Shown one piece after another: positions 1 through 64,000 of a DNA stretch of 64,000 nucleotides (position 1 is its first letter; each line of letters starts with the position of its first letter). Location of the stretch: positions 62,001 through 126,000 of IMG/VR virus record IMGVR_UViG_3300021961_000024, one strand, 5' to 3'. The DNA is from a virus. A program made the position numbers and the translations under genes. The notes below the pieces were generated by a model that was not told the origin of the DNA, ran no database searches, and worked only from the letters and a program-made list of their open reading frames with translations.

Positions 1-2
1 CC

Positions 3-74
3 TGTAACTGCAACAAGTGCTGCTCTGATCCTGTTGTCAAAGAAAATATTAAAGGACTAGATGGAAGGAACTAA
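3..74 (+). CDS. C-terminal end of a cysteine-rich protein, probable radical SAM/SPASM (partial)
   Basis: Only the last 23 codons are in the window. They open with a Cys-rich run (CNCNKCCSDPVV) and end in TAA. Auxiliary-cluster (SPASM) tails of radical SAM enzymes carry such clustered cysteines, and three radical SAM genes follow within 5 kb on the same strand, so I infer a fourth family member. The catalytic CxxxCxxC site lies outside the window, so this is not proven. Confidence 0.45.
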   Translation, partial: CNCNKCCSDPVVKENIKGLDGRN

Positions 75-81
75 GTGAAAG

Positions 82-453
82 ATGTTAGTAAAACATATTG
101 AAAATAGTGATTTTTTTAAAAGAAATTTTTCAGAAGTTTCTAATAGTGATGATTTATTATTGTTTATGATGTGGGGATATTTAACTAACGATAATATCTG
201 TGGGCAGGAAGTAGACGGAGTGGAATTTGATACCCCAGCATTTTATAAAAGTGGGGTTCAATATATTGAAGGTCCGTTAACAGAAAGGTTTGGAGCTGAC
301 AATGTTTCCCGGGTTCTTTCGGAATTTATGACAACTATTAAGAATAAACCAGATACTTCTAAAAATACTGCAGGTGGAAGATCCCGGCAATTATATAATC
401 CTCTTAGCGATCTTTATAGCATTCTTTGGATATGGAGTGAAAAGAATAAATGA
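82..453 (+). CDS. Hypothetical protein, 123 aa
   Basis: Unrecognised soluble protein with no signal peptide or membrane segment. It has an acidic N-terminal half with a hydrophobic aromatic patch (LLLFMMWGYL, about residues 26-35) and a basic linker near residue 100. The ATG lies 8 nt after the stop of the radical SAM tail, and its 3' end overlaps the next gene by 4 nt, so it belongs to the same operon. A role in the radical SAM module is possible but not shown. Confidence 0.6.
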   Translation: MLVKHIENSDFFKRNFSEVSNSDDLLLFMMWGYLTNDNICGQEVDGVEFDTPAFYKSGVQYIEGPLTERFGADNVSRVLSEFMTTIKNKPDTSKNTAGGRSRQLYNPLSDLYSILWIWSEKNK

Positions 454-1010
454 GCTGGACGAAACAGGAAAAGGCTTCTATTATTTTAGAATGCTGGAAA
501 AAATCTTTAGATAGAGCACTGAGAATGGAAGTAGCGGGATCGCCCGTGGGTATGCCCGTATATTTTTTAGCTGAACTTTTAGTAAGAATATATCCTGAAA
601 ATAATGCTTGGCAAGATTTATTAGATAACAAATATGTTGAACATTATGCTATTGCCGGTGCATCGAACATGGCATTACTATTAGAAGATTTTAATGCTTT
701 CGGATTTGATTTTATCGAAGGCGCTGATCCATCCAGTCTAAAAATTGGTGACATGCCTTTATATAATCGTACCGATCCTGATCACATTGGTAGACATACG
801 ACATATCCTGCGATTTATTTAGGTGGGGAAATGTTCCCGAGCTCTATGTGGGGCATTATTAGAATCGAAGATTATGATTTTCCTCCTCATTTAGTTGCAA
901 ACATCTATCCCAATTTCAAAGGAGAAGGCGAATTAATTAATGGTAAATACTGTAGACCCCACGGTCCAGATGATAAAGCCTCATGGGATGAATTTTGGGG
1001 GGATCTATAA
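450..1010 (+). CDS. Hypothetical protein, 186 aa
   Basis: Unrecognised soluble protein. The N-terminal third is helical and charged. The C-terminal half is rich in Gly, Pro and aromatic residues (HIGRHTTYPAIYLGGEMFPSS near residues 113-133), as in beta-rich or virion-associated proteins. The ATG overlaps the upstream stop (ATGA) and its own stop overlaps the next start by one base, which indicates translational coupling in the radical SAM operon. No catalytic motif is evident. Confidence 0.6.
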   Translation: MSWTKQEKASIILECWKKSLDRALRMEVAGSPVGMPVYFLAELLVRIYPENNAWQDLLDNKYVEHYAIAGASNMALLLEDFNAFGFDFIEGADPSSLKIGDMPLYNRTDPDHIGRHTTYPAIYLGGEMFPSSMWGIIRIEDYDFPPHLVANIYPNFKGEGELINGKYCRPHGPDDKASWDEFWGDL

Positions 1011-1381
1011 TGACATTAGTTTCGGATAAGGGTATTAATCAATTAGCTCTTACAGAAGTTAGAGGCTTTTTAAAACCTGGGATGGTAATAGAAGTAGATC
1101 CAGAAACACCATTACCAGATATTTCAGAATGGAATAAGTATGGAGCAAAGATCGTTACAAATAACTTTCTTATTATAATGAGTAAAAAAGAAAATACTAC
1201 TCGAAAGCCTATGCCCGGTACTTTTAATTATGCTGCTGAATGTTGTATGTGGAAAAATAGAAGTTATACCTATACTTTAAAATATGACGGGGTCACTCGA
1301 AGCGAAGTTGAACAATTTCTAACTGATAATGGAATTGAATGGAAAACAAGAGAGTTTGAAAAATATGGAATGGGCGGATAG
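1010..1381 (+). CDS. Hypothetical protein, 123 aa
   Basis: Unrecognised. A longer reading from 995 exists, but the ATG at 1010 overlaps the preceding TAA by one base and follows a G-rich ribosome-binding stretch (about 997-1003), so I prefer it. The protein is mixed alpha/beta with a CC pair near residue 78 (AAECCMWKNRSYTYTLKYDG). It precedes the S74-like fragment with a 17 nt overlap, the kind of arrangement seen where fibre genes and their chaperones are adjacent. Function is unknown. Confidence 0.55.
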   Translation: MTLVSDKGINQLALTEVRGFLKPGMVIEVDPETPLPDISEWNKYGAKIVTNNFLIIMSKKENTTRKPMPGTFNYAAECCMWKNRSYTYTLKYDGVTRSEVEQFLTDNGIEWKTREFEKYGMGG

Positions 1382-1652
1382 ATTATCTACTGTTGGAATT
1401 TACAAATATAGTTATAAAATAGATTCGCCTTTTAGACCGAGACACGAAGAAATCGGTGTACTAGCACATGAATTAGAAAATGTAGATCCTCTTTTAATAT
1501 GGATAGATAGTGATGGTACTAAAAGAGTCGATCATCGAGGATTGGCGGTATTAACATTAAAAGCCAATCAAGAACTTAGACAAGAAGTTCTAAGTTTAAA
1601 ACGTGAGTTAGAGGAGATTAAACTTGCATATAGAAATCAACACAACAAGTAA
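1365..1652 (+). CDS. Stand-alone S74-type intramolecular chaperone domain (tail fibre chaperone remnant)
   Basis: The 95 aa protein reads like the C-terminal autoprocessing chaperone found at the end of phage tail fibres and spikes (peptidase S74 family): an opening DRLSTVGIYKYSYKI, then EEIGVLAHELENVDPLLI, then a DG-x-x-x-VDHRGLAVLTLKA segment, then a terminal coiled coil (ELRQEVLSLKRELEEIK). Normally this domain is fused to a fibre and assists trimerisation before cutting itself off. Here no fibre is attached, and the classic N-terminal Ser-Asp catalytic start is not seen. I chose ATG 1365 over 1329 because the homology starts there. It may act in trans or be a relic. Confidence 0.55.
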   Translation: MEWADRLSTVGIYKYSYKIDSPFRPRHEEIGVLAHELENVDPLLIWIDSDGTKRVDHRGLAVLTLKANQELRQEVLSLKRELEEIKLAYRNQHNK

Positions 1653-2910
1653 ATGTAACTTAAAGTGTACCTATTGTTCTGAAGGCGACGCCTGCGGTTT
1701 ATCTTCTGCTTTTCAGCAACATACTGAATTAAGCGCTGGGGATCTTATCGAAAAGATCAGCGGAGTAGATGATAATGACATTAACATTTACTTCTGGGGC
1801 GGTGAACCCATGATGAATATGAAACTTTGTATGGATGTTATGAAGGGTCTTATGGATGACCGTAGAGTAACATTTATGTTCTATACAAACGGGGTTTATA
1901 TTAAGAAATACCAAAAAGAGTTGCTATGGCTTCGCGATGAGTTTATGAAACATCCTAAAAGAACTCGTCAGCCAAGGCTTCATATCCAGATTTCTTATGA
2001 CGGTGAGCCAATTAATAGTAAAGAGCGTTTGACTACAGGCGGTGTTTCTACTAAATATTCTGCGAATGTAAAAGATTATTTCTTATGGTTAAAAGATAAT
2101 GGGATCAGCGCTTCTCTTAAGCCAACCTTATCAGGGCATAATTTTAAATATATGTATGAAGCCTTCCTCGACTTTCAATCAGTTGGCGAAGATTATATGC
2201 CTACACCGGACGTTCACTCTACTGCGTCGAAAGAAGATCGCGCAGAGTGGTTAAGTGATTTAAAAGTTTCCTTACTTAAAATCGGGCGGCACATTTTAGA
2301 TAATAATATGCGACTTACTACTTTCGGTTGGTTTAGACAATCGAGAGCAAACTGTTCTGCAGGTATCGACGTTATCTCTATTGATCTTGATGGTCAGAGT
2401 TATCCCTGTCACGGGTGTATGTACAGGAACCAAAGCGATCACGCTTTAGGAAATGTAATGAAAGAAGATCTAAATGAAGTCATTAAAGATATGTCCGCAA
2501 AATATAAAAGCTATCTGGATGACTTTAATAAAAATACAGAGGTCTGGTGCAATAGTTGCTCAAGCCCATTCTGTCTAAAATGCCCAGCTTCTTCTTATGA
2601 GAAATCTGCTAAAAAAGAAAAAGGATATGGTACAGCTTGGCAGGATAACCCAGCTAATACCGGCATGTGTTCAGTATTTAAAACCGCTACGCCTATTATT
2701 AATGCGGTGATGGCAGCAAGACCTACTGGACAACCGATGGCCATTCCGCAAACAACTTATCAGTTTGTAGAAGTAGAAGCAACTGATCCTAGATATATTC
2801 AAGAACGTACTGTTCAGAAATCTTCTCCGAATAAAAAACACGTAATGATTCCTGCAGAAGTTAAATCTAGCATTAGTGCTAAAAAAGAATTTGTGATTCC
2901 GGGGGAATAA
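1624..2910 (+). CDS. Radical SAM/SPASM protein, 428 aa
   Basis: Contains the [4Fe-4S]-SAM motif CNLKCTYC (C11, C15, C18) and the SAM-binding GGEPMM stretch near residue 59. A Cys-rich C-terminal region follows (CHGC; then WCNSCSSPFCLKCP; then a final MCSVF) typical of SPASM auxiliary clusters. Such enzymes usually modify peptide side chains or mature enzymes by radical chemistry. About 75 residues follow the last cysteine. The start is TTG with GAGGAG at 1611-1616, and it overlaps the S74-like gene by 29 nt. It is directly followed by a second radical SAM gene. The substrate is unknown; a virion or small phage protein is my inference. Confidence 0.85.
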   Translation: MHIEINTTSKCNLKCTYCSEGDACGLSSAFQQHTELSAGDLIEKISGVDDNDINIYFWGGEPMMNMKLCMDVMKGLMDDRRVTFMFYTNGVYIKKYQKELLWLRDEFMKHPKRTRQPRLHIQISYDGEPINSKERLTTGGVSTKYSANVKDYFLWLKDNGISASLKPTLSGHNFKYMYEAFLDFQSVGEDYMPTPDVHSTASKEDRAEWLSDLKVSLLKIGRHILDNNMRLTTFGWFRQSRANCSAGIDVISIDLDGQSYPCHGCMYRNQSDHALGNVMKEDLNEVIKDMSAKYKSYLDDFNKNTEVWCNSCSSPFCLKCPASSYEKSAKKEKGYGTAWQDNPANTGMCSVFKTATPIINAVMAARPTGQPMAIPQTTYQFVEVEATDPRYIQERTVQKSSPNKKHVMIPAEVKSSISAKKEFVIPGE

Positions 2911-3996
2911 ATGTTTACATTAGAATTATCTACAACGGAACAATGTAACCTTGCTTGTCCTTATTGCTATGTTGTGAATAAACCGACATTTCTTACTAAA
3001 GAGACTTTTGATAATTCCGTAGATGAATTACAGGAATTAATCCGTAGAAGTAATAATGATGAATATGCAGTATCATTCTTTGGTGGAGAACCCATGCTTA
3101 ATTGGGAATTAATTGAGCATGCTACTAAATATTTTAAAAGTGATCCTAAATGTAAACATCTAGTTATTATTACTAATATGACTATGATCGATGAGTATAA
3201 AAGCCAATTTATTGAAGATAATGAAATCTCAATCTCTTGGAGCTTTGACGGCATTGGATCAAATGAGTCAAGACCTTTAATTCGTAACCATAAAGCGAAT
3301 GAAGGGTTTAACGATATTATGGAGATCTATGAAGCCAAAAAAGATCTTGTTCTTAAGCATGGTAGATCCGGTTGTAAAGTTATGATCTATCCCGGTAATG
3401 CGGGAACAATGACCGAGAATTTAGAATTCTTGGTTGATTGGGGTGTATGGAATCCAGATTTCTGTATTGTTCGTGATAATGTTTGGAGAGAAGATCATCT
3501 TAGAACATTCTATCAGGAACTAATTAAATTAACCGATAGAACCATCCAATATTTTAAAGATGGAAGAAACGTTTCGGTTGGATTCTTATCTCTTGCATTA
3601 CAGGATATGACTATCGGTCTTGCAAAAGGTAAAAGACCATTCGGTTGCTTTGCAGGTTATTCCGGTGCGGTTCTAGTACCAGAGGGAAAATTTTATCCAT
3701 GTGCTCGCTTCGCATCTAAAAAGCTTATGCCAATGGATGGTGCTACGTACGATTATGAATATTGGCAAAATGCATTATCAAACTTAAACCATAAAAAGTG
3801 CGATACATGTCGCCTTCGTCAAGTTTGTAATATGGGTTGTACCTATTCACAGATTAATAATAACAATGCGCCAGTCGATTCTGTATGCGAGTTATTTCAT
3901 ATGATTAATGAACAAGCAATGAGATTATTAAGAGAATGTAAATATGAACCTGCATTCCAGGGTTATGTTAGAAATCTAATGAGGAGCATGGGATGA
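2911..3996 (+). CDS. Radical SAM/SPASM protein, 361 aa
   Basis: The CxxxCxxC motif is CNLACPYC (C12, C16, C19), followed by GGEPML near residue 59. The C-terminal SPASM-like cysteines are YPCARF, then CDTCRLRQVCNMGC and a final VCELF. Its layout matches sulfatase-maturase or peptide-modifying radical SAM enzymes. It starts immediately after the previous stop, so the two enzymes are probably co-translated. It diverges clearly from its neighbour, which argues against a very recent duplication. The substrate is unknown. Confidence 0.87.
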   Translation: MFTLELSTTEQCNLACPYCYVVNKPTFLTKETFDNSVDELQELIRRSNNDEYAVSFFGGEPMLNWELIEHATKYFKSDPKCKHLVIITNMTMIDEYKSQFIEDNEISISWSFDGIGSNESRPLIRNHKANEGFNDIMEIYEAKKDLVLKHGRSGCKVMIYPGNAGTMTENLEFLVDWGVWNPDFCIVRDNVWREDHLRTFYQELIKLTDRTIQYFKDGRNVSVGFLSLALQDMTIGLAKGKRPFGCFAGYSGAVLVPEGKFYPCARFASKKLMPMDGATYDYEYWQNALSNLNHKKCDTCRLRQVCNMGCTYSQINNNNAPVDSVCELFHMINEQAMRLLRECKYEPAFQGYVRNLMRSMG

Positions 3997-4298
3997 GACC
4001 TGATCTACCTGTACCAATTCTTAAGAAAGAAGTTATCGATCTTGTACAGAGTACAAAGCAGCTGATAAATAGCATATCAGAGGATGATGCTAGTAAGATT
4101 ATGTCTGCTGAAAAACTGGCTCAAGATTTACAAAATCGAGTGGCATCCAAAAAATTAGCTCGAGTCGATATTACGTATATTAAAGATGAAGAAGTAATTC
4201 AAAACCATCTATATGATTATCAAATTGATTTCACTGAATTTGTAACAAATATGTCGGAGGCTTTAAAAGGTGTCAAACGCCCCGAAAATTCAGGATGA
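3993..4298 (+). CDS. Hypothetical protein, 101 aa, between two radical SAM genes
   Basis: Small soluble, mostly helical protein with a mixed-charge middle (residues about 30-60) and no cysteine. It overlaps the upstream radical SAM gene by 4 nt (ATGA) and the downstream one by 29 nt. Its size and position are those of a substrate-recognition or accessory protein in radical SAM peptide-modification systems, but I see no conserved recognition-element motif. Assigning it as partner or substrate is inference only. Confidence 0.6.
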   Translation: MRPDLPVPILKKEVIDLVQSTKQLINSISEDDASKIMSAEKLAQDLQNRVASKKLARVDITYIKDEEVIQNHLYDYQIDFTEFVTNMSEALKGVKRPENSG

Positions 4299-5166
4299 AA
4301 TTTATTACGATAATAAACATAAAAATGATAAAGAAGTTCCTGATACTGCAGTAAACGTTTTATATTTTACGAATCAATGTAATCTTGCATGCACATATTG
4401 TTATGAGGTATTAGAAGGTCAGCCTAAACAGATTATGACCCGGGCCAAACTAAAGGCTGCTATTGATAAAGCTATTGATAATGAACCAATGGAATCCCAA
4501 ACTTTATTTGTTATGTTTGGTGGTGAAGTAACTCTTGAATGGGAAAATTTATGCTGGTCTATGGAATATGCTACTAGAAAGAAATCTAATGTTCATTTTA
4601 ATGTAGTGTCAAATGGAATTCGTTGGACCAAACCTAAATTTTTCGAGGAATTTAAAAATTATATTGCCGCCCATCCAGAGATTAATCAAAGATCCTCTTG
4701 GGATATTTCATACGACGGCGTAGGTAATAAAGATAGAATATATAGAAGTGGAAAAGAATCTTCTACTGATGTGATTGAAGCTTGTAAATTATTAGCAGGT
4801 TTACCTATTAACTTTAGAATTCGTTATACTATTCAGCAGCATAATTATCATTATTTTGCTCCAGATATTTTACGTATTCAAAAGGCGTTTAATCCAAAAA
4901 GGGTTATTACATCAATCGTAGAATATTTAGATGAAGAACAAAAAGAAGTAGTAAAGGCACAAGCAGATAAATTAAGAGAACTGTGGAATACCGGTAAATT
5001 AGAACATCCTATATGTTCATTTTTCTGTGATACTTGTGATGGTTGTACGGGTAATCATTCTAGAAAAACTTATTACGCTGCTGAAACTTTTGCTACATTG
5101 GGAAATGATGAAAATATGTTACCATTTGACCATTTTATTAAAGAAGGGGAAGTCTTGAATGGCTGA
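4270..5166 (+). CDS. Radical SAM protein with Cys-rich tail, 298 aa
   Basis: A 30-residue N-terminal extension precedes CNLACTYC (C37, C41, C44). FGGEVTLEW near residue 80 is the GGE motif. The C-terminal CSFFCDTCDGC cluster (about 254-264) suggests an abbreviated SPASM or Twitch auxiliary site. I accept the GTG start at 4270 because GGAGG at 4256-4260 is correctly spaced; it lies inside the end of the 101 aa gene. It is shorter than its two neighbours. Probably a peptide- or protein-modifying enzyme; the target is unknown. Confidence 0.82.
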   Translation: MSNAPKIQDEIYYDNKHKNDKEVPDTAVNVLYFTNQCNLACTYCYEVLEGQPKQIMTRAKLKAAIDKAIDNEPMESQTLFVMFGGEVTLEWENLCWSMEYATRKKSNVHFNVVSNGIRWTKPKFFEEFKNYIAAHPEINQRSSWDISYDGVGNKDRIYRSGKESSTDVIEACKLLAGLPINFRIRYTIQQHNYHYFAPDILRIQKAFNPKRVITSIVEYLDEEQKEVVKAQADKLRELWNTGKLEHPICSFFCDTCDGCTGNHSRKTYYAAETFATLGNDENMLPFDHFIKEGEVLNG

Positions 5167-5629
5167 AGAAAATGAAAATTTGGAAGATGAAGATTTTGAA
5201 AATCAAGTTCTTCCGCTTGAAGTAGTAGAACTAATTAGTGATACTATTCAAAAATTTGGAGAATTGAGTAGACACCAGAATAACAAAGCAGCTATCGCCG
5301 GCTTTATGATTCTTAAACATATTGAATCTGCGGTTGATTTGATGAGACATTTTGGACCAGTTGCACAAGTTCCGAAAGCTGGTGTAGATTTTTTAACTAT
5401 TAATAATCCAGCAGATGCACATCAGCAAATGCAAAATTGGCAATCTCAGGGGATGATGACAGATGGTCGTAATCCTAACCAAACTATTTGTAACGATCCC
5501 CCACATCCTCATGTAAATCAACAGGGATTATTGAACGAAGAAGCTTTAAAATATAAAGAATTTCTTGAAGGTACTGGTGGGGAATTTGTCGATGCAGTAA
5601 AAGATTTGGATAAACTGCTAGGAATCTAA
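5159..5629 (+). CDS. Hypothetical acidic protein, 156 aa
   Basis: Unrecognised. It begins with an acidic stretch (EENENLEDEDFENQ) followed by a helical hydrophobic segment (about 20-65). A low-complexity middle rich in Asn, Gln, Pro and His (about 95-125) contains HPHVNQQG. It overlaps the end of the radical SAM gene by 8 nt. The flexible Pro/Asn-rich middle with one Cys could be a modification target, or this could be a small virion protein. I cannot choose. Confidence 0.55.
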   Translation: MAEENENLEDEDFENQVLPLEVVELISDTIQKFGELSRHQNNKAAIAGFMILKHIESAVDLMRHFGPVAQVPKAGVDFLTINNPADAHQQMQNWQSQGMMTDGRNPNQTICNDPPHPHVNQQGLLNEEALKYKEFLEGTGGEFVDAVKDLDKLLGI

Positions 5630-5630
5630 A

Positions 5631-6026
5631 ATGGAAGTCACGCTGGAAGCTGTTAGAATATTTTCTGACATACTTAAAGATATAGATGAAGAAAAAAGAA
5701 AAAGGGTGGTCGATGAACATCGGCACCTTATGGCTGATAGTGCGTATGAAAGAATGTATTATGGATTCCATTATTCTGAACAGGTTAACCCCTATACTGA
5801 AGAAGAATGGATTGCTATGAATCAACCTACCCCGAATACACCGGATCTTGAAACCCCAGATCCTACCCCCGCAGGTGGTAAGTCCGAATTAACTGAGCCG
5901 CAACATAGAAGAGCTACTGGTGATGGTATTCATAACCCGGAACTAGAAGATAATGCTAATTGGATTAAACGTAATCCAGTTAAAACTAGACAAGCAAAAT
6001 TGCAAAGGCAGAAAGATAAATCATGA
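5631..6026 (+). CDS. Hypothetical protein with Pro/Thr-rich linker, 131 aa
   Basis: Unrecognised. The N-terminal 60 residues are helical and charged. A Pro/Thr-rich linker (PTPNTPDLETPDPTPAGG, about 65-82) leads to a basic C-terminus. It begins 1 nt after the previous stop and overlaps the following hydroxylase gene by 4 nt. The proline-rich linker next to a 2OG hydroxylase invites the idea of a hydroxylation substrate, which is speculation. Confidence 0.55.
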   Translation: MEVTLEAVRIFSDILKDIDEEKRKRVVDEHRHLMADSAYERMYYGFHYSEQVNPYTEEEWIAMNQPTPNTPDLETPDPTPAGGKSELTEPQHRRATGDGIHNPELEDNANWIKRNPVKTRQAKLQRQKDKS

Positions 6027-6568
6027 ATCAAATTTGGAGAATGTGGCCAGGCGGCGATGCCGCTATTGTCGATGAAATTGTAGGTATCTGTGAACAATAT
6101 CCATTGGTCGAAGCTGGTATTTCTGAAAAAGGAGTTAAAGCGGATTATAGAAGAAGTGATATTCGGTGGGTAGGCGATCAGGGGATTAAAAATAGACTTT
6201 TAGAATATGCACACCAAGCGAATAGAGCCGCCTTTGGATTTGATATTTCTTATCTAGCCGATATTCAATTTACAACATATACCGAAGAAAAACAAGGTCA
6301 TTATGATTGGCACATTGATACTTTTTGGGATAGCAATTCTAATTATGACAGAAAGCTTTCAGTAACAGTTCAATTGTCAGATCCTAGCGAATACGAAGGC
6401 GGATGCTTTGAACTTGATCCTCAGTATGAACAACCGGATCCTGAACATCTTAAAATGAAAGGAACTGTTCTAGTATTTCCTTCATTTATTCGTCATAGGG
6501 TTACTCCAGTAACAAAAGGAGTAAGAAAATCTCTTGTCGCATGGATAGAAGGCCCCTGTTTTAGATAA
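6023..6568 (+). CDS. 2-oxoglutarate/Fe(II)-dependent hydroxylase (PKHD type)
   Basis: The facial triad and 2OG-binding residue are visible: H97-x-D99 in HYDWHIDTFWD, distal H158 in FPSFIRHRV, and R168 in GVRKSLVAWIEGP. The segment EGGCFEL matches the strand preceding the second histidine in prolyl-hydroxylase-like folds such as the PiuC/PKHD group. These enzymes hydroxylate protein or small-molecule substrates using O2 and 2-oxoglutarate. It closes the accessory operon before the late promoter of gene 13. Six further oxygenase-like genes lie at 55.7-61.7 kb. Confidence 0.88.
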   Translation: MNQIWRMWPGGDAAIVDEIVGICEQYPLVEAGISEKGVKADYRRSDIRWVGDQGIKNRLLEYAHQANRAAFGFDISYLADIQFTTYTEEKQGHYDWHIDTFWDSNSNYDRKLSVTVQLSDPSEYEGGCFELDPQYEQPDPEHLKMKGTVLVFPSFIRHRVTPVTKGVRKSLVAWIEGPCFR

Positions 6569-6577
6569 TAAAAATTA

Positions 6578-6585
6578 TATAAATA
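6578..6585 (+). promoter_or_regulatory. T4-type late promoter (TATAAATA)
   Basis: Perfect TATAAATA box in the 44 nt gap before the gene 13 homologue, at the spacing expected for T4 late promoters. It probably starts the neck-terminase transcript, read by gp55 (encoded at 23781) with clamp gp45. Confidence 0.8.
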
Positions 6586-6612
6586 GTACTAAAACGTAAT
6601 AGGATTTCTACT

Positions 6613-7356
6613 ATGGCAGTTACAACCAGAGGTCAATTATCAGACTACGCACTAAGGAAACTTGGCGATCCTGTCATTGATATTAACGTAGACCCCGATC
6701 AGATCGAAGATCGCATCGATGAAGCTCTTGATAAATATCGTGAGTTCCATATGGATGCAACTCGAAGATATTTTCTGAAACATCAGGTAACTCAGGATGA
6801 TATCGATAATGGTTATATTTCGGTCTCATCTAATATTACTGCGGTAAAACAGATCTTTTCTGTATCAGAATCTTTCGCATCTGGTAGAGGTATGTTTGAC
6901 ATCAAATATCAGATGATGTTAAATGATATGGCCTTTATGTCCACTTATGCCGGTGATCTTGCATATTACGAACAAATGCAGCAGTATCTTTCATTATTGG
7001 ATACTACCCTTAATGGTATGCCGCTAATTGAATTTGCTAGAAGACAGAATAAGATTTATATCTTTGGCGATGACCTTGGTACTGATTTGGCCGTAGGAAG
7101 CTGGATCGTAGTAGAAGCTTATACAATCATTACAGATACTGGTATTTGGGATGATATGTGGCTTAAGAAGTATACTACTGCTTTAATTAAAAGACAGTGG
7201 GGAACGAACCTTATGAAATTCGACGGGGTTCAACTTCCAGGTGGTGTTACTTTAAATGGTCGAATTATTTTCGAAGATGCCATTCAAGAAATTGAAAAGC
7301 TAGAAGAAGAGCTTAGACTTACATTTGAATTACCCATAGACTTTTTCGTGGGATAA
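6613..7356 (+). CDS. gp13: Neck protein gp13-like
   Basis: The N-terminus TRGQLSDYALRKLGDPVIDINVD and the following acidic helix DRIDEALDKYREFH match T4-family gp13, which closes the filled head and joins it to the tail. At 247 aa it is shorter than T4 gp13 (about 309), as in cyanophage relatives. It follows a late promoter and heads the order 13-14-15-16-17-18-19, which supports the call. Confidence 0.88.
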   Translation: MAVTTRGQLSDYALRKLGDPVIDINVDPDQIEDRIDEALDKYREFHMDATRRYFLKHQVTQDDIDNGYISVSSNITAVKQIFSVSESFASGRGMFDIKYQMMLNDMAFMSTYAGDLAYYEQMQQYLSLLDTTLNGMPLIEFARRQNKIYIFGDDLGTDLAVGSWIVVEAYTIITDTGIWDDMWLKKYTTALIKRQWGTNLMKFDGVQLPGGVTLNGRIIFEDAIQEIEKLEEELRLTFELPIDFFVG

Positions 7357-7361
7357 AACGA

Positions 7362-8255
7362 ATGGCAACTAATCCATACTTTAAATACGATGTTAGATCC
7401 GAACAGAATCTCTATGAAGATATAGTCATAGAGAGTCTAAAAATGTATGGACAAGACGTCTACTATCTTCCTCGCGATATTGTAAATGAAGATAAGATCC
7501 TAGGACACGACGTTCCTTCTAGATTTAATTCTTCTTATAAGATTGAAATGTATGTAGATAACGTTGCTGGATTCGACGGAGAAGGTGATCTATTCACTCG
7601 ATTCGGTATTGAAATCCGGGATGCTGCTACGTTTATTGTTGCTAGAAAACGTTGGCAACAAACTATTCAACGTTATGATAATGATATTAATGCTCCTCGC
7701 CCAGCTGAAGGAGATTTACTTTATATTCCTTTCTCGAGAAAGATCTTCCAGATCATGCACGTCGAGCATGAACAGCCATTTTACCAATTAAGAAATCTTC
7801 CAACTTATCAATTACGTTGTGAACTCTTCCAATACAATGATCAAGACTTTGATACTGGCGTTGAAGCTATTGATGCAATCGAGCGCGAGTACGCGTACAC
7901 GTACATGCTTACATTAAATGACAGCGGTCAGGTTGGTACATTTGAACTAGGCGAAATTGCTAATATGGTTCTTTCTTCCGGTATTACAATGTCGGGAGAG
8001 GTTTCAAGATGGAGTGATTCTGATAATAAACTTGGACTTATTCACGTTGGAGCAGATAGCGGTGGATATTCTGAATTTGCTACTGGTCGTACTATTACAG
8101 GCGTCAGTTCTTCGGCGACTGGTACTGTTACACTAGTAGAGGAAGAAGGATTGATTAAAGCTTCATCAACAGTCACCGAGCAAAACGAGTACTTTGATAC
8201 ATTGGTTGGCTTCCTAGACTTCTCAGAAAGCAATCCATTTGGAGATCCACAATAA
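7362..8255 (+). CDS. gp14: Neck protein gp14-like
   Basis: Opens with NPYFKYDVRSEQNLYEDIVIESLKMYG and continues with VYYLPRDIVNEDKILGHD, both hallmarks of T4-family gp14, the second head-completion and neck subunit. Its 297 aa compare with about 256 in T4. The extra length may lie in the Ser/Thr/Gly-rich region at residues 200-260. It sits 5 nt after gp13 and its stop overlaps the gp15 start by 1 nt. Confidence 0.88.
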   Translation: MATNPYFKYDVRSEQNLYEDIVIESLKMYGQDVYYLPRDIVNEDKILGHDVPSRFNSSYKIEMYVDNVAGFDGEGDLFTRFGIEIRDAATFIVARKRWQQTIQRYDNDINAPRPAEGDLLYIPFSRKIFQIMHVEHEQPFYQLRNLPTYQLRCELFQYNDQDFDTGVEAIDAIEREYAYTYMLTLNDSGQVGTFELGEIANMVLSSGITMSGEVSRWSDSDNKLGLIHVGADSGGYSEFATGRTITGVSSSATGTVTLVEEEGLIKASSTVTEQNEYFDTLVGFLDFSESNPFGDPQ

Positions 8256-9016
8256 TGTTCGGGACACACTTTTATCATCAGCGTTTACGTAAATCAGTAG
8301 CAGCCTTTGGGTCGCTATTTAATAATCTATACGTGATCCGTCAGAATTCTTCTGGTAATGTAATCAGTCAAGTAAAAGTTCCTCTTGCATATGCACCAAG
8401 AGAAAAATATCTAGAAAGAATTCGCGCTCAACAAAATCTAGACACTGATCAATCAATTGCTCTTAAACTTCCCAGAATGTCATTTGAGATTACATCTCTT
8501 CAATATGATTCGACTCGTATGGTTGCAAAGACCAATAAGTTTTCTGCATATGATACAGATACGAATAAAAAAGTATTTTATGCTGGCGTTCCTTATAACG
8601 TATTTTTTAGCTTAAACATTTATGCTGATACGCAAGATGATGCTTTACAAATTGTGGAACAAATCATTCCATATTTTAGTCCTCAATATTCTCTATCGCT
8701 TAAACCTTTTGCAAGTTATCCTAATATTAAAGAAGATGTTCCAATTACTATTGTAGGATCTACCTTCTCTGATGACTTCGAAGGTGCTGTAGAAAGCCGT
8801 AGAACTATAACATATACATTAGATTTTGAGATGAAAACTATGTTTTATGGTCCTATCGGTGATAGTAAAATTATTCGCGAAATCCAAACTAATTTTTATT
8901 TAATGGGCGATTCTGATGGTAGAGTAAGTAAGTATACTATAGTACCGAATCCATCAGATGTTGATCCAGATTCGGATTATGGATTTACTATAACTACAAT
9001 TAATGATGTGCCATAG
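8255..9016 (+). CDS. gp15: Tail sheath stabiliser / tail completion protein gp15-like
   Basis: The N-terminus FGTHFYHQRLRKSVAAFGSLF and the central LPRMSFEITSLQYDSTR motif fit T4 gp15, a hexameric ring that caps the top of the tail and joins it to the neck. Its 253 aa are close to the T4 length (272). It is translationally coupled to gp14. Confidence 0.9.
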   Translation: MFGTHFYHQRLRKSVAAFGSLFNNLYVIRQNSSGNVISQVKVPLAYAPREKYLERIRAQQNLDTDQSIALKLPRMSFEITSLQYDSTRMVAKTNKFSAYDTDTNKKVFYAGVPYNVFFSLNIYADTQDDALQIVEQIIPYFSPQYSLSLKPFASYPNIKEDVPITIVGSTFSDDFEGAVESRRTITYTLDFEMKTMFYGPIGDSKIIREIQTNFYLMGDSDGRVSKYTIVPNPSDVDPDSDYGFTITTINDVP

Positions 9017-9024
9017 GAAATGAT

Positions 9025-9387
9025 ATGGAAGATTCTGATAAACAAGTACAAGATGATTTTGAATATTCCCGCAAAGTTTACTTAGATCTAATCGCTACGG
9101 GTCAAGAAGCATTGCAAGGTATGCTAGACGTAGCAGATCAAACCCAGCACCCAAGATCTTTTGAAGTTTTAGGTGGACTAATTAAACACATCAGTGATGT
9201 GAACGATAGACTTATGGACGTACATAAAAAGAAAAAGGATATGCAGAAAAAAGATATTCCTGCATTACCACAAACTACAAATAATTTATTTGTGGGTTCT
9301 ACGGCAGAACTTCAAAAAATGTTATTAAGTAGTAGACAACAAAATGATAATGTAATTGATATAAACGACTATAAGAAAGATGAATGA
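9025..9387 (+). CDS. gp16: Terminase small subunit gp16-like
   Basis: This 120 aa helical protein contains DFEYSRKVYLDLIATGQEAL and ARDQTQHPRSFEV-like segments (actual text VADQTQHPRSFEVL) followed by a lysine-rich coiled region. T4 gp16 (164 aa) has the same plan and stimulates the gp17 motor. It lies between gp15 and gp17 and overlaps gp17 by 8 nt. Confidence 0.88.
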   Translation: MEDSDKQVQDDFEYSRKVYLDLIATGQEALQGMLDVADQTQHPRSFEVLGGLIKHISDVNDRLMDVHKKKKDMQKKDIPALPQTTNNLFVGSTAELQKMLLSSRQQNDNVIDINDYKKDE

Positions 9388-10978
9388 TTCATATAATGGT
9401 AATGCCAGCATTAAAGCAGATGGCGTTATCCATAATTTCACGCAAAGAGAAATCCAAGAATATGTTAAATGTTCTCAGGATGCCAGTTATTTCGCCAGAG
9501 CATACTGTAAAGTAATTTCTCTGGATAAAGGTCTTGTGCCGTTTGATCTTTATCCATATCAAACGGAAATGTTTGACCATTTTAATTCGAATCGATTTTC
9601 CGTTGTTCTAGCATGTCGTCAGTCTGGTAAGTCTATTTCATCTGTAGCTTATCTTCTCTGGTATGCTATCTTTCATCCAGATAAGACAGTTGCTATTCTA
9701 GCCAACAAAGGTGATACCGCGCGGGAGATGCTCGCCCGCGTGACCCTTATGCTAGAAAATCTCCCATTCTTTTTACAGCCTGGTACAAAGGTTTTAAATA
9801 AGGGTTCATTAGAATTTAGTAATAATTCTCGTATCATAGCACGAGCGACTTCTGGTAGCTCGATTCGCGGTATGTCCGTTAACCTACTTTATCTAGACGA
9901 ATTTGCATTCGTAGAACGTGCTACTGAATTCTATACTTCAACATATCCTGTTATTTCATCTGGTAAAGACACTCGCATTATTATTACCTCTACCGCAAAT
10001 GGTATTGGTAATATGTTCCATAAAATATGGGAAAGCGCAGTACAAGGTGTAAGCGAATATAAACCATTCCGAGTTGATTGGTGGATGGTACCAGGAAGAG
10101 ATGAAGAATGGAAGCGGAAGACTATTGCAAATACTTCACAGCTTCAGTTCGACCAGGAATTTGGTAATACATTCTTTGGTACTGGGGATACGTTGATCTC
10201 TGCGGATACTCTTATGTCGCTTAGATCTATGCCTTATAAAATGAGAACCGCAGATGATGTTTTCATTTATGAAGAGGCAATTAAAAACCACGAGTATATT
10301 ATGTTAGTGGATGTTGCGAAGGGAAGAGGTCTGGATTATTCTACTTTTAATGTGATCGATGTAACATGTAGACCTTGGAAACAGGTCGCGGTTTATCGAA
10401 ATAATACTATCTCTCCTATCCTCTTCCCCAATATTATTTATAAGTACGCAACTTCTTACAACGAAGCTTTAGTAATTATTGAGAATAATGATGCTGGACA
10501 ATTGGTATGTAATGGTCTTTATATGGACCTAGAATATGAAAATATGTTTGTTGAGTCTGCGATTAAAGCGAATTCACTCGGCATTAATATGAATAGAAAA
10601 GTAAAACGTATCGGATGTTCGGGATTTAAAGATGTACTCGAGAATAAAAAATTAGAAATCGTAGATCAAAATACAATTCTAGAAATTAGTACGTTTGTAG
10701 CCAAAGGTCAATCCTATGAAGCTAGTGATGGTAACCACGACGACCTAGTAATGAATCTAGTTTTATTTGGTTATTTTATTAGCACTAGTTACTTTGCGGA
10801 TATTACTGATATTAATATTAAACAAATGCTATTTGAACAAAATATGAAAGCCATCGAGGATGATGTATTACCATTCGGATTCATTAATGACAACGAAGAT
10901 GAAATTGCGGCAATCGAACAAGCTCGTAAAAACGATGATTGGGAGTGGGCAATTGATCCAACACATCGAAATTTTTAA
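9380..10978 (+). CDS. gp17: Terminase large subunit gp17-like (packaging ATPase/nuclease)
   Basis: Walker A CRQSGKS at residues 79-85, Walker B LLYLDEFAFVE near 168-178, a coupling motif STANG near 205, and a C-terminal RNase H-like nuclease domain starting with MLVDVAKGRGLDYS. The 532 aa compare with 610 in T4. It pumps DNA into proheads and cuts the concatemer. It is followed by a late promoter for the tail genes. Confidence 0.95.
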   Translation: MNDSYNGNASIKADGVIHNFTQREIQEYVKCSQDASYFARAYCKVISLDKGLVPFDLYPYQTEMFDHFNSNRFSVVLACRQSGKSISSVAYLLWYAIFHPDKTVAILANKGDTAREMLARVTLMLENLPFFLQPGTKVLNKGSLEFSNNSRIIARATSGSSIRGMSVNLLYLDEFAFVERATEFYTSTYPVISSGKDTRIIITSTANGIGNMFHKIWESAVQGVSEYKPFRVDWWMVPGRDEEWKRKTIANTSQLQFDQEFGNTFFGTGDTLISADTLMSLRSMPYKMRTADDVFIYEEAIKNHEYIMLVDVAKGRGLDYSTFNVIDVTCRPWKQVAVYRNNTISPILFPNIIYKYATSYNEALVIIENNDAGQLVCNGLYMDLEYENMFVESAIKANSLGINMNRKVKRIGCSGFKDVLENKKLEIVDQNTILEISTFVAKGQSYEASDGNHDDLVMNLVLFGYFISTSYFADITDINIKQMLFEQNMKAIEDDVLPFGFINDNEDEIAAIEQARKNDDWEWAIDPTHRNF

Positions 10979-10982
10979 ATAT

Positions 10983-10990
10983 TATAAATA
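10983..10990 (+). promoter_or_regulatory. T4-type late promoter (TATAAATA)
   Basis: TATAAATA 5 nt after the gp17 stop and 56 nt before the tail sheath start, with an AAGGAG ribosome site just upstream of that start. It probably drives sheath and tube expression. Confidence 0.8.
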
Positions 10991-11046
10991 ATAGTAATGA
11001 ACATTCTTATGATGATTATACGTATAATTTTTAAGGAGAACATCCA

Positions 11047-12870
11047 ATGGCATTAGGAATTCCTTCCGCTTCTCCTGCAGTAAACTTTAGGGAGATTGAT
11101 CTAACCGGATCAGTTCCTAACCAAGTCGGATCAACCGGCGGTATTGCAGGCAATTTTAGTTGGGGTCCCGTTGCTGAGCCAATCCTAGTTTCAAATGAAG
11201 CTGGTCTTGTATCGGTTTTCGGTGCGCCAACCACAGCAAATACAATTGATTTTCATAGCGCATCATACTTCCTAAAGTATGCTAATGCACTATATGTAGT
11301 TAGAGAAATTGATGGCGATTCGGCAAGCGATGCTAGCGCCAGAAACGCTTACGCCCCAGTTTCTTCGGCAGGCGATGCCGCTACAACTTCCCCACTAGTA
11401 AAGAATAAATCTGATTTCGATATTCAAGACGTTAATCTTGATGATTATTCTGGCGATAGCGATGGCAATGCAGTTCGCGGTCATACACTTATCGCTCGCT
11501 ATCCCGGCACTTTAGGCAATAGCCTAGAAGTTCAGATTTGCCCAGGTGATTCAGATGCTAACGCAGTGTTTAATGCATGGGCTTATAAAAATGAATTTGA
11601 TGGGGCTCCAGGTACATCTGATTACGTAAGTGCTAGAGATGGCGCTTGGGACGAAGTCCACGTAGTAGTCATTGATAAAAACGGAACTATTAGTGGTACA
11701 GCCGGAACTATTTTAGAAAAATATCCATATGTTTCTACTGCATCAGATGCAAAAGATCATGATGGTGATGGTAATTATATTCGAGATATCATTAACGAAA
11801 GATCTAATTATATCTATTTTTCCTCGTTCGGTTCTTCTCTATCTTTCGACAGCGACGAATGGGGTCTTTCATCAAATCTAGGTACTGCTACTACAGCCGG
11901 TTCGGCTAAAACTTATACGAACAATTTGCCAGTTAGAACTTATACTTTAGGCAATGGTGTAAATAGCGGCACTCTAGCTCTTGCAGATCAGTTAAGAGCT
12001 CAAGATAGATTTGAGGATCCTGAAACTCTTTCAGTAGATATTTTAATTGCACCTCCAATGGGTACCTTTAACGATCAAGTGTCTGCCACTAATGATTTAG
12101 TAGCTATTGCCGCTTCTCGTAAAGATTGCATTGTAGTATCATCTACTAATAGAGCCGGTATAATTAACACAGCAAAAGCGGGTATTTCTACTAATATCGC
12201 GCTCTGCGCTAATTCGTTTACTAACTCTTCATATCTTGCTGTGGATGGTAACTTCTTTAAAATTTACGATAAGTATAACGATCAATACATCTGGATCCCA
12301 GCCGCTTCTTCCACTGCCGGCTTAATGGCAGCTACTGATGCAAATGCTGGACCTTGGTGGTCACCTGCCGGTCAAAGCCGCGGCCAATACCTAGGTGTTA
12401 CAGGATTGGCTTGGAACCCCAATAAAACTGAAAGAGATACTCTCTATAAAGCCGGGGTTAACCCTATTGCTACTCTTGTCGGTCAAGGTACACTTCTATA
12501 CGGTGATAAAACAAAACTAAATAGACCAAGTGCATTCGACCGTATTAACGTACGTAGACTGTTCCTCAAGATTGAAAAAGATATCGTAGCATATGCTAAA
12601 ACAGTTATGTTTGAATTCAACGATGAATTTACTCGTTCAGAGTTTACTTCGGTAGTTGAAGCATATCTAAGAGATATTCAAGCTCGTAGAGGTATTCAAG
12701 ACTTCCGCGTCGTATGTGACGAGACGAACAACACTGCTGCAGTCGTTGACAACAACGAATTTATTGCGTCTGTGTTCATTAAGCCTTCTCGGTCTATCAA
12801 CTTCATTACCCTCAACTTCATCTCGGTTCGCTCTGGCGTTTCGTTCGAAGAAGTTGTTGGCAGAGTATAA
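11047..12870 (+). CDS. gp18: Contractile tail sheath protein gp18-like
   Basis: The N-terminus SPAVNFREIDLTGSVPNQVGSTGGIAG (shown here only in part: SPAVNFREIDLT) and the C-terminal core with RINVRRLFLKIEKDI and FEFNDEFTRSEF are typical of T4 sheath subunits. Its 607 aa compare with 659 in T4. The variable middle (residues 80-300) is Asp/Ser/Gly-rich, consistent with surface-exposed sheath domains. It polymerises around gp19 and contracts during infection. Confidence 0.94.
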   Translation: MALGIPSASPAVNFREIDLTGSVPNQVGSTGGIAGNFSWGPVAEPILVSNEAGLVSVFGAPTTANTIDFHSASYFLKYANALYVVREIDGDSASDASARNAYAPVSSAGDAATTSPLVKNKSDFDIQDVNLDDYSGDSDGNAVRGHTLIARYPGTLGNSLEVQICPGDSDANAVFNAWAYKNEFDGAPGTSDYVSARDGAWDEVHVVVIDKNGTISGTAGTILEKYPYVSTASDAKDHDGDGNYIRDIINERSNYIYFSSFGSSLSFDSDEWGLSSNLGTATTAGSAKTYTNNLPVRTYTLGNGVNSGTLALADQLRAQDRFEDPETLSVDILIAPPMGTFNDQVSATNDLVAIAASRKDCIVVSSTNRAGIINTAKAGISTNIALCANSFTNSSYLAVDGNFFKIYDKYNDQYIWIPAASSTAGLMAATDANAGPWWSPAGQSRGQYLGVTGLAWNPNKTERDTLYKAGVNPIATLVGQGTLLYGDKTKLNRPSAFDRINVRRLFLKIEKDIVAYAKTVMFEFNDEFTRSEFTSVVEAYLRDIQARRGIQDFRVVCDETNNTAAVVDNNEFIASVFIKPSRSINFITLNFISVRSGVSFEEVVGRV

Positions 12871-12885
12871 TAGGAGATACCGAAA

Positions 12886-13413
12886 ATGGCTCAAGTTACC
12901 AACGTCTTAGATTTCAAAAAGAAACTAATCGGGGGTGGCGCTCGCGCCAACCTCTTCCGCGCTGAGATTACGAACTCGCCACTAGGTGCGATTTCTGAAG
13001 AATCCAGCTTCCTTATCAAAACTGCAGAAATGCCAGGTTCAACGATTACTCCTATCATTATTCCATTCCGCGGGCGTCAGCTTAAGGTTTCTGGTGATAG
13101 AACGTTTGATCCATGGACTGTTACAGTTATCAATGATGCTAATTTTACCATCCGTAAGTTCGTAGAGCGTTGGATGAGCTTAATTAACAATCATGAAGAT
13201 AACCAAGGTCTAAATGATGGCTATTTCGGTACGCTCAAAGTTCATCAACTGAATCGCGATGGTTCAGATACTAGAAGCTATGAGTTTGTGGAAGCTTGGC
13301 CTTCAGATCTAGGCCCGATCTCAGTGTCGTACGATAACGAAAACCAATTGGAAGAATATCAGATTACGTTCCAGTATCAGTACTGGACTACTCCTGATCT
13401 AATCAAAGGTTAA
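12886..13413 (+). CDS. gp19: Tail tube protein gp19-like
   Basis: The 175 aa protein has tail-tube fold features: SSFLIKTAEMPGSTITPIIIPFRGRQLKVSGDR (in part: AEMPGSTITPIIIPFRG) and WTVTVINDANFTIRKFVERW. T4 gp19 has 163 aa. It lies directly after the sheath gene with a GGAG ribosome site. A more divergent paralogue lies at 20244. Confidence 0.94.
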   Translation: MAQVTNVLDFKKKLIGGGARANLFRAEITNSPLGAISEESSFLIKTAEMPGSTITPIIIPFRGRQLKVSGDRTFDPWTVTVINDANFTIRKFVERWMSLINNHEDNQGLNDGYFGTLKVHQLNRDGSDTRSYEFVEAWPSDLGPISVSYDNENQLEEYQITFQYQYWTTPDLIKG

Positions 13414-13420
13414 TTGGTCT

Positions 13421-13428
13421 TATAAATA
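13421..13428 (+). promoter_or_regulatory. T4-type late promoter (TATAAATA)
   Basis: TATAAATA 8 nt after the gp19 stop. The expected transcription start falls about 13433-13435, exactly at the 5' edge of a 9 bp hairpin, so the gp20 message would begin with that stem. Confidence 0.8.
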
Positions 13429-13432
13429 ATTT

Positions 13433-13454
13433 GGAAGGGCGGAAACGCCCTTCC
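13433..13454 (+). terminator. 9 bp GAAA-loop hairpin (terminator or 5' mRNA stem)
   Basis: Perfect stem GGAAGGGCG/CGCCCTTCC with a GAAA tetraloop between genes 19 and 20. No T-run follows, so it is a weak intrinsic terminator at best. Its position right after the late promoter suggests a 5'-terminal stabilising stem on the portal message. Confidence 0.6.
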
Positions 13455-13480
13455 TAACCCGTGTGATTAAGGAAACAGAA

Positions 13481-15133
13481 ATGGCAGAAAATAGTATTCG
13501 CTTATTTGGCTTTGAGATTAAAAGAGCCAAAGCTCCTCAGAGCGAAAAAGTAGTATCAGTTGTGCCACCTACCGATGAGGATGGTGCAGGCTATGTTACA
13601 GCGTCAGCTTCTGGGATCTATGGACATTATGTAGATATTGATGGTGATCATGCAAAAGATAACCATCAGCTGATCCTAAAATATAGAGGCATTTCGATGC
13701 ATCCTGAAGTAGATATGGCGATTGAAGAAATTGTTAATGAATCTATTTCGGTTTCAGAACTTGAATCGTCTGTTGATCTTGTATTAGATAAAGTGGAAGC
13801 TTCTGACAAGATTAAGAATTCGATGAAAGAAGAATTTGACGATATCGTTTCAATGTTAAATTTTAACGATAATGGTCACGATATGTTCCGCAGATGGTAT
13901 GTGGATGGACGCCTAGTTCACCATATCATCGTAGATCCATCTAATTTGAAGGCTGGTATCAAGGAACTCAGATTTATTGATGCTACTAAGATTCGTAAAG
14001 TTCGTGAAGTTAAATACAAAAAAGATGAATCTACAGGTGCACAACTTGTAAACGGAGTCGAAGAATATTACATCTATCAGGAAAAACCTGGATCAAATAC
14101 AAACAATGCTGTCAAGATGACGCTTGATTCTGTCAGCTATGTTTCTTCAGGTTTATTGGATGAGACACGTAAAAAAGTAGTTTCATATCTTCATAAAGCT
14201 CTTAAGCCAGTTAACCAGCTCCGCATGATGGAAGATTCGCTAGTTATCTATCGTCTCGCACGTGCGCCTGAGCGTCGTATTTTTTACATCGATGTTGGTA
14301 ACTTGCCAAAGAATAAAGCTGAAGAATATCTAAAAGGTATTATGACTAAGTATCGTAACAAGCTTGTTTACGATTCTGAGACTGGTGTTATTCGTGATGA
14401 ACGGAAACACATGTCAATGCTTGAAGATTACTGGCTCCCACGCCGTGAAGGTGGTAGAAGCACAGAGATTACTAGTCTTCCTGGTGGTGAAAACCTTGGT
14501 CAGATCGATGACGTTATCTACTTCCAGAAGCGTCTATATAGATCGCTTAACGTTCCTCTAAATAGACTTGAGCAAGAGTCACAGTTCTCACTTGGTAGAT
14601 CATCAGAGATTACTCGTGATGAGGTTAAGTTCCAAAAGTTTATCGATAAACTACGTAAAAAATTCTCTAAATTGTTCCTAGAGCTATTAAAGAAACAGCT
14701 TGTTATGAAAGGTATAATTACAGAGGAAGATTGGCAACAATGGAAGAATGATATCGTGGTTGATTACATCCGCGACAATCACTTTGCCGAATTAAAAGAA
14801 AACGATATCTTGCGTGAAAAGGTACAGACACTGGATATGGTTAACCAGTATGTTGGTGAATACTTTACTAAAGAATGGGTACTGAAAAACGTATTAAGAT
14901 ATGACGACGACGATATTAAAGAACTAGAGAAAGTGTCTGCTGAAACTGCTGCAGCAAATGATGAAGAAGAACGGAATCAAGCTGCTGCAGCGCAACAAGA
15001 TCAGGACAATCAAATGGCTTTAGCTCAAGCTCAAAGAGAAAAAGAGCAGGCTAAGAATAAAGAGGATCCTAATCATGTGACAATCAGAGGTAATGCCTCA
15101 AATATTGCTAAATTAGTTCAAAATAAACGTTAA
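13481..15133 (+). CDS. gp20: Portal vertex protein gp20-like
   Basis: Has the T4 portal signatures HPEVDMAIEEIVNESI, EDSLVIYRLARAPERRIFYIDVG and MLEDYWLPRREGGRSTEI. The dodecameric portal sits at one head vertex and is the DNA entry and exit gate. Its 550 aa from ATG 13481 compare with 524 in T4. I chose 13481 over 13463 because AAGGAAAC precedes it at correct spacing. The Gln/Ala-rich C-terminus is a likely flexible tail. Confidence 0.94.
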   Translation: MAENSIRLFGFEIKRAKAPQSEKVVSVVPPTDEDGAGYVTASASGIYGHYVDIDGDHAKDNHQLILKYRGISMHPEVDMAIEEIVNESISVSELESSVDLVLDKVEASDKIKNSMKEEFDDIVSMLNFNDNGHDMFRRWYVDGRLVHHIIVDPSNLKAGIKELRFIDATKIRKVREVKYKKDESTGAQLVNGVEEYYIYQEKPGSNTNNAVKMTLDSVSYVSSGLLDETRKKVVSYLHKALKPVNQLRMMEDSLVIYRLARAPERRIFYIDVGNLPKNKAEEYLKGIMTKYRNKLVYDSETGVIRDERKHMSMLEDYWLPRREGGRSTEITSLPGGENLGQIDDVIYFQKRLYRSLNVPLNRLEQESQFSLGRSSEITRDEVKFQKFIDKLRKKFSKLFLELLKKQLVMKGIITEEDWQQWKNDIVVDYIRDNHFAELKENDILREKVQTLDMVNQYVGEYFTKEWVLKNVLRYDDDDIKELEKVSAETAAANDEEERNQAAAAQQDQDNQMALAQAQREKEQAKNKEDPNHVTIRGNASNIAKLVQNKR

Positions 15134-15145
15134 AATTTTAAAATG

Positions 15146-15153
15146 TATAAATA
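15146..15153 (+). promoter_or_regulatory. T4-type late promoter (TATAAATA)
   Basis: TATAAATA 12 nt after the gp20 stop and 19 nt before the gene 67-like start, with AAGGAG as ribosome site. It probably drives the core-protease-scaffold-capsid transcript. Confidence 0.8.
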
Positions 15154-15171
15154 ATATACAAGGAGTATAAA

Positions 15172-15459
15172 ATGAGTGAAATTGAGGATATGATTCAATT
15201 TGTCATGGACGATAACTTTAATAAAGCCAATGACATTTTTAAAAATGCTATTGACGATAAAGTATCGGATGCACTAGAGCAAGAAAAAATTGGTTTAGCT
15301 GCAGACATTTTTAATGGTGGTCGCGTAGTTCAACCCGAAGAGGAAGAACTAGAAGGCGACGAAATTGTAGTCTCCGGCGAGGAAGACGATGAAGACTTTG
15401 AAATTACAGATGAAGATCTAGAAAATATCGATTTTGACGATATTGAAGACGAGGATTAA
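15172..15459 (+). CDS. gp67: Prohead core protein gp67-like
   Basis: This 95 aa protein has an N-terminal helical part (IEDMIQFVMDDNFNKANDIFKNAI) resembling T4 gp67/gp68 core proteins and a long Asp/Glu tail (residues 55-95). Gene 67 in T4 lies between 20 and 21, exactly as here, and its product is cleaved to internal peptides during head maturation. The acidic tail is longer than in T4 gp67 (80 aa), so a fused gp67/68 role is possible. Confidence 0.75.
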   Translation: MSEIEDMIQFVMDDNFNKANDIFKNAIDDKVSDALEQEKIGLAADIFNGGRVVQPEEEELEGDEIVVSGEEDDEDFEITDEDLENIDFDDIEDED

Positions 15460-15463
15460 TTAA

Positions 15464-16120
15464 ATGAAGCTGATCAGCGAATATGTAGAAAACGATATTC
15501 AATGTATCGTAGAAGCAAAAGAGAATGGCGAAAAGAATTTCGTCATTGAAGGTATTTTTGCTCAGGCTGATCAGAAGAATCGTAACGGAAGAATTTATCC
15601 ACGCCCCATTATGGAATCGGCGGTGAACAAATACGTTACAGAACAGGTTTCCAAGGGTCGTGCCGTTGGGGAGTTAAATCACCCAGACGGTCCTACCATT
15701 AACTTGGATAAAGTATCTCATAAGATTACTGAACTCAGATTTGAGGGAAATAATGTTATGGGTAAGGCACAAGTACTAGATACTCCTATGGGTAAAATTG
15801 TAAAAGGTTTACTTGAGGGCGGAGTACAACTAGGTGTGTCGACTCGTGGTATGGGAAGTCTCGAGCAACGAAATGGTGTTATGTATGTCAAGGAGGATTT
15901 CCACCTTGCTACCGTAGACATTGTTCAGGATCCATCTGCACCCCAAGCATTCGTTAATGGGATTATGGAGGGTGTTGAATGGGTTTGGAATAATGGCATC
16001 ATTGAGGCACGAGAGATTGAAAGAATTGAGACTGAAATTAAGAAAACGTCACGCGCAGGGCTTTACGAAGCACAGGTTCGTGAATACAAGAATTTCCTCT
16101 CGTTGATCAAAAATAAATAA
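15464..16120 (+). CDS. gp21: Prohead core protease gp21-like
   Basis: A phage prohead serine protease with catalytic H73 in GELNHPDG and S126 in LGVSTRG, preceded by NRNGRIYPR. It cleaves scaffold and core proteins and the capsid N-terminus before DNA packaging. Its 218 aa match T4 gp21 (212). It starts 4 nt after gp67 and lies before scaffold gp22. Confidence 0.94.
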   Translation: MKLISEYVENDIQCIVEAKENGEKNFVIEGIFAQADQKNRNGRIYPRPIMESAVNKYVTEQVSKGRAVGELNHPDGPTINLDKVSHKITELRFEGNNVMGKAQVLDTPMGKIVKGLLEGGVQLGVSTRGMGSLEQRNGVMYVKEDFHLATVDIVQDPSAPQAFVNGIMEGVEWVWNNGIIEAREIERIETEIKKTSRAGLYEAQVREYKNFLSLIKNK

Positions 16121-16130
16121 GGAGTTAAAC

Positions 16131-17165
16131 ATGACTGATCAAATTCAGGAACAGGATGTTGAGCTTGATGATATCGAGGAAGCTCACGATCCTAAAAACG
16201 CTGAAGCTCAGTCGGTTGCCTCAGTAGATAAAGCTGCAGCCACCGGCCCAGGCCAAGCTGCTACCCGTACTGGCGATAAAAGAAATTCCGAGCCAATGCC
16301 AAAAACAAAGGCTGGAATGATTAACGCCATGTATACAAAAATGTCTGGAATGAACAAGCAGTCGCTTCAGGCAATGTACAAGGGTATGCACGAAGACGTG
16401 GAATTTGAAGAAGAAGAAACAGCTGTTGTTTCGGAAGCTCAGATTGACGTTAATTCAGAACTCAAGCATCTTGTCGACAACGAGGCTACACTTTCTGAAG
16501 AGTTCAAGGAAAAGACCGCGGTTCTATTTGAAACCGCTGTTAACGCCAAGATCGCTGAAGAAGTTGAGCGTCTCGATGAACAGTACAAGGAAGAACTAGC
16601 TGAAGAAGTCAAGACCATGAAAGAATCAATGGTTGAGAAAATCGACAGCTACCTAAACTACGTGGTCGAAAACTGGATGGAAGAAAACAAAGTCGCCATT
16701 CAGAACGGTCTTCGTACAGAAATCGCTGAAGGTTTCATGAATAGCCTTAAGAATCTATTCACTGAATCTTACATCGAAGTTCCAGAAGGCAAAGTTGACC
16801 TAGTTGATGACCTAGCTGGTCAAGTTGAAGAACTAGAAGAAAAACTCAATAAGACAACCAAAGACGCTATCGGTCTTTCGGAAGAAATCGAAGTTCTCAA
16901 AAGAGAGCGCGTGATCGCCGAAGCCGCTAAAGGTCTTGCTGATACACAAGCTGAAAAGCTTGCTGGTCTTTGCGAGAAAATCGAATTCGAAGACGAAGTT
17001 TCTTTCGCTAAGAAAGTTGCTACTGTTAAAGAGTCATTCTTCAATGAAACCAAGACCGAAGCTAAAGCGATTGAAGAAGCTGCTGACGAGGGTGATACCG
17101 AGGAAGTTGCTATCCCATCAATCATGGAAGCCTACGTTTCTGCTCTTAGAAAAACACAAAAATAA
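16131..17165 (+). CDS. gp22: Prohead scaffold (core) protein gp22-like
   Basis: A highly charged Glu/Lys/Ala-rich protein with coiled-coil heptads through residues 110-330, located between protease and capsid as in T4. The N-terminus has a PGQAATRTGDKRNSEPMPKTKA segment (in part: TGDKRNSEPMPKTKAGM) characteristic of cyanophage-type gp22. Its 344 aa compare with 269 in T4. Codon use is noticeably more G/C-ending than in the accessory genes, as in gp23. Confidence 0.88.
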   Translation: MTDQIQEQDVELDDIEEAHDPKNAEAQSVASVDKAAATGPGQAATRTGDKRNSEPMPKTKAGMINAMYTKMSGMNKQSLQAMYKGMHEDVEFEEEETAVVSEAQIDVNSELKHLVDNEATLSEEFKEKTAVLFETAVNAKIAEEVERLDEQYKEELAEEVKTMKESMVEKIDSYLNYVVENWMEENKVAIQNGLRTEIAEGFMNSLKNLFTESYIEVPEGKVDLVDDLAGQVEELEEKLNKTTKDAIGLSEEIEVLKRERVIAEAAKGLADTQAEKLAGLCEKIEFEDEVSFAKKVATVKESFFNETKTEAKAIEEAADEGDTEEVAIPSIMEAYVSALRKTQK

Positions 17166-17187
17166 TTTAATTAAGGAGTAATGACAA

Positions 17188-18525
17188 ATGCAGTCATACG
17201 ATAAACTAATGGAGAAATGGGCTCCGGTTCTCAACGAAGAGACCGCCGGTTCGATCTCCGACCGTTATAAGAAAGCTGTCACAGCCCAGCTTCTTGAAAA
17301 CCAAGAAATTGCTTTCCGTGAAGAAGGCAATGCTATGAACTTCCTAGCGGAAACCCCAACCATGAACACTGGTTCGGGCATTGCTAACTGGAACCCAGTT
17401 CTTATCTCGCTCGTTCGTCGCGCGATGCCAAACATGATCGCCTACGACATTGCTGGCGTTCAGCCAATGACTGGTCCTACCGGCCTTATCTTCGCTCTTA
17501 AGTCACGCTACAAGTCGACACGCGCTGGCGTCTCTTCGGGTGCGGAAGCTCTCTTCTCGGAAGCTGCTGCTGGTTTCAGCGGCGACTCAGGCGTTACTGC
17601 TCAGGGTTCGGATCCATCGGGTCTTGGTACTGCTCTTGACGGCGACGGCGACGGCACGATCTCTGACTCGATCTCCGATCCAATGGCCAACATTGCTACC
17701 CTTTCGACCGCTGCTGCTGAAGGCCTCGGCGGTGCTGGCGGTCAGTCGTTCGGCGAAATGGGTTTCAGCATCGAAAAAGCCACCGTTACTGCCAAGTCAC
17801 GTGCGCTCAAAGCTGAATACTCGATGGAACTTGCTCAGGACCTTCGTGCTATTCATGGTCTTGACGCCGAGACAGAGCTTGCTAACATCCTAACAACGGA
17901 AATCCTTGCGGAAATCAACCGCGAAGTTATCCGTACTGTTAACTCGCAAGCTCAGCTTGGTGCTTCGACAGCTAACACTGCTGTTAACGGTATCTTCGAC
18001 CTAGAGACAGACGCCGATGGCCGTTGGTCAGTTGAGAAGTTTAAAGGTCTTATCGTTCAGCTCGAGCGTGAAGCCAACCAGATTGCTAAAGACACTCGTA
18101 GAGGTCGTGGTAACTTCATCATCACTTCTTCGGACGTGGCTTCGGCTCTTTCGGCTACCGGCATGCTAGACTACGCCCCTGCCCTCAACACTTCACTTGC
18201 TGTTGATGACACAGGCAACACCTACGCTGGTACACTAAACGGTCGCACAAAGGTCTATATCGACCCATATGCTACTAACGACTACATCAACGTTGGTTAC
18301 AAAGGTACTTCGGCTTACGACGCCGGCGTCTTCTACTGCCCATACGTTCCATTGACCATGGTTCGTGCCGTTGGTGAAGAAACCTTCCAGCCAAAAATTG
18401 GCTTCAAGACCCGCTACGGCATGGTCTCGAACCCATTCGTTGGTGCTACTCCTGCTAGCGGTCTTGCCGCTGCTCGTAGCAACACTTACTACAGAATCTT
18501 CCGCGTCGACGGTATTCTTCAGTAA
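17188..18525 (+). CDS. gp23: Major capsid protein gp23-like
   Basis: Begins QSYDKLMEKWAPVLNEE and contains NWNPVLISLVRRAMPNMIAYDI and GPTGLIFALKSRY, hallmarks of T4-family gp23. Later it has KATVTAKSRALKAEYSMELAQDLRAIHGLDAE (in part: RALKAEYSMELAQDLRAIHG). The 445 aa precursor compares with 521 in T4, so the chitin-binding-like insertion is probably reduced. Strong GC-richer codon use suggests very high expression. Two hairpins follow the stop. Confidence 0.96.
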   Translation: MQSYDKLMEKWAPVLNEETAGSISDRYKKAVTAQLLENQEIAFREEGNAMNFLAETPTMNTGSGIANWNPVLISLVRRAMPNMIAYDIAGVQPMTGPTGLIFALKSRYKSTRAGVSSGAEALFSEAAAGFSGDSGVTAQGSDPSGLGTALDGDGDGTISDSISDPMANIATLSTAAAEGLGGAGGQSFGEMGFSIEKATVTAKSRALKAEYSMELAQDLRAIHGLDAETELANILTTEILAEINREVIRTVNSQAQLGASTANTAVNGIFDLETDADGRWSVEKFKGLIVQLEREANQIAKDTRRGRGNFIITSSDVASALSATGMLDYAPALNTSLAVDDTGNTYAGTLNGRTKVYIDPYATNDYINVGYKGTSAYDAGVFYCPYVPLTMVRAVGEETFQPKIGFKTRYGMVSNPFVGATPASGLAAARSNTYYRIFRVDGILQ

Positions 18526-18535
18526 GAATAAAAAA

Positions 18536-18557
18536 GGGAGGGGAATTAACCCCTCCC
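18536..18557 (-). terminator. Intrinsic terminator for the minus-strand endolysin gene
   Basis: Stem GGGAGGGG/CCCCTCCC with an AATTAA loop. Read on the minus strand it is followed by TTTTTTATTC, a good U-tract, just beyond the endolysin stop at 18602. Confidence 0.8.
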
Positions 18558-18576
18558 AATCTATCTCCTATAAACT

Positions 18577-18600
18577 GGGCGGCGAAAGCCGCCCTTTTTA
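18577..18600 (+). terminator. Intrinsic terminator for the capsid transcript
   Basis: Stem GGGCGGC/GCCGCCC with a GAAA tetraloop followed by TTTTTATTTA on the plus strand, 52 nt after the gp23 stop. It pairs with the oppositely oriented hairpin at 18536 to insulate convergent transcripts. Confidence 0.88.
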
Positions 18601-18601
18601 T

Positions 18602-19468
18602 TTACTTAATACCCATCTTAGCTAGAGTCTTAGGACCAACTACACCATCAGCAGTTAGACCATTAGCTGATTGCCATGCAACAACTTTTGCTCTAGTGCC
18701 AGGACCGAAGTCGCCATCAGCTGGAGTGATGCCCAGAACCTTTTGCATCTTTTTAACGAGTTCGCCCTTGCTACCTTTTTTAAGGATAGCTGTAGCAGCG
18801 CTTTCAGCAGCCGGAGCAGCTGCAGGAGCAGCACTAACCTTACCACCAAGTACTTCCATAGCATGAAGATAACGCTTTTGACGATCTTCAAGACCGATGT
18901 TTCCACCATTGATTTTTTTGGTCATTTTTGCTACATCATCAGTATCAGCAATAGTGTTCAGCTTGTTCGTATCCCAAAACCAGCAAGCAGATTCTACGGC
19001 ACCAGCGGGGGTAGCAACATATTCAGCAGCTTCCTCAGCTGTCATACCAACTGACTTACCAAAGCGAGTATAGTTGTCACGACCAGTAAGTTGCTTCAGA
19101 CCACGACCGCGGAATAACCAGCCGTCACCTGGATTAACGTTACCCATCTTAGAGCTACGGAACTCGTCTTGATACACATAGTTCGCAATCTTTTCGGGCT
19201 TACGCTCGTACTCAGCTGCATCACGTTTACCTGGTCCGAAATAACGACCAAAAACAGAATTTAGAGCCTTCGCAGAATAGTTAAGATTTTCCTCAAGGTT
19301 TCTAAAGTTGTTTGATTCGTGCGCACACTGAGAAATGAAATGAGCAATACGCCGTTCAGTGTCGATACCATACTTGGGCAGAACCTTTACAAGTGCTGCA
19401 TGCCAAGCATCTACTTCTTTGTTTCCGGGGATTAATTGAGCAAGATGCTCTTTTTTTAATTCAGCCAT
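18602..19468 (-). CDS. Endolysin: GH19-type lysozyme/chitinase domain plus C-terminal peptidoglycan-binding domain
   Basis: Residues 1-195 resemble phage GH19 endolysins: RRIAHFISQCAHESNNFRNLEENLNYSA (in part: FISQCAHESNNFRNLEEN) carries the catalytic glutamate region, and GDGWLFRGRGLKQLTGRDNY follows. An Ala/Pro linker (about 205-225) leads to a PG_binding_1 domain (LKKGSKGELVKKMQKVLG and DGDFGPGTRAKVVAWQ). It has no signal peptide, so it needs a holin. It has its own minus-strand late promoter at 19498 and a dedicated terminator. Confidence 0.9.
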   Translation of the reverse strand: MAELKKEHLAQLIPGNKEVDAWHAALVKVLPKYGIDTERRIAHFISQCAHESNNFRNLEENLNYSAKALNSVFGRYFGPGKRDAAEYERKPEKIANYVYQDEFRSSKMGNVNPGDGWLFRGRGLKQLTGRDNYTRFGKSVGMTAEEAAEYVATPAGAVESACWFWDTNKLNTIADTDDVAKMTKKINGGNIGLEDRQKRYLHAMEVLGGKVSAAPAAAPAAESAATAILKKGSKGELVKKMQKVLGITPADGDFGPGTRAKVVAWQSANGLTADGVVGPKTLAKMGIK

Positions 19469-19497
19469 AGTAATGTTCCTCTGTTAGTAAACACTGC

Positions 19498-19505
19498 TAT
19501 TTATA
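19498..19505 (-). promoter_or_regulatory. Minus-strand T4-type late promoter
   Basis: TATTTATA on the plus strand, i.e. TATAAATA on the minus strand, 30 nt upstream of the endolysin start. It gives the lysis gene its own late promoter. Confidence 0.8.
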
Positions 19506-19511
19506 CTTTTG

Positions 19512-19721
19512 CTAATCAGTGTATTTGTTCGGAACAGCCGAAGCGTCCCAAACATATGGATTATACGTTGGATCGCCAACGACCACAACATCGTCGTCGC
19601 CAACTTCGGTCCAAACACGATCATCCATCCATTTGTGGTAGTATGCAGGACCACCCCAGACTCTCCGAGCCCGTTGGTAGGTATCCTGATCCATTCCAAC
19701 ATAGTGTACAGTTCTAACCAT
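19512..19721 (-). CDS. Hypothetical protein, 69 aa
   Basis: A small protein with WGGPAYYHKWMDDRVWTEV and DDDVVVVGDPTYNPYVWDAS. Short phage proteins with a W-G-x-P-x-x-x-H-x-x-W-D-x-R pattern followed by a D-x-x-V-V stretch are common, and this fits that style. TAGGAG precedes its ATG on the minus strand. Overlapping readings in other frames (minus 19484-19702, plus 19509-19772) look like shadows. Function is unknown. Confidence 0.6.
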   Translation of the reverse strand: MVRTVHYVGMDQDTYQRARRVWGGPAYYHKWMDDRVWTEVGDDDVVVVGDPTYNPYVWDASAVPNKYTD

Positions 19722-19841
19722 TATACACTCCTAAGACTACTTTCTACCGCACCCCTAGAACCGAGCTTCTAACACATTCGGATCCCCCCTTGGCCTTCAG
19801 TTGGATCGGATGCAGCAGAAAATAGTCTTTATATAATCTCC

Positions 19842-20111
19842 TTAGCGAAACGACTTACCAGAAAATTTTTCGAGGATACCGTAGTACCAATCCTCATTAG
19901 CATCACGAAGGATAGCGAGAGGAGCTTTACCGGTTTCCATCTCAGCGAAGTAGCTTTCAACAGTGTGGTTAGTGATCAGTTCTTTAAGGAAAATCGCCTT
20001 GGTGAACGGACCGCGGTGCTTGAAGCGAGCAATAAACCTGCGCTTGGCGCCAACACCATAGGAAACGTATTCGCCGTCTTTGTTGATCAGTGCTTTATCG
20101 AACTTGGTCAT
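19842..20111 (-). CDS. Hypothetical protein, 89 aa
   Basis: A basic protein (GAKRRFIARFKHRGPFTKAI) with an alpha/beta look and no membrane segment. The ATG at 20111 follows AAGGAA at good spacing, so I prefer it to the longer reading from 20180. It has its own early-type promoter (TTTACA-17-TATATC) at 20138-20166. Early expression and basic character would fit a small host-takeover or nucleic-acid-binding protein, which is inference. Confidence 0.65.
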   Translation of the reverse strand: MTKFDKALINKDGEYVSYGVGAKRRFIARFKHRGPFTKAIFLKELITNHTVESYFAEMETGKAPLAILRDANEDWYYGILEKFSGKSFR

Positions 20112-20137
20112 GATGTGTTCCTTTTGTTGATATAGTA

Positions 20138-20179
20138 GATATAAGGTCTTTCGTTTGATTTGTAAACCCCCTTTTTGCA
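20138..20179 (-). promoter_or_regulatory. Early-type promoter with GGGGG dyad (minus strand)
   Basis: On the minus strand: TGCAAA, two bases, GGGGG, then TTTACA (-35), exactly 17 nt, and TATATC (-10). The same upstream layout occurs at 48630 and 63903. It drives the 89 aa gene. Confidence 0.75.
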
Positions 20180-20210
20180 TTTTTTTCGATTTTTTTCCAA
20201 CTTTTTTTCA

Positions 20211-20218
20211 TATAAATA
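20211..20218 (+). promoter_or_regulatory. T4-type late promoter (TATAAATA)
   Basis: TATAAATA 26 nt before the tail-tube-like gene. It lies back to back with the minus-strand early promoter, so the 130 nt gap serves two oppositely directed transcripts of different timing. Confidence 0.8.
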
Positions 20219-20243
20219 CATGTAAGCAACATGAGGTTTAACT

Positions 20244-20732
20244 ATGGCCCTTACGAACAACATCAACTACCTACAGCCTACTGGATTCAAGCTTGTGGTG
20301 GATAGACGTCGCTTTGCCAATTTTGCATTCTTTGCCCAGTCTGTAGCACACCCAAATGTATCTGTCAATGAAGCCATTACAAACTTCAGAGGTTACAGAG
20401 GGGTTCCATTCGCTGGTGATGTATGGGAATACGGTACACTTGAGGTTAATGTGATTGCAGACGAGGATCTTCAGTCTTACAAAGATCTATATAACTGGAT
20501 GAAGTATAACATGGACAATGAAGAAAAGCCAAAAGAAGACGCTAACTCTACATACTCGGATGTTACTCTAAGCATCCTAACCAGTAAGAATAATACAAAT
20601 CAAGAAATTCGATACGTTGACTGCTTCCCGACTAACTTAGGTAATATCCAGATGGAAGCAAATGCTGATGCAACTACTATCGTAACTTTCCCCCTTACTT
20701 TGAAATATACATACTTTGAACTAGTCTCATAA
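20244..20732 (+). CDS. Tail tube-fold protein (gp19 paralogue)
   Basis: The 162 aa protein has the tube-like pattern PTGFKLVVDRRRFANFAFFAQSV, a central PFAGDVWEYGTLEVNVIADEDL and YKDLYNWM. These parallel gp19 (GRQLKVSG..WTVTVINDANF) but the identity is low. In T4-like cyanophages a tube-like gene also precedes uvsY. It is probably a tube-terminating, baseplate-hub or tail-completion subunit (gp3- or gp54-like role). A late promoter precedes it, which fits a virion protein. Confidence 0.75.
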   Translation: MALTNNINYLQPTGFKLVVDRRRFANFAFFAQSVAHPNVSVNEAITNFRGYRGVPFAGDVWEYGTLEVNVIADEDLQSYKDLYNWMKYNMDNEEKPKEDANSTYSDVTLSILTSKNNTNQEIRYVDCFPTNLGNIQMEANADATTIVTFPLTLKYTYFELVS

Positions 20733-20743
20733 AGGATTGAAAT

Positions 20744-21190
20744 TTGATTGATCTACAGAATGTGCTAAATGATTGGCAGAAAGACTCTGTCATTGATGAT
20801 ATGAACCTAGACGAAGAATCCCGCCGGGCAGCTTCGTTACATGCCAAGTATATCCAGCTCCATGCCCTATCAAAGCTACAGCTAAAAAAAGCCGAGATGG
20901 AGCAAAAGACTATACTGAAAGACAAATGGTTATATTATGGTGGCAAAATGGATGCCGCTACTATTGACGACAAGGGATGGAAGTATGATCCATTCGATGG
21001 TCTAAAAGTACTTAAAACAGATATGGACCGCTTTTATGATGCGGATCCTGACATTCAGAAATCAGAAGAAAAGATTGAATATTGGAAGACTACCGTTGAC
21101 ACACTAAAAGAAATTTTAGATAGTGTCAAATGGAGACACCAGACAATCCGTAACATGATTGAATGGCGTAAATTCCAAGCAGGATCGTAA
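20744..21190 (+). CDS. uvsY: Recombination mediator UvsY-like
   Basis: This 148 aa helical protein (T4 UvsY 137 aa) has SLHAKYIQLHALSKLQLKKAE and ETLKEILDSVKWRHQTIRNMIEW-like segments (actual text VDTLKEILDSVKWRHQTIRN). UvsY loads UvsX onto gp32-coated ssDNA. The start is TTG at 20744 with AAGGA at 20732-20736. It precedes uvsW with a 1 nt overlap, as in T4 relatives. Confidence 0.88.
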   Translation: MIDLQNVLNDWQKDSVIDDMNLDEESRRAASLHAKYIQLHALSKLQLKKAEMEQKTILKDKWLYYGGKMDAATIDDKGWKYDPFDGLKVLKTDMDRFYDADPDIQKSEEKIEYWKTTVDTLKEILDSVKWRHQTIRNMIEWRKFQAGS

Positions 21191-22686
21191 TGGAAAAAAT
21201 TCTTGTACAGAAGAATAGCCACGTAAACTTACAGCTAAGTTGTAATAGTGGTATTGCCATGGAACTTAACGAATTCTTTTCGTTCTTTGTTCCTGGCTAT
21301 AAATTTATGCCCGCGTACAAGAATAAGGTATGGGACGGTAAGGTTAGACTTTTTAACCGTAACACTTACGAGCTACCCGTTGGGTTATATAATTACCTAG
21401 TTAAATTTTCTAAAGATCGTGGTTATGAAATTGATCTAGAAGAAGGTACGGCTGGATATCCTACTGATAAAAATACTATAGATCCTAAGAATCTTTCTGA
21501 GTATATTCGTAATCTAGAACTTAGGTCTAAGGGTAACCCCATAGAAATTAGAGACTATCAGTATAGCGCTGTTTTTAGGGGCCTTACGAATAAGCGAGCG
21601 ATCCTTTTATCACCTACTGGATCGGGTAAGTCTTTAATCATCTATACCATGATGAGATATTTCACCGAGCATCTTAGTGAAGAAAAAGTATTGGTCATTG
21701 TTCCTACCACATCTCTAGTGGAACAGATGTATGATGATTTTAAAGATTATGGTTATGATGTAGAAACGAATGCACATCGAATCTATTCAGGTAAAGATAA
21801 AGATACACGTAAGAAGGTTATTATTTCTACTTGGCAGTCTATCTACAAGTTACCTGGCAAATGGTTCGAACAATTCGGTGCAGTATTTGGAGATGAGTGT
21901 CACGGGTTTAAATCAAAGTCCCTGACCTCTATTATGAATAAGTGCAGATATGCTGCCTATCGATATGGTACTACCGGAACGCTAGATGGTACACAGACAC
22001 ATAAACTGGTTCTAGAGGGATTATTCGGTCCTGTGTTTGATGTAACAACTACTAAAAAGCTACAGGATGATAACACCCTAGCAGATCTAGACATTTCTAT
22101 GTTAGTCCTTAATCATCCCGAGCCCGTGCGCGCGACGTGGGGTAAAAGGACATACCAAGATGAAATAGATTATATAGTTAGGAACGAAGCAAGAAACCGG
22201 TTCATTCGAAATTTGGCATTGGATCAAAAGGGAAACACCCTCGTACTATTCCAATTCGTTGATAAACATGGTCGACCGCTGTTTGATATGATAAAAGATA
22301 ATGCAGCTGAAGACCGAAAGGTTTATTTTGTAAGTGGTGATATTGATACTGAAGATCGTGAGGCGATCCGCGGAATAGTCGAAAAGCAAAAGGATTCTAT
22401 CATTGTTGCGTCATTTGGCACCTTCTCTACTGGTATTAACATTCGCAATCTCCATAATATTATATTTGCAAGCCCAAGTAAGTCACAAATTAGGGTATTG
22501 CAGTCTATTGGAAGAGGTCTTCGACAGTCTGATTCCGGAGTTAACACAAGATTGTACGATCTGGTCGACGATATATCCAGAGGAAAAATGAAAAACTTTG
22601 CTTTCTTGCATGGGGCAGAAAGATTAAAAATGTATGAGGATCAGGAGTTTAGATATACCATATATAAAATAAACCTAGGGGAATAA
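21190..22686 (+). CDS. uvsW: UvsW-like DNA/RNA helicase
   Basis: An SF2 helicase of 498 aa (T4 UvsW 502): Walker A LLSPTGSGKS near residues 138-147, DECH box GDECHGFKS, motif III GTTGTLDG, and motif VI QSIGRGLRQS. UvsW unwinds R-loops and branched DNA and helps switch from origin to recombination-dependent replication. It lies directly after uvsY. Confidence 0.95.
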   Translation: MEKILVQKNSHVNLQLSCNSGIAMELNEFFSFFVPGYKFMPAYKNKVWDGKVRLFNRNTYELPVGLYNYLVKFSKDRGYEIDLEEGTAGYPTDKNTIDPKNLSEYIRNLELRSKGNPIEIRDYQYSAVFRGLTNKRAILLSPTGSGKSLIIYTMMRYFTEHLSEEKVLVIVPTTSLVEQMYDDFKDYGYDVETNAHRIYSGKDKDTRKKVIISTWQSIYKLPGKWFEQFGAVFGDECHGFKSKSLTSIMNKCRYAAYRYGTTGTLDGTQTHKLVLEGLFGPVFDVTTTKKLQDDNTLADLDISMLVLNHPEPVRATWGKRTYQDEIDYIVRNEARNRFIRNLALDQKGNTLVLFQFVDKHGRPLFDMIKDNAAEDRKVYFVSGDIDTEDREAIRGIVEKQKDSIIVASFGTFSTGINIRNLHNIIFASPSKSQIRVLQSIGRGLRQSDSGVNTRLYDLVDDISRGKMKNFAFLHGAERLKMYEDQEFRYTIYKINLGE

Positions 22687-22689
22687 TAC

Positions 22690-23091
22690 ATGGACCTTAA
22701 ACAATTTAAACTTAGTAGTGGTGAAGAAATCATTGCGCTGGTCGTAGAATGGCCAGATGAAGATAGTTTAGATATTGTTATCCGCAACCCTTTAAAGGTT
22801 CATTCTATGTTAGGACCTGACGGAAATTTTTACCACCAGCTTAAGCCTTTTATGGTATATCAGTTTGCTGAAGATAATTTAATGATTCTAAATGCTGGTA
22901 CTATTATTGCTGAAGGGAATCCGAATAAAATCGTAACAAAGCAGTATGATAGGGTTATGAAAGATCTTTTAAAAAAAGATGAAGAACCTGAAGAAGATCC
23001 TGTTATAGTAGATCCTAAAGAAATATTCGAAGAAGAAATGGATCCTAAAGAAATATTTGAATTACTACACGGAAGAAAGACTATACATTAA
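22690..23091 (+). CDS. Small protein with Sm-like N-terminal barrel and duplicated DPKEIFE tail
   Basis: Residues 1-80 (FKLSSGEEIIALVVEW, VIRNPLKVH, LNAGTIIAEGNP) show alternating strands like Sm/Hfq-type barrels reported in T4-like marine phages, a tentative match. The acidic C-terminus has DPKEIFE twice, separated by EEM. It starts 3 nt after uvsW. Function is unknown; the repeated short motif could be a docking peptide. Confidence 0.55.
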   Translation: MDLKQFKLSSGEEIIALVVEWPDEDSLDIVIRNPLKVHSMLGPDGNFYHQLKPFMVYQFAEDNLMILNAGTIIAEGNPNKIVTKQYDRVMKDLLKKDEEPEEDPVIVDPKEIFEEEMDPKEIFELLHGRKTIH

Positions 23092-23693
23092 TGGAAAGTG
23101 AAGCAGTTGGTATTGGACCTATGGCGGGATATGCAGTGGCCGTTAACACTAGTTATTCGGCGGCTGAATCTTATCTTGAGAATAATGTTGATAGAATGGA
23201 AAAATTTCCAAATTCAGATCATCATTATAAAATGAACAATAAACTTAGATACGCCGGACAGTTTTTAGATGAATTTGAAGAACTAAAGGAATATGTATTT
23301 TCCTTAGATGGTAGTAGAACTTTTCATTCTGCTATGATTAAAAATTTTCTATCTTGGCATGATATTATTATTAGACTTTCATTTAAAGAAATATTAACTT
23401 TAGAAAACACATTAAAACAAAATCCTACTGTTCCTGGCATTCAATATTTTTACAATAGATATAACAATCATCCCAACAGTGATTATTTTTTCGATATTAT
23501 AAAAACTATGCTAGAATCTATTCCCGAGGATTATTGGATTAATCAAAAGGTTGAAAGTCAACTTTCTAATTTTAAAGTGTTTATTGAAGGGGAGGTTTCG
23601 CAGGATAGTGGCCCCTTAGCTCAGAAAATCAAGGAATACGTGGGGACAGTATTCTATCCTGCCCAAAAAAGTCTTTTATATTATACCGACTAA
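23091..23693 (+). CDS. Hypothetical protein, 200 aa
   Basis: Unrecognised helical protein, aromatic-rich (YFYNRYNNHPNSDYFFDIIKTM near 125-145), without signal peptide or metal motifs. It overlaps the preceding gene by 1 nt and ends before the promoter of gene 55, so it closes the uvsY-uvsW operon. The C-terminus (VGTVFYPAQKSLLYY) is hydrophobic. Prolyl-hydroxylase or helicase partner roles cannot be supported. Confidence 0.55.
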   Translation: MESEAVGIGPMAGYAVAVNTSYSAAESYLENNVDRMEKFPNSDHHYKMNNKLRYAGQFLDEFEELKEYVFSLDGSRTFHSAMIKNFLSWHDIIIRLSFKEILTLENTLKQNPTVPGIQYFYNRYNNHPNSDYFFDIIKTMLESIPEDYWINQKVESQLSNFKVFIEGEVSQDSGPLAQKIKEYVGTVFYPAQKSLLYYTD

Positions 23694-23702
23694 ATTTATT
23701 TT

Positions 23703-23752
23703 GTAAACCCCCTATTTTGGGGATTTACGATTTTTTTCTCCTGTGGTAGAAT
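23703..23752 (+). promoter_or_regulatory. Early/middle promoter of gene 55, with hairpin over the -35
   Basis: TTTACG at 23724-23729, exactly 17 nt, then TAGAAT at 23747-23752 with a TGG just before (extended -10). GTAAACCCC (23703-23711) can pair with GGGGATTTAC (23719-23728), so the -35 lies in the right arm of an imperfect dyad. Confidence 0.7.
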
Positions 23753-23780
23753 TATATAGTTATGAGAGGAGTAACATTCA

Positions 23781-24356
23781 ATGGCCAAAAAACAAAGCAT
23801 TCATTATGTTAACAATGCTGACTTTTCTAGGGCTGTTGTAAAGTATGTTGAACAAATCACCGATGCAAAGAAACTCAAGCAAGAGATACCAATCGTACCA
23901 GATTATATTGCAGTCTGTTTTCTAAGAATCGCAGAAGGACTTTCACATAAATCGAATTTCATCCGTTATACCTATCGTGAAGAGATGGTTATGGATGCCG
24001 TTGAGAATTGTCTAAAAGCCATTGAAAACTACAATATTGAAGCTGCCACACGTACAGGTAATCCAAATGCATTTGCATACTTTACACAGATTTCCTGGTA
24101 TGCTTTCCTTCGCCGGATCGAGAAGGAAAAAAAGCAGCAAGACGTTAAACTACGATACATCGCAGAATCGGGTGTAGAAAACTTTATTGACGATGAAGAT
24201 CTAAACAATCCTATTATGAATTCCTTCGTGGATCAACTTAAAGATCGTATTGATAAGGTTAAAGACTATGACCAAAAGGTCAAGGATTATAAGAAGAGGG
24301 AAAGACGTAAACGCTCAGTTAAGGTTGATTCTGATCTATCGGAGTTCTTTATATGA
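23781..24356 (+). CDS. gp55: Late-transcription sigma factor gp55-like
   Basis: The 191 aa protein (T4 185) has the sigma-region-2-like core YREEMVMDAVENCLKAIENYN and NPNAFAYFTQISWYAFLRRIEKE (in part: FAYFTQISWYAFLRRIEKE), which recognises the late box TATAAATA. The C-terminus VDSDLSEFFI is a hydrophobic tail that fits the sliding-clamp-binding peptide of T4 gp55. An early-type promoter precedes it, and it overlaps gene 47 by 4 nt. Confidence 0.92.
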   Translation: MAKKQSIHYVNNADFSRAVVKYVEQITDAKKLKQEIPIVPDYIAVCFLRIAEGLSHKSNFIRYTYREEMVMDAVENCLKAIENYNIEAATRTGNPNAFAYFTQISWYAFLRRIEKEKKQQDVKLRYIAESGVENFIDDEDLNNPIMNSFVDQLKDRIDKVKDYDQKVKDYKKRERRKRSVKVDSDLSEFFI

Positions 24357-25414
24357 AGGTAGCAATTATCAATGATACTCATTGTGGCATTCGCAATAGC
24401 TCTGACGTATTTCTCGATAATGCAGAGAAATTTTATTCTGATGTATTTTTTCCTTATCTTTTGGAACATGGTATTCGTCGGATCATTCACCTTGGCGATG
24501 TTTTTGATAACAGGAAGTTTATCAACTTCCGTGCTCTTAACAATTACCGTAAGAACTTTCTTAGTAGGCTAAGAGAATATGGTATGCACATGGACGTTAT
24601 TCCTGGCAACCATGATACGTATTATAAGAATACCAATGATCTAAATGCATTAAAGGAATTACTCGGCCACTATATGGGCGAGGTAACTATTCATATGGAT
24701 CCTACGGTAGTAGAATATGATGGGATGCGAATTGCTTTGCTACCATGGATCTGTGCAGATAACTATGATCGATCTATACAATTCATTAAAACCTGTAAAG
24801 CGGATTGGCTTGGAGGACACTTAGAATTAAATGGATTCGAGGTTATGAAAGGCGTCCAGCACCATGGAGGAATGGAGGCAGATTTATTTAACCGATTTGA
24901 ACAAGTCTTATCAGGCCACTTCCACACGGCATCGGAGAAGGGCAATGTCAAATATCTTGGGACCCAAATGGAGTTCTACTGGAACGACGCACACGACCCC
25001 AAACACTTCCACATTTTGGACACGGCTACGCGTGGCCTTGAGAGAGTTCGTAATCCCCATACTCTTTTTCAGCGTATCCGCTACGATGATACTGCAGGGG
25101 ATCCGATGGATTTTGACTTCGGGTCAGTAGAGAATAAATTTGTAAAAATTGTGGTAATTAACAAGTCAGACCTATTTACATTTGATAGATTTGTTGATAC
25201 AATACAAGCACGTAAGATTCACGGTCTGCAGATCGCCGAGAACTTTAATGAGTTTATCGGTGAAAATGTAGATGATGAAGGCATTCAGTTGGAAGAAACC
25301 GAAACGCTTCTAGATTCCTATGTAGACGGTGTAGATACTGATCTTGATAAAGATCGTATTAAATTGAGTATGAGAAACCTATTGACAGAAGCACAGGCGC
25401 TTGAGATTGCATGA
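24353..25414 (+). CDS. gp47: Recombination nuclease gp47-like (Mre11/SbcD family)
   Basis: Calcineurin-like phosphoesterase motifs: NDTHCGIRN at residues 5-13, LGDVFDNRKF near 47, PGNHDTYYK near 84, and SGHFHTASEKG near 184. It partners with gp46 to resect DNA ends for recombination-dependent replication and host DNA degradation. Its 353 aa match T4 (339). Overlaps of 4 nt with genes 55 and 46 make a coupled operon. Confidence 0.95.
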   Translation: MKVAIINDTHCGIRNSSDVFLDNAEKFYSDVFFPYLLEHGIRRIIHLGDVFDNRKFINFRALNNYRKNFLSRLREYGMHMDVIPGNHDTYYKNTNDLNALKELLGHYMGEVTIHMDPTVVEYDGMRIALLPWICADNYDRSIQFIKTCKADWLGGHLELNGFEVMKGVQHHGGMEADLFNRFEQVLSGHFHTASEKGNVKYLGTQMEFYWNDAHDPKHFHILDTATRGLERVRNPHTLFQRIRYDDTAGDPMDFDFGSVENKFVKIVVINKSDLFTFDRFVDTIQARKIHGLQIAENFNEFIGENVDDEGIQLEETETLLDSYVDGVDTDLDKDRIKLSMRNLLTEAQALEIA

Positions 25415-27129
25415 TAAAATTTAAGACTTTGCGATGGAAGAATTTCCTAAGCACTGGCAATAACTGGACTGAGATGGATCTAACGGCCACTAAGTCCACG
25501 CTTATTGTTGGTCAGAATGGTGCTGGTAAATCAACAATGCTAGATGCATTGTCTTTTGCCTTGTTCGGTAAACCCCATCGTAACATCAACAAACCTCAGT
25601 TAGTTAATACAATTAACAACAAAGACTGTAAGGTTGAAGTAGTTTTCACAGTAGGATCTTCCACCTTTAAGATTGTTCGTGGACTAAAGCCGCAAGTGTT
25701 TGAGATCTGGAAAGGATCGGATCTGGTCAACCAAGAAGCTCATTCGCGCGAATATCAAAAGGTACTAGAACAAAACATCCTAAAAATGACACATAAGTCA
25801 TTCCATCAGATCGTAGTCCTTGGTAGCTCTTCGTTTATCCCCTTTATGCAACTCTCCGCACAACATCGTAGAGATGTTATCGAGGATCTTTTAGATATCA
25901 ATGTATTCTCTAAAATGAATGTATTGATAAAAGAAAAGCAGGCGTTGATTAAAGAATCTCTAAAGGATTTAACATATCAGCTCGATCTAAACCAGAATCG
26001 TATAGATACTCAGAACAAGTATATTCGTGACATTAATGCCATGAACGAGGAAGAGATTAATGAAAAACAATCTACTATCCAACAGACTCGGGACGAGATT
26101 AAGCGGCTCCAAGCAGAAAACTCGACGCACTCTGATTACATTTTACAACATCAGGAAACCGTTAATGAAGCGCTTAAAAAAGGTCACGACCAAAAGCAAG
26201 CCCTCTTACAATATCGGTCCACTTTTAATCTACGAATGGAAGCCCTTGTCAAGGATGCAAAGTTCTACGAGTCGAACACCTCATGCCCGACTTGTAAGCA
26301 AGAAATTACCGAGTCCCTCGTTGAGACAAAGCTTGCGGAAGCTAGAAGCAGCGCATCGACGCTCAAATCGGCCCTTGAAAAAGCAGACGAAGAAGCAGCA
26401 AAAATTACGAAAACTATAGACGAGTTTACACTTAAAGCTGAAGAGATTCGTAATACACAGTCTAAGATCAATGCTAACAATCAAGAGATCGGTAGACTAC
26501 AAAAGACTATTGATGCATTAAATAAAGATATCGAGCGCCTGACCGCGCGCGAGGGCGATCTTGGTACTGCTAAGTCGGATCTGGAAACGATGAAGACCGA
26601 GCGAGATAACCTACGCGAAGAAAAATTTAAGCAGAATGAGACCTATAGTTATAATTCTGTTATTGCAGAGATGCTAAAGGATACCGGTATTAAGACCAAG
26701 ATCATTAAGCAATATCTTCCTGTGATCAATAAACTGGTTAATCAGTACCTACAAACATTGGACTTCTTTGTACACTTTAACCTCAACGAAGAATTTAGCG
26801 AGACTATTCGATCCCGCCACCGTGACACGTTTACGTATGATTCGTTTTCTGAAGGTGAAAAGCAGAGGATCGACCTATCATTGCTGTTTACTTGGAGAAT
26901 GATTGCCAAGATGAAAAACAGTATTTCTACCAACCTATTAATCCTTGATGAGACCTTTGACTCTTCATTGGATCATGATGGGGTGGATAACCTAATGAAG
27001 ATTCTATACACCCTTGATGATGAGACCAATACCTTTGTAATCAGCCATAAGGGTGAAATACTAGACAATAAGTTCCAACGTAAGCTTGAATTTGTAAAAG
27101 AGAAAAATTTCTCTAAATTGGCAGCTTAA
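25411..27129 (+). CDS. gp46: Recombination ATPase gp46-like (Rad50/SbcC family)
   Basis: An ABC ATPase with Walker A GQNGAGKST at about 34-42, long coiled-coil arms, a zinc hook CPTC at 292-295, signature SEGEKQRIDLSLLF, and Walker B LLILDETFDSSLD. Its 572 aa match T4 gp46 (560). It forms the Mre11-Rad50-type complex with gp47. Confidence 0.96.
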   Translation: MIKFKTLRWKNFLSTGNNWTEMDLTATKSTLIVGQNGAGKSTMLDALSFALFGKPHRNINKPQLVNTINNKDCKVEVVFTVGSSTFKIVRGLKPQVFEIWKGSDLVNQEAHSREYQKVLEQNILKMTHKSFHQIVVLGSSSFIPFMQLSAQHRRDVIEDLLDINVFSKMNVLIKEKQALIKESLKDLTYQLDLNQNRIDTQNKYIRDINAMNEEEINEKQSTIQQTRDEIKRLQAENSTHSDYILQHQETVNEALKKGHDQKQALLQYRSTFNLRMEALVKDAKFYESNTSCPTCKQEITESLVETKLAEARSSASTLKSALEKADEEAAKITKTIDEFTLKAEEIRNTQSKINANNQEIGRLQKTIDALNKDIERLTAREGDLGTAKSDLETMKTERDNLREEKFKQNETYSYNSVIAEMLKDTGIKTKIIKQYLPVINKLVNQYLQTLDFFVHFNLNEEFSETIRSRHRDTFTYDSFSEGEKQRIDLSLLFTWRMIAKMKNSISTNLLILDETFDSSLDHDGVDNLMKILYTLDDETNTFVISHKGEILDNKFQRKLEFVKEKNFSKLAA

Positions 27130-27132
27130 CGG

Positions 27133-27161
27133 TTTACACATCGTACGTTATATAGTATAAT
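27133..27161 (+). promoter_or_regulatory. Early/middle promoter of gene 45
   Basis: TTTACA at 27133-27138, exactly 17 nt, then TATAAT at 27156-27161, 26 nt before the clamp gene. It is a near-consensus sigma70-type promoter with the same spacing as the other phage early promoters. Confidence 0.82.
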
Positions 27162-27187
27162 GGAACACACATCATACGGAGTTTATA

Positions 27188-27874
27188 ATGCAACTAAATG
27201 ACACCACCATTCAGGTTCTTAAGAACTTTGCTCAGATCAATTCTAACATTGTGATCGACCAAGGCAATACGATTAAGACCGTTTCAGAGGCAAAGAACGT
27301 CTTTGCAACTGCTACCCTAAAGGACACATTTCCTTCTCGATTTGGCATCTATGATCTTAACGAGTTTCTAGGTGTACTAAATCTTGTCGACAGTCCGACC
27401 TTTAAGCCCGATGCGGGCTTTGCTACCATTAGTGATGGTAGCGGTAGGTCTAAGATTAAGTACTATTTCTCTGACCCGGAAATGCTCACATCACCTACTC
27501 GTAACGTAATTATGCCACCAGTTGATGTAGAGTTCCGCCTTGATACTGAAACCCTTTCCAGGATTAAGTCTGCTGCATCTGCTCTCGGTCATAGTGAGGT
27601 CGCAATTACTCCATCGAACGGAGTGATTACGATGACAATCTTTGACAAAGAAAATGCTACTAGTAACACATTTTCTATTGATATCCCCGGTAAATATGAA
27701 GCAGGCACCAACTTCTCGCTGGTGTTCAATATCAACAACCTAAAGAAGCTTATCCCTACTAACTACAACGTAGCGATTTCTTCCAAACTTATTTCCCATT
27801 TCACATCGGAGGATTCAGACCTTCCGATTGAATATTTCGTAGCGCTAGAAAAAACATCTAAATATGGAGATTAA
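27188..27874 (+). CDS. gp45: Sliding clamp gp45-like
   Basis: The 228 aa protein exactly equals the T4 clamp length. It starts MQLNDTTIQVLKNFAQINSNIVI and includes FPSRFGIYDLNEFLGVLNLV, and ends in a beta strand IEYFVALEKTSKYG. The trimeric ring tethers gp43 polymerase and activates gp55-dependent late transcription. It has its own strong early-type promoter and is followed by a 60 aa gene and the clamp loader. Confidence 0.93.
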   Translation: MQLNDTTIQVLKNFAQINSNIVIDQGNTIKTVSEAKNVFATATLKDTFPSRFGIYDLNEFLGVLNLVDSPTFKPDAGFATISDGSGRSKIKYYFSDPEMLTSPTRNVIMPPVDVEFRLDTETLSRIKSAASALGHSEVAITPSNGVITMTIFDKENATSNTFSIDIPGKYEAGTNFSLVFNINNLKKLIPTNYNVAISSKLISHFTSEDSDLPIEYFVALEKTSKYGD

Positions 27875-27879
27875 TCATT

Positions 27880-28062
27880 ATGTCTGACCTTGCAAATAAC
27901 GCCAACCAGGTTGCTCGCAGCACCATCGCGGTTATTGATACTATCACTGCTCGTGGTGCCTTTAAAGGGGAAGAGCTATCTACTATTGGCCGTCTCCGTG
28001 ATCAATGCACCAATCTGATCCAACTGGCCGAAGCAGCACTGAGTGCAACTGAATCTGAGTAA
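27880..28062 (+). CDS. Hypothetical small protein, 60 aa, between clamp and clamp loader
   Basis: A short helical protein (NQVARSTIAVIDTITARGAFKGEELSTIG) that starts 5 nt after the clamp stop. Codon use is like its neighbours and there is a good start context, so it is probably real. The length and helical pattern resemble small accessory proteins found at this position in marine T4-like phages. Function is unknown. Confidence 0.6.
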   Translation: MSDLANNANQVARSTIAVIDTITARGAFKGEELSTIGRLRDQCTNLIQLAEAALSATESE

Positions 28063-28095
28063 TCTTACTCTATTATATTATGAAAAGGTGAATAT

Positions 28096-29034
28096 ATGTC
28101 GAATGACTTTTTGTGGGTAGAAAAGTATCGTCCTCGTAAGATCGAAGATACTGTTCTCCCACCTAGTCTGAAAAAGACTTTTGTGGAGTTGGCTTCAACT
28201 GGCCAACTCCCTAATATGCTGTTTACAGGTACGGCGGGTCTCGGTAAGACCACTGTAGCTCGTGCATTGTGTAACGAGCTTGGTCTTGATTACCTATATG
28301 TTAACGGATCCGAAGAAGGTAATATCGAAACCCTTCGTGGTAAGATCCGTCAGTTTGCCTCTACTATTTCACTACAAGGCGGCTACAAAGTAGTTATCCT
28401 TGATGAGGCTGATTATCTTAACCCACAGTCTACTCAACCAGCTCTTCGTGGATTTATCGAAGAGTTTGCTAATAACTGTCGGTTTATCCTTACAGCTAAC
28501 TTTAAGAACCGTATTATCGAACCCCTGCACTCACGGTGTTCGGTATACGAATTTAATACTACCCGTAAGGAGATGGCTGGTCTTGCGGCTGTATTCTTCG
28601 AGCGTATGAAACACATCCTCGAATCTGAAAAGATTCAGTATGATACCAAAGCAGTTGCAGATCTAATTATCAAGCATGCCCCTGATTGGCGTCGTGTTAT
28701 TAACGAATGTCAGCGCTATAGTATTTCGGGTAAGATTGATTCGGGCGTGCTCGCGAGCGTGAGCGATACTTCATACGAATCTTTGTTCACTTACCTAAAG
28801 GATAAAGACTTTAAGAATATGCGTAAGTGGGTGGTAGATAACATCGACACAGATGCTTCTGCTATCTTCCGTGCGATCTATGACCGTATGAACGATAAGG
28901 TCAAGCCGCAATCTATTCCTGCACTTGTACTCATACTTGCAGATTACCAATATAAAAACGCCTTTGTCGCAGACCACGAACTAAACATCGTAGCTTGCAT
29001 GACAGAGATTATGTCCAACGTGGAGTTTACATAA
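28096..29034 (+). CDS. gp44: Clamp loader large subunit gp44-like
   Basis: AAA+ ATPase: Walker A GTAGLGKTT near residue 45, Walker B VVILDEADYL near 99, sensor 1 FILTANFKNRI, and arginine finger in PLHSRC. Its 312 aa match T4 gp44 (319). With gp62 it opens and loads the gp45 ring. It overlaps the following exonuclease by 1 nt. Confidence 0.96.
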   Translation: MSNDFLWVEKYRPRKIEDTVLPPSLKKTFVELASTGQLPNMLFTGTAGLGKTTVARALCNELGLDYLYVNGSEEGNIETLRGKIRQFASTISLQGGYKVVILDEADYLNPQSTQPALRGFIEEFANNCRFILTANFKNRIIEPLHSRCSVYEFNTTRKEMAGLAAVFFERMKHILESEKIQYDTKAVADLIIKHAPDWRRVINECQRYSISGKIDSGVLASVSDTSYESLFTYLKDKDFKNMRKWVVDNIDTDASAIFRAIYDRMNDKVKPQSIPALVLILADYQYKNAFVADHELNIVACMTEIMSNVEFT

Positions 29035-29633
29035 TGGCTATCATTTATGATATTGAAACGCTGAGCCAAGATCAGCATCGAGGTGTGATAGTATCAATTG
29101 CACTTCTTAACTTTGATATGAACCGTCTTATGCATGGTAAAGCATATGAGTGGGATGAACTAATTGGGGATGTACAATTCCTCAAGTTTGATGTAGAATC
29201 ACAGGTAAAGAAATATGGTCGAACTATCTGTACTGACACTTTGAATTGGTGGAAGAATCAAGGTCCAGAAGCCCAAAAGCAGCTAACACCAACGCCCGAT
29301 GATGTTGATATCTCGGAACTATATAGTTGGTTTGTATCCAATACTTCATCTGATGTAGATATGGCTTTTACTCGTAACAATACGTTTGATCCGGTATTTG
29401 TTCAGTATATTTGTTCCCAGTTTGGAGATCCTATGCCACATAAGTGGTGGGTTATTCGTGATACTAAAAGTCTATTGAATGGAATGACTTGGGGGCAAGA
29501 TATTAGTGATAAGTTTATTCCTGATGGGCTTGAATCCAAATTTATTGCCCATGATCCTAGACATGATGTAGTTATGGATGTAATGCGTATTCAATATGTG
29601 TCACGACTTCTAATTGATGAAATCCCATTCTAA
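29034..29633 (+). CDS. dexA: DexA-like 3'-5' exonuclease
   Basis: A DEDD-type exonuclease: IYDIETLS (D/E metal site, residues 4-11) and later GLESKFIAHDPRHDVVMDV with the terminal DEDD aspartates. The segment FLKFDVESQVKKYGR followed by TLNWWKNQGPEAQKQL closely parallels T4 exonuclease A. ATG 29034 overlaps the gp44 stop, so I prefer it to 28995. Its place in the replisome operon is unusual compared with T4, where dexA lies elsewhere. Confidence 0.88.
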   Translation: MAIIYDIETLSQDQHRGVIVSIALLNFDMNRLMHGKAYEWDELIGDVQFLKFDVESQVKKYGRTICTDTLNWWKNQGPEAQKQLTPTPDDVDISELYSWFVSNTSSDVDMAFTRNNTFDPVFVQYICSQFGDPMPHKWWVIRDTKSLLNGMTWGQDISDKFIPDGLESKFIAHDPRHDVVMDVMRIQYVSRLLIDEIPF

Positions 29634-29842
29634 TGAGTGAATTTACAAAATCTTATAATACTTTAAAAGGCACTTTACTGCGGACCGGCATATATACTAT
29701 TGGACACTTTTTAATTGCTGCAGCTTGTGTTATGTATTTCACTGGCGCACCGTTTTATATTGCTTTGACGGATGCTATAGTAGAACCATTACTAAACGCG
29801 GTATGGTTTTTTGTGCTAGATAGATTATGGACGGCTAAATGA
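29633..29842 (+). CDS. Small membrane protein, DUF2061-like
   Basis: 69 aa with two hydrophobic segments (about 20-39 and 43-62): TGIYTIGHFLIAAACVMYF and ALTDAIVEPLLNAVWFFVLD. The layout with a central acidic residue and terminal ERLW-like DRLW matches DUF2061 integral membrane proteins. It is inserted between dexA and gene 62 with 1-4 nt overlaps, so it is co-translated with the replisome. Role unknown; membrane anchoring of replication is speculation. Confidence 0.7.
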   Translation: MSEFTKSYNTLKGTLLRTGIYTIGHFLIAAACVMYFTGAPFYIALTDAIVEPLLNAVWFFVLDRLWTAK

Positions 29843-30216
29843 ATCCTTATGATTACCTAAATTCTATTAATATGACCAAAAAGGATATCATGGTAGATGA
29901 TATCACTGAGAAATCATATATCCCGTTCATGATCAATAGATCGCTAAGTTATTTTCCTGATACGGTTCTTTTCGCTAATGAGATGAACCAATACCATCAC
30001 CTTGATAAAAAACTTCAATTTCATTTTTTTATAAATACTATTAGAAAGCGGAAGCGCTTCTCAAAATGGGCTAAGCCTGTCAAAGAAAGTGATTTGGAAG
30101 TTGTCAAGGAATATTATGGCTATAGTAATGAAAAAGCCAAACAAGCCTTGACCCTTCTAAGTGAAGAACAATTAAATTTATTGAAACAGAAGGTTTATAA
30201 AGGTGGAAGAAAATAA
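29839..30216 (+). CDS. gp62: Clamp loader small subunit gp62-like
   Basis: The 125 aa protein has MNPYDYLNSINMTKKDIM, MINRSLSYFPDTVLFANEMNQ and RFSKWAKPVKESDLEVVKEYY-like segments (the last in part: FSKWAKPVKESDLEVVKEYY). It is shorter than T4 gp62 (187 aa), as in cyanophage relatives. It binds gp44 to form the loader and overlaps regA by 14 nt, as in T4. A TATAAATA at 30030 lies within the gene and is probably chance. Confidence 0.9.
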   Translation: MNPYDYLNSINMTKKDIMVDDITEKSYIPFMINRSLSYFPDTVLFANEMNQYHHLDKKLQFHFFINTIRKRKRFSKWAKPVKESDLEVVKEYYGYSNEKAKQALTLLSEEQLNLLKQKVYKGGRK

Positions 30217-30610
30217 TTTATACGAATGGGACCCAAGCAAAATGCTTGAGGTAACCCTCGCCGAGCCAGACGATTTTTTAAAGGTAAAAGAAACGCTGAC
30301 CCGTATTGGTGTCGCTTCTAGAAAAGATCGCAAACTATACCAATCATGTCATATTCTACATAAACAAGGTCGCTACTTTATTGTGCATTTTAAGGAGCTA
30401 TTTCTCCTGGATGGCAAGAAGTCGAATCTTGAAGAGAATGATATTCTGCGTCGTAATACTATCGCTACATTGTTAAGTGACTGGGGTTTAGTAACAGTAA
30501 ATGCTAAAGCCGGTCTTCAATGTGCACCATTACGCCAGATTAAGATCCTTTCGTTTAAAGAAAAAAACGAATGGGAACTGTGCCCAAAATACAACATTGG
30601 TAATAAGTAA
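30203..30610 (+). CDS. regA: Translational repressor RegA-like
   Basis: Contains EVTLAEPDDFLKVKETLTRIG, LYQSCHILHKQGRYFIVHFKE, SDWGLVTV, and the C-terminus SFKEKNEWELCPKYNIGN, all closely like T4 RegA (122 aa). RegA binds start regions of early mRNAs and shuts down translation. An extra about 13 residues are at the N-terminus. Order 44-62-regA-43 is kept, with extra genes inserted before 43. Confidence 0.95.
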   Translation: MEENNLYEWDPSKMLEVTLAEPDDFLKVKETLTRIGVASRKDRKLYQSCHILHKQGRYFIVHFKELFLLDGKKSNLEENDILRRNTIATLLSDWGLVTVNAKAGLQCAPLRQIKILSFKEKNEWELCPKYNIGNK

Positions 30611-30644
30611 TACCAGGTATTCTTCTAGAGGATAAGTATATGGG

Positions 30645-30652
30645 TATAAATA
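30645..30652 (+). promoter_or_regulatory. T4-type late promoter (TATAAATA) for hsp20
   Basis: TATAAATA 63 nt before the ATG of the small heat shock gene. It makes the hsp20-DUF1127-phasin-like cassette a late transcript inside the early replication block. Confidence 0.7.
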
Positions 30653-30714
30653 CACTTGCTGATGCGGAATTAACCGGTCGGCGTAATGTTCTTGCTTGTA
30701 AAAAGGAGAAAACC

Positions 30715-31191
30715 ATGACAGGCGTACAATCACTATTTCCACGTTCATCTTTTGTTGGCTTTGATCATTTGCTTAATGAACTAGACTATGTAACAAAACA
30801 TGCACAGGATAACTATCCTCCCCACAATATTCTTAGAACCGGTGAAACCGAATATCTAATCGAATTAGCTGTGGCGGGATTTAGCAAAGATGAACTCACC
30901 ATCGAAGTTAAGGATCGCACCCTAACTATCCTTGGAGAACATGCGAGTAAAGGTCGCGAGTACATTCACCGTGGTATTTCCACTAAGAAGTTCAAACGCA
31001 CCTTTAGGCTGTCCGAACACGTAAAAGTAAATGGAGCAGACCTGATCGACGGAGTACTGTCAATTGTATTGAAGTATGAAGTCCCAGAAGAAATGCGTCC
31101 TCGTAAAATCGAAATCGGTCATTACGAGGGATTAACAAATGACACAACACATTCTAACACTAAACAACTACTTACTGAATCCACTAACTAA
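30715..31191 (+). CDS. hsp20: Small heat shock protein Hsp20-like
   Basis: The alpha-crystallin domain is seen in EYLIELAVAGFSKDELTIEVKDRTLTILGEH (in part: VAGFSKDELTIEVKDRTLTI) and KFKRTFRLSEHVKVNGADLIDGVLSI (in part: DGVLSIVLKYEVPEEMRPRKI). It is an ATP-independent chaperone. AAAAGGAG precedes ATG 30715, so I reject the longer reading from 30640 that would cross the late promoter. Hsp20 genes are frequent in marine T4-like phages. Confidence 0.92.
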   Translation: MTGVQSLFPRSSFVGFDHLLNELDYVTKHAQDNYPPHNILRTGETEYLIELAVAGFSKDELTIEVKDRTLTILGEHASKGREYIHRGISTKKFKRTFRLSEHVKVNGADLIDGVLSIVLKYEVPEEMRPRKIEIGHYEGLTNDTTHSNTKQLLTESTN

Positions 31192-31453
31192 TCTTACTAG
31201 TGGATTTGTTAAATTCTTTGCAAAAATCAATGAGGCTATTTCAATAGCTCAAACACGAAAAGCAATTGCTTTAGTAAAAGAGTATATGTGGGCTCAAAGA
31301 GTTTACAGAGAAACTTTCAACGGACTGTCAAAACTATCGGACAGAGAGTTGCAAGACATTGGTATTTGCCGTGGAGACATTCATTGGGTTGCAATGGAAG
31401 CCTTCACTAAAAAACAAGTTGAAGAGAACCCCAATCTTCGTAATTGGGTCTAA
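31139..31453 (+). CDS. DUF1127 (YjiS-like) protein with N-terminal extension
   Basis: Residues about 57-90 (YRETFNGLSKLSDRELQDIG then CRGDIHWVAMEAF) match the short DUF1127 motif with Leu-Ser-Asp-x-Glu-Leu-x-Asp-Ile-Gly. The family is abundant in alphaproteobacteria, where small members affect RNA turnover and metabolism. The N-terminal 50 residues are extra. It overlaps hsp20 by 53 nt, with its start inside the hsp20 end. It probably came from an alphaproteobacterial host and is expressed late. Confidence 0.82.
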   Translation: MTQHILTLNNYLLNPLTNLTSGFVKFFAKINEAISIAQTRKAIALVKEYMWAQRVYRETFNGLSKLSDRELQDIGICRGDIHWVAMEAFTKKQVEENPNLRNWV

Positions 31454-31482
31454 GAGATGGGGTGGTTACCTAATAAACCCGC

Positions 31483-31504
31483 GGGGAGCTACGGTTAGCT
31501 CCCC
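31483..31504 (+). other. Stable hairpin upstream of the phasin-like gene
   Basis: Stem GGGGAGCTA/TAGCTCCCC with a CGGT loop, 33 nt before the next ATG. No T-run follows, so it looks like an mRNA processing or stabilising element rather than a terminator. Confidence 0.6.
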
Positions 31505-31537
31505 ATCTACACAAACACAAACACAAAGGAGAATGTC

Positions 31538-31744
31538 ATGAATGAGTATATGACAAATATGTGGATCGATACGATCCAGAACGCTAAGAAATCCTGGGTT
31601 GATACCTGGATTAAAGATGAATCGATGAGCAAGCCTCTTAACGACTTCATCAAAGTTCAAACCGAATTCACTAAAGATGCTATGAAACATACCAACGCAT
31701 TTGCGAATGCCGCTGGTGCAGCTATGGCAAAGGTGATGAAATGA
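31538..31744 (+). CDS. Phasin-like small protein, 68 aa
   Basis: An amphipathic helical protein with FIKVQTEFTKDAMKHTNAFANAAGAAMAK, the pattern seen in phasins, which coat polyhydroxyalkanoate granules. It is shorter than typical phasins, so the match is tentative. AAAGGAG precedes its ATG and it overlaps the next gene by 4 nt. It could modulate host storage granules or just be a helical virion or scaffold factor. Confidence 0.5.
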   Translation: MNEYMTNMWIDTIQNAKKSWVDTWIKDESMSKPLNDFIKVQTEFTKDAMKHTNAFANAAGAAMAKVMK

Positions 31745-31959
31745 ACAAGAATCCATTTGAAATCCGTGCCGAGATGCTAGCTCTTGCCAAAGACTATATG
31801 GACAACCAGTATCACATGAATGTTGATTTTGCTCGTAATATGTTTGAGCAGGGTAAAATTCAGTTTGACGAATATCAAGATGCCATGCATATGTATTCCA
31901 TGGAAGATCTTATGGCAAAGGCCAAAGAGATGTATACCTTCGTTTCTCATAGAGATTGA
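31741..31959 (+). CDS. Conserved-looking small protein (NPFEIR motif), 72 aa
   Basis: Begins NKNPFEIRAEMLALAKDYMD and continues as a charged helix. A small ORF starting with Asn-Pro-Phe-Glu-Ile-Arg is familiar from marine T4-like phages near gene 43, as recalled and not searched. It is co-translated with the phasin-like gene. Function is unknown. Confidence 0.6.
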   Translation: MNKNPFEIRAEMLALAKDYMDNQYHMNVDFARNMFEQGKIQFDEYQDAMHMYSMEDLMAKAKEMYTFVSHRD

Positions 31960-31973
31960 TCTTAATAAAACAA

Positions 31974-32000
31974 AAAGGGGGGGTTTACGAATCCCCCTTT
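31974..32000 (+). terminator. G-run/C-run hairpin terminator overlapping the gene 43 promoter
   Basis: AAAGGGGG (31974-31981) pairs with CCCCCTTT (31993-32000), followed by ATTTTATA. The 11 nt loop contains the -35 hexamer of the gene 43 promoter. It may stop the late hsp20 transcript and fire the polymerase promoter in the same segment. Confidence 0.65.
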
Positions 32001-32012
32001 ATTTTATATAAT
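31984..32012 (+). promoter_or_regulatory. Early/middle promoter of gene 43
   Basis: TTTACG at 31984-31989, exactly 17 nt, TATAAT at 32007-32012. The predicted start (about 32018-32020) leaves a leader of only about 20 nt before TTG 32039. Confidence 0.78.
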
Positions 32013-32038
32013 GACTCCATCTATAGGAGGTATTGCAT

Positions 32039-34498
32039 TTGTCATTTTATACATCAGTCGACGTTCTCGGTAATCGTGTAGTTTACCGTGGCTATACTGA
32101 CAACGGCACTCCAGTGTCACATCGATATGAATTCGAACCTACACTCTTTCTTCCATCTAAAAATGAAACCGGCTGGCGCACCCTTGAAGGCTATAACGTA
32201 GAACCTATTACGTTGCCGTCTCCTAGCGCTATGCGGGATTGGATTAAAGACAAAGAAGGACTGGAAGGCTTTAAGTACTATGGCTGTGATCGTCCTGTCA
32301 TGCAGTTTATTCAAGAAAAGTTTCCCGGTGAAATCCCCTTTAATCGTGGCCACATCAATGTAGTTAACATTGATATCGAGGTCTACTCAGATGATGGCTT
32401 TCCTACCCCAGAAGAAGCCCGACACCCTATTACGGCTATTACCTGCAAGTCGTCTCGTTCCTCCGTGTACCACGTTTGGGGCACGAAAGAGTATGATGTA
32501 GAAAAATCCCCGCATAAACATCTTTTAATCCAGTATCACTACTGCAAAGACGAAGTAGAGTTGCTCTATAAGTTCCTAGTCTGGTGGAAGAAAGATTATC
32601 CCGATATTATTACCGGATGGAATATTCGATTCTTCGATATTCCGTACATCGTTAATCGTATCACCCGACTTGGCTCTGAGAAAGCAGCAGAGTCTCTTTC
32701 CCCGTGGGGATCTGTACGTCAAAAGCAGGTTCAGTTCAAGAACAAGAACATGGACTCTTATCAGTTGACTGGGATCAGCCAAATGGACTACTATGACCTA
32801 TTCCAAAAGTTTGGTTATAGCTACGGTCCACAAGAATCATATAAACTGGACCACATTGCCCATGTGGTTCTTGGTGAGAATAAACTATCCTACGATGAAT
32901 ATGGTAGCCTCCGCAATCTTTATAATGAGAATCATCAGCTCTATATCGACTATAACATTAAGGACGTAGAACTAGTAGAACGTATGGACGAGAAGATGGA
33001 TCTTATCGGTCTAGCATGCACACTGGCCTATAAGGCTGGTGTAAACTTTACTGACGTATTCGGTACTACTTCCATCTGGGATTCTATTGTCTATCGGGAC
33101 CTAACCCTTAAGAATATTGCTGTTCCCCCCATGAAAGATCGTGAACGACTGGCTAATATGTCGGTTGGATTCGCGGGCGGGTACGTGAAAGAGGTTAAGC
33201 CTGCCATGTATGAATGGGTAGTTAGCTTTGACCTTAACTCTCTATACCCTAACATCATTGCTCAATGGAACATGTCGCCCGAGACTCTTATACAAACTAC
33301 CCGGGTGCCAGATAACGTATCTCGTGCGGCTAACGATTCTAAGTATGATAATTCGTTCGAAGGTACGTTTCCTCGAATTGTTAAAGCTTATTATGCTGAA
33401 CGTAAAGAGGTCAAGAAAGAAATGCTCGCAGCAATGCGTAAGCAACAGAAAGACGGTACAAGTAAAGAACTGGAACGTGAGATTGCCACGGCCCAAAACA
33501 AACAAATGGCAATTAAGATCCTTATGAACTCTTTGTTTGGTGCTATTGGTAATAAGTGGTACCGATACTTTGACCTTCGTGTTGCCGAGGGCATTACCCT
33601 TACAGGTCAGCATGTTATTAAGTGGTGTGAACGAGCTATTAACTCCGAACTGAACAAGATCTTAGGCACTGACGACGATTATGTTATTGCTATTGATACT
33701 GATTCGGTTTATGTTAACTTTGCACCATTCGTTAAAAAGTTTAACCCGGTTGATCCGGTTAAGTTCCTAGATGAAGCATGCGAGAATCATTTTAACCCCA
33801 TGTTCGAACGGTCTATGAAAGATCTGTTTGATGATATGAATTGCTTCGAAAACCGTATGGTTATGGAACGTGAGGTTATTGCTGACCGTGGCATCTGGCA
33901 AGCTAAGAAGCGATATATCCTTAACGTACACAACTCTGAAGGTGTTCAATACGAAAAGCCTAAGCTTAAGATCATGGGTATTGAAGCTATCAAGTCTTCC
34001 ACGCCCGAGGTCGCGCGCGGATGGATGCGCGAACTGTTCCCTGTTCTTATGTCAGGCACCGAAGCCGAAACCCAGGCATATATTCGTAAATGTAAGGAAA
34101 AGTTCCGTAAGCTACGCCCAGATCAGGTTGCTGCACCACGTGGTGTTACCGACATCGATAAATGGGTAACATCTGATGGATATAAAAAAGGTTGTCCAAT
34201 TCACGTTCGCGGGTCAATCCTCTATAACAAAGCATTGGCGGAAAAACGACTAGATAAGAAATATGAACTTATTCAAAACGGAAATAAGATGAAGTATACA
34301 TACTTACGTCTACCGAATCCTCTAAAAGAGAATGTTATCTCGTTTATGGATTACCTACCTCCCGAACTCGGTCTGGATAAATATATAGACTACGATCTAC
34401 AGTTCGACAAAGCATTCTTGGATCCGGTCCAATCTATCTTAGATTCTATTGGTTGGAAAAGTGAACCCAAAGCAACATTAGAGGATTTCTTTGGATAA
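32039..34498 (+). CDS. gp43: DNA polymerase gp43-like (family B)
   Basis: Family B polymerase: exonuclease I VVNIDIEVYSDD near residue 110, motif A SFDLNSLYPNI near 398, motif B KILMNSLFGAIGNKWYRY, and motif C DTDS at about 553-556. The C-terminus ATLEDFFG is a candidate clamp-binding tail. 819 aa, shorter than T4 (898). The start is TTG 32039, not 32033, because AGGAGG at 32025-32030 is 8 nt from 32039 but only 2 nt from 32033. Confidence 0.96.
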   Translation: MSFYTSVDVLGNRVVYRGYTDNGTPVSHRYEFEPTLFLPSKNETGWRTLEGYNVEPITLPSPSAMRDWIKDKEGLEGFKYYGCDRPVMQFIQEKFPGEIPFNRGHINVVNIDIEVYSDDGFPTPEEARHPITAITCKSSRSSVYHVWGTKEYDVEKSPHKHLLIQYHYCKDEVELLYKFLVWWKKDYPDIITGWNIRFFDIPYIVNRITRLGSEKAAESLSPWGSVRQKQVQFKNKNMDSYQLTGISQMDYYDLFQKFGYSYGPQESYKLDHIAHVVLGENKLSYDEYGSLRNLYNENHQLYIDYNIKDVELVERMDEKMDLIGLACTLAYKAGVNFTDVFGTTSIWDSIVYRDLTLKNIAVPPMKDRERLANMSVGFAGGYVKEVKPAMYEWVVSFDLNSLYPNIIAQWNMSPETLIQTTRVPDNVSRAANDSKYDNSFEGTFPRIVKAYYAERKEVKKEMLAAMRKQQKDGTSKELEREIATAQNKQMAIKILMNSLFGAIGNKWYRYFDLRVAEGITLTGQHVIKWCERAINSELNKILGTDDDYVIAIDTDSVYVNFAPFVKKFNPVDPVKFLDEACENHFNPMFERSMKDLFDDMNCFENRMVMEREVIADRGIWQAKKRYILNVHNSEGVQYEKPKLKIMGIEAIKSSTPEVARGWMRELFPVLMSGTEAETQAYIRKCKEKFRKLRPDQVAAPRGVTDIDKWVTSDGYKKGCPIHVRGSILYNKALAEKRLDKKYELIQNGNKMKYTYLRLPNPLKENVISFMDYLPPELGLDKYIDYDLQFDKAFLDPVQSILDSIGWKSEPKATLEDFFG

Positions 34499-34514
34499 AA
34501 ATGTGTGGTATAAT
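34486..34514 (+). promoter_or_regulatory. Probable extended -10 promoter
   Basis: TGG directly before TATAAT (34509-34514) makes an extended -10. A weak TTTCTT lies exactly 17 nt upstream (34486-34491). It would serve the MazG-like and metabolic genes that follow. Confidence 0.55.
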
Positions 34515-34536
34515 ATGAATATTGATGGAGAATATA

Positions 34537-34947
34537 ATGTCTAATTGGCCCGATGATATTGCTGCTATGCACCATAAGTTTGGTGTAAGGCAGTGGTTTG
34601 AAGAGAATAAACACGATAAGGATCTTATGGCAAAGTATCTTGCCTTTAGGTTGTCTATGTGTAAAGAAGAGTTGGATGAAACCCTTACTGCCGTAGACAA
34701 TAAAGATCCTGAAGAGATTGTCGATGGTCTAATCGACCTTTGTGTATTTGCTATCGGTACACTAGACGTATTTGGGGTAGATGCAAATCAAGCATGGAAT
34801 AAAGTCTATAGGGCAAATATGACAAAAGAACCGGGTGTTAAACCGGGCCGTCCTAATCCATTCGGTCTTCCAGATCTACTTAAACCAGAAGGTTGGAAAG
34901 CTCCTAGCCACGAGGATAACCATGGCAATCTCCCTGACGTCTTTTAA
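34537..34947 (+). CDS. MazG-like / all-alpha NTP pyrophosphohydrolase-type protein
   Basis: The helical pattern FRLSMCKEELDETLTAVDNKDPEEIVDGLIDLCVFAIG (in part: CKEELDETLTAVDNKDPEEI) carries the E-E-x-x-E ... D-x-x-x-D metal-binding arrangement of all-alpha NTP-PPases. These hydrolyse non-canonical or free nucleotides, and MazG relatives are common in marine phages. ATG 34537 follows GGAG and is preferred over TTG 34522. The last 26 nt overlap the next gene. Confidence 0.72.
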   Translation: MSNWPDDIAAMHHKFGVRQWFEENKHDKDLMAKYLAFRLSMCKEELDETLTAVDNKDPEEIVDGLIDLCVFAIGTLDVFGVDANQAWNKVYRANMTKEPGVKPGRPNPFGLPDLLKPEGWKAPSHEDNHGNLPDVF

Positions 34948-35848
34948 GAGTCAATATGACAATGTACCAAAGCAGATGGACTTCTCGGATTGGGCGCACT
35001 TCGAGAGGTTCTTATTCGCATTATCTAATCGACCTTTAGGAGGTAAAAAAGATGCTGAACTTATTTCCCCGGCTGTCTATGTTCCTAATACAACTAGAGC
35101 CAACAAAAACGTACTTACTTGGGCAGGTTGGGCTGCTGTTGATGTTGACGACATTGAGATTCATGGGGACGTAAAAGATGTTGTTGATAATATGTGCGGT
35201 TCTTATTCCTATATTTGCTATAGTACAGCCAGCAGTAAAATTGATAAACCAAAGTTTCGAATTGTCTTCAGACTCTCGCGATATATTGAGTCCGGACAGA
35301 TTAAACACTTCTGGTGGGCACTCAACAATTACCTTGACAGTGCCGGAGATCGTCAAACTAAGGACCTTAGTCGAATGTACTACGTACCTGCGACGTACGA
35401 TAGCGCTTTCAATTTTATTTTCTCTGGTGGCAGCGATACCCTTGACGTTGATGCTCTTCTTTCTAGATTCCCGTATGTAGAAAAACAGCATAGCAATAAC
35501 TTTATGGATAGACTACCTGAAGCTATTCAGCGGTCTGTAATCGAACATCGTAGATCGAAAATGGAAAACACCAACTATGTTTGGTCTGGTTATAATGACT
35601 GTCCATTCTGGCCACGTAAACTTGCAGACGAATACAGAGCAATTACTGAAACTGGTTGGTATCATAAGATGTACCAGATTATGGTAGCTACGGCTGCTAA
35701 AGCAATTACTAAGGAATACCCAATTACTGCATCTCAGATCGCGAATCTATGCCAAGAGTTTGATCGTGAGAATGGTAATTGGTATGAAAATCGTCCGCTA
35801 GAGGTTGAGGCGGATCGCGCACTTGAATATGCTTACAAAAACGTATAG
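34922..35848 (+). CDS. Putative primase-polymerase-like (AEP fold) protein
   Basis: The segment AGWAAVDVDDIE (about 75-86) resembles motif I (hhDhD) of archaeo-eukaryotic primases. The following ICYSTASSKIDKPKFRIVFRL resembles motif II plus the basic strand, though the usual Ser-x-His is replaced. The C-terminal half has QIMVATAAKAITKEYPITASQIANL, like a PriCT-type helical region. T4-like phages normally use the gp61 primase, which is not in the window. I prefer ATG 34922. The enzymatic role is unproven. Confidence 0.5.
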   Translation: MAISLTSFKSQYDNVPKQMDFSDWAHFERFLFALSNRPLGGKKDAELISPAVYVPNTTRANKNVLTWAGWAAVDVDDIEIHGDVKDVVDNMCGSYSYICYSTASSKIDKPKFRIVFRLSRYIESGQIKHFWWALNNYLDSAGDRQTKDLSRMYYVPATYDSAFNFIFSGGSDTLDVDALLSRFPYVEKQHSNNFMDRLPEAIQRSVIEHRRSKMENTNYVWSGYNDCPFWPRKLADEYRAITETGWYHKMYQIMVATAAKAITKEYPITASQIANLCQEFDRENGNWYENRPLEVEADRALEYAYKNV

Positions 35849-35859
35849 GAGTATATAAT

Positions 35860-36027
35860 ATGTACACACTTGAACTAAAAGATGATGGCAATGGGGAATT
35901 GCTTATTGAATTTCCTGATGAACTGATGACCTCTATGGGTTGGGAAATTGGCACTGTATTAGTCTGGGAAGAACAAGACGATGGTGCTTGGACAGTAAGA
36001 AAGGCGGATGAGGATGAAGTCGTCTAA
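35860..36027 (+). CDS. AbrB/MazE-like small protein, 55 aa
   Basis: MYTLELKDDGNGELLIEFPD then LMTSMGWEIGTVLVWEEQDD has the swapped-hairpin pattern of AbrB/SpoVT/MazE DNA-binding domains. AGGAG precedes the ATG. No toxin partner is obvious, since the next gene (78 aa, 20 nt overlap) is not MazF-like. It may be a transcription factor or an antitoxin-like inhibitor. Confidence 0.65.
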   Translation: MYTLELKDDGNGELLIEFPDELMTSMGWEIGTVLVWEEQDDGAWTVRKADEDEVV

Positions 36028-36244
36028 AAATAAACCTGGACTATTAAAAAGAATTTTTAGTGATCATTATACCGTTACTCTCTATACACAAGAGGATGAC
36101 GGTACGACTGGTGTTATGTCCTACGAGTTAAAGGAATTAAAAAAAATTACTTCAACCTATTTCAAGGGTGTTACGCTTGAAGGTGCAAAAGTAGAATTTA
36201 GAACTCATAAACCCTTTGATTATAGAGTGGTGAAACATTATTAA
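36008..36244 (+). CDS. Hypothetical protein, 78 aa
   Basis: A basic N-terminus (RMKSSKNKPGLLKRIF) followed by beta-rich YTVTLYTQEDDGTTGVMSYEL and KKITSTYFKGVTLEGAKVEF. Similar small beta proteins occur in T4-like phages, from memory. A start at 36014 is an alternative. It overlaps the AbrB-like gene by 20 nt and kdsA by 1 nt. Function unknown. Confidence 0.55.
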   Translation: MRMKSSKNKPGLLKRIFSDHYTVTLYTQEDDGTTGVMSYELKELKKITSTYFKGVTLEGAKVEFRTHKPFDYRVVKHY

Positions 36245-37059
36245 TGCGTATTATTGCCGGTCCCTGTCAGCACGAATCATTAGAACAATCTTTAGAGATC
36301 GCAAAAGCTTGCAAATGGGATTGCGAACAGTTTGGATTTGAATATGTTTTTAAAGCCAGCTATGACAAAGCTAATCGCACCTCTATGAATGGAAAACGGG
36401 GTAAAGGTTTACCCCAAACAATGTTTGATTTCAGGGAGATGAAAAAGAACATTCCGGATCTTAAGATTCTTACAGATGTGCATAGTGTCGAAGATGTTAT
36501 GTTCATTCGAAATCATTTTAGAGATAGTGTTGATGTTATTCAGATCCCAGCCTTTCTATGCCGGCAAACTGATTTAATTCGTGCAGCTGTAGAAAGCAAT
36601 AAGATCGTTAATATTAAAAAGGGACAGTTCCTAGCACCATGGGATGTTGCAGGCATTTTGTCAAAAACTGAAGGCGCAAAAGAAATTTGGATTACTGAAA
36701 GGGGTACTAGTTTTGGATATAATAATTTGGTGGTTGATTTCACCGGCCTTGACTATATGCTTAATAACTTTGATTGTCCTATTGTTTTGGACGCCACGCA
36801 CTCCGTTCAAAAACCAGGTGGGCAAGGCAGTTCTAGTGGCGGCAATCGAGATTATGTTCCTGGGCTATGTCGTGCAGGCTCTGCTTTGGGTATTAAAAAC
36901 TTCTTTTTAGAAGTACATCCTGATCCTGAAAATGCTCCATCCGACGGACCTAATATGGTTAAACTTATGGATTTTCAAAAGGTGATTGATGGTATCGATA
37001 GATGCCATTATACACCAAAAGAAACAGCACCTATTGATAGAAATTATAGGAATTGGTAA
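36244..37059 (+). CDS. kdsA: 3-deoxy-D-manno-octulosonate-8-phosphate synthase (KDO-8-P synthase)
   Basis: Condenses PEP and arabinose-5-phosphate. Motifs: IIAGPCQHES, FKASYDKANRTS, GKGLPQTM near the start, DVIQIPAFLCRQTDLI, VNIKKGQFLAPWD, ITERGTSFGYNNLVVD (GTxFGYxxLV), DATHSVQKPGG, and the C-terminal EVHPDPENAPSDGPNM. Its 271 aa fit the bacterial enzyme (about 280). It is followed directly by kdsB with zero spacing. A phage-encoded KDO pathway could remodel host LPS or supply CMP-KDO for another transfer. Confidence 0.95.
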   Translation: MRIIAGPCQHESLEQSLEIAKACKWDCEQFGFEYVFKASYDKANRTSMNGKRGKGLPQTMFDFREMKKNIPDLKILTDVHSVEDVMFIRNHFRDSVDVIQIPAFLCRQTDLIRAAVESNKIVNIKKGQFLAPWDVAGILSKTEGAKEIWITERGTSFGYNNLVVDFTGLDYMLNNFDCPIVLDATHSVQKPGGQGSSSGGNRDYVPGLCRAGSALGIKNFFLEVHPDPENAPSDGPNMVKLMDFQKVIDGIDRCHYTPKETAPIDRNYRNW

Positions 37060-37752
37060 ATGGCGACCGCTATCCTCATTCCGGCTAGATACGGATCAAC
37101 TCGATTTCCAGGTAAACCTCTAACTATGCTTGGTGATCACCATATGATCGTCAGAGTATATAATGCATGTAAAGAGGCCGGTCTTGATACCTATGTGTTG
37201 ACTGACCATCCTTTAATTATAGATTTATTCCCAGATAATAAATTAATTGTAGATACAGATCCATATGAAAATGGGACTGAGCGGTGTGCCGGCGCTGTTA
37301 ATAAATCTGCATTATTATCTCATTATGATCGATTTATTAACGTACAAGGTGATATGCCGGATGTTACTTTAGAGATGATCCAAAAAACCGAAAAGATGTT
37401 AAATTATTATAAAGTCTCTACGGTTTGTGCATTGATGCCGGAAGAAGAACAAAATAATCCTAATTCGGTTAAACTGGTTAGAGCTGGGGATAAATGTTTG
37501 TGGTTCGGCAGAGGAATGACTGGATACGGAGATTGGCATTTGGGGGTTTACGGATACCACAAAGATGTGTTACAATTGTATCCGTACATGACTGGTACAA
37601 AAGAAGAACGCGTCGAAAAATTAGAACAACTACGTTGGCTAAAAAATGGACATGATATTGGTGTCTTACCAGTAACCTTTAATGGTATTGAGATTAATAC
37701 ACCAGAGGATGCGAGGAAGTGGAATGAAAAGAACAATGGTAGATCCACCTAG
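37060..37752 (+). CDS. kdsB: CMP-KDO synthetase (3-deoxy-manno-octulosonate cytidylyltransferase)
   Basis: Activates KDO with CTP. Motifs: ILIPARYGSTRFPGKPL at the N-terminus, NGTERCAGAV, VNVQGDMPDV-like INVQGDMPDV, and LGVYGYHKDVL. Its 230 aa are slightly shorter than bacterial KdsB (about 245). It sits directly after kdsA and ends overlapping a small gene by 29 nt. No KDO transferase or KdsC phosphatase is certain in the window. Confidence 0.94.
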   Translation: MATAILIPARYGSTRFPGKPLTMLGDHHMIVRVYNACKEAGLDTYVLTDHPLIIDLFPDNKLIVDTDPYENGTERCAGAVNKSALLSHYDRFINVQGDMPDVTLEMIQKTEKMLNYYKVSTVCALMPEEEQNNPNSVKLVRAGDKCLWFGRGMTGYGDWHLGVYGYHKDVLQLYPYMTGTKEERVEKLEQLRWLKNGHDIGVLPVTFNGIEINTPEDARKWNEKNNGRST

Positions 37753-37906
37753 TGGATGGAAGTATGGATTTCCTAAACCGTTGCCTGCAGATTATCCAGA
37801 GGGGGAAAGTATTATCCCTTGGCTGTTGAGCGAAGGCTATCCACAATTCGAGATTGATAAAATGCCTAAACACTTCTACTGTCGTTATTGGGAGGTAGAT
37901 GAATGA
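37724..37906 (+). CDS. Conserved-looking small protein, 60 aa
   Basis: MKRTMVDPPSGWKYGFPKPLP and a C-terminal FYCRYWEVDE. The Gly-Trp-x-Tyr-Gly-Phe-Pro-Lys and Cys-x-Tyr-Trp pattern looks like a small T4-like phage family. ATG 37724 follows GAGGAAG. It overlaps kdsB by 29 nt and the next gene by 4 nt. Function unknown. Confidence 0.62.
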   Translation: MKRTMVDPPSGWKYGFPKPLPADYPEGESIIPWLLSEGYPQFEIDKMPKHFYCRYWEVDE

Positions 37907-38067
37907 GATTTAGTAGATGGAATGAACACGGGATTAAGATTGAGGTAGAAGTCCATGATGATAGCACACTTGATGAAGTGCTTGAACAGTTTCAGAACTT
38001 CCTTCGTGCTTGTGGATATATGATTGAATATAACAAAGTTCTTGATATAGTGGATATGGATGAATGA
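37903..38067 (+). CDS. Hypothetical protein, 54 aa
   Basis: A short ORF (MRFSRWNEHGIKIEVEVHDD, then a helix LDEVLEQFQNFLRACGYMIE) whose start overlaps the upstream stop (ATGA) and whose stop overlaps the next ATG. The coupled arrangement in a compact operon supports it. It resembles small phage proteins with one beta hairpin and one helix. Function unknown. Confidence 0.6.
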   Translation: MRFSRWNEHGIKIEVEVHDDSTLDEVLEQFQNFLRACGYMIEYNKVLDIVDMDE

Positions 38068-38303
38068 AAGTAATTGATTTATTGGCAAAAGCACTTGAGC
38101 ACGAAGCGGTTTGGGATCTTATGGATGCTATGGTTGTACACCGTTTGAAAGAGTCTCGCGACATGTATACAATGGAACGTGAACGACTTGATAATATTAA
38201 AGCTAATCGTGAGCTTTTGCTACACGAAGAAGAAGACTGGGAATGCCTGGTCCAAGATATTCATGCATTGAACAGGGTGATTGATATCTATGGCGAACAA
38301 TGA
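38064..38303 (+). CDS. Hypothetical helical protein, 79 aa
   Basis: An all-helical charged protein (LLAKALEHEAVWDLMDAMVV; MERERLDNIKANRELLLHEEE) with likely coiled coil. It is coupled to its neighbour by a 4 nt overlap and overlaps the next gene by 14 nt. Function unknown. Confidence 0.55.
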   Translation: MKVIDLLAKALEHEAVWDLMDAMVVHRLKESRDMYTMERERLDNIKANRELLLHEEEDWECLVQDIHALNRVIDIYGEQ

Positions 38304-38616
38304 TTATATTGTAGTAACAACTATTTCAACACATCGTATGCGTTATGTAATGCACAAAGATGATTTGAGTAAGTTGAATACAGATGTTACCCCAACCGAA
38401 AAAGATCTAGTTGATTGGGCACTAGATACAGTAACTATGCAAGAGTGTGAAGAGTTTTCACAGGAATGGCTTGGTGAACAGATCGTAGATCACTACGAAT
38501 GCACTGAAGATGAAATGCTGACATTCTTTGATCGTGACAACGACTATTTAAAGGGTTGGGATCGTGATTATAAGATCGAGCATGTTCGCAAATGTTTGAA
38601 AGGTGATGGGAAATGA
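38290..38616 (+). CDS. Hypothetical protein, 108 aa
   Basis: An acidic protein with NDYIVVTTISTHRMRYVMHK at the start and ECEEFSQEWLGEQIVDHYEC. ATG 38290 is preferred over TTG 38281. Two such histidine/cysteine spots do not make a clear metal site. It overlaps the cupin gene by 4 nt. Confidence 0.52.
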   Translation: MANNDYIVVTTISTHRMRYVMHKDDLSKLNTDVTPTEKDLVDWALDTVTMQECEEFSQEWLGEQIVDHYECTEDEMLTFFDRDNDYLKGWDRDYKIEHVRKCLKGDGK

Positions 38617-38954
38617 TCGCAGGAAAAGTGTGGGGTACGACTGAACTAATTGAAGCTAATGGTGTGCTCGAGTTTCATCGAATTGAGATGGAAGCTGGTG
38701 GTGTGTGTTCTAAACACCTTCATGAGTATAAGTGGAATGGCTTCTATGTAGAATCAGGTCGTATGCTTATTCGTGTATGGCAAAAAGATTATGATCTGGT
38801 GGATGAGACTGTACTAGGCCCTGGTGACTATACAAAAGTCAAGCCTGGTGTCTATCACCAGTTTGAGTGTATTGAAGATGGTGTAGCATTTGAACTTTAT
38901 TGGGCCGAGTTTAACCATAACGATATTAAAAGAGAAACTGTAGGACATAAATAA
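38613..38954 (+). CDS. Cupin-domain protein
   Basis: A single small beta-barrel: EAGGVCSKHLHEYKWNGFYVESGR (in part: CSKHLHEYKWNGFYVESG) is the cupin motif 1 with H-x-H-x-x-x-W, and PGDYTKVKPGVYHQFECIED is motif 2 with the metal-ligand His. Similar to mannose-6-phosphate isomerase type II or dTDP-sugar epimerase cupins. Its place between sugar genes suggests carbohydrate chemistry. Confidence 0.82.
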   Translation: MIAGKVWGTTELIEANGVLEFHRIEMEAGGVCSKHLHEYKWNGFYVESGRMLIRVWQKDYDLVDETVLGPGDYTKVKPGVYHQFECIEDGVAFELYWAEFNHNDIKRETVGHK

Positions 38955-39130
38955 TGTGGATGTTGCTTTGGATTCAGTTAATTCAAGGGACTGTTATCGT
39001 AACAGATTTAGGTGAATATGAAACATTTGAAGAATGTTTATACGATATGCACGAGGCTGAAATTGCAATCAATAAAACCTGGGAAGGTATGGTCTGCGTT
39101 CAAGACGTAGAAGACTATAAAGGAACTTAA
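38954..39130 (+). CDS. Hypothetical small protein with hydrophobic N-terminus, 58 aa
   Basis: MWMLLWIQLIQGTVIVTDLG is hydrophobic, possibly a membrane anchor, followed by an acidic part with two Cys (EECLYDM, GMVCVQD). It starts on the base that ends the cupin gene and ends one base before the IscA-like gene. Function unknown. Confidence 0.55.
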   Translation: MWMLLWIQLIQGTVIVTDLGEYETFEECLYDMHEAEIAINKTWEGMVCVQDVEDYKGT

Positions 39131-39490
39131 ATGTCTCTAGTATTTTTAACCCCATCCGCTAATAGCCAAATCGGCAAGCTTTGTCAAGAAAATAACTGTC
39201 ATGCGATTAGTTTGAATATCAAGGGCGGAGGATGTGCCGGGTTCGAATATGAATGGGGTACAATGACCGAATCTGAAATAGAAAAGAACGATATTCTGAT
39301 CCCCTGTGAAAATGGTAATTTTGTAGTAGGATCAACAAGTTTAATGTTTCTACTTGGTTCCACTATTGATTATACAAAATCCATTATTGGATCAACATTT
39401 GAGATTTCAAATCCGAATGCGCAATCTTCTTGTGGCTGCGGCGTGAGTGTTAATTTTGATATGGATAAAGTAGCAGAGAATGCAGCTTGA
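39131..39490 (+). CDS. A-type Fe-S carrier (IscA/HesB/ErpA-like)
   Basis: The conserved cysteines are all present: GGGCAGFEY near residue 36 and the terminal CGCG in QSSCGCGVSVNF. A-type carriers hold and transfer Fe-S clusters or iron. Found also in cyanophages. In this phage it could serve the radical SAM enzymes at 1.6-5.2 kb; that link is my inference. It overlaps the HAD gene by 11 nt. Confidence 0.92.
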   Translation: MSLVFLTPSANSQIGKLCQENNCHAISLNIKGGGCAGFEYEWGTMTESEIEKNDILIPCENGNFVVGSTSLMFLLGSTIDYTKSIIGSTFEISNPNAQSSCGCGVSVNFDMDKVAENAA

Positions 39491-40211
39491 TGTAAAATCA
39501 AAACCAGACCTTAATAAGTTCGTTTTCGACGTAGACGGAACTCTCACATATAGTAGACATACAATTGATCCTAAGTTTAGAGACTGGATGATTGATTTTG
39601 CTAACAATCATTTTTGTTGTATTGTAACAGGATCTGACCGTCCGAAAACCTTAGAACAAATCGGCTCCGGATTATATAATTCAATGCAGATCTGTTTCCA
39701 GTGCGCAGGTAATGATATTTGGCACAAAGACAGAAGACTTGAAGTTCGTAAAATGGAACTTCCTATGGAAATGTTTGACGCATTTGACGACTTCCTCCAG
39801 ATAAGTCAGTTCCCAGTTAAAACCGGGAATCATGTAGATGTAAGACCGGGCCTAGTTAATTTTTCTATTATCGGTCGTGGATGTACTATCGATGAACGGG
39901 AAGAATATAAAGAATGGGATGCCGTTCATTACGAAAGACAAGCAATTGCTGATTATTTGAATACGTATTTTCCTGCCTATGATTGCCAAGTCGCAGGAGA
40001 AACCGGTATAGATATTGTCGAAAAGGGATATGATAAATCCCAAATCATTCATAAATTTTCCCCATATGATAACATTCATTTCTTTGGAGACAAAATGGAG
40101 CCAGGGGGAAATGATTATACGCTCATGCTAGAAGTTGCAAATTCTGGCAGCCATGCACATCATGTAAAGAGTTGGGAAGAAACATGGAGCATCCTAAAAA
40201 GCCTATCGTAG
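39480..40211 (+). CDS. HAD-superfamily phosphomannomutase-like enzyme (eukaryotic PMM type)
   Basis: FDVDGTLTYSR is the HAD nucleophile loop, and the C-terminal HFFGDKMEPGGNDYTLM matches the acidic loop of eukaryote-type phosphomannomutases (GDKTxPGGND). Central RPGLVNFSIIGRG also fits PMM (RxGMxNVSPIGR). Expected reaction: mannose-6-P to mannose-1-P. A simple sugar phosphatase is the alternative, and it might replace KdsC. It precedes a nucleotidyltransferase. Confidence 0.8.
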   Translation: MQLDVKSKPDLNKFVFDVDGTLTYSRHTIDPKFRDWMIDFANNHFCCIVTGSDRPKTLEQIGSGLYNSMQICFQCAGNDIWHKDRRLEVRKMELPMEMFDAFDDFLQISQFPVKTGNHVDVRPGLVNFSIIGRGCTIDEREEYKEWDAVHYERQAIADYLNTYFPAYDCQVAGETGIDIVEKGYDKSQIIHKFSPYDNIHFFGDKMEPGGNDYTLMLEVANSGSHAHHVKSWEETWSILKSLS

Positions 40212-40747
40212 GTATTACCTTTAGCACTTTTGATTTACTTCACGCGGGGCATATAGCCATGCTCCGTGAAGCAAAAAGTGTGTGCGACCATCTAATTTGT
40301 GGTTTACAAGTGGACCCAAGTTATGATAGAATGTACAAGAATCCACCAGTACAAACCCTAGTGGAGCGGCATTCCCAACTTGCCGCTGTTAGTTACGTAG
40401 ATGAAATTATCCCATATCAGACAGAGTCTGACGTTATGGATATCTTAGAGATGTATCCTATTGATATCCGTATTATTGGTGATGAATATCGATCCCGTGA
40501 CTTTACCGGTAAAGAAGAATGCCGCGCACTTGGTATTGACATTTATTATAACAAGAGAGACCACAGGTTCTCTTCTTCAAACCTGAGAGAAAGGGTATAC
40601 GAAAGTGAACAGAGTAAGCGGGAGAAATCTGAGCGAGGGCTTGAAAAACTTAAGGACTTTGTTGTACAAACAGGGGTATACGATTCAGACGGGAAGCTGG
40701 CAGGGTACGACCTCTCCGCCTACCTTCCTGGAGATTCTTCACGCTGA
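40184..40747 (+). CDS. Cytidylyltransferase-like nucleotidyltransferase
   Basis: The HxGH nucleotidyltransferase signature is in TFDLLHAGHIAML near residues 18-30, and RFSSSNLRERV matches the second R-x-x-x-S-T-[ST] motif of glycerol-3-phosphate or ethanolamine-phosphate cytidylyltransferases. The substrate could be glycerol-3-P or a sugar phosphate. ATG 40184 is preferred to TTG 40172. The tail (about residues 140-187) is charged and extends beyond the usual 130 aa core. Confidence 0.82.
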   Translation: MEHPKKPIVGITFSTFDLLHAGHIAMLREAKSVCDHLICGLQVDPSYDRMYKNPPVQTLVERHSQLAAVSYVDEIIPYQTESDVMDILEMYPIDIRIIGDEYRSRDFTGKEECRALGIDIYYNKRDHRFSSSNLRERVYESEQSKREKSERGLEKLKDFVVQTGVYDSDGKLAGYDLSAYLPGDSSR

Positions 40748-40760
40748 CCTAGTAGCACCA

Positions 40761-41384
40761 ATGTATACTGATGCCAAAGAAGCATCAGACGGTCTAAGCG
40801 CTACACAACCCTGGGCCGACGTACACTTTGACGAACGTACCGGCGGTGTACCACTTAATCCTCCCCCATCCCACACTATGTGGCTCAAGGATACAGACAA
40901 ATATATGTCTGAGGGCCAACAAGCGTTCTCTCATTCGTATCCCGAACGTATGTGGGCACCAAGCATGGACGGTATTCGCTTCAAGACTGGCAACCTTGGC
41001 GATGCCGTTGAATTGCTTAAAAAGGACAGTACTACCCGTCAGTGTTATGTTCCTATGTGGTTTCCCGAGGATATCGTAGCTGCTAATCAGGGTGAGCGTG
41101 TACCCTGTTCATTCGGTTGGCACTTTATGGAACGCGGCGGTGAACTACACTGTTCATATCACATGCGCTCTTGCGACGTGGTGCGTCACCTACACAACGA
41201 CCTATACTTTGCTAATCGTCTAACTATGTGGATGATTGAAAAAAGTGGTATAAATGCCAAACCAGGGTATTTACATTTTAGCTCAACTAGTTTACATTGT
41301 TTCGAGAATGATCGATATGCACTAAGACAGCTTGCCGGCATTCAAGAATACAATTGGGATAACTTCGAAGGAGCAGCAGTGTAA
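40761..41384 (+). CDS. ThyA-family enzyme with dCMP-hydroxymethylase signature
   Basis: Thymidylate-synthase fold: TTRQCYVPMWFPEDI (phosphate-binding Arg), VPCSFGWHF with candidate nucleophile C116, then SYHMRSCDVVRHLHNDLYFAN. The MRSxDVVxxxxND pattern equals that of T4 dCMP hydroxymethylase gp42, including Asp (D147) where thymidylate synthases have Asn. This predicts 5-hydroxymethyl-dCMP synthesis. ThyX at 47763 can make dTMP. The start is uncertain: ATG 40761 lacks a good ribosome site, and TTG 40662 (after AAGGA) would add 33 residues. Confidence 0.75.
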   Translation: MYTDAKEASDGLSATQPWADVHFDERTGGVPLNPPPSHTMWLKDTDKYMSEGQQAFSHSYPERMWAPSMDGIRFKTGNLGDAVELLKKDSTTRQCYVPMWFPEDIVAANQGERVPCSFGWHFMERGGELHCSYHMRSCDVVRHLHNDLYFANRLTMWMIEKSGINAKPGYLHFSSTSLHCFENDRYALRQLAGIQEYNWDNFEGAAV

Positions 41385-42679
41385 TGTGTGGTTTCATTGC
41401 AGCAATCAATACAGATGTTGATGTAGAATCATTACTGGATAAAATTGCTTATCGAGGACTACCGGGTTATAAAGGCTATGAACGTAATGGTCCTATTCAG
41501 CTCGGCCACGTAAGTCTACCATTTGTTAATCTAGATCCTGAAGTCGCTATTCAGCCTCGTCCTGGTAGTAACTCACTATTTGTCGGTGAAATCTTTAACT
41601 ACGAAGATTTTGGCTTCGATAATGATATCGATTGTGCATGGCAAACCTTTTGGATCAAAGGTATTCGTGAGTTTAATCGATTCGATGGCTTCTGGACATA
41701 CGTAACTGTTATGGACGGCGCACTGTTTGGTGTTACCGATCATCTTAGTATTAAGCCTTTGTATTACCGTACTGACGTAGATGCTATGGCTTCTGAACCA
41801 GATGTACTAAAAGAATTTGGTCCTGTCACCCGTAACGAACTGTTCCATTCAAATACTATGAAATGGGGCTATGATCCAACTGGTGGTACTCCCTGGAATG
41901 AAATTAAACAACTTCCTCCAGGATGCCTTATTCATAAAGGGCAAGTGCACAAGTACTGGAATTGGAAAATGACCTCGTGCACTGACCTGCGCACTGACCT
42001 AATCGAATCAGTCGAACGACGCCTTGGCGGTCAGCGTGAACTGTCTATTCTACTATCTGGCGGCCTAGATTCTACCATCATTTATAAGATTATTACTGAT
42101 ATCCTCGGTCGTGATGTTACAGCCATTCACGTCGATAATGGAGAAGAAGACTATGCTAAATTGGTTGCAAAAGATATGGTCGAAGTACAACTTCACGGCG
42201 TTAGTGACATGGATAGCGTTGCTATACATCAGTCTCCAGTTGATCTTGGTTCTACCAAACCACAAATTGCTATGGCAGGAAAACTACATGACCTCGGTTT
42301 CCATGCAGTCCTAACCGGGGATGGTGCTGACGAACTATTCGGTGGATATCGTCGTGCAAAAGAGTATGATAGCCAAGCTTCGGATATTTGGTGTGAATTG
42401 CCTTATTATCATCTACCTAAATTGGACCGTACGATGATGCATAGCACTATTGAACTTCGTGCTCCATTCCTGTCGCCTAAGGTCGTCACGCACGCGCTAC
42501 GCACGCCGTACGAGCAACGTAATGGCGAAAAGAAAGTTCTTAAAGAAGCTTTCAAAGATCTTGTCCCACAAAAGATTCTTTCGCGGGACAAACATCCTCT
42601 TAAGACTGATGCAATCCGCACAGATCCTATGCAACAACGCCAAACCAATGAAAAAATCTGGAGTGAACTTTATGGATAA
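41384..42679 (+). CDS. asnB: Asparagine synthase-like glutamine amidotransferase
   Basis: Begins MCGFIAAINTD with Cys2 as the N-terminal amidotransferase nucleophile. The synthetase domain has LSILLSGGLDSTIIYKI (SGGLDS near 225) and LTGDGADELFGGYRRA. 431 aa versus about 550 in AsnB, so the C-terminal part is shortened. AsnB-like genes occur in cyanophages. The start overlaps the hydroxymethylase stop by 1 nt and its end overlaps the deaminase, so it could aminate or amidate a nucleotide or sugar rather than aspartate. That alternative is inference. Confidence 0.85.
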   Translation: MCGFIAAINTDVDVESLLDKIAYRGLPGYKGYERNGPIQLGHVSLPFVNLDPEVAIQPRPGSNSLFVGEIFNYEDFGFDNDIDCAWQTFWIKGIREFNRFDGFWTYVTVMDGALFGVTDHLSIKPLYYRTDVDAMASEPDVLKEFGPVTRNELFHSNTMKWGYDPTGGTPWNEIKQLPPGCLIHKGQVHKYWNWKMTSCTDLRTDLIESVERRLGGQRELSILLSGGLDSTIIYKIITDILGRDVTAIHVDNGEEDYAKLVAKDMVEVQLHGVSDMDSVAIHQSPVDLGSTKPQIAMAGKLHDLGFHAVLTGDGADELFGGYRRAKEYDSQASDIWCELPYYHLPKLDRTMMHSTIELRAPFLSPKVVTHALRTPYEQRNGEKKVLKEAFKDLVPQKILSRDKHPLKTDAIRTDPMQQRQTNEKIWSELYG

Positions 42680-43109
42680 ATGGGACGTCCGCTATATTAA
42701 CCTGGCCAAGGAAGTTTCTACTTGGTCGAAAGATCCTTCCAGCAAAATCGGTGCAATTGCGGTAGGCGGGAAGGGTGAAGTACTATCTACAGGATATAAC
42801 GGCTTCCCACGACACATTTTGGATATGAATGAACGTTATGCAGATCGTCAGATTAAGTATAAATATATCGTTCACGCTGAAGCAAACTGCATCTATAATG
42901 CTACTTACAATGGTGTATCCCTAAAAGGTTCTACCATGTACGTCTACGGCTTACCCTGCTGCAGCGAATGCGCTAAGGCTATTATCCAAGTAGGTATTGA
43001 TCGTGTTGTTATGCACGGGGATCCTTTCAACGAACGTTGGCGGGAATCTGTCGAACAGACTCTAGAAATGTTCAAAGAAGCCCAGATTGATTGGGAGTTT
43101 ATCAATTGA
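42672..43109 (+). CDS. dCMP deaminase-like
   Basis: Zinc deaminase signatures: VHAEANCIYNA (H-A-E) and GLPCCSECAKAI (P-C-x-x-C), with KDPSSKIGAIAV and GYNGFPRHI as in T4 Cd. It converts dCMP to dUMP, feeding dTMP synthesis. 145 aa versus 193 in T4, so the extra zinc/allosteric region is reduced. ATG 42672 lies 8 nt before the asnB stop, and GGAG precedes it. Confidence 0.92.
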   Translation: MDKWDVRYINLAKEVSTWSKDPSSKIGAIAVGGKGEVLSTGYNGFPRHILDMNERYADRQIKYKYIVHAEANCIYNATYNGVSLKGSTMYVYGLPCCSECAKAIIQVGIDRVVMHGDPFNERWRESVEQTLEMFKEAQIDWEFIN

Positions 43110-43936
43110 AAAGAATTGCTATTATTGGGCACGGATTTGTCGGTAAAGCTGTTGACTATGGCTTTACCAATGACCGTGTTGAAAAGGTTATCATCGATCC
43201 AATCTATAATACTACAGTAGAAAATAATCTTGGCATCCTCGGCAGCTGCCATTTTATTTTTGTATGTGTACCAACACCATTTGGGGAAGATGGCACTATC
43301 GACGCAACTATCTTTAATAAGGTAATGAAACGCCTTACTAAGAGTATGCTGATAAACACTATTATTGTAATCAAATCAACTGTAACTCCTGATATTATCC
43401 GACATTGGGACGTTGGCGGGGTTGTATATAATCCTGAGTTTCTTACAGAGGGATTTGCCAAGGCAGATTTCGTTCGTCCTAAATTCCATATTATTGGTGG
43501 TGATGTAGATGAATGCTGGGCATTAAAAGATCTATATGAAAATTATAGTCTATGCGATCCAGCACCATTTCATTTTATGAGTATGGCAGAAGCTTCTTTA
43601 GTTAAATATGGGATTAACGCATTCCTTGCTACTAAGATTACATTTTTTAATCAACTATATGATGCTGCACAAGATATTGGAGCCAATTATTCTACCATTA
43701 TGAAAGCCATTGCATCAGATCCTCGTATTGGTTCTTCACATACTAAAGTTCCCGGCTTCGACGGTAAGCAAGGATATGGCGGAGCATGTTTTCCAAAGGA
43801 TACAAATGCGCTAATTAATTACAGTGATAGGTTTACATTAGTCGAAGAATGTGTTAGAATTAATAATGAGTATAGAGCCCAATATGATTTAGATGAAAGG
43901 GAAAGACAACAAAATGTCACTTACGCAAATGAGTAA
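43106..43936 (+). CDS. UDP-sugar 6-dehydrogenase-like, truncated
   Basis: A Rossmann start RIAIIGHGFVGKAVDYG, VCVPTPFGEDG, NPEFLTEGFAKADF, and the catalytic-cysteine motif GYGGACFPKDTNAL. The first two domains are present, but at 276 aa the C-terminal UDP-binding domain of the usual about 430 aa enzyme is missing. It may be a phage-adapted form or bind a different cofactor-sugar. TTG 43106 follows GGGAG and overlaps the deaminase stop by 4 nt. Confidence 0.82.
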   Translation: MKRIAIIGHGFVGKAVDYGFTNDRVEKVIIDPIYNTTVENNLGILGSCHFIFVCVPTPFGEDGTIDATIFNKVMKRLTKSMLINTIIVIKSTVTPDIIRHWDVGGVVYNPEFLTEGFAKADFVRPKFHIIGGDVDECWALKDLYENYSLCDPAPFHFMSMAEASLVKYGINAFLATKITFFNQLYDAAQDIGANYSTIMKAIASDPRIGSSHTKVPGFDGKQGYGGACFPKDTNALINYSDRFTLVEECVRINNEYRAQYDLDERERQQNVTYANE

Positions 43937-44379
43937 TTTGGCCAATAGTCAGACTTAACTCTGTAAGAGATGGTTGACTGGGGTATGTCTAATATGCTAC
44001 TGGCATAATGGGAACTAATATATTCTTTATCGTCTATTATAATAGGTTTTCTACCTCTTCTGTGGAATTTACATCCATTTGGTCGGGATTTTCCTCTTTT
44101 ATCATAAGTATGACCACCCTGGCCTTCTTCCCGACATAGATTTGCATATTCAGAAGATTCTACGATATTCCATTTATCAGAATAATAAATGCCCCATCTA
44201 CGTATTTCTTCATTGGTTTGACATTCTTTTAAAACAGTAGTAGTAACATCATTACCATGTTTTTGTAAATGTCGAGACCAAACAATACCCGAACCTTTAT
44301 ATTTAAAAGGATTTGAATTGGTTTTACCGAGATACTTTAATCCGGTTACATTATGGGTCTTAAGATATAGATAGTACAT
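43921..44379 (-). CDS. GIY-YIG homing endonuclease
   Basis: YYLYLKTHNVTGLKYLGKT followed by PFKYKGSGIVWSRHLQKHG is the pattern of GIY-YIG Seg-type phage endonucleases. The C-terminal IIIDDKEYISSHYASSILDI then STISYRV resembles a NUMOD DNA-binding helix repeat. It lies on the minus strand, convergent with the dehydrogenase (16 nt overlap), next to uvsX, and has a late promoter at 44441. It is a free-standing mobile gene. Confidence 0.85.
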   Translation of the reverse strand: MYYLYLKTHNVTGLKYLGKTNSNPFKYKGSGIVWSRHLQKHGNDVTTTVLKECQTNEEIRRWGIYYSDKWNIVESSEYANLCREEGQGGHTYDKRGKSRPNGCKFHRRGRKPIIIDDKEYISSHYASSILDIPQSTISYRVKSDYWPNYSFA

Positions 44380-44440
44380 GCTGGAGATCTCCTTGTGTTT
44401 CTAGAGTAGATGGGTGTTCCCGCACCGCGATCTACACTTC

Positions 44441-44448
44441 TATTTATA
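44441..44448 (-). promoter_or_regulatory. Minus-strand T4-type late promoter
   Basis: TATAAATA on the minus strand (TATTTATA plus), 62 nt upstream of the homing endonuclease start. Confidence 0.72.
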
Positions 44449-44467
44449 ATAAAAAAGGGTTTTGGAT

Positions 44468-44614
44468 ATGAAAAAATTTGAAGATTTACCCCAAGAAAAA
44501 CAAAATGATTATTTACGAAAAGCCAAATATTTGGTAAAATATAATTATGTGGAAGGTAAAAGTATTGAAACTCTTGCCGAAGAAATTTATAACAAGGAGA
44601 ATGATACTAGATGA
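44468..44614 (+). CDS. Hypothetical small protein, 48 aa
   Basis: MKKFEDLPQEKQNDYLRKAK and YVEGKSIETLAEEIYNKEN form a charged helical miniprotein. Its stop overlaps the uvsX ATG (ATGA), which suggests translational coupling. The sequence looks like small phage proteins with a short helix-turn-helix-like C-terminus. Function unknown. Confidence 0.6.
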   Translation: MKKFEDLPQEKQNDYLRKAKYLVKYNYVEGKSIETLAEEIYNKENDTR

Positions 44615-45663
44615 GTATTATGGATAAACTTCAGAAAAATAGTAAGATTAAATCAACATCTATTCTATCTGAATCTAAATTTTTTAATGAAAGGGATATG
44701 GTTACTACCGATGTTCCAATGATTAACGTTGCGCTGTCTGGATCTGTAGATGGCGGTTTAAGTTCGGGTCTTACAGTTCTTGCTGGTCCGTCTAAACACT
44801 TCAAGACGTCGTTCGCACTGCTTATGGCGGCTGCATATCTGAAACAGCATAAAGATTCGGTTATTCTTTTCTATGATTCGGAGTTCGGTTCTCCACAGTC
44901 TTATTTCGAACAGTTTGGTATCGATACCGATCGGGTATTGCATACGCCTATCACAGACGTAGAACAACTCAAGTTTGACCTAGTTAACCAACTAGAAGGA
45001 ATTGAGCGTGGTGATAAAGTAGTAATTGTTATTGACTCGATTGGTAACCTTGCATCTAAGAAAGAACTCGAGGATGCAATTAACGAGAAATCAGTTGCTG
45101 ATATGTCTAGAGCAAAAGCACTTAAGGGCCTGTTCCGCATGGCAACACCTTATCTGACAATGAAGAACATTCCTATGATTGCAGTCAACCATACATATCA
45201 AGAGATGGGATTATTCCCGAAAGCGATTGTGTCTGGTGGTACAGGCATTTATTATTCAGCCGATAACATCTGGATCATCGGTCGTCAGCAGGAAAAGAAA
45301 GGTACAGAGATTGTTGGGTATAACTTCGTCATTAATGTTGAAAAGTCTCGATTTGTTAAGGAAAAGTCTAAGATTCCTATTACTGTTTCCTGGGACGGTG
45401 GTGTTCAGCGTTATTCTGGCCTTCTTGACGTGGCTCTTGCAGGTGGGTACGCTACTAAACCTTCGAATGGATGGTATGCAACGGTTGATATGGAAACTGG
45501 TGAAGTTGGCGGCAAAGTACGGCTCGATCAAACTCTAGAAAAAGAGTTCTGGGATCCTATCTTTGCTAATACCGACTTTAAATCTTTTATCGAAAAACAA
45601 TATAAGATTGGTTATGCAGCACCAGTAAATATGGATGATATCATTGATGATGAAGATGCATGA
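44611..45663 (+). CDS. uvsX: Recombinase UvsX-like (RecA family)
   Basis: Walker A GPSKHFKTS near residues 59-67, Walker B VVIVIDSIGNLAS, and FFNERDMVTTDVPMINVALSG at the N-terminus as in T4 UvsX. 350 aa (T4 391). It forms the presynaptic filament for strand exchange with UvsY. An acidic tail (DDIIDDEDA) is present. It is followed by small overlapping genes and gp41, like T4 order. Confidence 0.95.
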   Translation: MSIMDKLQKNSKIKSTSILSESKFFNERDMVTTDVPMINVALSGSVDGGLSSGLTVLAGPSKHFKTSFALLMAAAYLKQHKDSVILFYDSEFGSPQSYFEQFGIDTDRVLHTPITDVEQLKFDLVNQLEGIERGDKVVIVIDSIGNLASKKELEDAINEKSVADMSRAKALKGLFRMATPYLTMKNIPMIAVNHTYQEMGLFPKAIVSGGTGIYYSADNIWIIGRQQEKKGTEIVGYNFVINVEKSRFVKEKSKIPITVSWDGGVQRYSGLLDVALAGGYATKPSNGWYATVDMETGEVGGKVRLDQTLEKEFWDPIFANTDFKSFIEKQYKIGYAAPVNMDDIIDDEDA

Positions 45664-45901
45664 AAACGTTGACTATGAACTAGTCCCAACTGAGAATGAG
45701 TTCTGGCAGATTCGCATTTTGTCAGGTGACTTTGTAGAGACTGTTATCCAATATACAACCCTTAAGGTAGTTGATGATCATCTTAAATTTAATTTTGATC
45801 TTATAAGTTCCCCGGTTGCCGATCTGGATAAAGAAAATGGGGATTTACAGTCCGTGGCAAAAGATATACTATTCTCACTATTAGAAGATGCTTCAGCATG
45901 A
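45656..45901 (+). CDS. Conserved-looking small protein, 81 aa
   Basis: MHENVDYELVPTENEFWQIRILSGDFVETVIQY then FNFDLISSPVADLDKENGDL (each quoted only in part by motif: FWQIRILSGDFVETVIQY). The pattern and the location between uvsX and gp41 recall a conserved family in marine T4-like phages. ATG 45656 overlaps the uvsX stop. Function unknown. Confidence 0.62.
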   Translation: MHENVDYELVPTENEFWQIRILSGDFVETVIQYTTLKVVDDHLKFNFDLISSPVADLDKENGDLQSVAKDILFSLLEDASA

Positions 45902-46101
45902 ATGCAGAAAGCCAGAAATACTGTGCTTTGTGCAAAGATGAACTTTTTCGTGGGTTCGACGAATATAAAGAGTTTAGGTATAGACGAGAAGACTCTGATG
46001 AGCCTGGTATAGTCTCAATCGGTATAATATACCTGTGTGATCATTGTCATAGTATCGTTGATAAATTTAATTCCGAGGTAAATGAATTTGATGAATATTA
46101 A
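45898..46101 (+). CDS. Small zinc-ribbon-like protein, 67 aa
   Basis: Two CxxC knuckles (CALC near residue 9-12 and CDHC near 47-50) with His/Glu between suggest a zinc ribbon. It overlaps the preceding and following genes by 4 and 20 nt. It may be a nucleic-acid or protein-binding adaptor in the replication operon. Confidence 0.62.
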   Translation: MNAESQKYCALCKDELFRGFDEYKEFRYRREDSDEPGIVSIGIIYLCDHCHSIVDKFNSEVNEFDEY

Positions 46102-47458
46102 TCTCGAGCAGACTATTCTCCGCAATCTGCTAGTAAACGAGAAATATACACGTAAGGTTCTTCCTTACATTAGACCGGAGTACTTTGAAGGAACTTATCG
46201 AACATTATTCCAAGAGGTTGGTAAGTTTGTAGCTAAGTATAATAAACTTCCAACCCTCGAATCGTTTAAGATCCAAATTGATGAGGCAAGCATGGGTGAC
46301 GAACAGTATCGTCACGCTGTAGAGGTCTTGCCTAATCTATTTGGTACAGAAAAGGTTGACGACGAATGGTTAGTAAACACCACTGAAAAGTGGTGTCAAG
46401 ACCGTGCAGTCTATAATGCTATCATGGAATCCATTACGATTATTGATGGCAAGCACCAGTCGCTTACTAAAAATGCATTGCCTGATATTCTTACAAAGGC
46501 ATTGGGCGTATCCTTTGATGCGAATGTCGGTCACGACTATATTGAGAACTGGCAGCAACGGTTTGACTTTTATCATACCAAAGAAGAACGGATCCCCTTT
46601 GATCTTGAAATGCTAAACAAGATTACCAAAGGCGGTCTTCCAAATAAAACCCTCAATATTATCCTTGCTGGTACTGGTGTTGGTAAATCATTGGCTATGT
46701 GTCACTTTGCTGCAGCCGCGCTTGCCGATGGTTATAATGTTCTCTATATTACTATGGAGATGGCGGAAGAACGCATTGCTGAACGTATCGACGCCAATCT
46801 TATGGATGTACCAATCGATCAGCTAGATAATGTACCTAAGGATATGTTCTCACAGAAGGTTGCTCGTATTGCTAAGCAAACTACTGGTAAACTAATTGTA
46901 AAAGAATATCCTACTGGTCAAGCCAATAGCTCACACTTCCGTGCACTATTGAATGAACTAAAGCTTAAAAAGACTTTTAAGCCAGACATTATATTTGTAG
47001 ATTATTTAAATATCTGTGCATCGTCACGGATGAAAGCTATGGGAGGATCTATCAATTCTTACACATATATCAAGGCTATTGCCGAAGAGCTCCGTGGACT
47101 TGCGGTCGAGTTCAACGTACCGCTCGTATCTGCAACGCAAACGACTCGCTCAGGTTATGGTAACTCAGATGTTGGGCTTGAAGACACCTCCGAGTCTTTT
47201 GGACTACCCGCAACAGCAGACCTCATGTTCGCAATCGTCTCAACCGAAGAGCTCGAAAAACAAGGACAAATTGCCGTAAAGCAATTGAAGAATCGTTATA
47301 ATGATCCAACTACATATAAACGATTCGTATTAGGCATAGATAGGAGTAAGATGAGGCTATTTGATGTAAATCCTGATGAACAAACATTGGTAGAAGATAC
47401 ACCTGCATTTGATAAAAGCGAAATGAACGATCGCTTCAAAGATTTTAAACTGAATTAG
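46082..47458 (+). CDS. gp41: Replicative helicase gp41-like (DnaB family)
   Basis: Walker A IILAGTGVGKSLAM near residues 194-206, Walker B DIIFVDYLNICAS, H4-like SATQTTRSGYGNSD, and an N-terminal NLEQTILRNLL domain. 458 aa (T4 475). It unwinds DNA ahead of the fork. The exact start is uncertain (ATG 46082 or 46091); GAGG lies at 46075-46078. Confidence 0.95.
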   Translation: MNLMNINLEQTILRNLLVNEKYTRKVLPYIRPEYFEGTYRTLFQEVGKFVAKYNKLPTLESFKIQIDEASMGDEQYRHAVEVLPNLFGTEKVDDEWLVNTTEKWCQDRAVYNAIMESITIIDGKHQSLTKNALPDILTKALGVSFDANVGHDYIENWQQRFDFYHTKEERIPFDLEMLNKITKGGLPNKTLNIILAGTGVGKSLAMCHFAAAALADGYNVLYITMEMAEERIAERIDANLMDVPIDQLDNVPKDMFSQKVARIAKQTTGKLIVKEYPTGQANSSHFRALLNELKLKKTFKPDIIFVDYLNICASSRMKAMGGSINSYTYIKAIAEELRGLAVEFNVPLVSATQTTRSGYGNSDVGLEDTSESFGLPATADLMFAIVSTEELEKQGQIAVKQLKNRYNDPTTYKRFVLGIDRSKMRLFDVNPDEQTLVEDTPAFDKSEMNDRFKDFKLN

Positions 47459-47469
47459 GAGAATATAGA

Positions 47470-47766
47470 ATGGGTAAAAAAGGCGGTAAAAGTAAAGGAT
47501 TTATCAGTCAGGGAATTCACAGCAACGTATCGACGGCTACACGTCGTGCTGTGAGGGCTGACTATATGGCTTCTGCTGATAGAGTTATTAACCAACGCAA
47601 AGCCTTTGATAAGGGTAAGCGTACTATGGTTACTATCGAAAATCCGAATAAAGAGGAAACCAATAAACGTTTTATTCGGGTAGAAGGTAAGTATTGGTTT
47701 AAACCGAAAGAACTACCGCAAAAGAAAGAAAAGAAGTCTCGATTCGCTTGGGAGAATGAAGAGTGA
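47470..47766 (+). CDS. Conserved-looking small basic protein, 98 aa
   Basis: GKKGGKSKGFISQGIHSNVS then TRRAVRADYMASADRVINQR: Lys/Arg-rich, probably nucleic-acid-binding. It lies between gp41 and thyX with a 4 nt overlap to thyX. A Gly-Lys-rich start of this type recurs in marine T4-like phages, from memory. Function unknown. Confidence 0.6.
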   Translation: MGKKGGKSKGFISQGIHSNVSTATRRAVRADYMASADRVINQRKAFDKGKRTMVTIENPNKEETNKRFIRVEGKYWFKPKELPQKKEKKSRFAWENEE

Positions 47767-48425
47767 AGGCTAGACTAATTGGTTATACCCAACCGGTTAA
47801 TATGATCGGCATTGATAATGCAAAAGATCTTATTGCCTATTGTGCTCGTGTATCAAATCCCTCGAATCAGCTAAATACAGAAACTGGCGAAAAGCTTATT
47901 CGTTATCTGATCAAACATAAACATTGGTCACCACTAGAAATGGCTTCTGCCACACTTGAGGTTGAAACCACTCGTGATATTGCTAGACAGTTTTTGCGGC
48001 ATAGGTCTTTTTCTTTCCAAGAATTCTCACAGCGATATGCAGACCCCACCGAAGATCTACAATTTGTTGTCAGAGAAGCACGACTGCAAGATGAAAAGAA
48101 TCGTCAGAATTCTATAGAAACTGATGATGAACAAATCAAAAAAGCTTGGATTATTAAACAGGAACAGATAATTCATGAAGCACGAATGGCATACAAATGG
48201 GCAATTCAGGCCGGGATTGCCAAGGAACAGGCGCGCGCTGTGCTACCAGAGGGGAACACAGTTAGCCGTCTCTATGTTAATGGTACCCTTCGCTCTTGGG
48301 TACATTACATTGAACTTAGGTCTGGAAATGGTACACAAAAAGAGCACATCGAGCTCGCGAGAGAGTGCGCGTACGCGATCGCGCGATGCTTCCCAATGAT
48401 AGAGGAGTTTATTCAAAATGGGTAA
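47763..48425 (+). CDS. thyX: Flavin-dependent thymidylate synthase ThyX
   Basis: The ThyX motif RHRSFSFQEFSQRY (RHRxxSxQExSxRY) is perfect, near residues 78-91. C-terminal LPEGNTVSRLYVNGTLRSW and RSGNGTQKEHIELARECAYAI-like segments fit (the last in part: QKEHIELARECAYAIA). It makes dTMP from dUMP using FAD and methylenetetrahydrofolate. 220 aa, typical. Its presence frees the ThyA-family protein for another reaction. The last 8 nt overlap the next gene. Confidence 0.96.
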   Translation: MKARLIGYTQPVNMIGIDNAKDLIAYCARVSNPSNQLNTETGEKLIRYLIKHKHWSPLEMASATLEVETTRDIARQFLRHRSFSFQEFSQRYADPTEDLQFVVREARLQDEKNRQNSIETDDEQIKKAWIIKQEQIIHEARMAYKWAIQAGIAKEQARAVLPEGNTVSRLYVNGTLRSWVHYIELRSGNGTQKEHIELARECAYAIARCFPMIEEFIQNG

Positions 48426-48627
48426 AAAGATTTCGACTTTCTATAATAACAACACATCTCTAGGACATTGTGAGATCCATGTAAATTATAAAGAAGAAAT
48501 GTTTTATATCAAATATTTTGACAATGAGGGACGTAGGTTCTTCACTGAGGAGTTCCCCGGTAAGTCTATGCGATATGTAGAAGATGCTGCTGAAAATTGG
48601 TGTCTGGGCATAAAAAAATTAGCATAA
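48418..48627 (+). CDS. Conserved-looking small protein, 69 aa
   Basis: MGKKISTFYNNNTSLGHCEI, FYIKYFDNEGRRFFTEEFPG and YVEDAAENWCLGIKKL. The N-E-G-x-x-F-F-T-E-E-F-P pattern followed by a helix recalls a family found near thyX or gp41 in T4-like phages. It overlaps thyX by 8 nt. Function unknown. Confidence 0.62.
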   Translation: MGKKISTFYNNNTSLGHCEIHVNYKEEMFYIKYFDNEGRRFFTEEFPGKSMRYVEDAAENWCLGIKKLA

Positions 48628-48629
48628 TT

Positions 48630-48671
48630 TGTAAATAGGGGGTTTACATCCTAAATCGGTTGTGATATATA
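48630..48671 (+). promoter_or_regulatory. Early-type promoter with TGTAAA/TTTACA dyad
   Basis: TGTAAA, TA, GGGGG, TTTACA (-35, 48643-48648), exactly 17 nt, TATATA (-10, 48666-48671). The dyad TGTAAA-N7-TTTACA is the same as at 63903. The -10 overlaps the late box. Confidence 0.75.
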
Positions 48672-48675
48672 AATA
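48668..48675 (+). promoter_or_regulatory. T4-type late promoter overlapping an early promoter
   Basis: TATAAATA sharing bases with the early -10 hexamer, 27 nt before the cell wall hydrolase ATG. The gene may be transcribed in both phases. Confidence 0.72.
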
Positions 48676-48701
48676 TTACATAAAAATCCGAGGCAGGAAA
48701 C

Positions 48702-49178
48702 ATGAAGAACGTAATCTCCTTTGCCCTGAATGCTTCCATTGTGGCATCCATGGCATTCGCAGCCGTATCTTCTGCTATGGCAGCGCAAACTCAACAAGAT
48801 AAAGAATGTCTTGCATTGAATGTCTATTTCGAAGCAAGAGACCAGAATCTAGTAGGTCAAATTGCAGTAGCCCATGTAACTATGAATCGTGTTAAGAATG
48901 CTTATTTTCCAGATACAATATGCGATGTAGTTTGGCAAGATAATCAGTTTAGTTGGACTCATGATGGTAAATCTGATGTTCCACGCAATGCAGAAGCTTG
49001 GGAAATGGCTCAGGCAATTGCATCTCTAGTATACTATCAAAAATACCCCGACATTACAAATGGGGCTGAATTCTACCACGCTGACTATATCCGAAAGCCG
49101 CAATGGGCTTCGCATATGGAGCCTTCTCGTAGGATTGGCAATCACATCTTTTATGTCTGGGATGGAAGTTGGAATTAA
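48702..49178 (+). CDS. Secreted cell wall hydrolase, SleB/Hydrolase_2 type
   Basis: A signal peptide (about residues 1-27, cleavage near SAMA-AQ) is followed by the catalytic region CLALNVYFEARDQNLVGQIA with the expected Glu, and VTMNRVKNAYFPDTICDVVW. This fold cuts peptidoglycan glycan strands. Being secreted, it could act in the periplasm without a holin, unlike the GH19 endolysin. Early and late promoters overlap before it. Confidence 0.9.
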   Translation: MKNVISFALNASIVASMAFAAVSSAMAAQTQQDKECLALNVYFEARDQNLVGQIAVAHVTMNRVKNAYFPDTICDVVWQDNQFSWTHDGKSDVPRNAEAWEMAQAIASLVYYQKYPDITNGAEFYHADYIRKPQWASHMEPSRRIGNHIFYVWDGSWN

Positions 49179-49181
49179 AGG

Positions 49182-49210
49182 TTTACACCCTCTGAATAAT
49201 AAGGTATAAT
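49182..49210 (+). promoter_or_regulatory. Early/middle promoter of the kinase-like gene
   Basis: TTTACA at 49182-49187, exactly 17 nt, TATAAT at 49205-49210, 7 nt before the ATG at 49217. With the transcription start expected near that ATG, the message would be almost leaderless. The tmRNA region lies about 600 nt downstream. Confidence 0.78.
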
Positions 49211-49216
49211 ATTAGT

Positions 49217-49795
49217 ATGAATCCTAAAATTGTATTGGTTGGTCATGGTCGTCACGGTAAAGACACCGTAGCAGAGCTTTTAGCTATGTTCTACGGTATG
49301 TCTTTCCGTTCGTCCAGTGAATTCTGTGCTGAACATGTCGTCTTCCCGGTCCTTAAGCATGAATTTGGTTATAAGACTGTAGAAGAATGCTTTAAAGATA
49401 GACATAAGCACCGTAAAAGATGGTATACTCTCATAGCAAATTATTGTGCCGAAGACCCAACGCGACTTGGCCGCGAAATCTTTAAAGAGTCTGATATTTA
49501 CTGTGGTCTTCGTAACAAGCGTGAATTCACCTTTATGAAGAATGCTGGTGTATTCGACATTGCTATCTGGGTCGATCGCTCAGAGCATGTTAAAGAAGAA
49601 AGCAAAGAAAGCAACAGTATTGAACCGTGGATGGCTGATTTTATTATCGATAATAACGGTTCAGTAGATGATCTTACTCTTGGTGTTAAACAGTTGTTCG
49701 ATAATCTATTAGGTAAGAATGCACCTAAGGTTACCGAAATGTCACATCATCAAGAATTTGCACCAATGGGGATCATCAACCTAGACAACATATGA
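49217..49795 (+). CDS. Deoxynucleoside monophosphate kinase-like P-loop protein
   Basis: P-loop GHGRHGKDT near residues 8-16, then DRHKHRKRWYTLIANYC, and GLRNKREFTFMKNAGVFDIAIWVDRS (in part: GLRNKREFTFMKNAG), similar to phage dNMP kinases of the T4 gp1 type and related P-loop kinases. Function probably nucleotide salvage. 192 aa, shorter than T4 gp1 (241). It ends just before the tmRNA. Confidence 0.78.
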   Translation: MNPKIVLVGHGRHGKDTVAELLAMFYGMSFRSSSEFCAEHVVFPVLKHEFGYKTVEECFKDRHKHRKRWYTLIANYCAEDPTRLGREIFKESDIYCGLRNKREFTFMKNAGVFDIAIWVDRSEHVKEESKESNSIEPWMADFIIDNNGSVDDLTLGVKQLFDNLLGKNAPKVTEMSHHQEFAPMGIINLDNI

Positions 49796-49870
49796 TATAA
49801 GTATGTTTGTAAACGTTGAAGCAACGTGGACACATTCTGGACCTGGGGGCGGTACCCAGCGACTCCACCA

Positions 49871-49953
49871 TAAGCACATCGGTACTAATCAATTATTAGT
49901 TTAGGGCGGATTAGTTAAAAGAATGCATGTTTAACTGCCGGTGTGCTTATGAT
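49871..49953 (+). other. tmRNA intervening segment (removed during maturation)
   Basis: CATAAGCACATCGG (start) pairs with CCGGTGTGCTTATG (end) with one G-U, extending the acceptor stem and holding the two pieces together in the precursor. This matches how permuted pre-tmRNAs are processed in alphaproteobacteria. Confidence 0.8.
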
Positions 49954-50032
49954 GGGGTCGAAATAGGATCGACAGGTGTGAAGATTGAGTGGAGTTTACC
50001 GGATGATCGCGTATAGATCAATTAAACTAAAT

Positions 50033-50071
50033 GCAAACGATAACTTTGCTCCTCTGGCTTTAGCAGCCTAA
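50033..50071 (+). other. tmRNA tag reading frame (ANDNFAPLALAA)
   Basis: Resume codon GCA at 50033, twelve codons, TAA stop at 50069-50071. The ending LAA fits recognition by ClpXP/ClpA and other proteases; the N-terminal ANDN is typical for alpha- and other proteobacterial tags. Confidence 0.88.
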
Positions 50072-50152
50072 GAACTGCTTTTTGCTAAGTGGGTATGGGT
50101 TCCACCTAGAAACAGAACGGGCCCAATTTCTCAAACATAAAGGAAGTCTAAT

Positions 50153-50374
50153 ATGGAAGTTCTAAACAAAGTTAAATCTGTTATTGGTCAAGTTGCTGAG
50201 CTAGGTGTCAGTCTCTTGGCTCTTGGTATCGTTCTGGAAGTTCTTGGGATGCCATCTATCGCTGGTGTCAGCGTCATTGGCAACGTTTCTGCTATTGTTG
50301 CTGCTCTCGGTTCTCAAGGCCTTGTTGGTCTGATCGCTGTTTGGGTTCTATATGAAATCTGGTCTCGTAAATAA
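50153..50374 (+). CDS. Small two-helix membrane protein, 73 aa
   Basis: Two hydrophobic segments, about residues 13-33 and 40-68 (VSLLALGIVLEVLGM; AIVAALGSQGLVGLIAVWVL), flanked by short charged ends (NKVKS, SRK). A holin-like size and topology, but the gene starts an envelope cassette and similar small proteins occur in marine phage structural modules. AAGGAAG precedes the ATG. Holin is a possible alternative role for the phage lysis set. Confidence 0.62.
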   Translation: MEVLNKVKSVIGQVAELGVSLLALGIVLEVLGMPSIAGVSVIGNVSAIVAALGSQGLVGLIAVWVLYEIWSRK

Positions 50375-50394
50375 GTAAATTAAGGAAATCTAAA

Positions 50395-50769
50395 ATGAAA
50401 CTAGCTGCTTTTACCACTGCTGCTCTTCTTGCCGCTTCTGCTGCTTCGGCTGCTGAAATCGGTAATACCGGTCTATTGCTAAATACTAATGCTGTTGCTG
50501 AATACACTGTCAACGCTGGTGACATGTCCGTTGTCGTAACCCCTGAAATTGGTTACACCAACTGGGGCTTTATTTTCGCTGCTTCAACTGATGTTGTAGT
50601 CTATGACAACGAACTCGTTCTTATGGACGCTTTTGGTTCGCTTCCAGTCATTGATCTTTCAGCCTCCTATGGTCTAAATGATATGGCCACTGCCTACGTT
50701 AAATCTTCATGGGATCTTGATGCCATGGATATGGGCGAAATTACACTCGGTGTTGCTTTCTCGTTCTAA
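50395..50769 (+). CDS. Exported small beta-barrel-like protein (mini outer-membrane protein?)
   Basis: An Ala-rich signal peptide (about 1-20, cleavage near ASA-AE) is followed by alternating strands and a terminal GEITLGVAFSF. A C-terminal Phe after alternating hydrophobics is the outer-membrane beta-signal. 104 mature residues allow few strands, so it may oligomerise. A strong terminator follows. Virion role cannot be excluded. Confidence 0.62.
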   Translation: MKLAAFTTAALLAASAASAAEIGNTGLLLNTNAVAEYTVNAGDMSVVVTPEIGYTNWGFIFAASTDVVVYDNELVLMDAFGSLPVIDLSASYGLNDMATAYVKSSWDLDAMDMGEITLGVAFSF

Positions 50770-50793
50770 TATATAAGATATTAGAAATAAAAA

Positions 50794-50821
50794 GGGGTGG
50801 CGAAAGCTGCCCCTTTTTTTT
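50794..50821 (+). terminator. Intrinsic terminator
   Basis: Stem GGGGTGGC/GCTGCCCC with a GAAA tetraloop and a T-run of 8 or more, 25 nt after the mini-OMP stop. It ends the tmRNA-membrane protein transcript. Confidence 0.9.
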
Positions 50822-50840
50822 ATGAATAGAATTTTTTTTA

Positions 50841-50848
50841 TATAAATA
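50841..50848 (+). promoter_or_regulatory. T4-type late promoter (TATAAATA)
   Basis: TATAAATA 35 nt before the first gene of the exported cassette. It follows the terminator directly, so genes from 50884 onward are probably late. Confidence 0.8.
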
Positions 50849-50883
50849 GCCATGAATGAATAATAATCCTCTAGGAAAATAAA

Positions 50884-51462
50884 ATGGTTAAATATGTTTT
50901 AAGGATTACGTTGCTATTATTTGGTATAGTGTATGCATCTGCATCTCTTGCACAAGAGGTAACTTGTCCGGAAGGTTATATTTGTACTCGTACAGACGGT
51001 ACTAGCACAGTAGACTCTACTTCTACTACAACGGTTATTTCACCACCTCCTTCGGCTATATCCCCATCCATAAATTCTGCTAATTCGGATTTATGTACTA
51101 TTGGGGTGGCAGGAGCAGTTCAAACGCAGATCTTGGGTATTTCCGCTGGTACGGTGTTTACCGAAGAAAACTGTTTAAGATTGAAAAATGCTAAAGTACT
51201 ATATGATATGGGCATGAAGGTTGCTGCAGTATCTGTAATGTGTCAAGATCCAGATGTATTTTCTGCTATGATGAATGCTGGAACTCCTTGTCCATTTGAT
51301 GGATTAATTGGCGATGAAGCGAAAGCAGCTTGGGCGGCAAATAGTGGTGATCAACCGGCTGAGGGAGAAGGCGTATTAAAAGGAATGAGCGATGAGACTA
51401 AATCTACTGCGGGTGGTCTTGCCACTGTTGGTGGTTTGTTACTCCTCCTCCTTGCGCTCTGA
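50884..51462 (+). CDS. Exported protein with C-terminal membrane anchor, 192 aa
   Basis: A signal peptide (about 1-23, SLAQ-EV) is followed by Ser/Thr/Pro-rich linker (40-63), a Cys-containing domain (LCTIGVAGAVQTQILGISAG, LKNAKVLYDMGMKVAAVSVM), and a terminal hydrophobic run LLLLLLAL. It has several Cys that may form disulphides in the periplasm. A late promoter precedes it. Similar proteins occur in marine phages, from memory. Role unknown. Confidence 0.6.
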   Translation: MVKYVLRITLLLFGIVYASASLAQEVTCPEGYICTRTDGTSTVDSTSTTTVISPPPSAISPSINSANSDLCTIGVAGAVQTQILGISAGTVFTEENCLRLKNAKVLYDMGMKVAAVSVMCQDPDVFSAMMNAGTPCPFDGLIGDEAKAAWAANSGDQPAEGEGVLKGMSDETKSTAGGLATVGGLLLLLLAL

Positions 51463-52282
51463 AATAATCCCTGGCGTTACTGGGAATGCCGCGGTCAATG
51501 GATATTATTGGTATATGCCAGATCTTCTACCCCCACAATCGGGGTTAGTTATTGACGGTGTATTATTTCGTTATACCACAGTAAAAGATCCGGATGCTGA
51601 CTTACTGGTAACAATTAGAAACAAGGATAATGATGCAGTAGGATATATCTACACCCACACTGATGATTGGAGTGGGTTGCCTGGTAATACAATAGTTGGT
51701 TATGATCCGCTAGGCGGTATATTAGGAACTAGATTTGGAGATGGCGAAATAGTCACTGAAGGCGAAGGTGAAGTAACTGACGCCACAGTAAGATATAGAT
51801 ACAGATATGACACCTGTATGGTACCTCTTGATGATCCAAGATGCCCAGGATTTGAACAGGCTTTATATGATTACTTACTTGAGAATGGACTTTTAAATAA
51901 TCCTGATTTCAATGATCCATATTACAATGAATGGGTTCAAAGACAATTAGAACAAGAAGTCGATGTTGAAGAAGAACAAGTTGTTATGGAAGAAAATGCC
52001 GATGAAGAGTCCGAGTTAGAACAGCAACTAGATGCAAAAACTAGTATTGCTGAATTAGCTGGAACTATTAATCAGGCCGAAGTAATATTACAAATGGGCT
52101 CAGTCCCAGCTTTTGAACAGTATTATGCTACGAGTATTCCTGGTGGTACTTATCAGGATGTTTTAGTATTAGTGGATTCACAATTGCCAGATAATGGGAG
52201 TGTACTTAGAAGCCTAGCGAATGATGCTAACCACCGGGCGATGGTACGTTCACAATACGAAAACAATAACGGAGAGAACTAA
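51392..52282 (+). CDS. Exported protein with acidic C-terminus, 296 aa
   Basis: Starts with a signal peptide (LLRVVLPLLVVCYSSSLRSE) encoded within the last 70 nt of the preceding gene in another frame. The body has beta-rich Gly/Asp segments and an acidic helix (EQEVDVEEEQVVMEENADEE). A 1 nt overlap links it to the next gene. No family recognised; an envelope-located or virion-associated factor. Confidence 0.6.
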   Translation: MRLNLLRVVLPLLVVCYSSSLRSEIIPGVTGNAAVNGYYWYMPDLLPPQSGLVIDGVLFRYTTVKDPDADLLVTIRNKDNDAVGYIYTHTDDWSGLPGNTIVGYDPLGGILGTRFGDGEIVTEGEGEVTDATVRYRYRYDTCMVPLDDPRCPGFEQALYDYLLENGLLNNPDFNDPYYNEWVQRQLEQEVDVEEEQVVMEENADEESELEQQLDAKTSIAELAGTINQAEVILQMGSVPAFEQYYATSIPGGTYQDVLVLVDSQLPDNGSVLRSLANDANHRAMVRSQYENNNGEN

Positions 52283-52785
52283 TGTTCAAAAAAGTTTTTG
52301 CTGTTACTGCTGTTTTGGCTGGGTCAACACTCACCGCTTCAGCTAATAACAGCCCAATTTATGGAACTGTACAATCTAAATGTACAATCCATACAGATAT
52401 CAATGGTGTTTACGCACAGCCAACACCAGACGAACTAACTACTGTTACTACAGATGGTGGTGTAATGCCAAAGATCAGATATGATGTTGCTTTGGCAGAT
52501 TCATATGTCGCCAAAATTTCTTGGCCAAATGAATTCCAAAGCTCGCCATCTCTATCTGATACAGTAACTTGGACTGGCGAAGTCGAGGTTGCCGAAGTAA
52601 CAGATGCTGCTATGTCGGCTTACGATACAAATAAAATTGAATATAATAATACGACTGAATTCGATCTAACTGAAGCTGGAACGGTTTGGTTTAAAGTAAC
52701 ATCAACAGCCAATTATGGTTATGATAAAGCATTTCCTGCTGGTAACTATGTGGCCATTGTAACGGCGGAGTGCATCGCCCAGTAA
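52282..52785 (+). CDS. Exported pilin/spore-coat-U-like subunit?, 167 aa
   Basis: A signal peptide (1-21, TASA-NN) is followed by beta-rich sequence with YGTVQSKCTIHT near the start and YVAIVTAECIAQ at the end, two Cys likely disulphide-linked. This Ig-like single-disulphide layout resembles fimbrial/SCPU subunits. The match is weak. Its neighbour 52799 is chaperone-like, supporting a paired function. Confidence 0.45.
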   Translation: MFKKVFAVTAVLAGSTLTASANNSPIYGTVQSKCTIHTDINGVYAQPTPDELTTVTTDGGVMPKIRYDVALADSYVAKISWPNEFQSSPSLSDTVTWTGEVEVAEVTDAAMSAYDTNKIEYNNTTEFDLTEAGTVWFKVTSTANYGYDKAFPAGNYVAIVTAECIAQ

Positions 52786-52798
52786 GGGAACTTATAAG

Positions 52799-53170
52799 AT
52801 GAAAAAATTATTATTAGCTGCAGCACTAATGTTTTCTACTGGTGCTGCAGCTCATGAAATGACACCTACCTATTTTAAGATTATTCCTACCCCATATAAT
52901 AACATTTATATGAGTACAGTAGAACTATTTAATCGTAGGGAAGATGCTGATAGATATCAATTCGAAGTTTATACTGAAGATTGGGTACCAATTGAATTTG
53001 CATCGTTTGATCGATATGTAAAGCTTGAATATGGGCAAGGGATAGAAGCAAAACTATATTTTAGAAAATCTGACATTAATCGAATTACATATATTTGTTC
53101 CAGATCTATGGCAGATAATATTACTAATGTAGCTTCTCTTATTTGTTCTAAGATTGATGGAGAAAAGTGA
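52799..53170 (+). CDS. Exported protein resembling periplasmic pilus chaperone N-domain, 123 aa
   Basis: Signal peptide 1-18 (GAAA-HE), then MTPTYFKIIPTPYNNIYMST then VELFNRREDADRYQFEVYTE and WVPIEF. The pattern recalls the first Ig domain of PapD-like chaperones. It is too short for the full two-domain protein. Two late Cys are present. It overlaps the lipoprotein gene by 4 nt. Confidence 0.5.
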   Translation: MKKLLLAAALMFSTGAAAHEMTPTYFKIIPTPYNNIYMSTVELFNRREDADRYQFEVYTEDWVPIEFASFDRYVKLEYGQGIEAKLYFRKSDINRITYICSRSMADNITNVASLICSKIDGEK

Positions 53171-53616
53171 TGAAATATTTGGGTTTAATCCTACCAATGT
53201 TTATTGCAGGTTGCGTATCAGGTAATCTCCCTGATCCGGCTATAGCACAAAATCTATTACCGAATCAAAGCGGTGCGATTAACTTAAGCATGCCGCAAGC
53301 CTCTACTAATAATATGCAAGATAGGATTAGAGCCGGTGACTTAGAATGTGCTAATGCTATTGGTTCGGCTACTAATCTAGAGTTCGGAGTAATGGGCGTT
53401 ATTAATAACGGTGATTGGTATTACAATGATCAATATCTAGATCCTTTCGCTGATATTGGTGTATTTGCTCGTATCGTTATTCCGCTTGGTGCTAAACCTA
53501 AAGAAAGAATCGATTGTAATAGACTATTCGAATTAGAACTACAAGCAAGACAAATGGAGATTTTAAAACTGCAAGAAGAAATCTCAGCACTCAGGGCTTT
53601 ACAGTTCGAGGAGTAA
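53167..53616 (+). CDS. Putative outer-membrane lipoprotein, 149 aa
   Basis: The lipobox FIAGC places the lipidated Cys at residue 16. A Gly/Asn/Gln-rich beta region (GVMGVINNGDWYYNDQYLDP; DIGVFARIVIPLG) is followed by a coiled coil (LELQARQMEILKLQEEISAL). It is coupled with the chaperone-like gene. It is too short for CsgG. A stable envelope partner for the following coiled-coil membrane protein is possible. Confidence 0.7.
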   Translation: MMKYLGLILPMFIAGCVSGNLPDPAIAQNLLPNQSGAINLSMPQASTNNMQDRIRAGDLECANAIGSATNLEFGVMGVINNGDWYYNDQYLDPFADIGVFARIVIPLGAKPKERIDCNRLFELELQARQMEILKLQEEISALRALQFEE

Positions 53617-53618
53617 GA

Positions 53619-54275
53619 ATGGCAGAAGATAAAGACTTAGGCGAACTAACAGAAGCGTTCGAAGAAGAAATAGAAAATCTTAAAAATACCAAAATGAAAG
53701 TATTTGGTATTACTGTAACGCCGACTACAATTGGTGCAGCCTTTGCTATTATCAGTTCTATTATTGGCGGACTTTATGGTGCATTCCAAGTCTATAATGA
53801 CTATATGGGGATGAAAGAAATCATTGCCAATATTGATACTGATGCTATTGAAGCTCGTAATAATGAAATAGAGATTAAACTAGAAGAAGCGATCGCGTAC
53901 ACGCGCGATATTAAAAACGGCCTAAGAGACGATATTCTACGCATTGAACAGACGACCGATAGAGTTGAAAGAGATATGCGAGAACTAGAAATCCGCGTAG
54001 GTCAATCTTTAGAAGATGCAGAGGCAAGGATTAAAGCAACACAGGTCTCAATTGAAGCGACTCTCGAGGGCGTGCGCGCGGACATGAACCAGCAGGAAAA
54101 AGATGTAACTGCTTCTATTCGGGAAGTCGAAGGGACTATCCGCGAATCAGAAAAGGACGTACGTGATACAATGCGGGATACAGAGGAGCGTATAGATACT
54201 AATATGAGAACCCTTAGAACTGATCTTGAAATGAGATTACAAGAGGCATTGGATAACCCACTAGCAGGCAGATGA
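53619..54275 (+). CDS. Single-pass membrane protein with long coiled coil, 218 aa
   Basis: A cytoplasmic-like N-terminus, one membrane helix (about 30-55: VTPTTIGAAFAIISSIIGGL), then about 140 residues of charged heptad repeat (RDIKNGLRDDILRIEQTTDR and RDTMRDTEERIDTNMR). The gene contains G/C-ending codon islands (about 53885 and 54060). It may span the periplasm and link membranes with the lipoprotein. It overlaps the desaturase by 4 nt. Confidence 0.65.
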   Translation: MAEDKDLGELTEAFEEEIENLKNTKMKVFGITVTPTTIGAAFAIISSIIGGLYGAFQVYNDYMGMKEIIANIDTDAIEARNNEIEIKLEEAIAYTRDIKNGLRDDILRIEQTTDRVERDMRELEIRVGQSLEDAEARIKATQVSIEATLEGVRADMNQQEKDVTASIREVEGTIRESEKDVRDTMRDTEERIDTNMRTLRTDLEMRLQEALDNPLAGR

Positions 54276-54907
54276 CATTAGTTTTTATCATTATTATTGG
54301 ATTAATCTGGAGTCAGATTATATCTCATTTTGGAGCGTCAATTTTATTACATCGTCATTACTGTCACCGACAGTTTAAAGTGCCTGTGTGGTTTGAGGTT
54401 ATGGGCCTATTCATGTTATCTGTCGCTTATATTAGATCCCCTATTGGGTGGATAGCCAGTCACAGAATGCATCATCAGCATAGTGATACAGAAAAAGATC
54501 CCCACGCTTGGCAATACATTGGTAGATGGAAGGTATTGACTACAACCTGGGACGTTCCCAAGATACCCATGAAATATGCAAGGGATCTGTATAGCAATCC
54601 ACGTTTAGTTTTCTTTCATAACCACCATAAAAAATTATTACTGGCTCACAATGTTATTAGTTTTTTGATCAGCCCATATTTTTGGTTAGCGTATGCGGCC
54701 ATTCCATTTGTATTTGCAAAGGTGGGCTTTGGCCTTTTAAATACTTATGGACATTCCGATGAAGGTGGATCTAATAAATGGTGGTTAAACTTCTTTGTAG
54801 CAGGTGAAGGCTTTCACAGAAATCATCACGACAACTGGAGACGTGTAAGACTTCATAAATGGGATACCGGAGGGTGGCTTGCAGAAAAGCTCTTTGTTAA
54901 AAAATAG
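54272..54907 (+). CDS. Fatty acid desaturase-like (acyl-CoA/lipid delta-9 type)
   Basis: Three His boxes are seen: HRHYCH (27-32), HRMHH (64-68), and HRNHHDN near 177. Four hydrophobic segments are present. It would introduce a double bond in membrane lipid acyl chains. It is short (211 aa) versus about 300 for bacterial delta-9 enzymes, as in cyanophage versions. It starts the plus arm of the oxygenase cluster. Confidence 0.88.
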   Translation: MTLVFIIIIGLIWSQIISHFGASILLHRHYCHRQFKVPVWFEVMGLFMLSVAYIRSPIGWIASHRMHHQHSDTEKDPHAWQYIGRWKVLTTTWDVPKIPMKYARDLYSNPRLVFFHNHHKKLLLAHNVISFLISPYFWLAYAAIPFVFAKVGFGLLNTYGHSDEGGSNKWWLNFFVAGEGFHRNHHDNWRRVRLHKWDTGGWLAEKLFVKK

Positions 54908-55697
54908 TCAATGGGTTCAATCTCCAATTTGGCCCGATGTATATGATCTTCTAAATTCCATAAGAATATCGGATAGCTATTATCAAAGAGGAACTGGGGC
55001 TGCTAGTTATGATCTAGAAGATACTATTAATCTACACAGAAAATGGGTAAGTAGTATTATAGATCTTTCAGATTTTTCTTATGCCTATGTTACATCTGGA
55101 GCTACAGAAGCTATTAATCATTGGAGAATGAGTGATAGAAGACCATGGCAGTATTTTGAAGGCGAGTATCAGTGGCCACAAATGATATCTGGCAATGGCG
55201 TGCAAGTAGAAGAACTTTTACCAGATCACGTGTTGTACATTAGTAATCCAAGATGCTACGATGGAAACATATTTGAATTTGATAACATCGATGTGCCTAT
55301 CATTTTAGATTGCGCTTATATTTCTTCAACCCCTATTAAAAGAATAGTTGCACCTGTGAATACTGAACAAGTAATGTTTAGCTTTAGTAAGGGGTTTGGA
55401 TTGATCGGTCAAAGATGTGGACTAGTGTATACCAAAAAACCTCATCCTACTTTACATCCACTAAAAAAGGTTGAGTGTTTTAATTATTCTGCTGCTATTA
55501 TTATGAAAGCTATAATGAACAAATTCACAGTTGATGAAATGTATCATAGATATAAAGAAACCCAAAAACAAGTTTGTTGGAAATATGATTTAAATCCTAG
55601 CGATACTTATTTTATAGGTACCAGTACTGATGATTATTATCAAACACGTCGTAGGTATCGAGATATTGCAAGATTGTGTATAACAGGAATTGAGTAA
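54879..55697 (+). CDS. PLP-dependent aminotransferase-like protein, small
   Basis: Fold-type I features: TSGATEAINHW (phosphate-cofactor loop), VPIILDCAYIS with the Asp that binds the PLP ring, and FSFSKGFGLIGQRCG with the Schiff-base Lys. 272 aa, shorter than usual (about 380), missing much of the small domain. The TTG start at 54879 follows GGAGGG. It overlaps the desaturase by 29 nt. Substrate unknown; a sugar or amino acid is possible. Confidence 0.75.
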   Translation: MQKSSLLKNSQWVQSPIWPDVYDLLNSIRISDSYYQRGTGAASYDLEDTINLHRKWVSSIIDLSDFSYAYVTSGATEAINHWRMSDRRPWQYFEGEYQWPQMISGNGVQVEELLPDHVLYISNPRCYDGNIFEFDNIDVPIILDCAYISSTPIKRIVAPVNTEQVMFSFSKGFGLIGQRCGLVYTKKPHPTLHPLKKVECFNYSAAIIMKAIMNKFTVDEMYHRYKETQKQVCWKYDLNPSDTYFIGTSTDDYYQTRRRYRDIARLCITGIE

Positions 55698-56317
55698 TGA
55701 AAAAACATAACTTACCGACTTATGCTAACTTAGGTCTAGAGATTGATCTAGAATTGTTAAGAGAGGCTGCAGATCAACTTGCATCCAAGTATACTGATGT
55801 AAGATCTGCCAACCCAATGCTGTGTGATAATCACATGGAATTAGTAAAAAACGTTTATGATAACTTTGAACAGATTAATCTCACTGAACCCAGTGAGCTA
55901 ATGCCTTACACTGCCAGTATTAAAGAACGACTTAGACGTAGAGAGGAACATCTATACAATGTTCCTACACCAGAATATACTGGTAGTTATTTTGAAAAGA
56001 TTGTCACACAATTGAAAGCTAAAGCTAGCAGAATTCGTATTACCAAACTTGCTCCGGGCAAAACAATTCCATTTCATGTTGACTATGATGTCGATTATGC
56101 CGTTAGATGTATTTGTCCAATCTACGGTGGTAATAATGTTGTTAACTTATTTAAACGTGATGGAAAATTAGAGGCATATAATTTAGAAGACGGAAACGCT
56201 TACTTTTTAAATATTGGTTATCCACATGCTGTAGTGAATATGAGTGATAAACCAAGAATTGCATTAATGTTTAGTTTGGATGGAACCGATGACCTCACAG
56301 ATTTACAATTACAATGA
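55697..56317 (+). CDS. 2OG-Fe(II) oxygenase, aspartyl/asparaginyl beta-hydroxylase-like
   Basis: RIRITKLAPGKTIPFHVDYD provides H127-x-D129; YPHAVVNMSDKPRIALMFSL gives H177 and R187. The strand order fits AspH-like cupin folds. It overlaps the PLP gene by 1 nt. Probably hydroxylates an amino acid residue or small molecule. Confidence 0.82.
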   Translation: MKKHNLPTYANLGLEIDLELLREAADQLASKYTDVRSANPMLCDNHMELVKNVYDNFEQINLTEPSELMPYTASIKERLRRREEHLYNVPTPEYTGSYFEKIVTQLKAKASRIRITKLAPGKTIPFHVDYDVDYAVRCICPIYGGNNVVNLFKRDGKLEAYNLEDGNAYFLNIGYPHAVVNMSDKPRIALMFSLDGTDDLTDLQLQ

Positions 56318-57083
56318 TCAAGAATTAAAAGAATTAATTAATAATGTTATGACCGAGGGTTGTGCATTACTATACGACCAAGAATTAAATGAACAGCAGT
56401 ATGTTTCAACCTTTAAACGTATTGGGGAATGTGAAGCACCTGGCTTATTCATGAATCACAAAGACTACCCAGAAATCTTTTTTGTCACCGGAGAAAGAGA
56501 CTCAGAAGGCAAAAAGATTGGTATGTTTGGTGATGGAGAGCTTGGATGGCACAGCAACGGTAACAGTAGGCATCTCATTGATAAGATCCTTATTGGATTG
56601 TATTGTATCAAAGGGGATGTTAATACAACGCTGAGCATTTGCAATACCAGTCGGCCGTTTTACGATATGAGTGCTGACGAACAAGAGTATTGGAAATCAA
56701 TTACTATCAGATTAAAATTTCAAAACGATACAATGTATCATCTAGATGAAGATGATCCAGAGCTTGAGTTTATGAGTAAGAACAAAGGTAGTATTAGACC
56801 ATTAGTTGGTCAGCATCCTCATACGGGTGTTGATTATTTTTATTTCCCTTATCACTTTATTATTGGGGCATGGGAAGGTAAAAAGAAAATTGATCATGAA
56901 GAAATGATCTCAAAATTAAAACCTAAAATTTTCAAAAGCAAATACCAAGTGCATCACGTATTTGCTGAGGGTGATCTTTTTTTAATGGATCAATTTATGA
57001 CTTTGCATAGACGCACACCTGTAATGGGTCCAAGACTTCAATGGCGAATTGCAAGTGATTACGGTGTGATATGCAAAACTTAA
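56280..57083 (+). CDS. TauD-like 2OG oxygenase with H-x-N in place of H-x-D
   Basis: GELGWHSNGNSRHLI sits where TauD-like enzymes have W-H-x-D, so residue 93 is Asn (H91-x-N93). The distal FMTLHRRTPVMGPRLQWRI supplies H243 and R256. Asn at the acid position would leave only two protein ligands plus an open site, as in halogenases with Ala or Gly, or may be a variant ligand. 267 aa fits the family. ATG 56289 is another possible start. Confidence 0.75.
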   Translation: MEPMTSQIYNYNDQELKELINNVMTEGCALLYDQELNEQQYVSTFKRIGECEAPGLFMNHKDYPEIFFVTGERDSEGKKIGMFGDGELGWHSNGNSRHLIDKILIGLYCIKGDVNTTLSICNTSRPFYDMSADEQEYWKSITIRLKFQNDTMYHLDEDDPELEFMSKNKGSIRPLVGQHPHTGVDYFYFPYHFIIGAWEGKKKIDHEEMISKLKPKIFKSKYQVHHVFAEGDLFLMDQFMTLHRRTPVMGPRLQWRIASDYGVICKT

Positions 57084-57601
57084 TTGATTATTCTTATGTG
57101 GTTAAAAACTATTTTACCGTAGACGAATGTAATAATATTATTAAAAAAATAGAATCTGAAGGGATCTTGAGAGATAATGGTTCAATATATCCCCTTAATG
57201 GACATACAGAAGATAAAGATCTTATAACAGAACTTCAAACAAAATGGGAAGGATTAAAAGAGAAATATACTCGATACATTGAATCATTATCAGTTATTTC
57301 CCCGAATATTTCTGGCAACACTAAACCAATATTCGTTAAATATGTCGTAGGGCATGGAATTGAAAATCATGCAGATCATATATTCATTCCGTTTTGTAAA
57401 AATCACATTTGTAGACCAGTTTTAAGTGCTGTTACGTTATTAAATAAAGACTTTGAAGGCGGAGAATTTTATATTCTTGAACAAAAAATCGATATGGAAA
57501 TTGGAGATACTATAATTTTCCCATCAATGTTTTTATATCCACACAAGGTAACTCCAGTATCAGATGGCGTTAGATATAGCATGGGAGTTTGGTTTTGGTA
57601 G
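57071..57601 (+). CDS. 2OG-Fe(II) oxygenase, prolyl-4-hydroxylase-like
   Basis: GHGIENHADHIF gives H100-x-D102, then LLNKDFEGGEFYI, FPSMFLYPHKVTPVSDGVRYS with H158 and R168. The fold resembles PKHD/P4H. It overlaps its neighbours by 13 and 7 nt. The target may be a protein or small molecule of the cluster. Confidence 0.85.
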   Translation: MQNLIDYSYVVKNYFTVDECNNIIKKIESEGILRDNGSIYPLNGHTEDKDLITELQTKWEGLKEKYTRYIESLSVISPNISGNTKPIFVKYVVGHGIENHADHIFIPFCKNHICRPVLSAVTLLNKDFEGGEFYILEQKIDMEIGDTIIFPSMFLYPHKVTPVSDGVRYSMGVWFW

Positions 57602-58230
57602 TACCTTTTCCCAATTTAGAAAACATACAAGATGGACACCAAGTTCCTCTAAAAGAAAACTACTATGTTGCTTCTATGGCTTATTTGGATACACCGCAAG
57701 CCAGACCCATATTTGAGGCACAAGCCGATATTATTATCGAAAGACAATGTAAAGGTATTGTCGATGTGGGTTGTAGATTAGGCAATGTCTTAGATGTTCT
57801 TTATGAAAGAGGATATACTGAATTTCAATATATGGGCTTTGACACCTCTATTGAACCAATTGCGTTAGCTATAGACAAATGGAAAGATTATAATAACATC
57901 GAATTCAGAAACGAAAGCTGGAATGATAAGGCATCTTTTATCGTTGACTTTCCAGTGGACATGGTATTGTTCAGTGCTGTACTCTTGTATAGACCTAATG
58001 ATCACTTTGAATTTTTTACAAAGGTTGTTACAGAATACTATAAATCCCCCAATGCTCTTATTCAAGAACCCTGTGTAGAACAAAGACACTGGGATAAAAG
58101 ACTAGTAATGAATACAATCCAGCAAGAGTTTGATGTTTATAAAAAAGCATATGATGTACGATCTATCTTTTTAGATTTAGAAATATTTGCTGGTAAGAGA
58201 GAAATTCTGGATGTACAAATTCACTCATGA
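57595..58230 (+). CDS. SAM-dependent methyltransferase-like, 211 aa
   Basis: Motif I GIVDVGCRLGNVLDVLYERG and a following MGFDTSIEPIALA acidic end of strand 2. It resembles class I small-molecule or sugar methyltransferases. The preferred start is TTG 57595 because GGGAG (57583-57587) is 7 nt away. It lies in the oxygenase cluster; the substrate is unknown. Confidence 0.72.
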   Translation: MVVPFPNLENIQDGHQVPLKENYYVASMAYLDTPQARPIFEAQADIIIERQCKGIVDVGCRLGNVLDVLYERGYTEFQYMGFDTSIEPIALAIDKWKDYNNIEFRNESWNDKASFIVDFPVDMVLFSAVLLYRPNDHFEFFTKVVTEYYKSPNALIQEPCVEQRHWDKRLVMNTIQQEFDVYKKAYDVRSIFLDLEIFAGKREILDVQIHS

Positions 58231-58756
58231 TTTTTTCAATGATAGAGGAAAGGTTTGGTCTTCTCTTCAGCTTCCTACTAACTTAAATTGTTTAGAAGTT
58301 GGATGTTATGAAGGCAGATCTACTATATGGATTCTGGAGAATCTTGTCGGCGATCAAGGTAAACTAGACATTGTTGATGAATTGCATCATAGCTATGTAG
58401 ACAACTTATACCACAACGTAAAGCAGTGGGAAGATAAGATTACATACTATAAAGGAGATGCTTTAGAAACCATTGGCAAATTACCCCACGAAGAGCAATA
58501 CGACTTCATATATTTGGATGCAGCAAAGTCAGCTGCAGATAATGCAGGAGCTTTGTTTTTATTGGAAAGGCTATTGAAGATAGATGGCATTCTAGTCGTT
58601 GACGATTATTTTTTCGAGTTAGATGATGATTCCAAAAAATGGCCGATGCTTGGCATCAACAGTTTTGCATCATGTTCTCAATTGTGTAAATTGTTTCAAA
58701 TAGAACACGGCCAAGCATTTTTTCAAAAGATACAGTCTAAGGCCATTTACAAATGA
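58211..58756 (+). CDS. SAM-dependent methyltransferase, Methyltransf_24-like, 181 aa
   Basis: LNCLEVGCYEGRSTIWILEN carries motif I (E-x-G-x-x-x-G-x-S) and DFIYLDAAKSAADNAGALFL the D-A-K-x-x metal-binding loop of O-methyltransferase-like folds. GILVVDDYFF follows. Often associated with sugar O-methylation. ATG 58211 overlaps the upstream gene by 20 nt. Confidence 0.8.
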   Translation: MYKFTHDFFNDRGKVWSSLQLPTNLNCLEVGCYEGRSTIWILENLVGDQGKLDIVDELHHSYVDNLYHNVKQWEDKITYYKGDALETIGKLPHEEQYDFIYLDAAKSAADNAGALFLLERLLKIDGILVVDDYFFELDDDSKKWPMLGINSFASCSQLCKLFQIEHGQAFFQKIQSKAIYK

Positions 58757-59337
58757 ACATAGAGCTATTAACTTTTTTCTATAAAGGACAGATCAATCCC
58801 GATCTAACAAATCACGATTTGTTTAGATGTGAAAATGCTATTGATGATTTAACCACATTTGCTGCAAACGATAGGCTGGGTGTCAATTACTCGAGAGAAA
58901 GATTGAACCTGCATCGCATGCATCTATACAATATATGCTTTGACGGTGAACAGCCAATATTAGCCAGTGGTAGTGAAAAATTATCTGACAATGTTGTTAG
59001 AGTGTTTAGTCGTTATTATTCTTATCCTAACTATCGAACAGATGGTACTAAACCTTTAGAGAAGGTAGACGACTTCAAAGAATTGAAATATAGTTTGGAA
59101 ATACTAAGAAAAGAATATCCACTAATTATATGGAGCAGAGATCGTTCTGGTAAATTCTTTGAAAGATTAAAACGTGGCAGACCAGATATATTTGCAGACT
59201 GGGAATTGTATAAAGATCCTGTAGAATTGATCTACAAAGATAGTTATCAGAACATATTTTACACTGGTGATATTAGTTACATTGATGAGGTAAGATATTC
59301 AAACACATCCAACAAGATGGATTCTCTCTTCCCATGA
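58753..59337 (+). CDS. GNAT-like or unknown protein, 194 aa
   Basis: DGEQPILASGSEKLSDNVVR then VFSRYYSYPNYRT, and IIWSRDRSGKFFERLKRGRP resemble phage GNAT-like proteins, though no clear acetyl-CoA loop (R/Q-x-x-G-x-G/A) is present. It ends with a 39 nt tail-to-tail overlap with the minus-strand arm of the cluster. Function unknown. Confidence 0.5.
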   Translation: MNIELLTFFYKGQINPDLTNHDLFRCENAIDDLTTFAANDRLGVNYSRERLNLHRMHLYNICFDGEQPILASGSEKLSDNVVRVFSRYYSYPNYRTDGTKPLEKVDDFKELKYSLEILRKEYPLIIWSRDRSGKFFERLKRGRPDIFADWELYKDPVELIYKDSYQNIFYTGDISYIDEVRYSNTSNKMDSLFP

Positions 59338-59733
59338 TGCATTTACAAAAGTGTGTTTTTTAGTAGTGTCTACCAAATAGTAGTTTCCATCTGCTGGATA
59401 TCGTTCTACTTTATCGTCTAATACCATAAAGCAATTATCATTAGTGACTAATGGAATGTGCATTCTAGGAGTTGGATCTTGATGATAAGAATAACAACTG
59501 ATCGGCGCCATTCTCATTACTCGGGTTCTAGTCATACCTAACTGTTTAATAATTGAGTTGGTATAGGGTATATCGAACAATGGAACTGTAAACATATCTT
59601 CTGTATGATTTACGTTTTGAAGTTTACCAGTGCCATAGAATGGATCATCAATTCCTTCTACCCCCTGCAGGCATACCTGAAGACCGGAAGGAACAATTAT
59701 TAGCTCTTCTAAGATTCTCTCAATATCTACCAT
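59299..59733 (-). CDS. 2OG-Fe(II) oxygenase-like, aspartyl beta-hydroxylase type
   Basis: RMAPISCYSYHQDPTPRMHI gives H84-x-D86, and TTKKHTFVNASWEERIHLV gives H127 and R137. 144 aa, a minimal cupin oxygenase. It is last in the minus-strand operon (62528 to 59299) and overlaps the preceding oxygenase by 7 nt. Confidence 0.75.
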   Translation of the reverse strand: MVDIERILEELIIVPSGLQVCLQGVEGIDDPFYGTGKLQNVNHTEDMFTVPLFDIPYTNSIIKQLGMTRTRVMRMAPISCYSYHQDPTPRMHIPLVTNDNCFMVLDDKVERYPADGNYYLVDTTKKHTFVNASWEERIHLVGCV

Positions 59734-60275
59734 GCTAACCTCAATTGCATATGTAATCTATATTCTTGTTTAGGGTGTACACTGTGATACCACATGCTGT
59801 TTTCAATTTCTAGGACTTCCCCTGGACCATATGTAATTGAAAAAGTACTTTGTCGTGGATCGGTTTCAATTTCTTTATACGGTCTTGATTCCCCAGGCTT
59901 TGCCACATCTTTTTCATCAACTATATCGTAGAAGTAAGTGGTGGTTTCACCTATGATGGGAACTAAAAGATTGCCTCTGCCTATAGCCGGATCATCAATA
60001 TGAGTCTCTAACGTATCTGCGGGGTTCCACTCCCAATAGCAAACATGATAATCCCATTCGTGACCATCCCATCCAATGGCCTTCGTAAGCGGAGCAATCT
60101 TATTAAATGTTTCCCATTTCTCTCTATCTTCTACATACCAAAAATTATGATTCCATAAACTCTCTTTTACCAACTTCAAGTTGTAAGTTGGATTAAGCCT
60201 TCTTTCCATGGCTTCATCATACATTTTATTTACATCATATGGATTCTTATGTATCCTATACGAAAACGGTGTCAT
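59727..60275 (-). CDS. 2OG-Fe(II) oxygenase-like, 182 aa
   Basis: ETHIDDPAIGRGNLLVPIIG supplies H92-x-D94, and ENSMWYHSVHPKQEYRLHMQ supplies H164 (or H167) and R173. The pattern matches small phage oxygenases seen in marine T4-like genomes. It follows a glycosyltransferase-like gene (20 nt overlap), forming the second glycosyltransferase-oxygenase pair. Confidence 0.72.
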   Translation of the reverse strand: MTPFSYRIHKNPYDVNKMYDEAMERRLNPTYNLKLVKESLWNHNFWYVEDREKWETFNKIAPLTKAIGWDGHEWDYHVCYWEWNPADTLETHIDDPAIGRGNLLVPIIGETTTYFYDIVDEKDVAKPGESRPYKEIETDPRQSTFSITYGPGEVLEIENSMWYHSVHPKQEYRLHMQLRLAW

Positions 60276-61062
60276 GTATACCTTTTAATTTTAAGAATTG
60301 ATTGATTTCATCAATCTTGTATTTACTTATTCTACCAATAACCTGTCTGTGAAATCCTACCACAAGATAATTATTCAAATCGGATAAATTATACTGTTCC
60401 AATTGATCATGATCCCAAAAGGTTTTGTATCTTGATATATCTTCTTCCGAAAAGGATGTTAGATAATTATATAATATAAATTCGCTAGGCATAACCGATT
60501 GAGAAATAAACCATTCAATAAATTTATCATAATCGGATATTCGATCAAGAATTGCTTTATGAAATACAAACGGAGTATCTATTGATAGATGAATCTTTTT
60601 AGGAGTCTTTCCAAAATAATCTGAATAACATTTTACTGTTTCATCCCACCAAGGTAAAAGAGTACAGGTCCGACCAGATCCGATTTGATCTTTAAAATGG
60701 TTTAATGACGTATGATTAATAAAAAAATTTTTAGAATCTAAAATAAGATAATCATCTTGAATGTCTTTAAAGGCCAAATACTTTAAAGCCATTTGCGTTA
60801 CCCACCCTTCATAATCTAAAAATTGATGATTGTATTCTGGATGTTTCCAACCAATCTCTAAATTACTAATATCATAATTAAGAAAAACTAAAGTGTGGTT
60901 TGTATAATATTTTTCTATTCTTTGTTTCCATAAATTCAAATCATATTGTTTTTCATTTATGATAACATAGTGTGTGCATGGTTCTAGATATTTTTGAATA
61001 CTTTCACATTGTATAAGAAACCAAGTTAAGTCCCTTTCACACGTTACCGTTAAAAGTTTCAT
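60256..61062 (-). CDS. Glycosyltransferase-like protein (DUF6492-like), copy 1
   Basis: MKLLTVTCERDLTWFLIQCE start, WVTQMALKYLAFKDIQDDYL then ILDSKNFFINHT with a D-x-K/D-like nucleotide-sugar region. It parallels the protein at 61660 (GWVLQQALKLLFALKHNKDY; VCDTKDIFMYPC; FIEWFMSYKFMSEFIIHDYC versus FIEWFISQSVMPSEFILYNY). ATG 61062 follows AGAGAG and is preferred to TTG 61077. GT-A fold is inferred. Confidence 0.62.
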   Translation of the reverse strand: MKLLTVTCERDLTWFLIQCESIQKYLEPCTHYVIINEKQYDLNLWKQRIEKYYTNHTLVFLNYDISNLEIGWKHPEYNHQFLDYEGWVTQMALKYLAFKDIQDDYLILDSKNFFINHTSLNHFKDQIGSGRTCTLLPWWDETVKCYSDYFGKTPKKIHLSIDTPFVFHKAILDRISDYDKFIEWFISQSVMPSEFILYNYLTSFSEEDISRYKTFWDHDQLEQYNLSDLNNYLVVGFHRQVIGRISKYKIDEINQFLKLKGIHDTVFV

Positions 61063-61675
61063 TCCATCTCTCTTCAAAAATTATCTTAAACTGATCTATA
61101 TCAGGAGCACTATGATATCTAATCATTAAGATCTTTCGTTCTCGTTCAACAATGTCTAACGCATGAACAATTTCAGTAGGATTAAATATCATGGGTTTAT
61201 CAATTAATACAGACCCTATCTCTTGAACTGGATTATCATCATATATGTTATAAAACGGATCGACATATGAAGTCTTTAATAGGTGTTCTTTCTCTTTATA
61301 GAATCTAAGAATACCAAGACCTTCTAAGGGGAACAGTAAAGTATAATATTTACCAGGATGATCTCCGTGCTTATCAGTGTGCGGCTGTAAACCTATCCCC
61401 TCATCTTTGTAATAATAGTATCCAGTTGATCGCTCATCTACATGTGGCCAAACACTCTCTATCTTTCTATACAAATCAAAGAAGAATTCTGACTTAACAT
61501 TTTCTTTCCACGGCACAAAACTTTGTGCAGGACATAGCGTGTAGGTTCCTGCGTAACTATTAGTCAAATGCCAATTGAGATCTTTTAATAGATCTTCCTT
61601 AGGATAAGCTACATCAAGAAATCTATAACTTTGGTCTATCTCTTGATCAGTAGTATACTCTACCATTTTAAACAT
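61037..61675 (-). CDS. 2OG-Fe(II) oxygenase-like, 212 aa
   Basis: EGIGLQPHTDKHGDHPGKYY gives H99-x-D101, then LLFPLEGLGILRFY, and FNPTEIVHALDIVERERKIL gives H171 and a following Arg. It lies between the two glycosyltransferase-like paralogues. An alternative start is ATG 61666. It overlaps both neighbours (26 and 16 nt). Confidence 0.72.
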   Translation of the reverse strand: MFKMVEYTTDQEIDQSYRFLDVAYPKEDLLKDLNWHLTNSYAGTYTLCPAQSFVPWKENVKSEFFFDLYRKIESVWPHVDERSTGYYYYKDEGIGLQPHTDKHGDHPGKYYTLLFPLEGLGILRFYKEKEHLLKTSYVDPFYNIYDDNPVQEIGSVLIDKPMIFNPTEIVHALDIVERERKILMIRYHSAPDIDQFKIIFEERWNETFNGNV

Positions 61676-62535
61676 CCGTTGATATAGTTTTCTATATTAT
61701 CCCAGTGGTGTCTGGTTCCCGGTCTTTCATATATTGATCTATGAAACTTGATAACTTTATGATCAGACGGAACCTTAGGATCATAAGTGATAAAATTGCT
61801 TGGCTGTCTACGCTTCTCAGGAAGACCTAATATCTTTACACAATAGTCATGAATAATAAATTCTGACATAAATTTGTACGACATAAACCATTCAATAAAT
61901 TTTTCTTTTGATCCAAAGTGCTCAATAATTTTATAAACAGCTTCGTGTCGAATGACTTGTGGTGTTAAATAATCGTTGATTGTATCTCTATCTACATCTC
62001 CGCCAAACCTTTTGGCAACATCTTCATAATAGTCTTTTTGAAAAGGATGAGTCCATAAACTTTTCTTTTCCCACCCTGTTCCAAAATCATCATATTGTTT
62101 TGTGTCAAGTTCATAAGCACTACAAGGATACATAAAAATGTCTTTAGTATCACAAACAACGTAATCTTTATTGTGCTTGAGCGCAAACAGTAATTTCAAA
62201 GCTTGTTGTAAGACCCAGCCATATCCAGCATGAAGTGTGTCTATGCATTCTACAGCACTATCCCATGACATAAATGGATCATTACGAGGAAGATATCTTG
62301 TCTGCTCAATTGGAGGAAAGGTTGCTATATCTGTTGCTGGCCAGAAAACTACCTTGTGATTGACCATTCTATCAACAACCGGTTTAACGCCATTGATAAA
62401 TCTTTGCACATCTGGTTCGTTTACAATAATATTAATTGTTGTGGATTCTACATGTGCCTCAAATGATTTCAATTGAAGTTTACACAGTTCTAACTCACCA
62501 AAATATGATATAACAACTATCTCATGATTAACCAT
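61660..62535 (-). CDS. Glycosyltransferase-like protein (DUF6492-like), copy 2
   Basis: EIVVISYFGELELCKLQLKS start, then GYGWVLQQALKLLFALKHNK, DYVVCDTKDIFMYP (acidic nucleotide-sugar site by analogy), and KFIEWFMSYKFMSEFIIHDY. Paralogue of 60256. Each copy is followed by an oxygenase gene. Membership in the DUF6492 group is from recalled features (W-x-x-Q-Q-x-x-K then D-x-K). The acceptor is unknown. Confidence 0.65.
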   Translation of the reverse strand: MVNHEIVVISYFGELELCKLQLKSFEAHVESTTINIIVNEPDVQRFINGVKPVVDRMVNHKVVFWPATDIATFPPIEQTRYLPRNDPFMSWDSAVECIDTLHAGYGWVLQQALKLLFALKHNKDYVVCDTKDIFMYPCSAYELDTKQYDDFGTGWEKKSLWTHPFQKDYYEDVAKRFGGDVDRDTINDYLTPQVIRHEAVYKIIEHFGSKEKFIEWFMSYKFMSEFIIHDYCVKILGLPEKRRQPSNFITYDPKVPSDHKVIKFHRSIYERPGTRHHWDNIENYINGCLKW

Positions 62536-63304
62536 TTATTTCTTCCTTTAACCATAGTGCAATGAGTTCATGACATAATTTATTAGGATGCTGATCGTAT
62601 TCAGAAACTCTTAAATCTTTATCAGATAATTTCTTATCTGAAAAACTCATTAATATAATATTATTTTCATATAATGAATCGTATCGTTTAATAAATTTAC
62701 ATTCCCTTTTCATAGTTTTATATTCATAACTATTCAGGACCTGCTGTTTTATATTATATCTATCAATAAAAAGATGATTAACTATTGGTAACATCTGGAA
62801 GAAATATAATTCTATATTGCGCTGCTTACAAACTAATCTTAAATAATCCAATGCGTATAGTTGTTTTTTAAGACTGTGGCGATATGCTTTTTCTTCTTTA
62901 ACTTCCACCAATCGTACTATTTCTTTTAAATCTCGAGTTTGTTTTAAATAGATAGGATTCGTTTCTGGATCTTCATCACCCCACAATTTCATTACCTCTA
63001 GTCCGGTTTCCTTTTGCATTATAAAATCCCACATAAAATTATATCCGAAAAGAGAAAACCTAGTCCATCCAGATGCAGCAATGATACATCTTTTTATATT
63101 ACTATTTTCCTTTATAGCCTCTATGGCCTCTTCGCATATCCTTTCGTTTGAGTATCCGCTTTTGGCAACATTTAATACACTCCAACCCATTTCATTGCCT
63201 AATAACTCAGGCCATTTTGGCCAGCTAGTATCAACATCAGGCGCTGCGTGACTCTTGAAATTAGCTGCAGTAAAACTACATCCTGAAACAACAGTGTCAT
63301 ACAT
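62528..63304 (-). CDS. SGNH/GDSL hydrolase-like protein
   Basis: Block I VSGCSFTAANF (G-x-S-x), block II-like VAKSGYSNERICEEAIEAI, and terminal DQHPNKLCHELIALWL with the D-x-x-H pair. SGNH enzymes act as esterases or acyltransferases on sugars and lipids. 258 aa. It is first in the minus-strand operon; the queC-like gene diverges only 31 nt away. Confidence 0.78.
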   Translation of the reverse strand: MYDTVVSGCSFTAANFKSHAAPDVDTSWPKWPELLGNEMGWSVLNVAKSGYSNERICEEAIEAIKENSNIKRCIIAASGWTRFSLFGYNFMWDFIMQKETGLEVMKLWGDEDPETNPIYLKQTRDLKEIVRLVEVKEEKAYRHSLKKQLYALDYLRLVCKQRNIELYFFQMLPIVNHLFIDRYNIKQQVLNSYEYKTMKRECKFIKRYDSLYENNIILMSFSDKKLSDKDLRVSEYDQHPNKLCHELIALWLKEEING

Positions 63305-63335
63305 AGATATATACCTTATGATTTGGAGGATTGTT

Positions 63336-63896
63336 ATGCAATATATATGCGGACCTGAATGGGATCAAAGGGTAGTCAATATCCCAACCGATAAAAAGCC
63401 CGGTATTATTATGTCTGGCGGGATTGATAGTTTTGTCATGTATCATTTACTTGATAATCCCATAATCTTTAATATTGCAAGAGCTGACGGGTTTGATAGT
63501 AGCGCTAGAGTAAAGGCTATTACCAACAAACCCGTAATCGAAATCGCAGAACTTACTACTGAACATTGGGCAAGAGTGCCCACGGCTATAGATTATATTC
63601 TTAAAAACTATGATATTGATAATCTATATTATGGTATCAACCATACTCCTCCCCTTGAATACTTCCCAGAGTTTGCCACATCTGACAAGCCAGGTCGACC
63701 CTGGAACATTGCTACTCCCAGATTGCAGACCCCGTTCTTACACCTATACAAGTACCACATTATCGATCTTGCTAACCAACTATCTATAGATCTATCACAG
63801 ACGAGAAGTTGCATCAGAAAAACATCTGGTGAAGAGTGTGGGGAGTGTTGGCAATGCAGAGAGAAAAACTGGGGATTCGAACAACTAAAAAAGTGA
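63336..63896 (+). CDS. queC: QueC-like 7-cyano-7-deazaguanine synthase family protein
   Basis: PP-loop IIMSGGIDSFVMYHLL (SGGIDS near residues 27-32) and the QueC-type zinc cluster at the C-terminus: TRSCIRKTSGEECGECWQCR (C-x8-CG-x-C-x2-C). QueC makes preQ0 from CDG. 186 aa versus about 225, so somewhat trimmed. ATG 63336 follows GGAGG; the longer reading from 63255 overlaps the divergent gene. It could feed queuosine tRNA or 7-deazaguanine DNA modification. Confidence 0.82.
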   Translation: MQYICGPEWDQRVVNIPTDKKPGIIMSGGIDSFVMYHLLDNPIIFNIARADGFDSSARVKAITNKPVIEIAELTTEHWARVPTAIDYILKNYDIDNLYYGINHTPPLEYFPEFATSDKPGRPWNIATPRLQTPFLHLYKYHIIDLANQLSIDLSQTRSCIRKTSGEECGECWQCREKNWGFEQLKK

Positions 63897-63902
63897 AAAA
63901 AA

Positions 63903-63944
63903 TGTAAAAAGGGGGTTTACAAACGATTCGAAAAGGCTTATATT
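63903..63944 (+). promoter_or_regulatory. Early-type promoter with TGTAAA/TTTACA dyad
   Basis: TGTAAA (63903-63908), AA, GGGGG, TTTACA (-35, 63916-63921), exactly 17 nt, TATATT (63939-63944), 25 nt before the next ATG. Same layout as 48630 and minus 20179. Confidence 0.78.
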
Positions 63945-63969
63945 AGTAGTATCAACAAGGAGATACCTC

Positions 63970-64000
63970 ATGTTTACTTACTCTGAAGAGCTCTTCTCGG
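63970..64000 (+). CDS. Start of an unidentified gene (partial)
   Basis: ATG at 63970 preceded by AAGGAGAT reads MFTYSEELFS to the window edge. It has its own early-type promoter. Ten codons are too few for a name. Confidence 0.5.
   Translation, partial: MFTYSEELFS

Follow-up and report, generated by a model that had tools for sequence, protein, structure and literature searches.

The window analysed here is a 64,000-nucleotide stretch (positions 62,001 to 126,000) of the IMG/VR record IMGVR_UViG_3300021961_000024, a 157-kb record from a marine T4-like phage. Its left end holds a run of overlapping or abutting ORFs upstream of the neck genes (Table 1). A sequence-only reading had placed three consecutive radical SAM enzymes between positions 1624 and 5166, and all three, here termed A, B and C, were recovered there within one operon-like run; the record as a whole contains nine radical SAM genes, not three. 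Other landmarks of that reading also held: the neck genes lie downstream and, with the terminase genes, match the annotated order in phage C48C1, the 2-oxoglutarate (2OG) hydroxylase is genuine, and the partial Cys-rich tail at 3-74 proved to be the 3' end of a gene upstream of the window that encodes a Cys-heptad repeat protein, CYS. The 2OG enzyme was not seen as a conserved member of the cassette around A, B and C, and the 123-aa protein following CYS, with no counterpart in the other cassettes examined, is either accessory or unrelated to it. The 107-aa protein matched Pfam S74 at 17.3 bits, short of the cut-off of 22, and PHROG tail fibre families with a best E of 1e-8; it is perhaps a detached remainder of the CYS C-terminus. 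The site beside the tail-fibre and neck genes is variable; in the close relatives L104 and L090 it is filled by different genes.

Table 1. Genes and features at the left end of the window, up to the neck genes.
Feature	Position	Strand	Basis
3' end of CYS gene (last heptads, CCSDPVVKENIKGLDGRN, stop)	1..74	+	ORF and 21-bp tandem repeat
Hypothetical 123-aa protein, between CYS and A	82..453	+	ORF only
Hypothetical 186-aa protein	450..1010	+	ORF only; no family match
Hypothetical 128-aa protein	995..1381	+	ORF only; no convincing family match
107-aa protein resembling second half of S74 intramolecular-chaperone (tail-fibre) domain	1329..1652	+	
Radical SAM enzyme A, 428 aa, TTG start, radical SAM and SPASM	1624..2910	+	PF04055, PF13186, alignment
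Radical SAM enzyme B, 361 aa, radical SAM and seven-Cys SPASM pattern	2911..3996	+	PF04055, PapB model, alignment
Small conserved protein D, 101 aa, motif HLFxYxxDFxxFL, between B and C	3993..4298	+	Positional homologues
Radical SAM enzyme C, 298 aa, radical SAM core and four-Cys C-terminus	4270..5166	+	PF04055, alignment
Small protein E, 156 aa, after C	5159..5629	+	Positional equivalent of ~125-aa helical protein elsewhere
Hypothetical 131-aa protein	5631..6026	+	ORF only; no convincing family match
2-oxoglutarate/Fe(II) oxygenase, last gene before neck genes	6023..6568	+	PF13640, E 5e-16; PHROG 61

A, B and C all belong to the radical SAM superfamily, each combining a CxxxCxxC motif with a Pfam Radical_SAM match (PF04055; 33.3, 44.9 and 41.8 bits, respectively) above the 29.5-bit cut-off. 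In alignments of 16-18 homologues per enzyme, the CxxxCxxC and GGE motifs never vary, and seven SPASM-type cysteines are kept in A and B; C keeps only four. The SPASM model PF13186 was above cut-off in A only, with no match in B. For the proposed trio of radical SAM/SPASM-like enzymes, the radical SAM core holds in all three and the seven-Cys pattern in A and B; with four cysteines, C falls short of a complete SPASM enzyme. HMM comparison with radical SAM subfamilies gave peptide maturases (PapB and CteB) as the best matches, and a best match to a nucleotide-metabolism radical SAM family, named beforehand as the adverse outcome, was found for none of A, B and C. The closest NCBIfam model for the three was PapB (NF047865; 69.5, 150.8 and 62.2 bits, cut-off 340), and the closest PDB entry for all three profiles was CteB (5WGG; E 4e-24, 1e-34 and 1e-20). 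Cyclophane maturases were also among the NCBIfam matches, and no enzyme came near the curated cut-off of any maturase family. A QueE or AMG role was rejected, the QueE-like phrog_2076 matching only at E 0.0003-0.003 and peptide maturases far better. The alignments revealed no RiPP recognition element fused to A, B or C in most members.

The sequence-only reading had envisaged radical modification, by analogy with RiPP maturation, of a small peptide or a virion protein, and had pointed to the small proteins starting at 3993, 5159 and 5631. Homologues of D occupy the same place in most A-B-C cassettes, and positional equivalents of E occur in 20 cassettes with weak sequence similarity (9-22%). 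CYS is the likelier substrate than any of these three; most homologues of the proteins at 3993 and 5159 have few or no cysteines. As a candidate RiPP recognition element, D gave a helical AlphaFold model of low confidence (pLDDT 65) that does not resemble one. Neither a protease nor an exporter was noticed in the cassette. The virion-protein side of the proposal is supported by the maturase matches and by a two-way link to the Cys-repeat protein with its S74 domain, described below.

The full CYS gene (G000:61541-62074; locus L011:11541-12074) lies beyond the left window edge and encodes 177 residues with 27 cysteines. Its C-terminus comprises eight heptads (CTCNCNF) followed by a vestige of an S74 tail-fibre chaperone, and the underlying DNA is a 21-bp tandem repeat of 7.6 copies. 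The seven full repeats differ at third codon positions only, all synonymously, and the repeats are under purifying selection. Across the family, an N-terminal helical structural part precedes repeats of the form C-[TP]-C-[NDQ]-C-N-[YFH], often with a whole or vestigial S74 domain; the copies in L019 and L020 are short. In 322 CxCxC units, Asn at position 6 is near invariant and the aromatic residue at position 7 is nearly as conserved (Tyr 244, Phe 53, His 14). The S74 chaperone domain is a marker of tail fibres and spikes. It exceeded the cut-off in CYS of L025 (PF13884, 34.4 bits, E 3e-8) and was supported by fold in L026; CYS in this phage and many others retain just a short SDxxLK..I-like vestige, here alongside the separate weak S74 ORF. 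Comparing the CYS model with PDB folds returned nothing below E 0.7, and the S74 part was the only region that clearly matched viral models by fold. A scan of 84,980 prokaryote genomes gave three matches to the CYS family, which therefore looks phage-borne.

CYS and A/B/C are genomically linked in both search directions. A forward DNA scan of IMG/VR for CNCN[FY]CxCxC identified 70 loci, 56 with real CYS proteins; 44 of these 56 contigs carry A, B and/or C homologues in the same orientation and no more than about 5 kb away, and most of the remainder are interrupted by a contig edge. Gene order varies among the 44 (ABC-CYS, BCA-CYS, CYS-ABC and others). For the reverse search we used the B alignment alone, which detected relatives in viral contigs where a single-protein scan with B gave no confirmed ones. 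Among the 48 loci with B at 158 bits or more, a Cys-rich tail protein adjoins B in about 43 (41 by rule, L200 and L211 by eye); when applied to control loci, the same Cys-rich filter selected 3 of the 1089 ORFs that reach 100 aa. The A/B/C triad was present in none of 78 terminase-relative loci. Over whole records, radical SAM genes occur in 41 of 44 CYS records, mostly 3-16 each, versus 3 of 22 T4-like terminase relatives (Fisher p about 1e-10). Many of these phages carry further radical SAM enzymes of other kinds, some with sugar-type genes. One enzyme triad can serve two to four CYS copies (L032, L045, L044, L195), systems whose variant motif is CNxDCxC have no C, and in A+B systems D and E differ and the Cys-rich tail protein is present nonetheless. 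The arrangement typical of RiPPs, a ribosomal Cys-rich substrate gene beside its modifying enzymes, was thus found as adjacency, with CYS the putative substrate. In the lineage L039/L042, CYS is followed by other genes, with no radical SAM gene in the remaining 0.9-1.6 kb of contig.

The cultured Campylobacter phages CP220 and CPt10 contain homologues of A, B and C together with a CYS protein, whose 21-bp repeat is annotated in the record. In CP220 this protein has 534 aa (160932-162536, YP_009169314.1) and CDCNY heptads. The genes for A, B and C are dispersed in CP220-like phages rather than forming one operon, and the QueE-like radical SAM enzyme of CP220 is a separate gene. Each of these phages has 11-12 radical SAM genes, for which a host-metabolism benefit was suggested; the authors drew no link between these enzymes and the repeat protein (PMC2853527). 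The Cys protein is missing from the 11 identified bands of the published CP220 virion gel, and the main text of the IBB_35 paper makes no mention of the Cys-protein gene, apparently 3-9.

We consider it likely that the cassette acts on a tail protein of the virion and modifies its Cys repeats, probably through Cys-centred thioether cross-links. The genes, their conserved catalytic motifs, the S74 domain and the two-way linkage, absent from controls, are observed directly; that CYS is modified, by which bond and by which enzyme in turn, and that it is present and has a role in the virion, we infer from sequence. A, B and usually C would reductively cleave SAM, as their conserved CxxxCxxC and SPASM cysteines imply, and act on the CYS repeats; the Cys sulphur would most likely be bonded to a carbon of the neighbouring Asn/Asp, as in PapB-like thioethers, giving a covalently stapled, rigid and redox-stable tail element. 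For D and E, a role as delivery or chaperone subunits is probable. We give even chances to a broader form of this proposal, in which many phages staple tail-protein Cys repeats into a thioether lattice by two or three dedicated radical SAM enzymes and each substrate variant (CNCNY heptads, CNxDC, perhaps CTCTCT and CDCDRC) has its own enzyme set. Several points count against a maturation cassette: the sub-cut-off scores, the lack of a fused recognition element and of any likeness to one in D, the dispersed CP220 genes, the gel and L039/L042. The additional radical SAM enzymes of other kinds in many of these phages and the oxygen sensitivity of [4Fe-4S] enzymes are two more.

The enzymes might modify the CYS repeats by other chemistry, such as Cys-to-Tyr/Phe or C-C (cyclophane-type) links, epimerisation or Cys/Asn oxidation, each performing a different reaction. 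The well-conserved aromatic position 7, the cyclophane maturases among the matches and the architecture of C, unlike that of A and B, favour this, as does the lack of C with CNxDCxC, from which C may do a motif-specific step. We hold it to be rather unlikely, the characterised enzymes closest to A, B and C being Cys-thioether maturases and dense cysteine the sole feature common to every substrate variant. Metal binding by CxCxC repeats is conceivable, and in T4 the gp37 needle has metal ions along the tip. The repeats could accordingly be an unmodified metal-binding or disulphide needle, with the enzymes merely sharing the locus and acting on D or E, which are conserved neighbours, on a glycan or on a host metabolite; the same phages carry other radical SAM enzymes with sugar-type genes. 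That is improbable in view of a linkage specific to A/B/C in both directions, of multiplied CYS copies served by one enzyme set, of the few or absent cysteines in D and most E homologues, and of A+B systems that keep the Cys-rich tail protein although D and E differ.

It is very improbable that A, B and C are auxiliary metabolic enzymes of benefit to the host or the phage when oxygen is low, a role suggested for CP220 from its wealth of radical SAM genes (PMC2853527): they lie nearest to peptide maturases rather than metabolic enzymes, they track a structural-type protein across unrelated phages, and the QueE-like enzyme of CP220 is encoded separately. Least credible is a chance neighbourhood, with low-complexity Cys repeats and mobile radical SAM genes accumulating at tail-fibre hot spots but functionally unconnected. 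The variable site, occupied by other genes in L104 and L090, would fit this, but the constant strand and gene families seen in 44 of 56 contigs, against no triad in 78 terminase-relative loci, do not, nor does purifying selection on the repeats.

Dozens of other phages, cultured Campylobacter phages included, carry two or three dedicated enzymes beside a Cys-repeat tail protein, which suggests cross-linking of part of their own tail, a process not described before. The literature searched held no earlier description of the CYS motif or of radical SAM enzymes linked with phage structural proteins. If correct, thioether maturation of CYS would be the first case, as far as searched, in which radical SAM enzymes mature a component of the virion. 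The high number of radical SAM genes in Campylobacter phages and in further large phages, which has been noted without an explanation, would be accounted for, and PHROG 26958, of unknown function, would gain one. The cross-linked protein would also be a natural and repetitive material, perhaps a very stable one, that comes with its own enzymes. Such maturation would tie phage biology to peptide-modifying enzymology, and the cultured phages allow direct testing.

Among known systems, PapB/PapA (NF047865; PMC9413430) likewise pairs a SPASM-type radical SAM enzyme with a repeated-Cys peptide. PapB makes several links from Cys to Asp or Glu in each substrate and accepts spacings of 0-6 residues in vitro (PMC9413430); the mismatch between its CX3D/E motif and the phage heptads CxC[NDQ]CN[YFH] therefore does not exclude PapB-like chemistry. 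The phage enzymes differ in remaining below the 340-bit cut-off and in numbering two or three where PapB is one, and their putative substrate is a tail protein without a known leader or fused recognition element. CteB is a thioether-forming radical SAM enzyme that acts on a six-Cys peptide. The CteB/SCIFF maturase (PDB 5WGG, 5WHY; TIGR03974) provides the closest solved structures to the A, B and C profiles. The profile match begins at about CteB residue 100; the preceding N-terminal region, the CteB recognition domain, is lacking in most A, B and C members, and the SCIFF peptide is small, clostridial and unrelated to CYS. The CXXX-repeat system (TIGR04115) also dedicates a radical SAM enzyme to a Cys-repeat target and B scores 79 bits against it, below the cut-off of 350; its spacing is CxxxC rather than CxCxC, and its target is not a virion protein. 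Finally, several CYS proteins end in the S74 intramolecular chaperone domain of endosialidase tail fibres (PF13884), whereas the Cys repeats that precede this domain are not part of the S74 family.

The window covers positions 62001-126000 of the virus record (G000, 157,283 bp), which belongs to a T4-like phage. Its terminase shares 72% identity with that of phage C48C1 and less than 50% with those of cyanophages. A tmRNA gene at window 49755-50127 matches the alphaproteobacterial tmRNA model RF01849 (125 bits), pointing to an alphaproteobacterium as the host or as the source of the gene. An overlapping gene run occupies the left edge of the window, followed by neck and terminase genes. The sequence-only reading had seen three radical SAM (rSAM)/SPASM-like enzymes here; the rSAM assignment held for all three (A, B and C), and, by Pfam, the SPASM assignment for A.

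Genes of the run at the left edge of the window
Feature	Position	Pfam support
Hypothetical proteins	82-1381	
S74-like fragment	1329-1652	
rSAM A	1624-2910	PF04055 + SPASM over cut-off
rSAM B	2911-3996	PF04055 over cut-off
D, 101 aa	3993-4298	
rSAM C	4270-5166	PF04055 over cut-off
E, 156 aa	5159-5629	
131-aa protein	5631-6026	
2OG oxygenase	6023-6568	

The Cys-rich partial tail noted at 3-74 proved to be the end of a gene whose start, G000:61541, falls outside the window and which is preceded by a collagen-like tail-fibre gene. Its 177-aa product, CYS, contains 27 cysteines and consists of an N-terminal part followed by CLCNCNFCTCNCNF... repeats and the end CCSDPVVKENIKGLDGRN. The repeat DNA is a 21-bp tandem repeat. 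Among its seven full units 6 of 21 positions vary, all at third codon positions and all synonymously, so selection maintains the repeat at the protein level.

A degenerate DNA scan of IMG/VR for CNCN[FY]CxCxC matched 70 stretches, 56 of which held real CYS-type proteins. These share an N-terminal part with xRRG and GxxIxAxxxNxL segments, plus heptads or octads, and 322 CxCxC units, drawn from 48 non-redundant members, give the consensus C-[T218/P43]-C-[N190/D97/Q25]-C-[N293]-[Y244/F53/H14]. SDERLK..I..., the start of the S74 intramolecular chaperone domain of tail fibres and spikes, is often present, and in several members the domain is complete (Pfam E 3e-8 in L025). In the structure model of the L026 protein, the N-terminal helices and S74 domain are confident and the Cys stretch has pLDDT ~40; the S74 part matched viral tail models. 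Neither Pfam nor NCBIfam has a model for the family, and its sole PHROGs family, phrog_26958 (the Campylobacter phage version), is annotated as unknown function.

Profiles of A, B and C run over every ORF of the loci placed at least one of them on the CYS strand within ~5 kb in 44 of the 56 CYS contigs. A-B-C-CYS was the commonest order; BCA-CYS and CYS-ABC, the window's own, also occurred. Four contigs (L032, L045, L044, L195) combine a single enzyme set with 2-4 CYS copies. Most of the other 12 contigs are truncated by the contig end or stored flank; the L039/L042 lineage has no rSAM in the remaining 0.9-1.6 kb beside CYS, and in L062/L088 a different, 434-aa rSAM adjoins CYS. L088 (1596-3339, with a 142-aa Cys-repeat protein) is the 146-kb Clostridium rectalis contig NZ_UYZZ01000009, also listed as viral in IMG/VR, and a possible Gram-positive representative.

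This linkage is specific. rSAM genes occur in 41 of 44 whole CYS records, usually 3-16 each, versus 3 of 22 terminase-related records with 1-3 each (Fisher p ~1e-10, a guide only, as the records are related). A, B and C were found in none of 78 terminase-relative loci. Other genes occupy the cassette site in the nearest terminase relatives, L104 and L090 (89%), suggesting that the cassette is an island open to exchange.

For the reverse test, IMG/VR was scanned with the B alignment alone; CYS was not in the query, but that alignment derives from CYS loci, making the test partly dependent on the forward one. By rule, 41 of 48 loci with B at 158 bits or more had an adjacent Cys-rich protein on the same strand (many of the 48 are contigs also in the forward scan; about 12 are new), and the Cys-rich filter passes 3 of 1089 control ORFs. 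Reading recognised two further cases, L200 and L211. Of the remaining five, L169 has a broken CYS, L180 and L204 run into a contig edge, L197 is the dispersed CPt10 genome, and L191 is an unexplained miss. In L169 the gene (12665-12880) breaks after 71 residues beside an intact A-B-C triad, through either assembly error or recent decay. Beside weaker B homologues A is present and C absent (L199, L200, L205, L206, L208, L212, L216, L245); a homologous tail protein comes next, its motif being a variant, for instance CICNTDCSCNNVCACHNDCDCNYSDERLKENI. Other Cys repeats adjoin B-like rSAMs in L215 and, as CTCTCTCTC, in L236 and L241. The tail-region protein of the latter two (L241 5965-6540; L236 9362-9925) ends CECTCTCTCTCTCTC...CSECDCGD; in L241 a large tail-tip-like protein is encoded upstream of it, and a second rSAM-like gene follows. 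In L215 (IMGVR_UViG_3300042922_000542, 7548-15557), several rSAM genes surround the genes of two proteins, one with CQCNCDNCDCDCDRCSC repeats and one of 551 aa containing 52 cysteines, apparently a further Cys-repeat/rSAM system with a different motif.

Fifteen Campylobacter phage records, including CP220, CPt10, CP21, IBB_35 and CC_R7, encode a 534-aa CYS protein. In CP220/CPt10 the A homologue lies 2.2-2.3 kb downstream of CYS, with B and C (191 bits) each elsewhere in the genome. Timms et al. 2010 (PMC2853527) counted 11-12 rSAM genes in each genome and suggested that the host gains metabolically from them. The same paper describes, without connecting the two, a 21-bp repeat within one coding sequence, which according to the GenBank record is the CYS gene. 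None of the 11 bands named on their virion gel is the Cys protein.

Among NCBIfam models PapB scores highest with A, B and C (69.5, 150.8 and 62.2 bits, all below the cut-off of 340); the next matches are other rSAM families, for the most part peptide maturases. CteB (5WGG) is the best PDB profile match of all three (E 4e-24, 1e-34 and 1e-20). Alignments show three plus seven conserved cysteines in A and B and three plus four in C; most members lack a long N-terminal extension, a possible seat of a recognition domain. D has a conserved motif, HLFxYxxDFxxFL; E homologues share a tail, ...DDYEKFLA...LDFL, and the window's E is only weakly similar to these homologues. Left of the window, G000:36057-47415 (L010:6057-17415) holds a cluster of six further rSAM genes together with a NodU-like carbamoyltransferase and sugar-type genes. 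Of the six, two exceed the cut-off of the twitch-domain family NF033640, a third falls below it, and one is similar to B12-binding HpnJ-type enzymes. Several other phages (L022, L043, L074) also have such additional rSAMs, 2-4 kb away from CYS. A UDP-glucose-6-dehydrogenase-like gene recurs directly upstream of the cassette in L019, L021, L205 and L208, and near B in CP220 (14033-14803).

The linkage, its two-way specificity, the enzyme class, the dense conserved cysteines and the tail-protein features are best explained, with good probability, by CYS being the substrate of a dedicated maturation cassette. CYS is a likely component of the virion tail. We give thioether chemistry an even chance. 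PapB, which cross-links Cys with Asp or Glu, tolerates spacings of 0-6 (PMC9413430), so by analogy Cys-to-Asn/Asp links within CxC[ND]CN are plausible. The cassette would act on CYS in the manner of a RiPP maturation system. It is not filed as a ranthipeptide system, since its enzymes score below the curated cut-off, the motif of the candidate substrate differs and no recognition element was found. The open-licence literature searched yielded no described system in which rSAM enzymes modify a virion structural protein; the cassette could also be viewed as RiPP chemistry on an unusual substrate.
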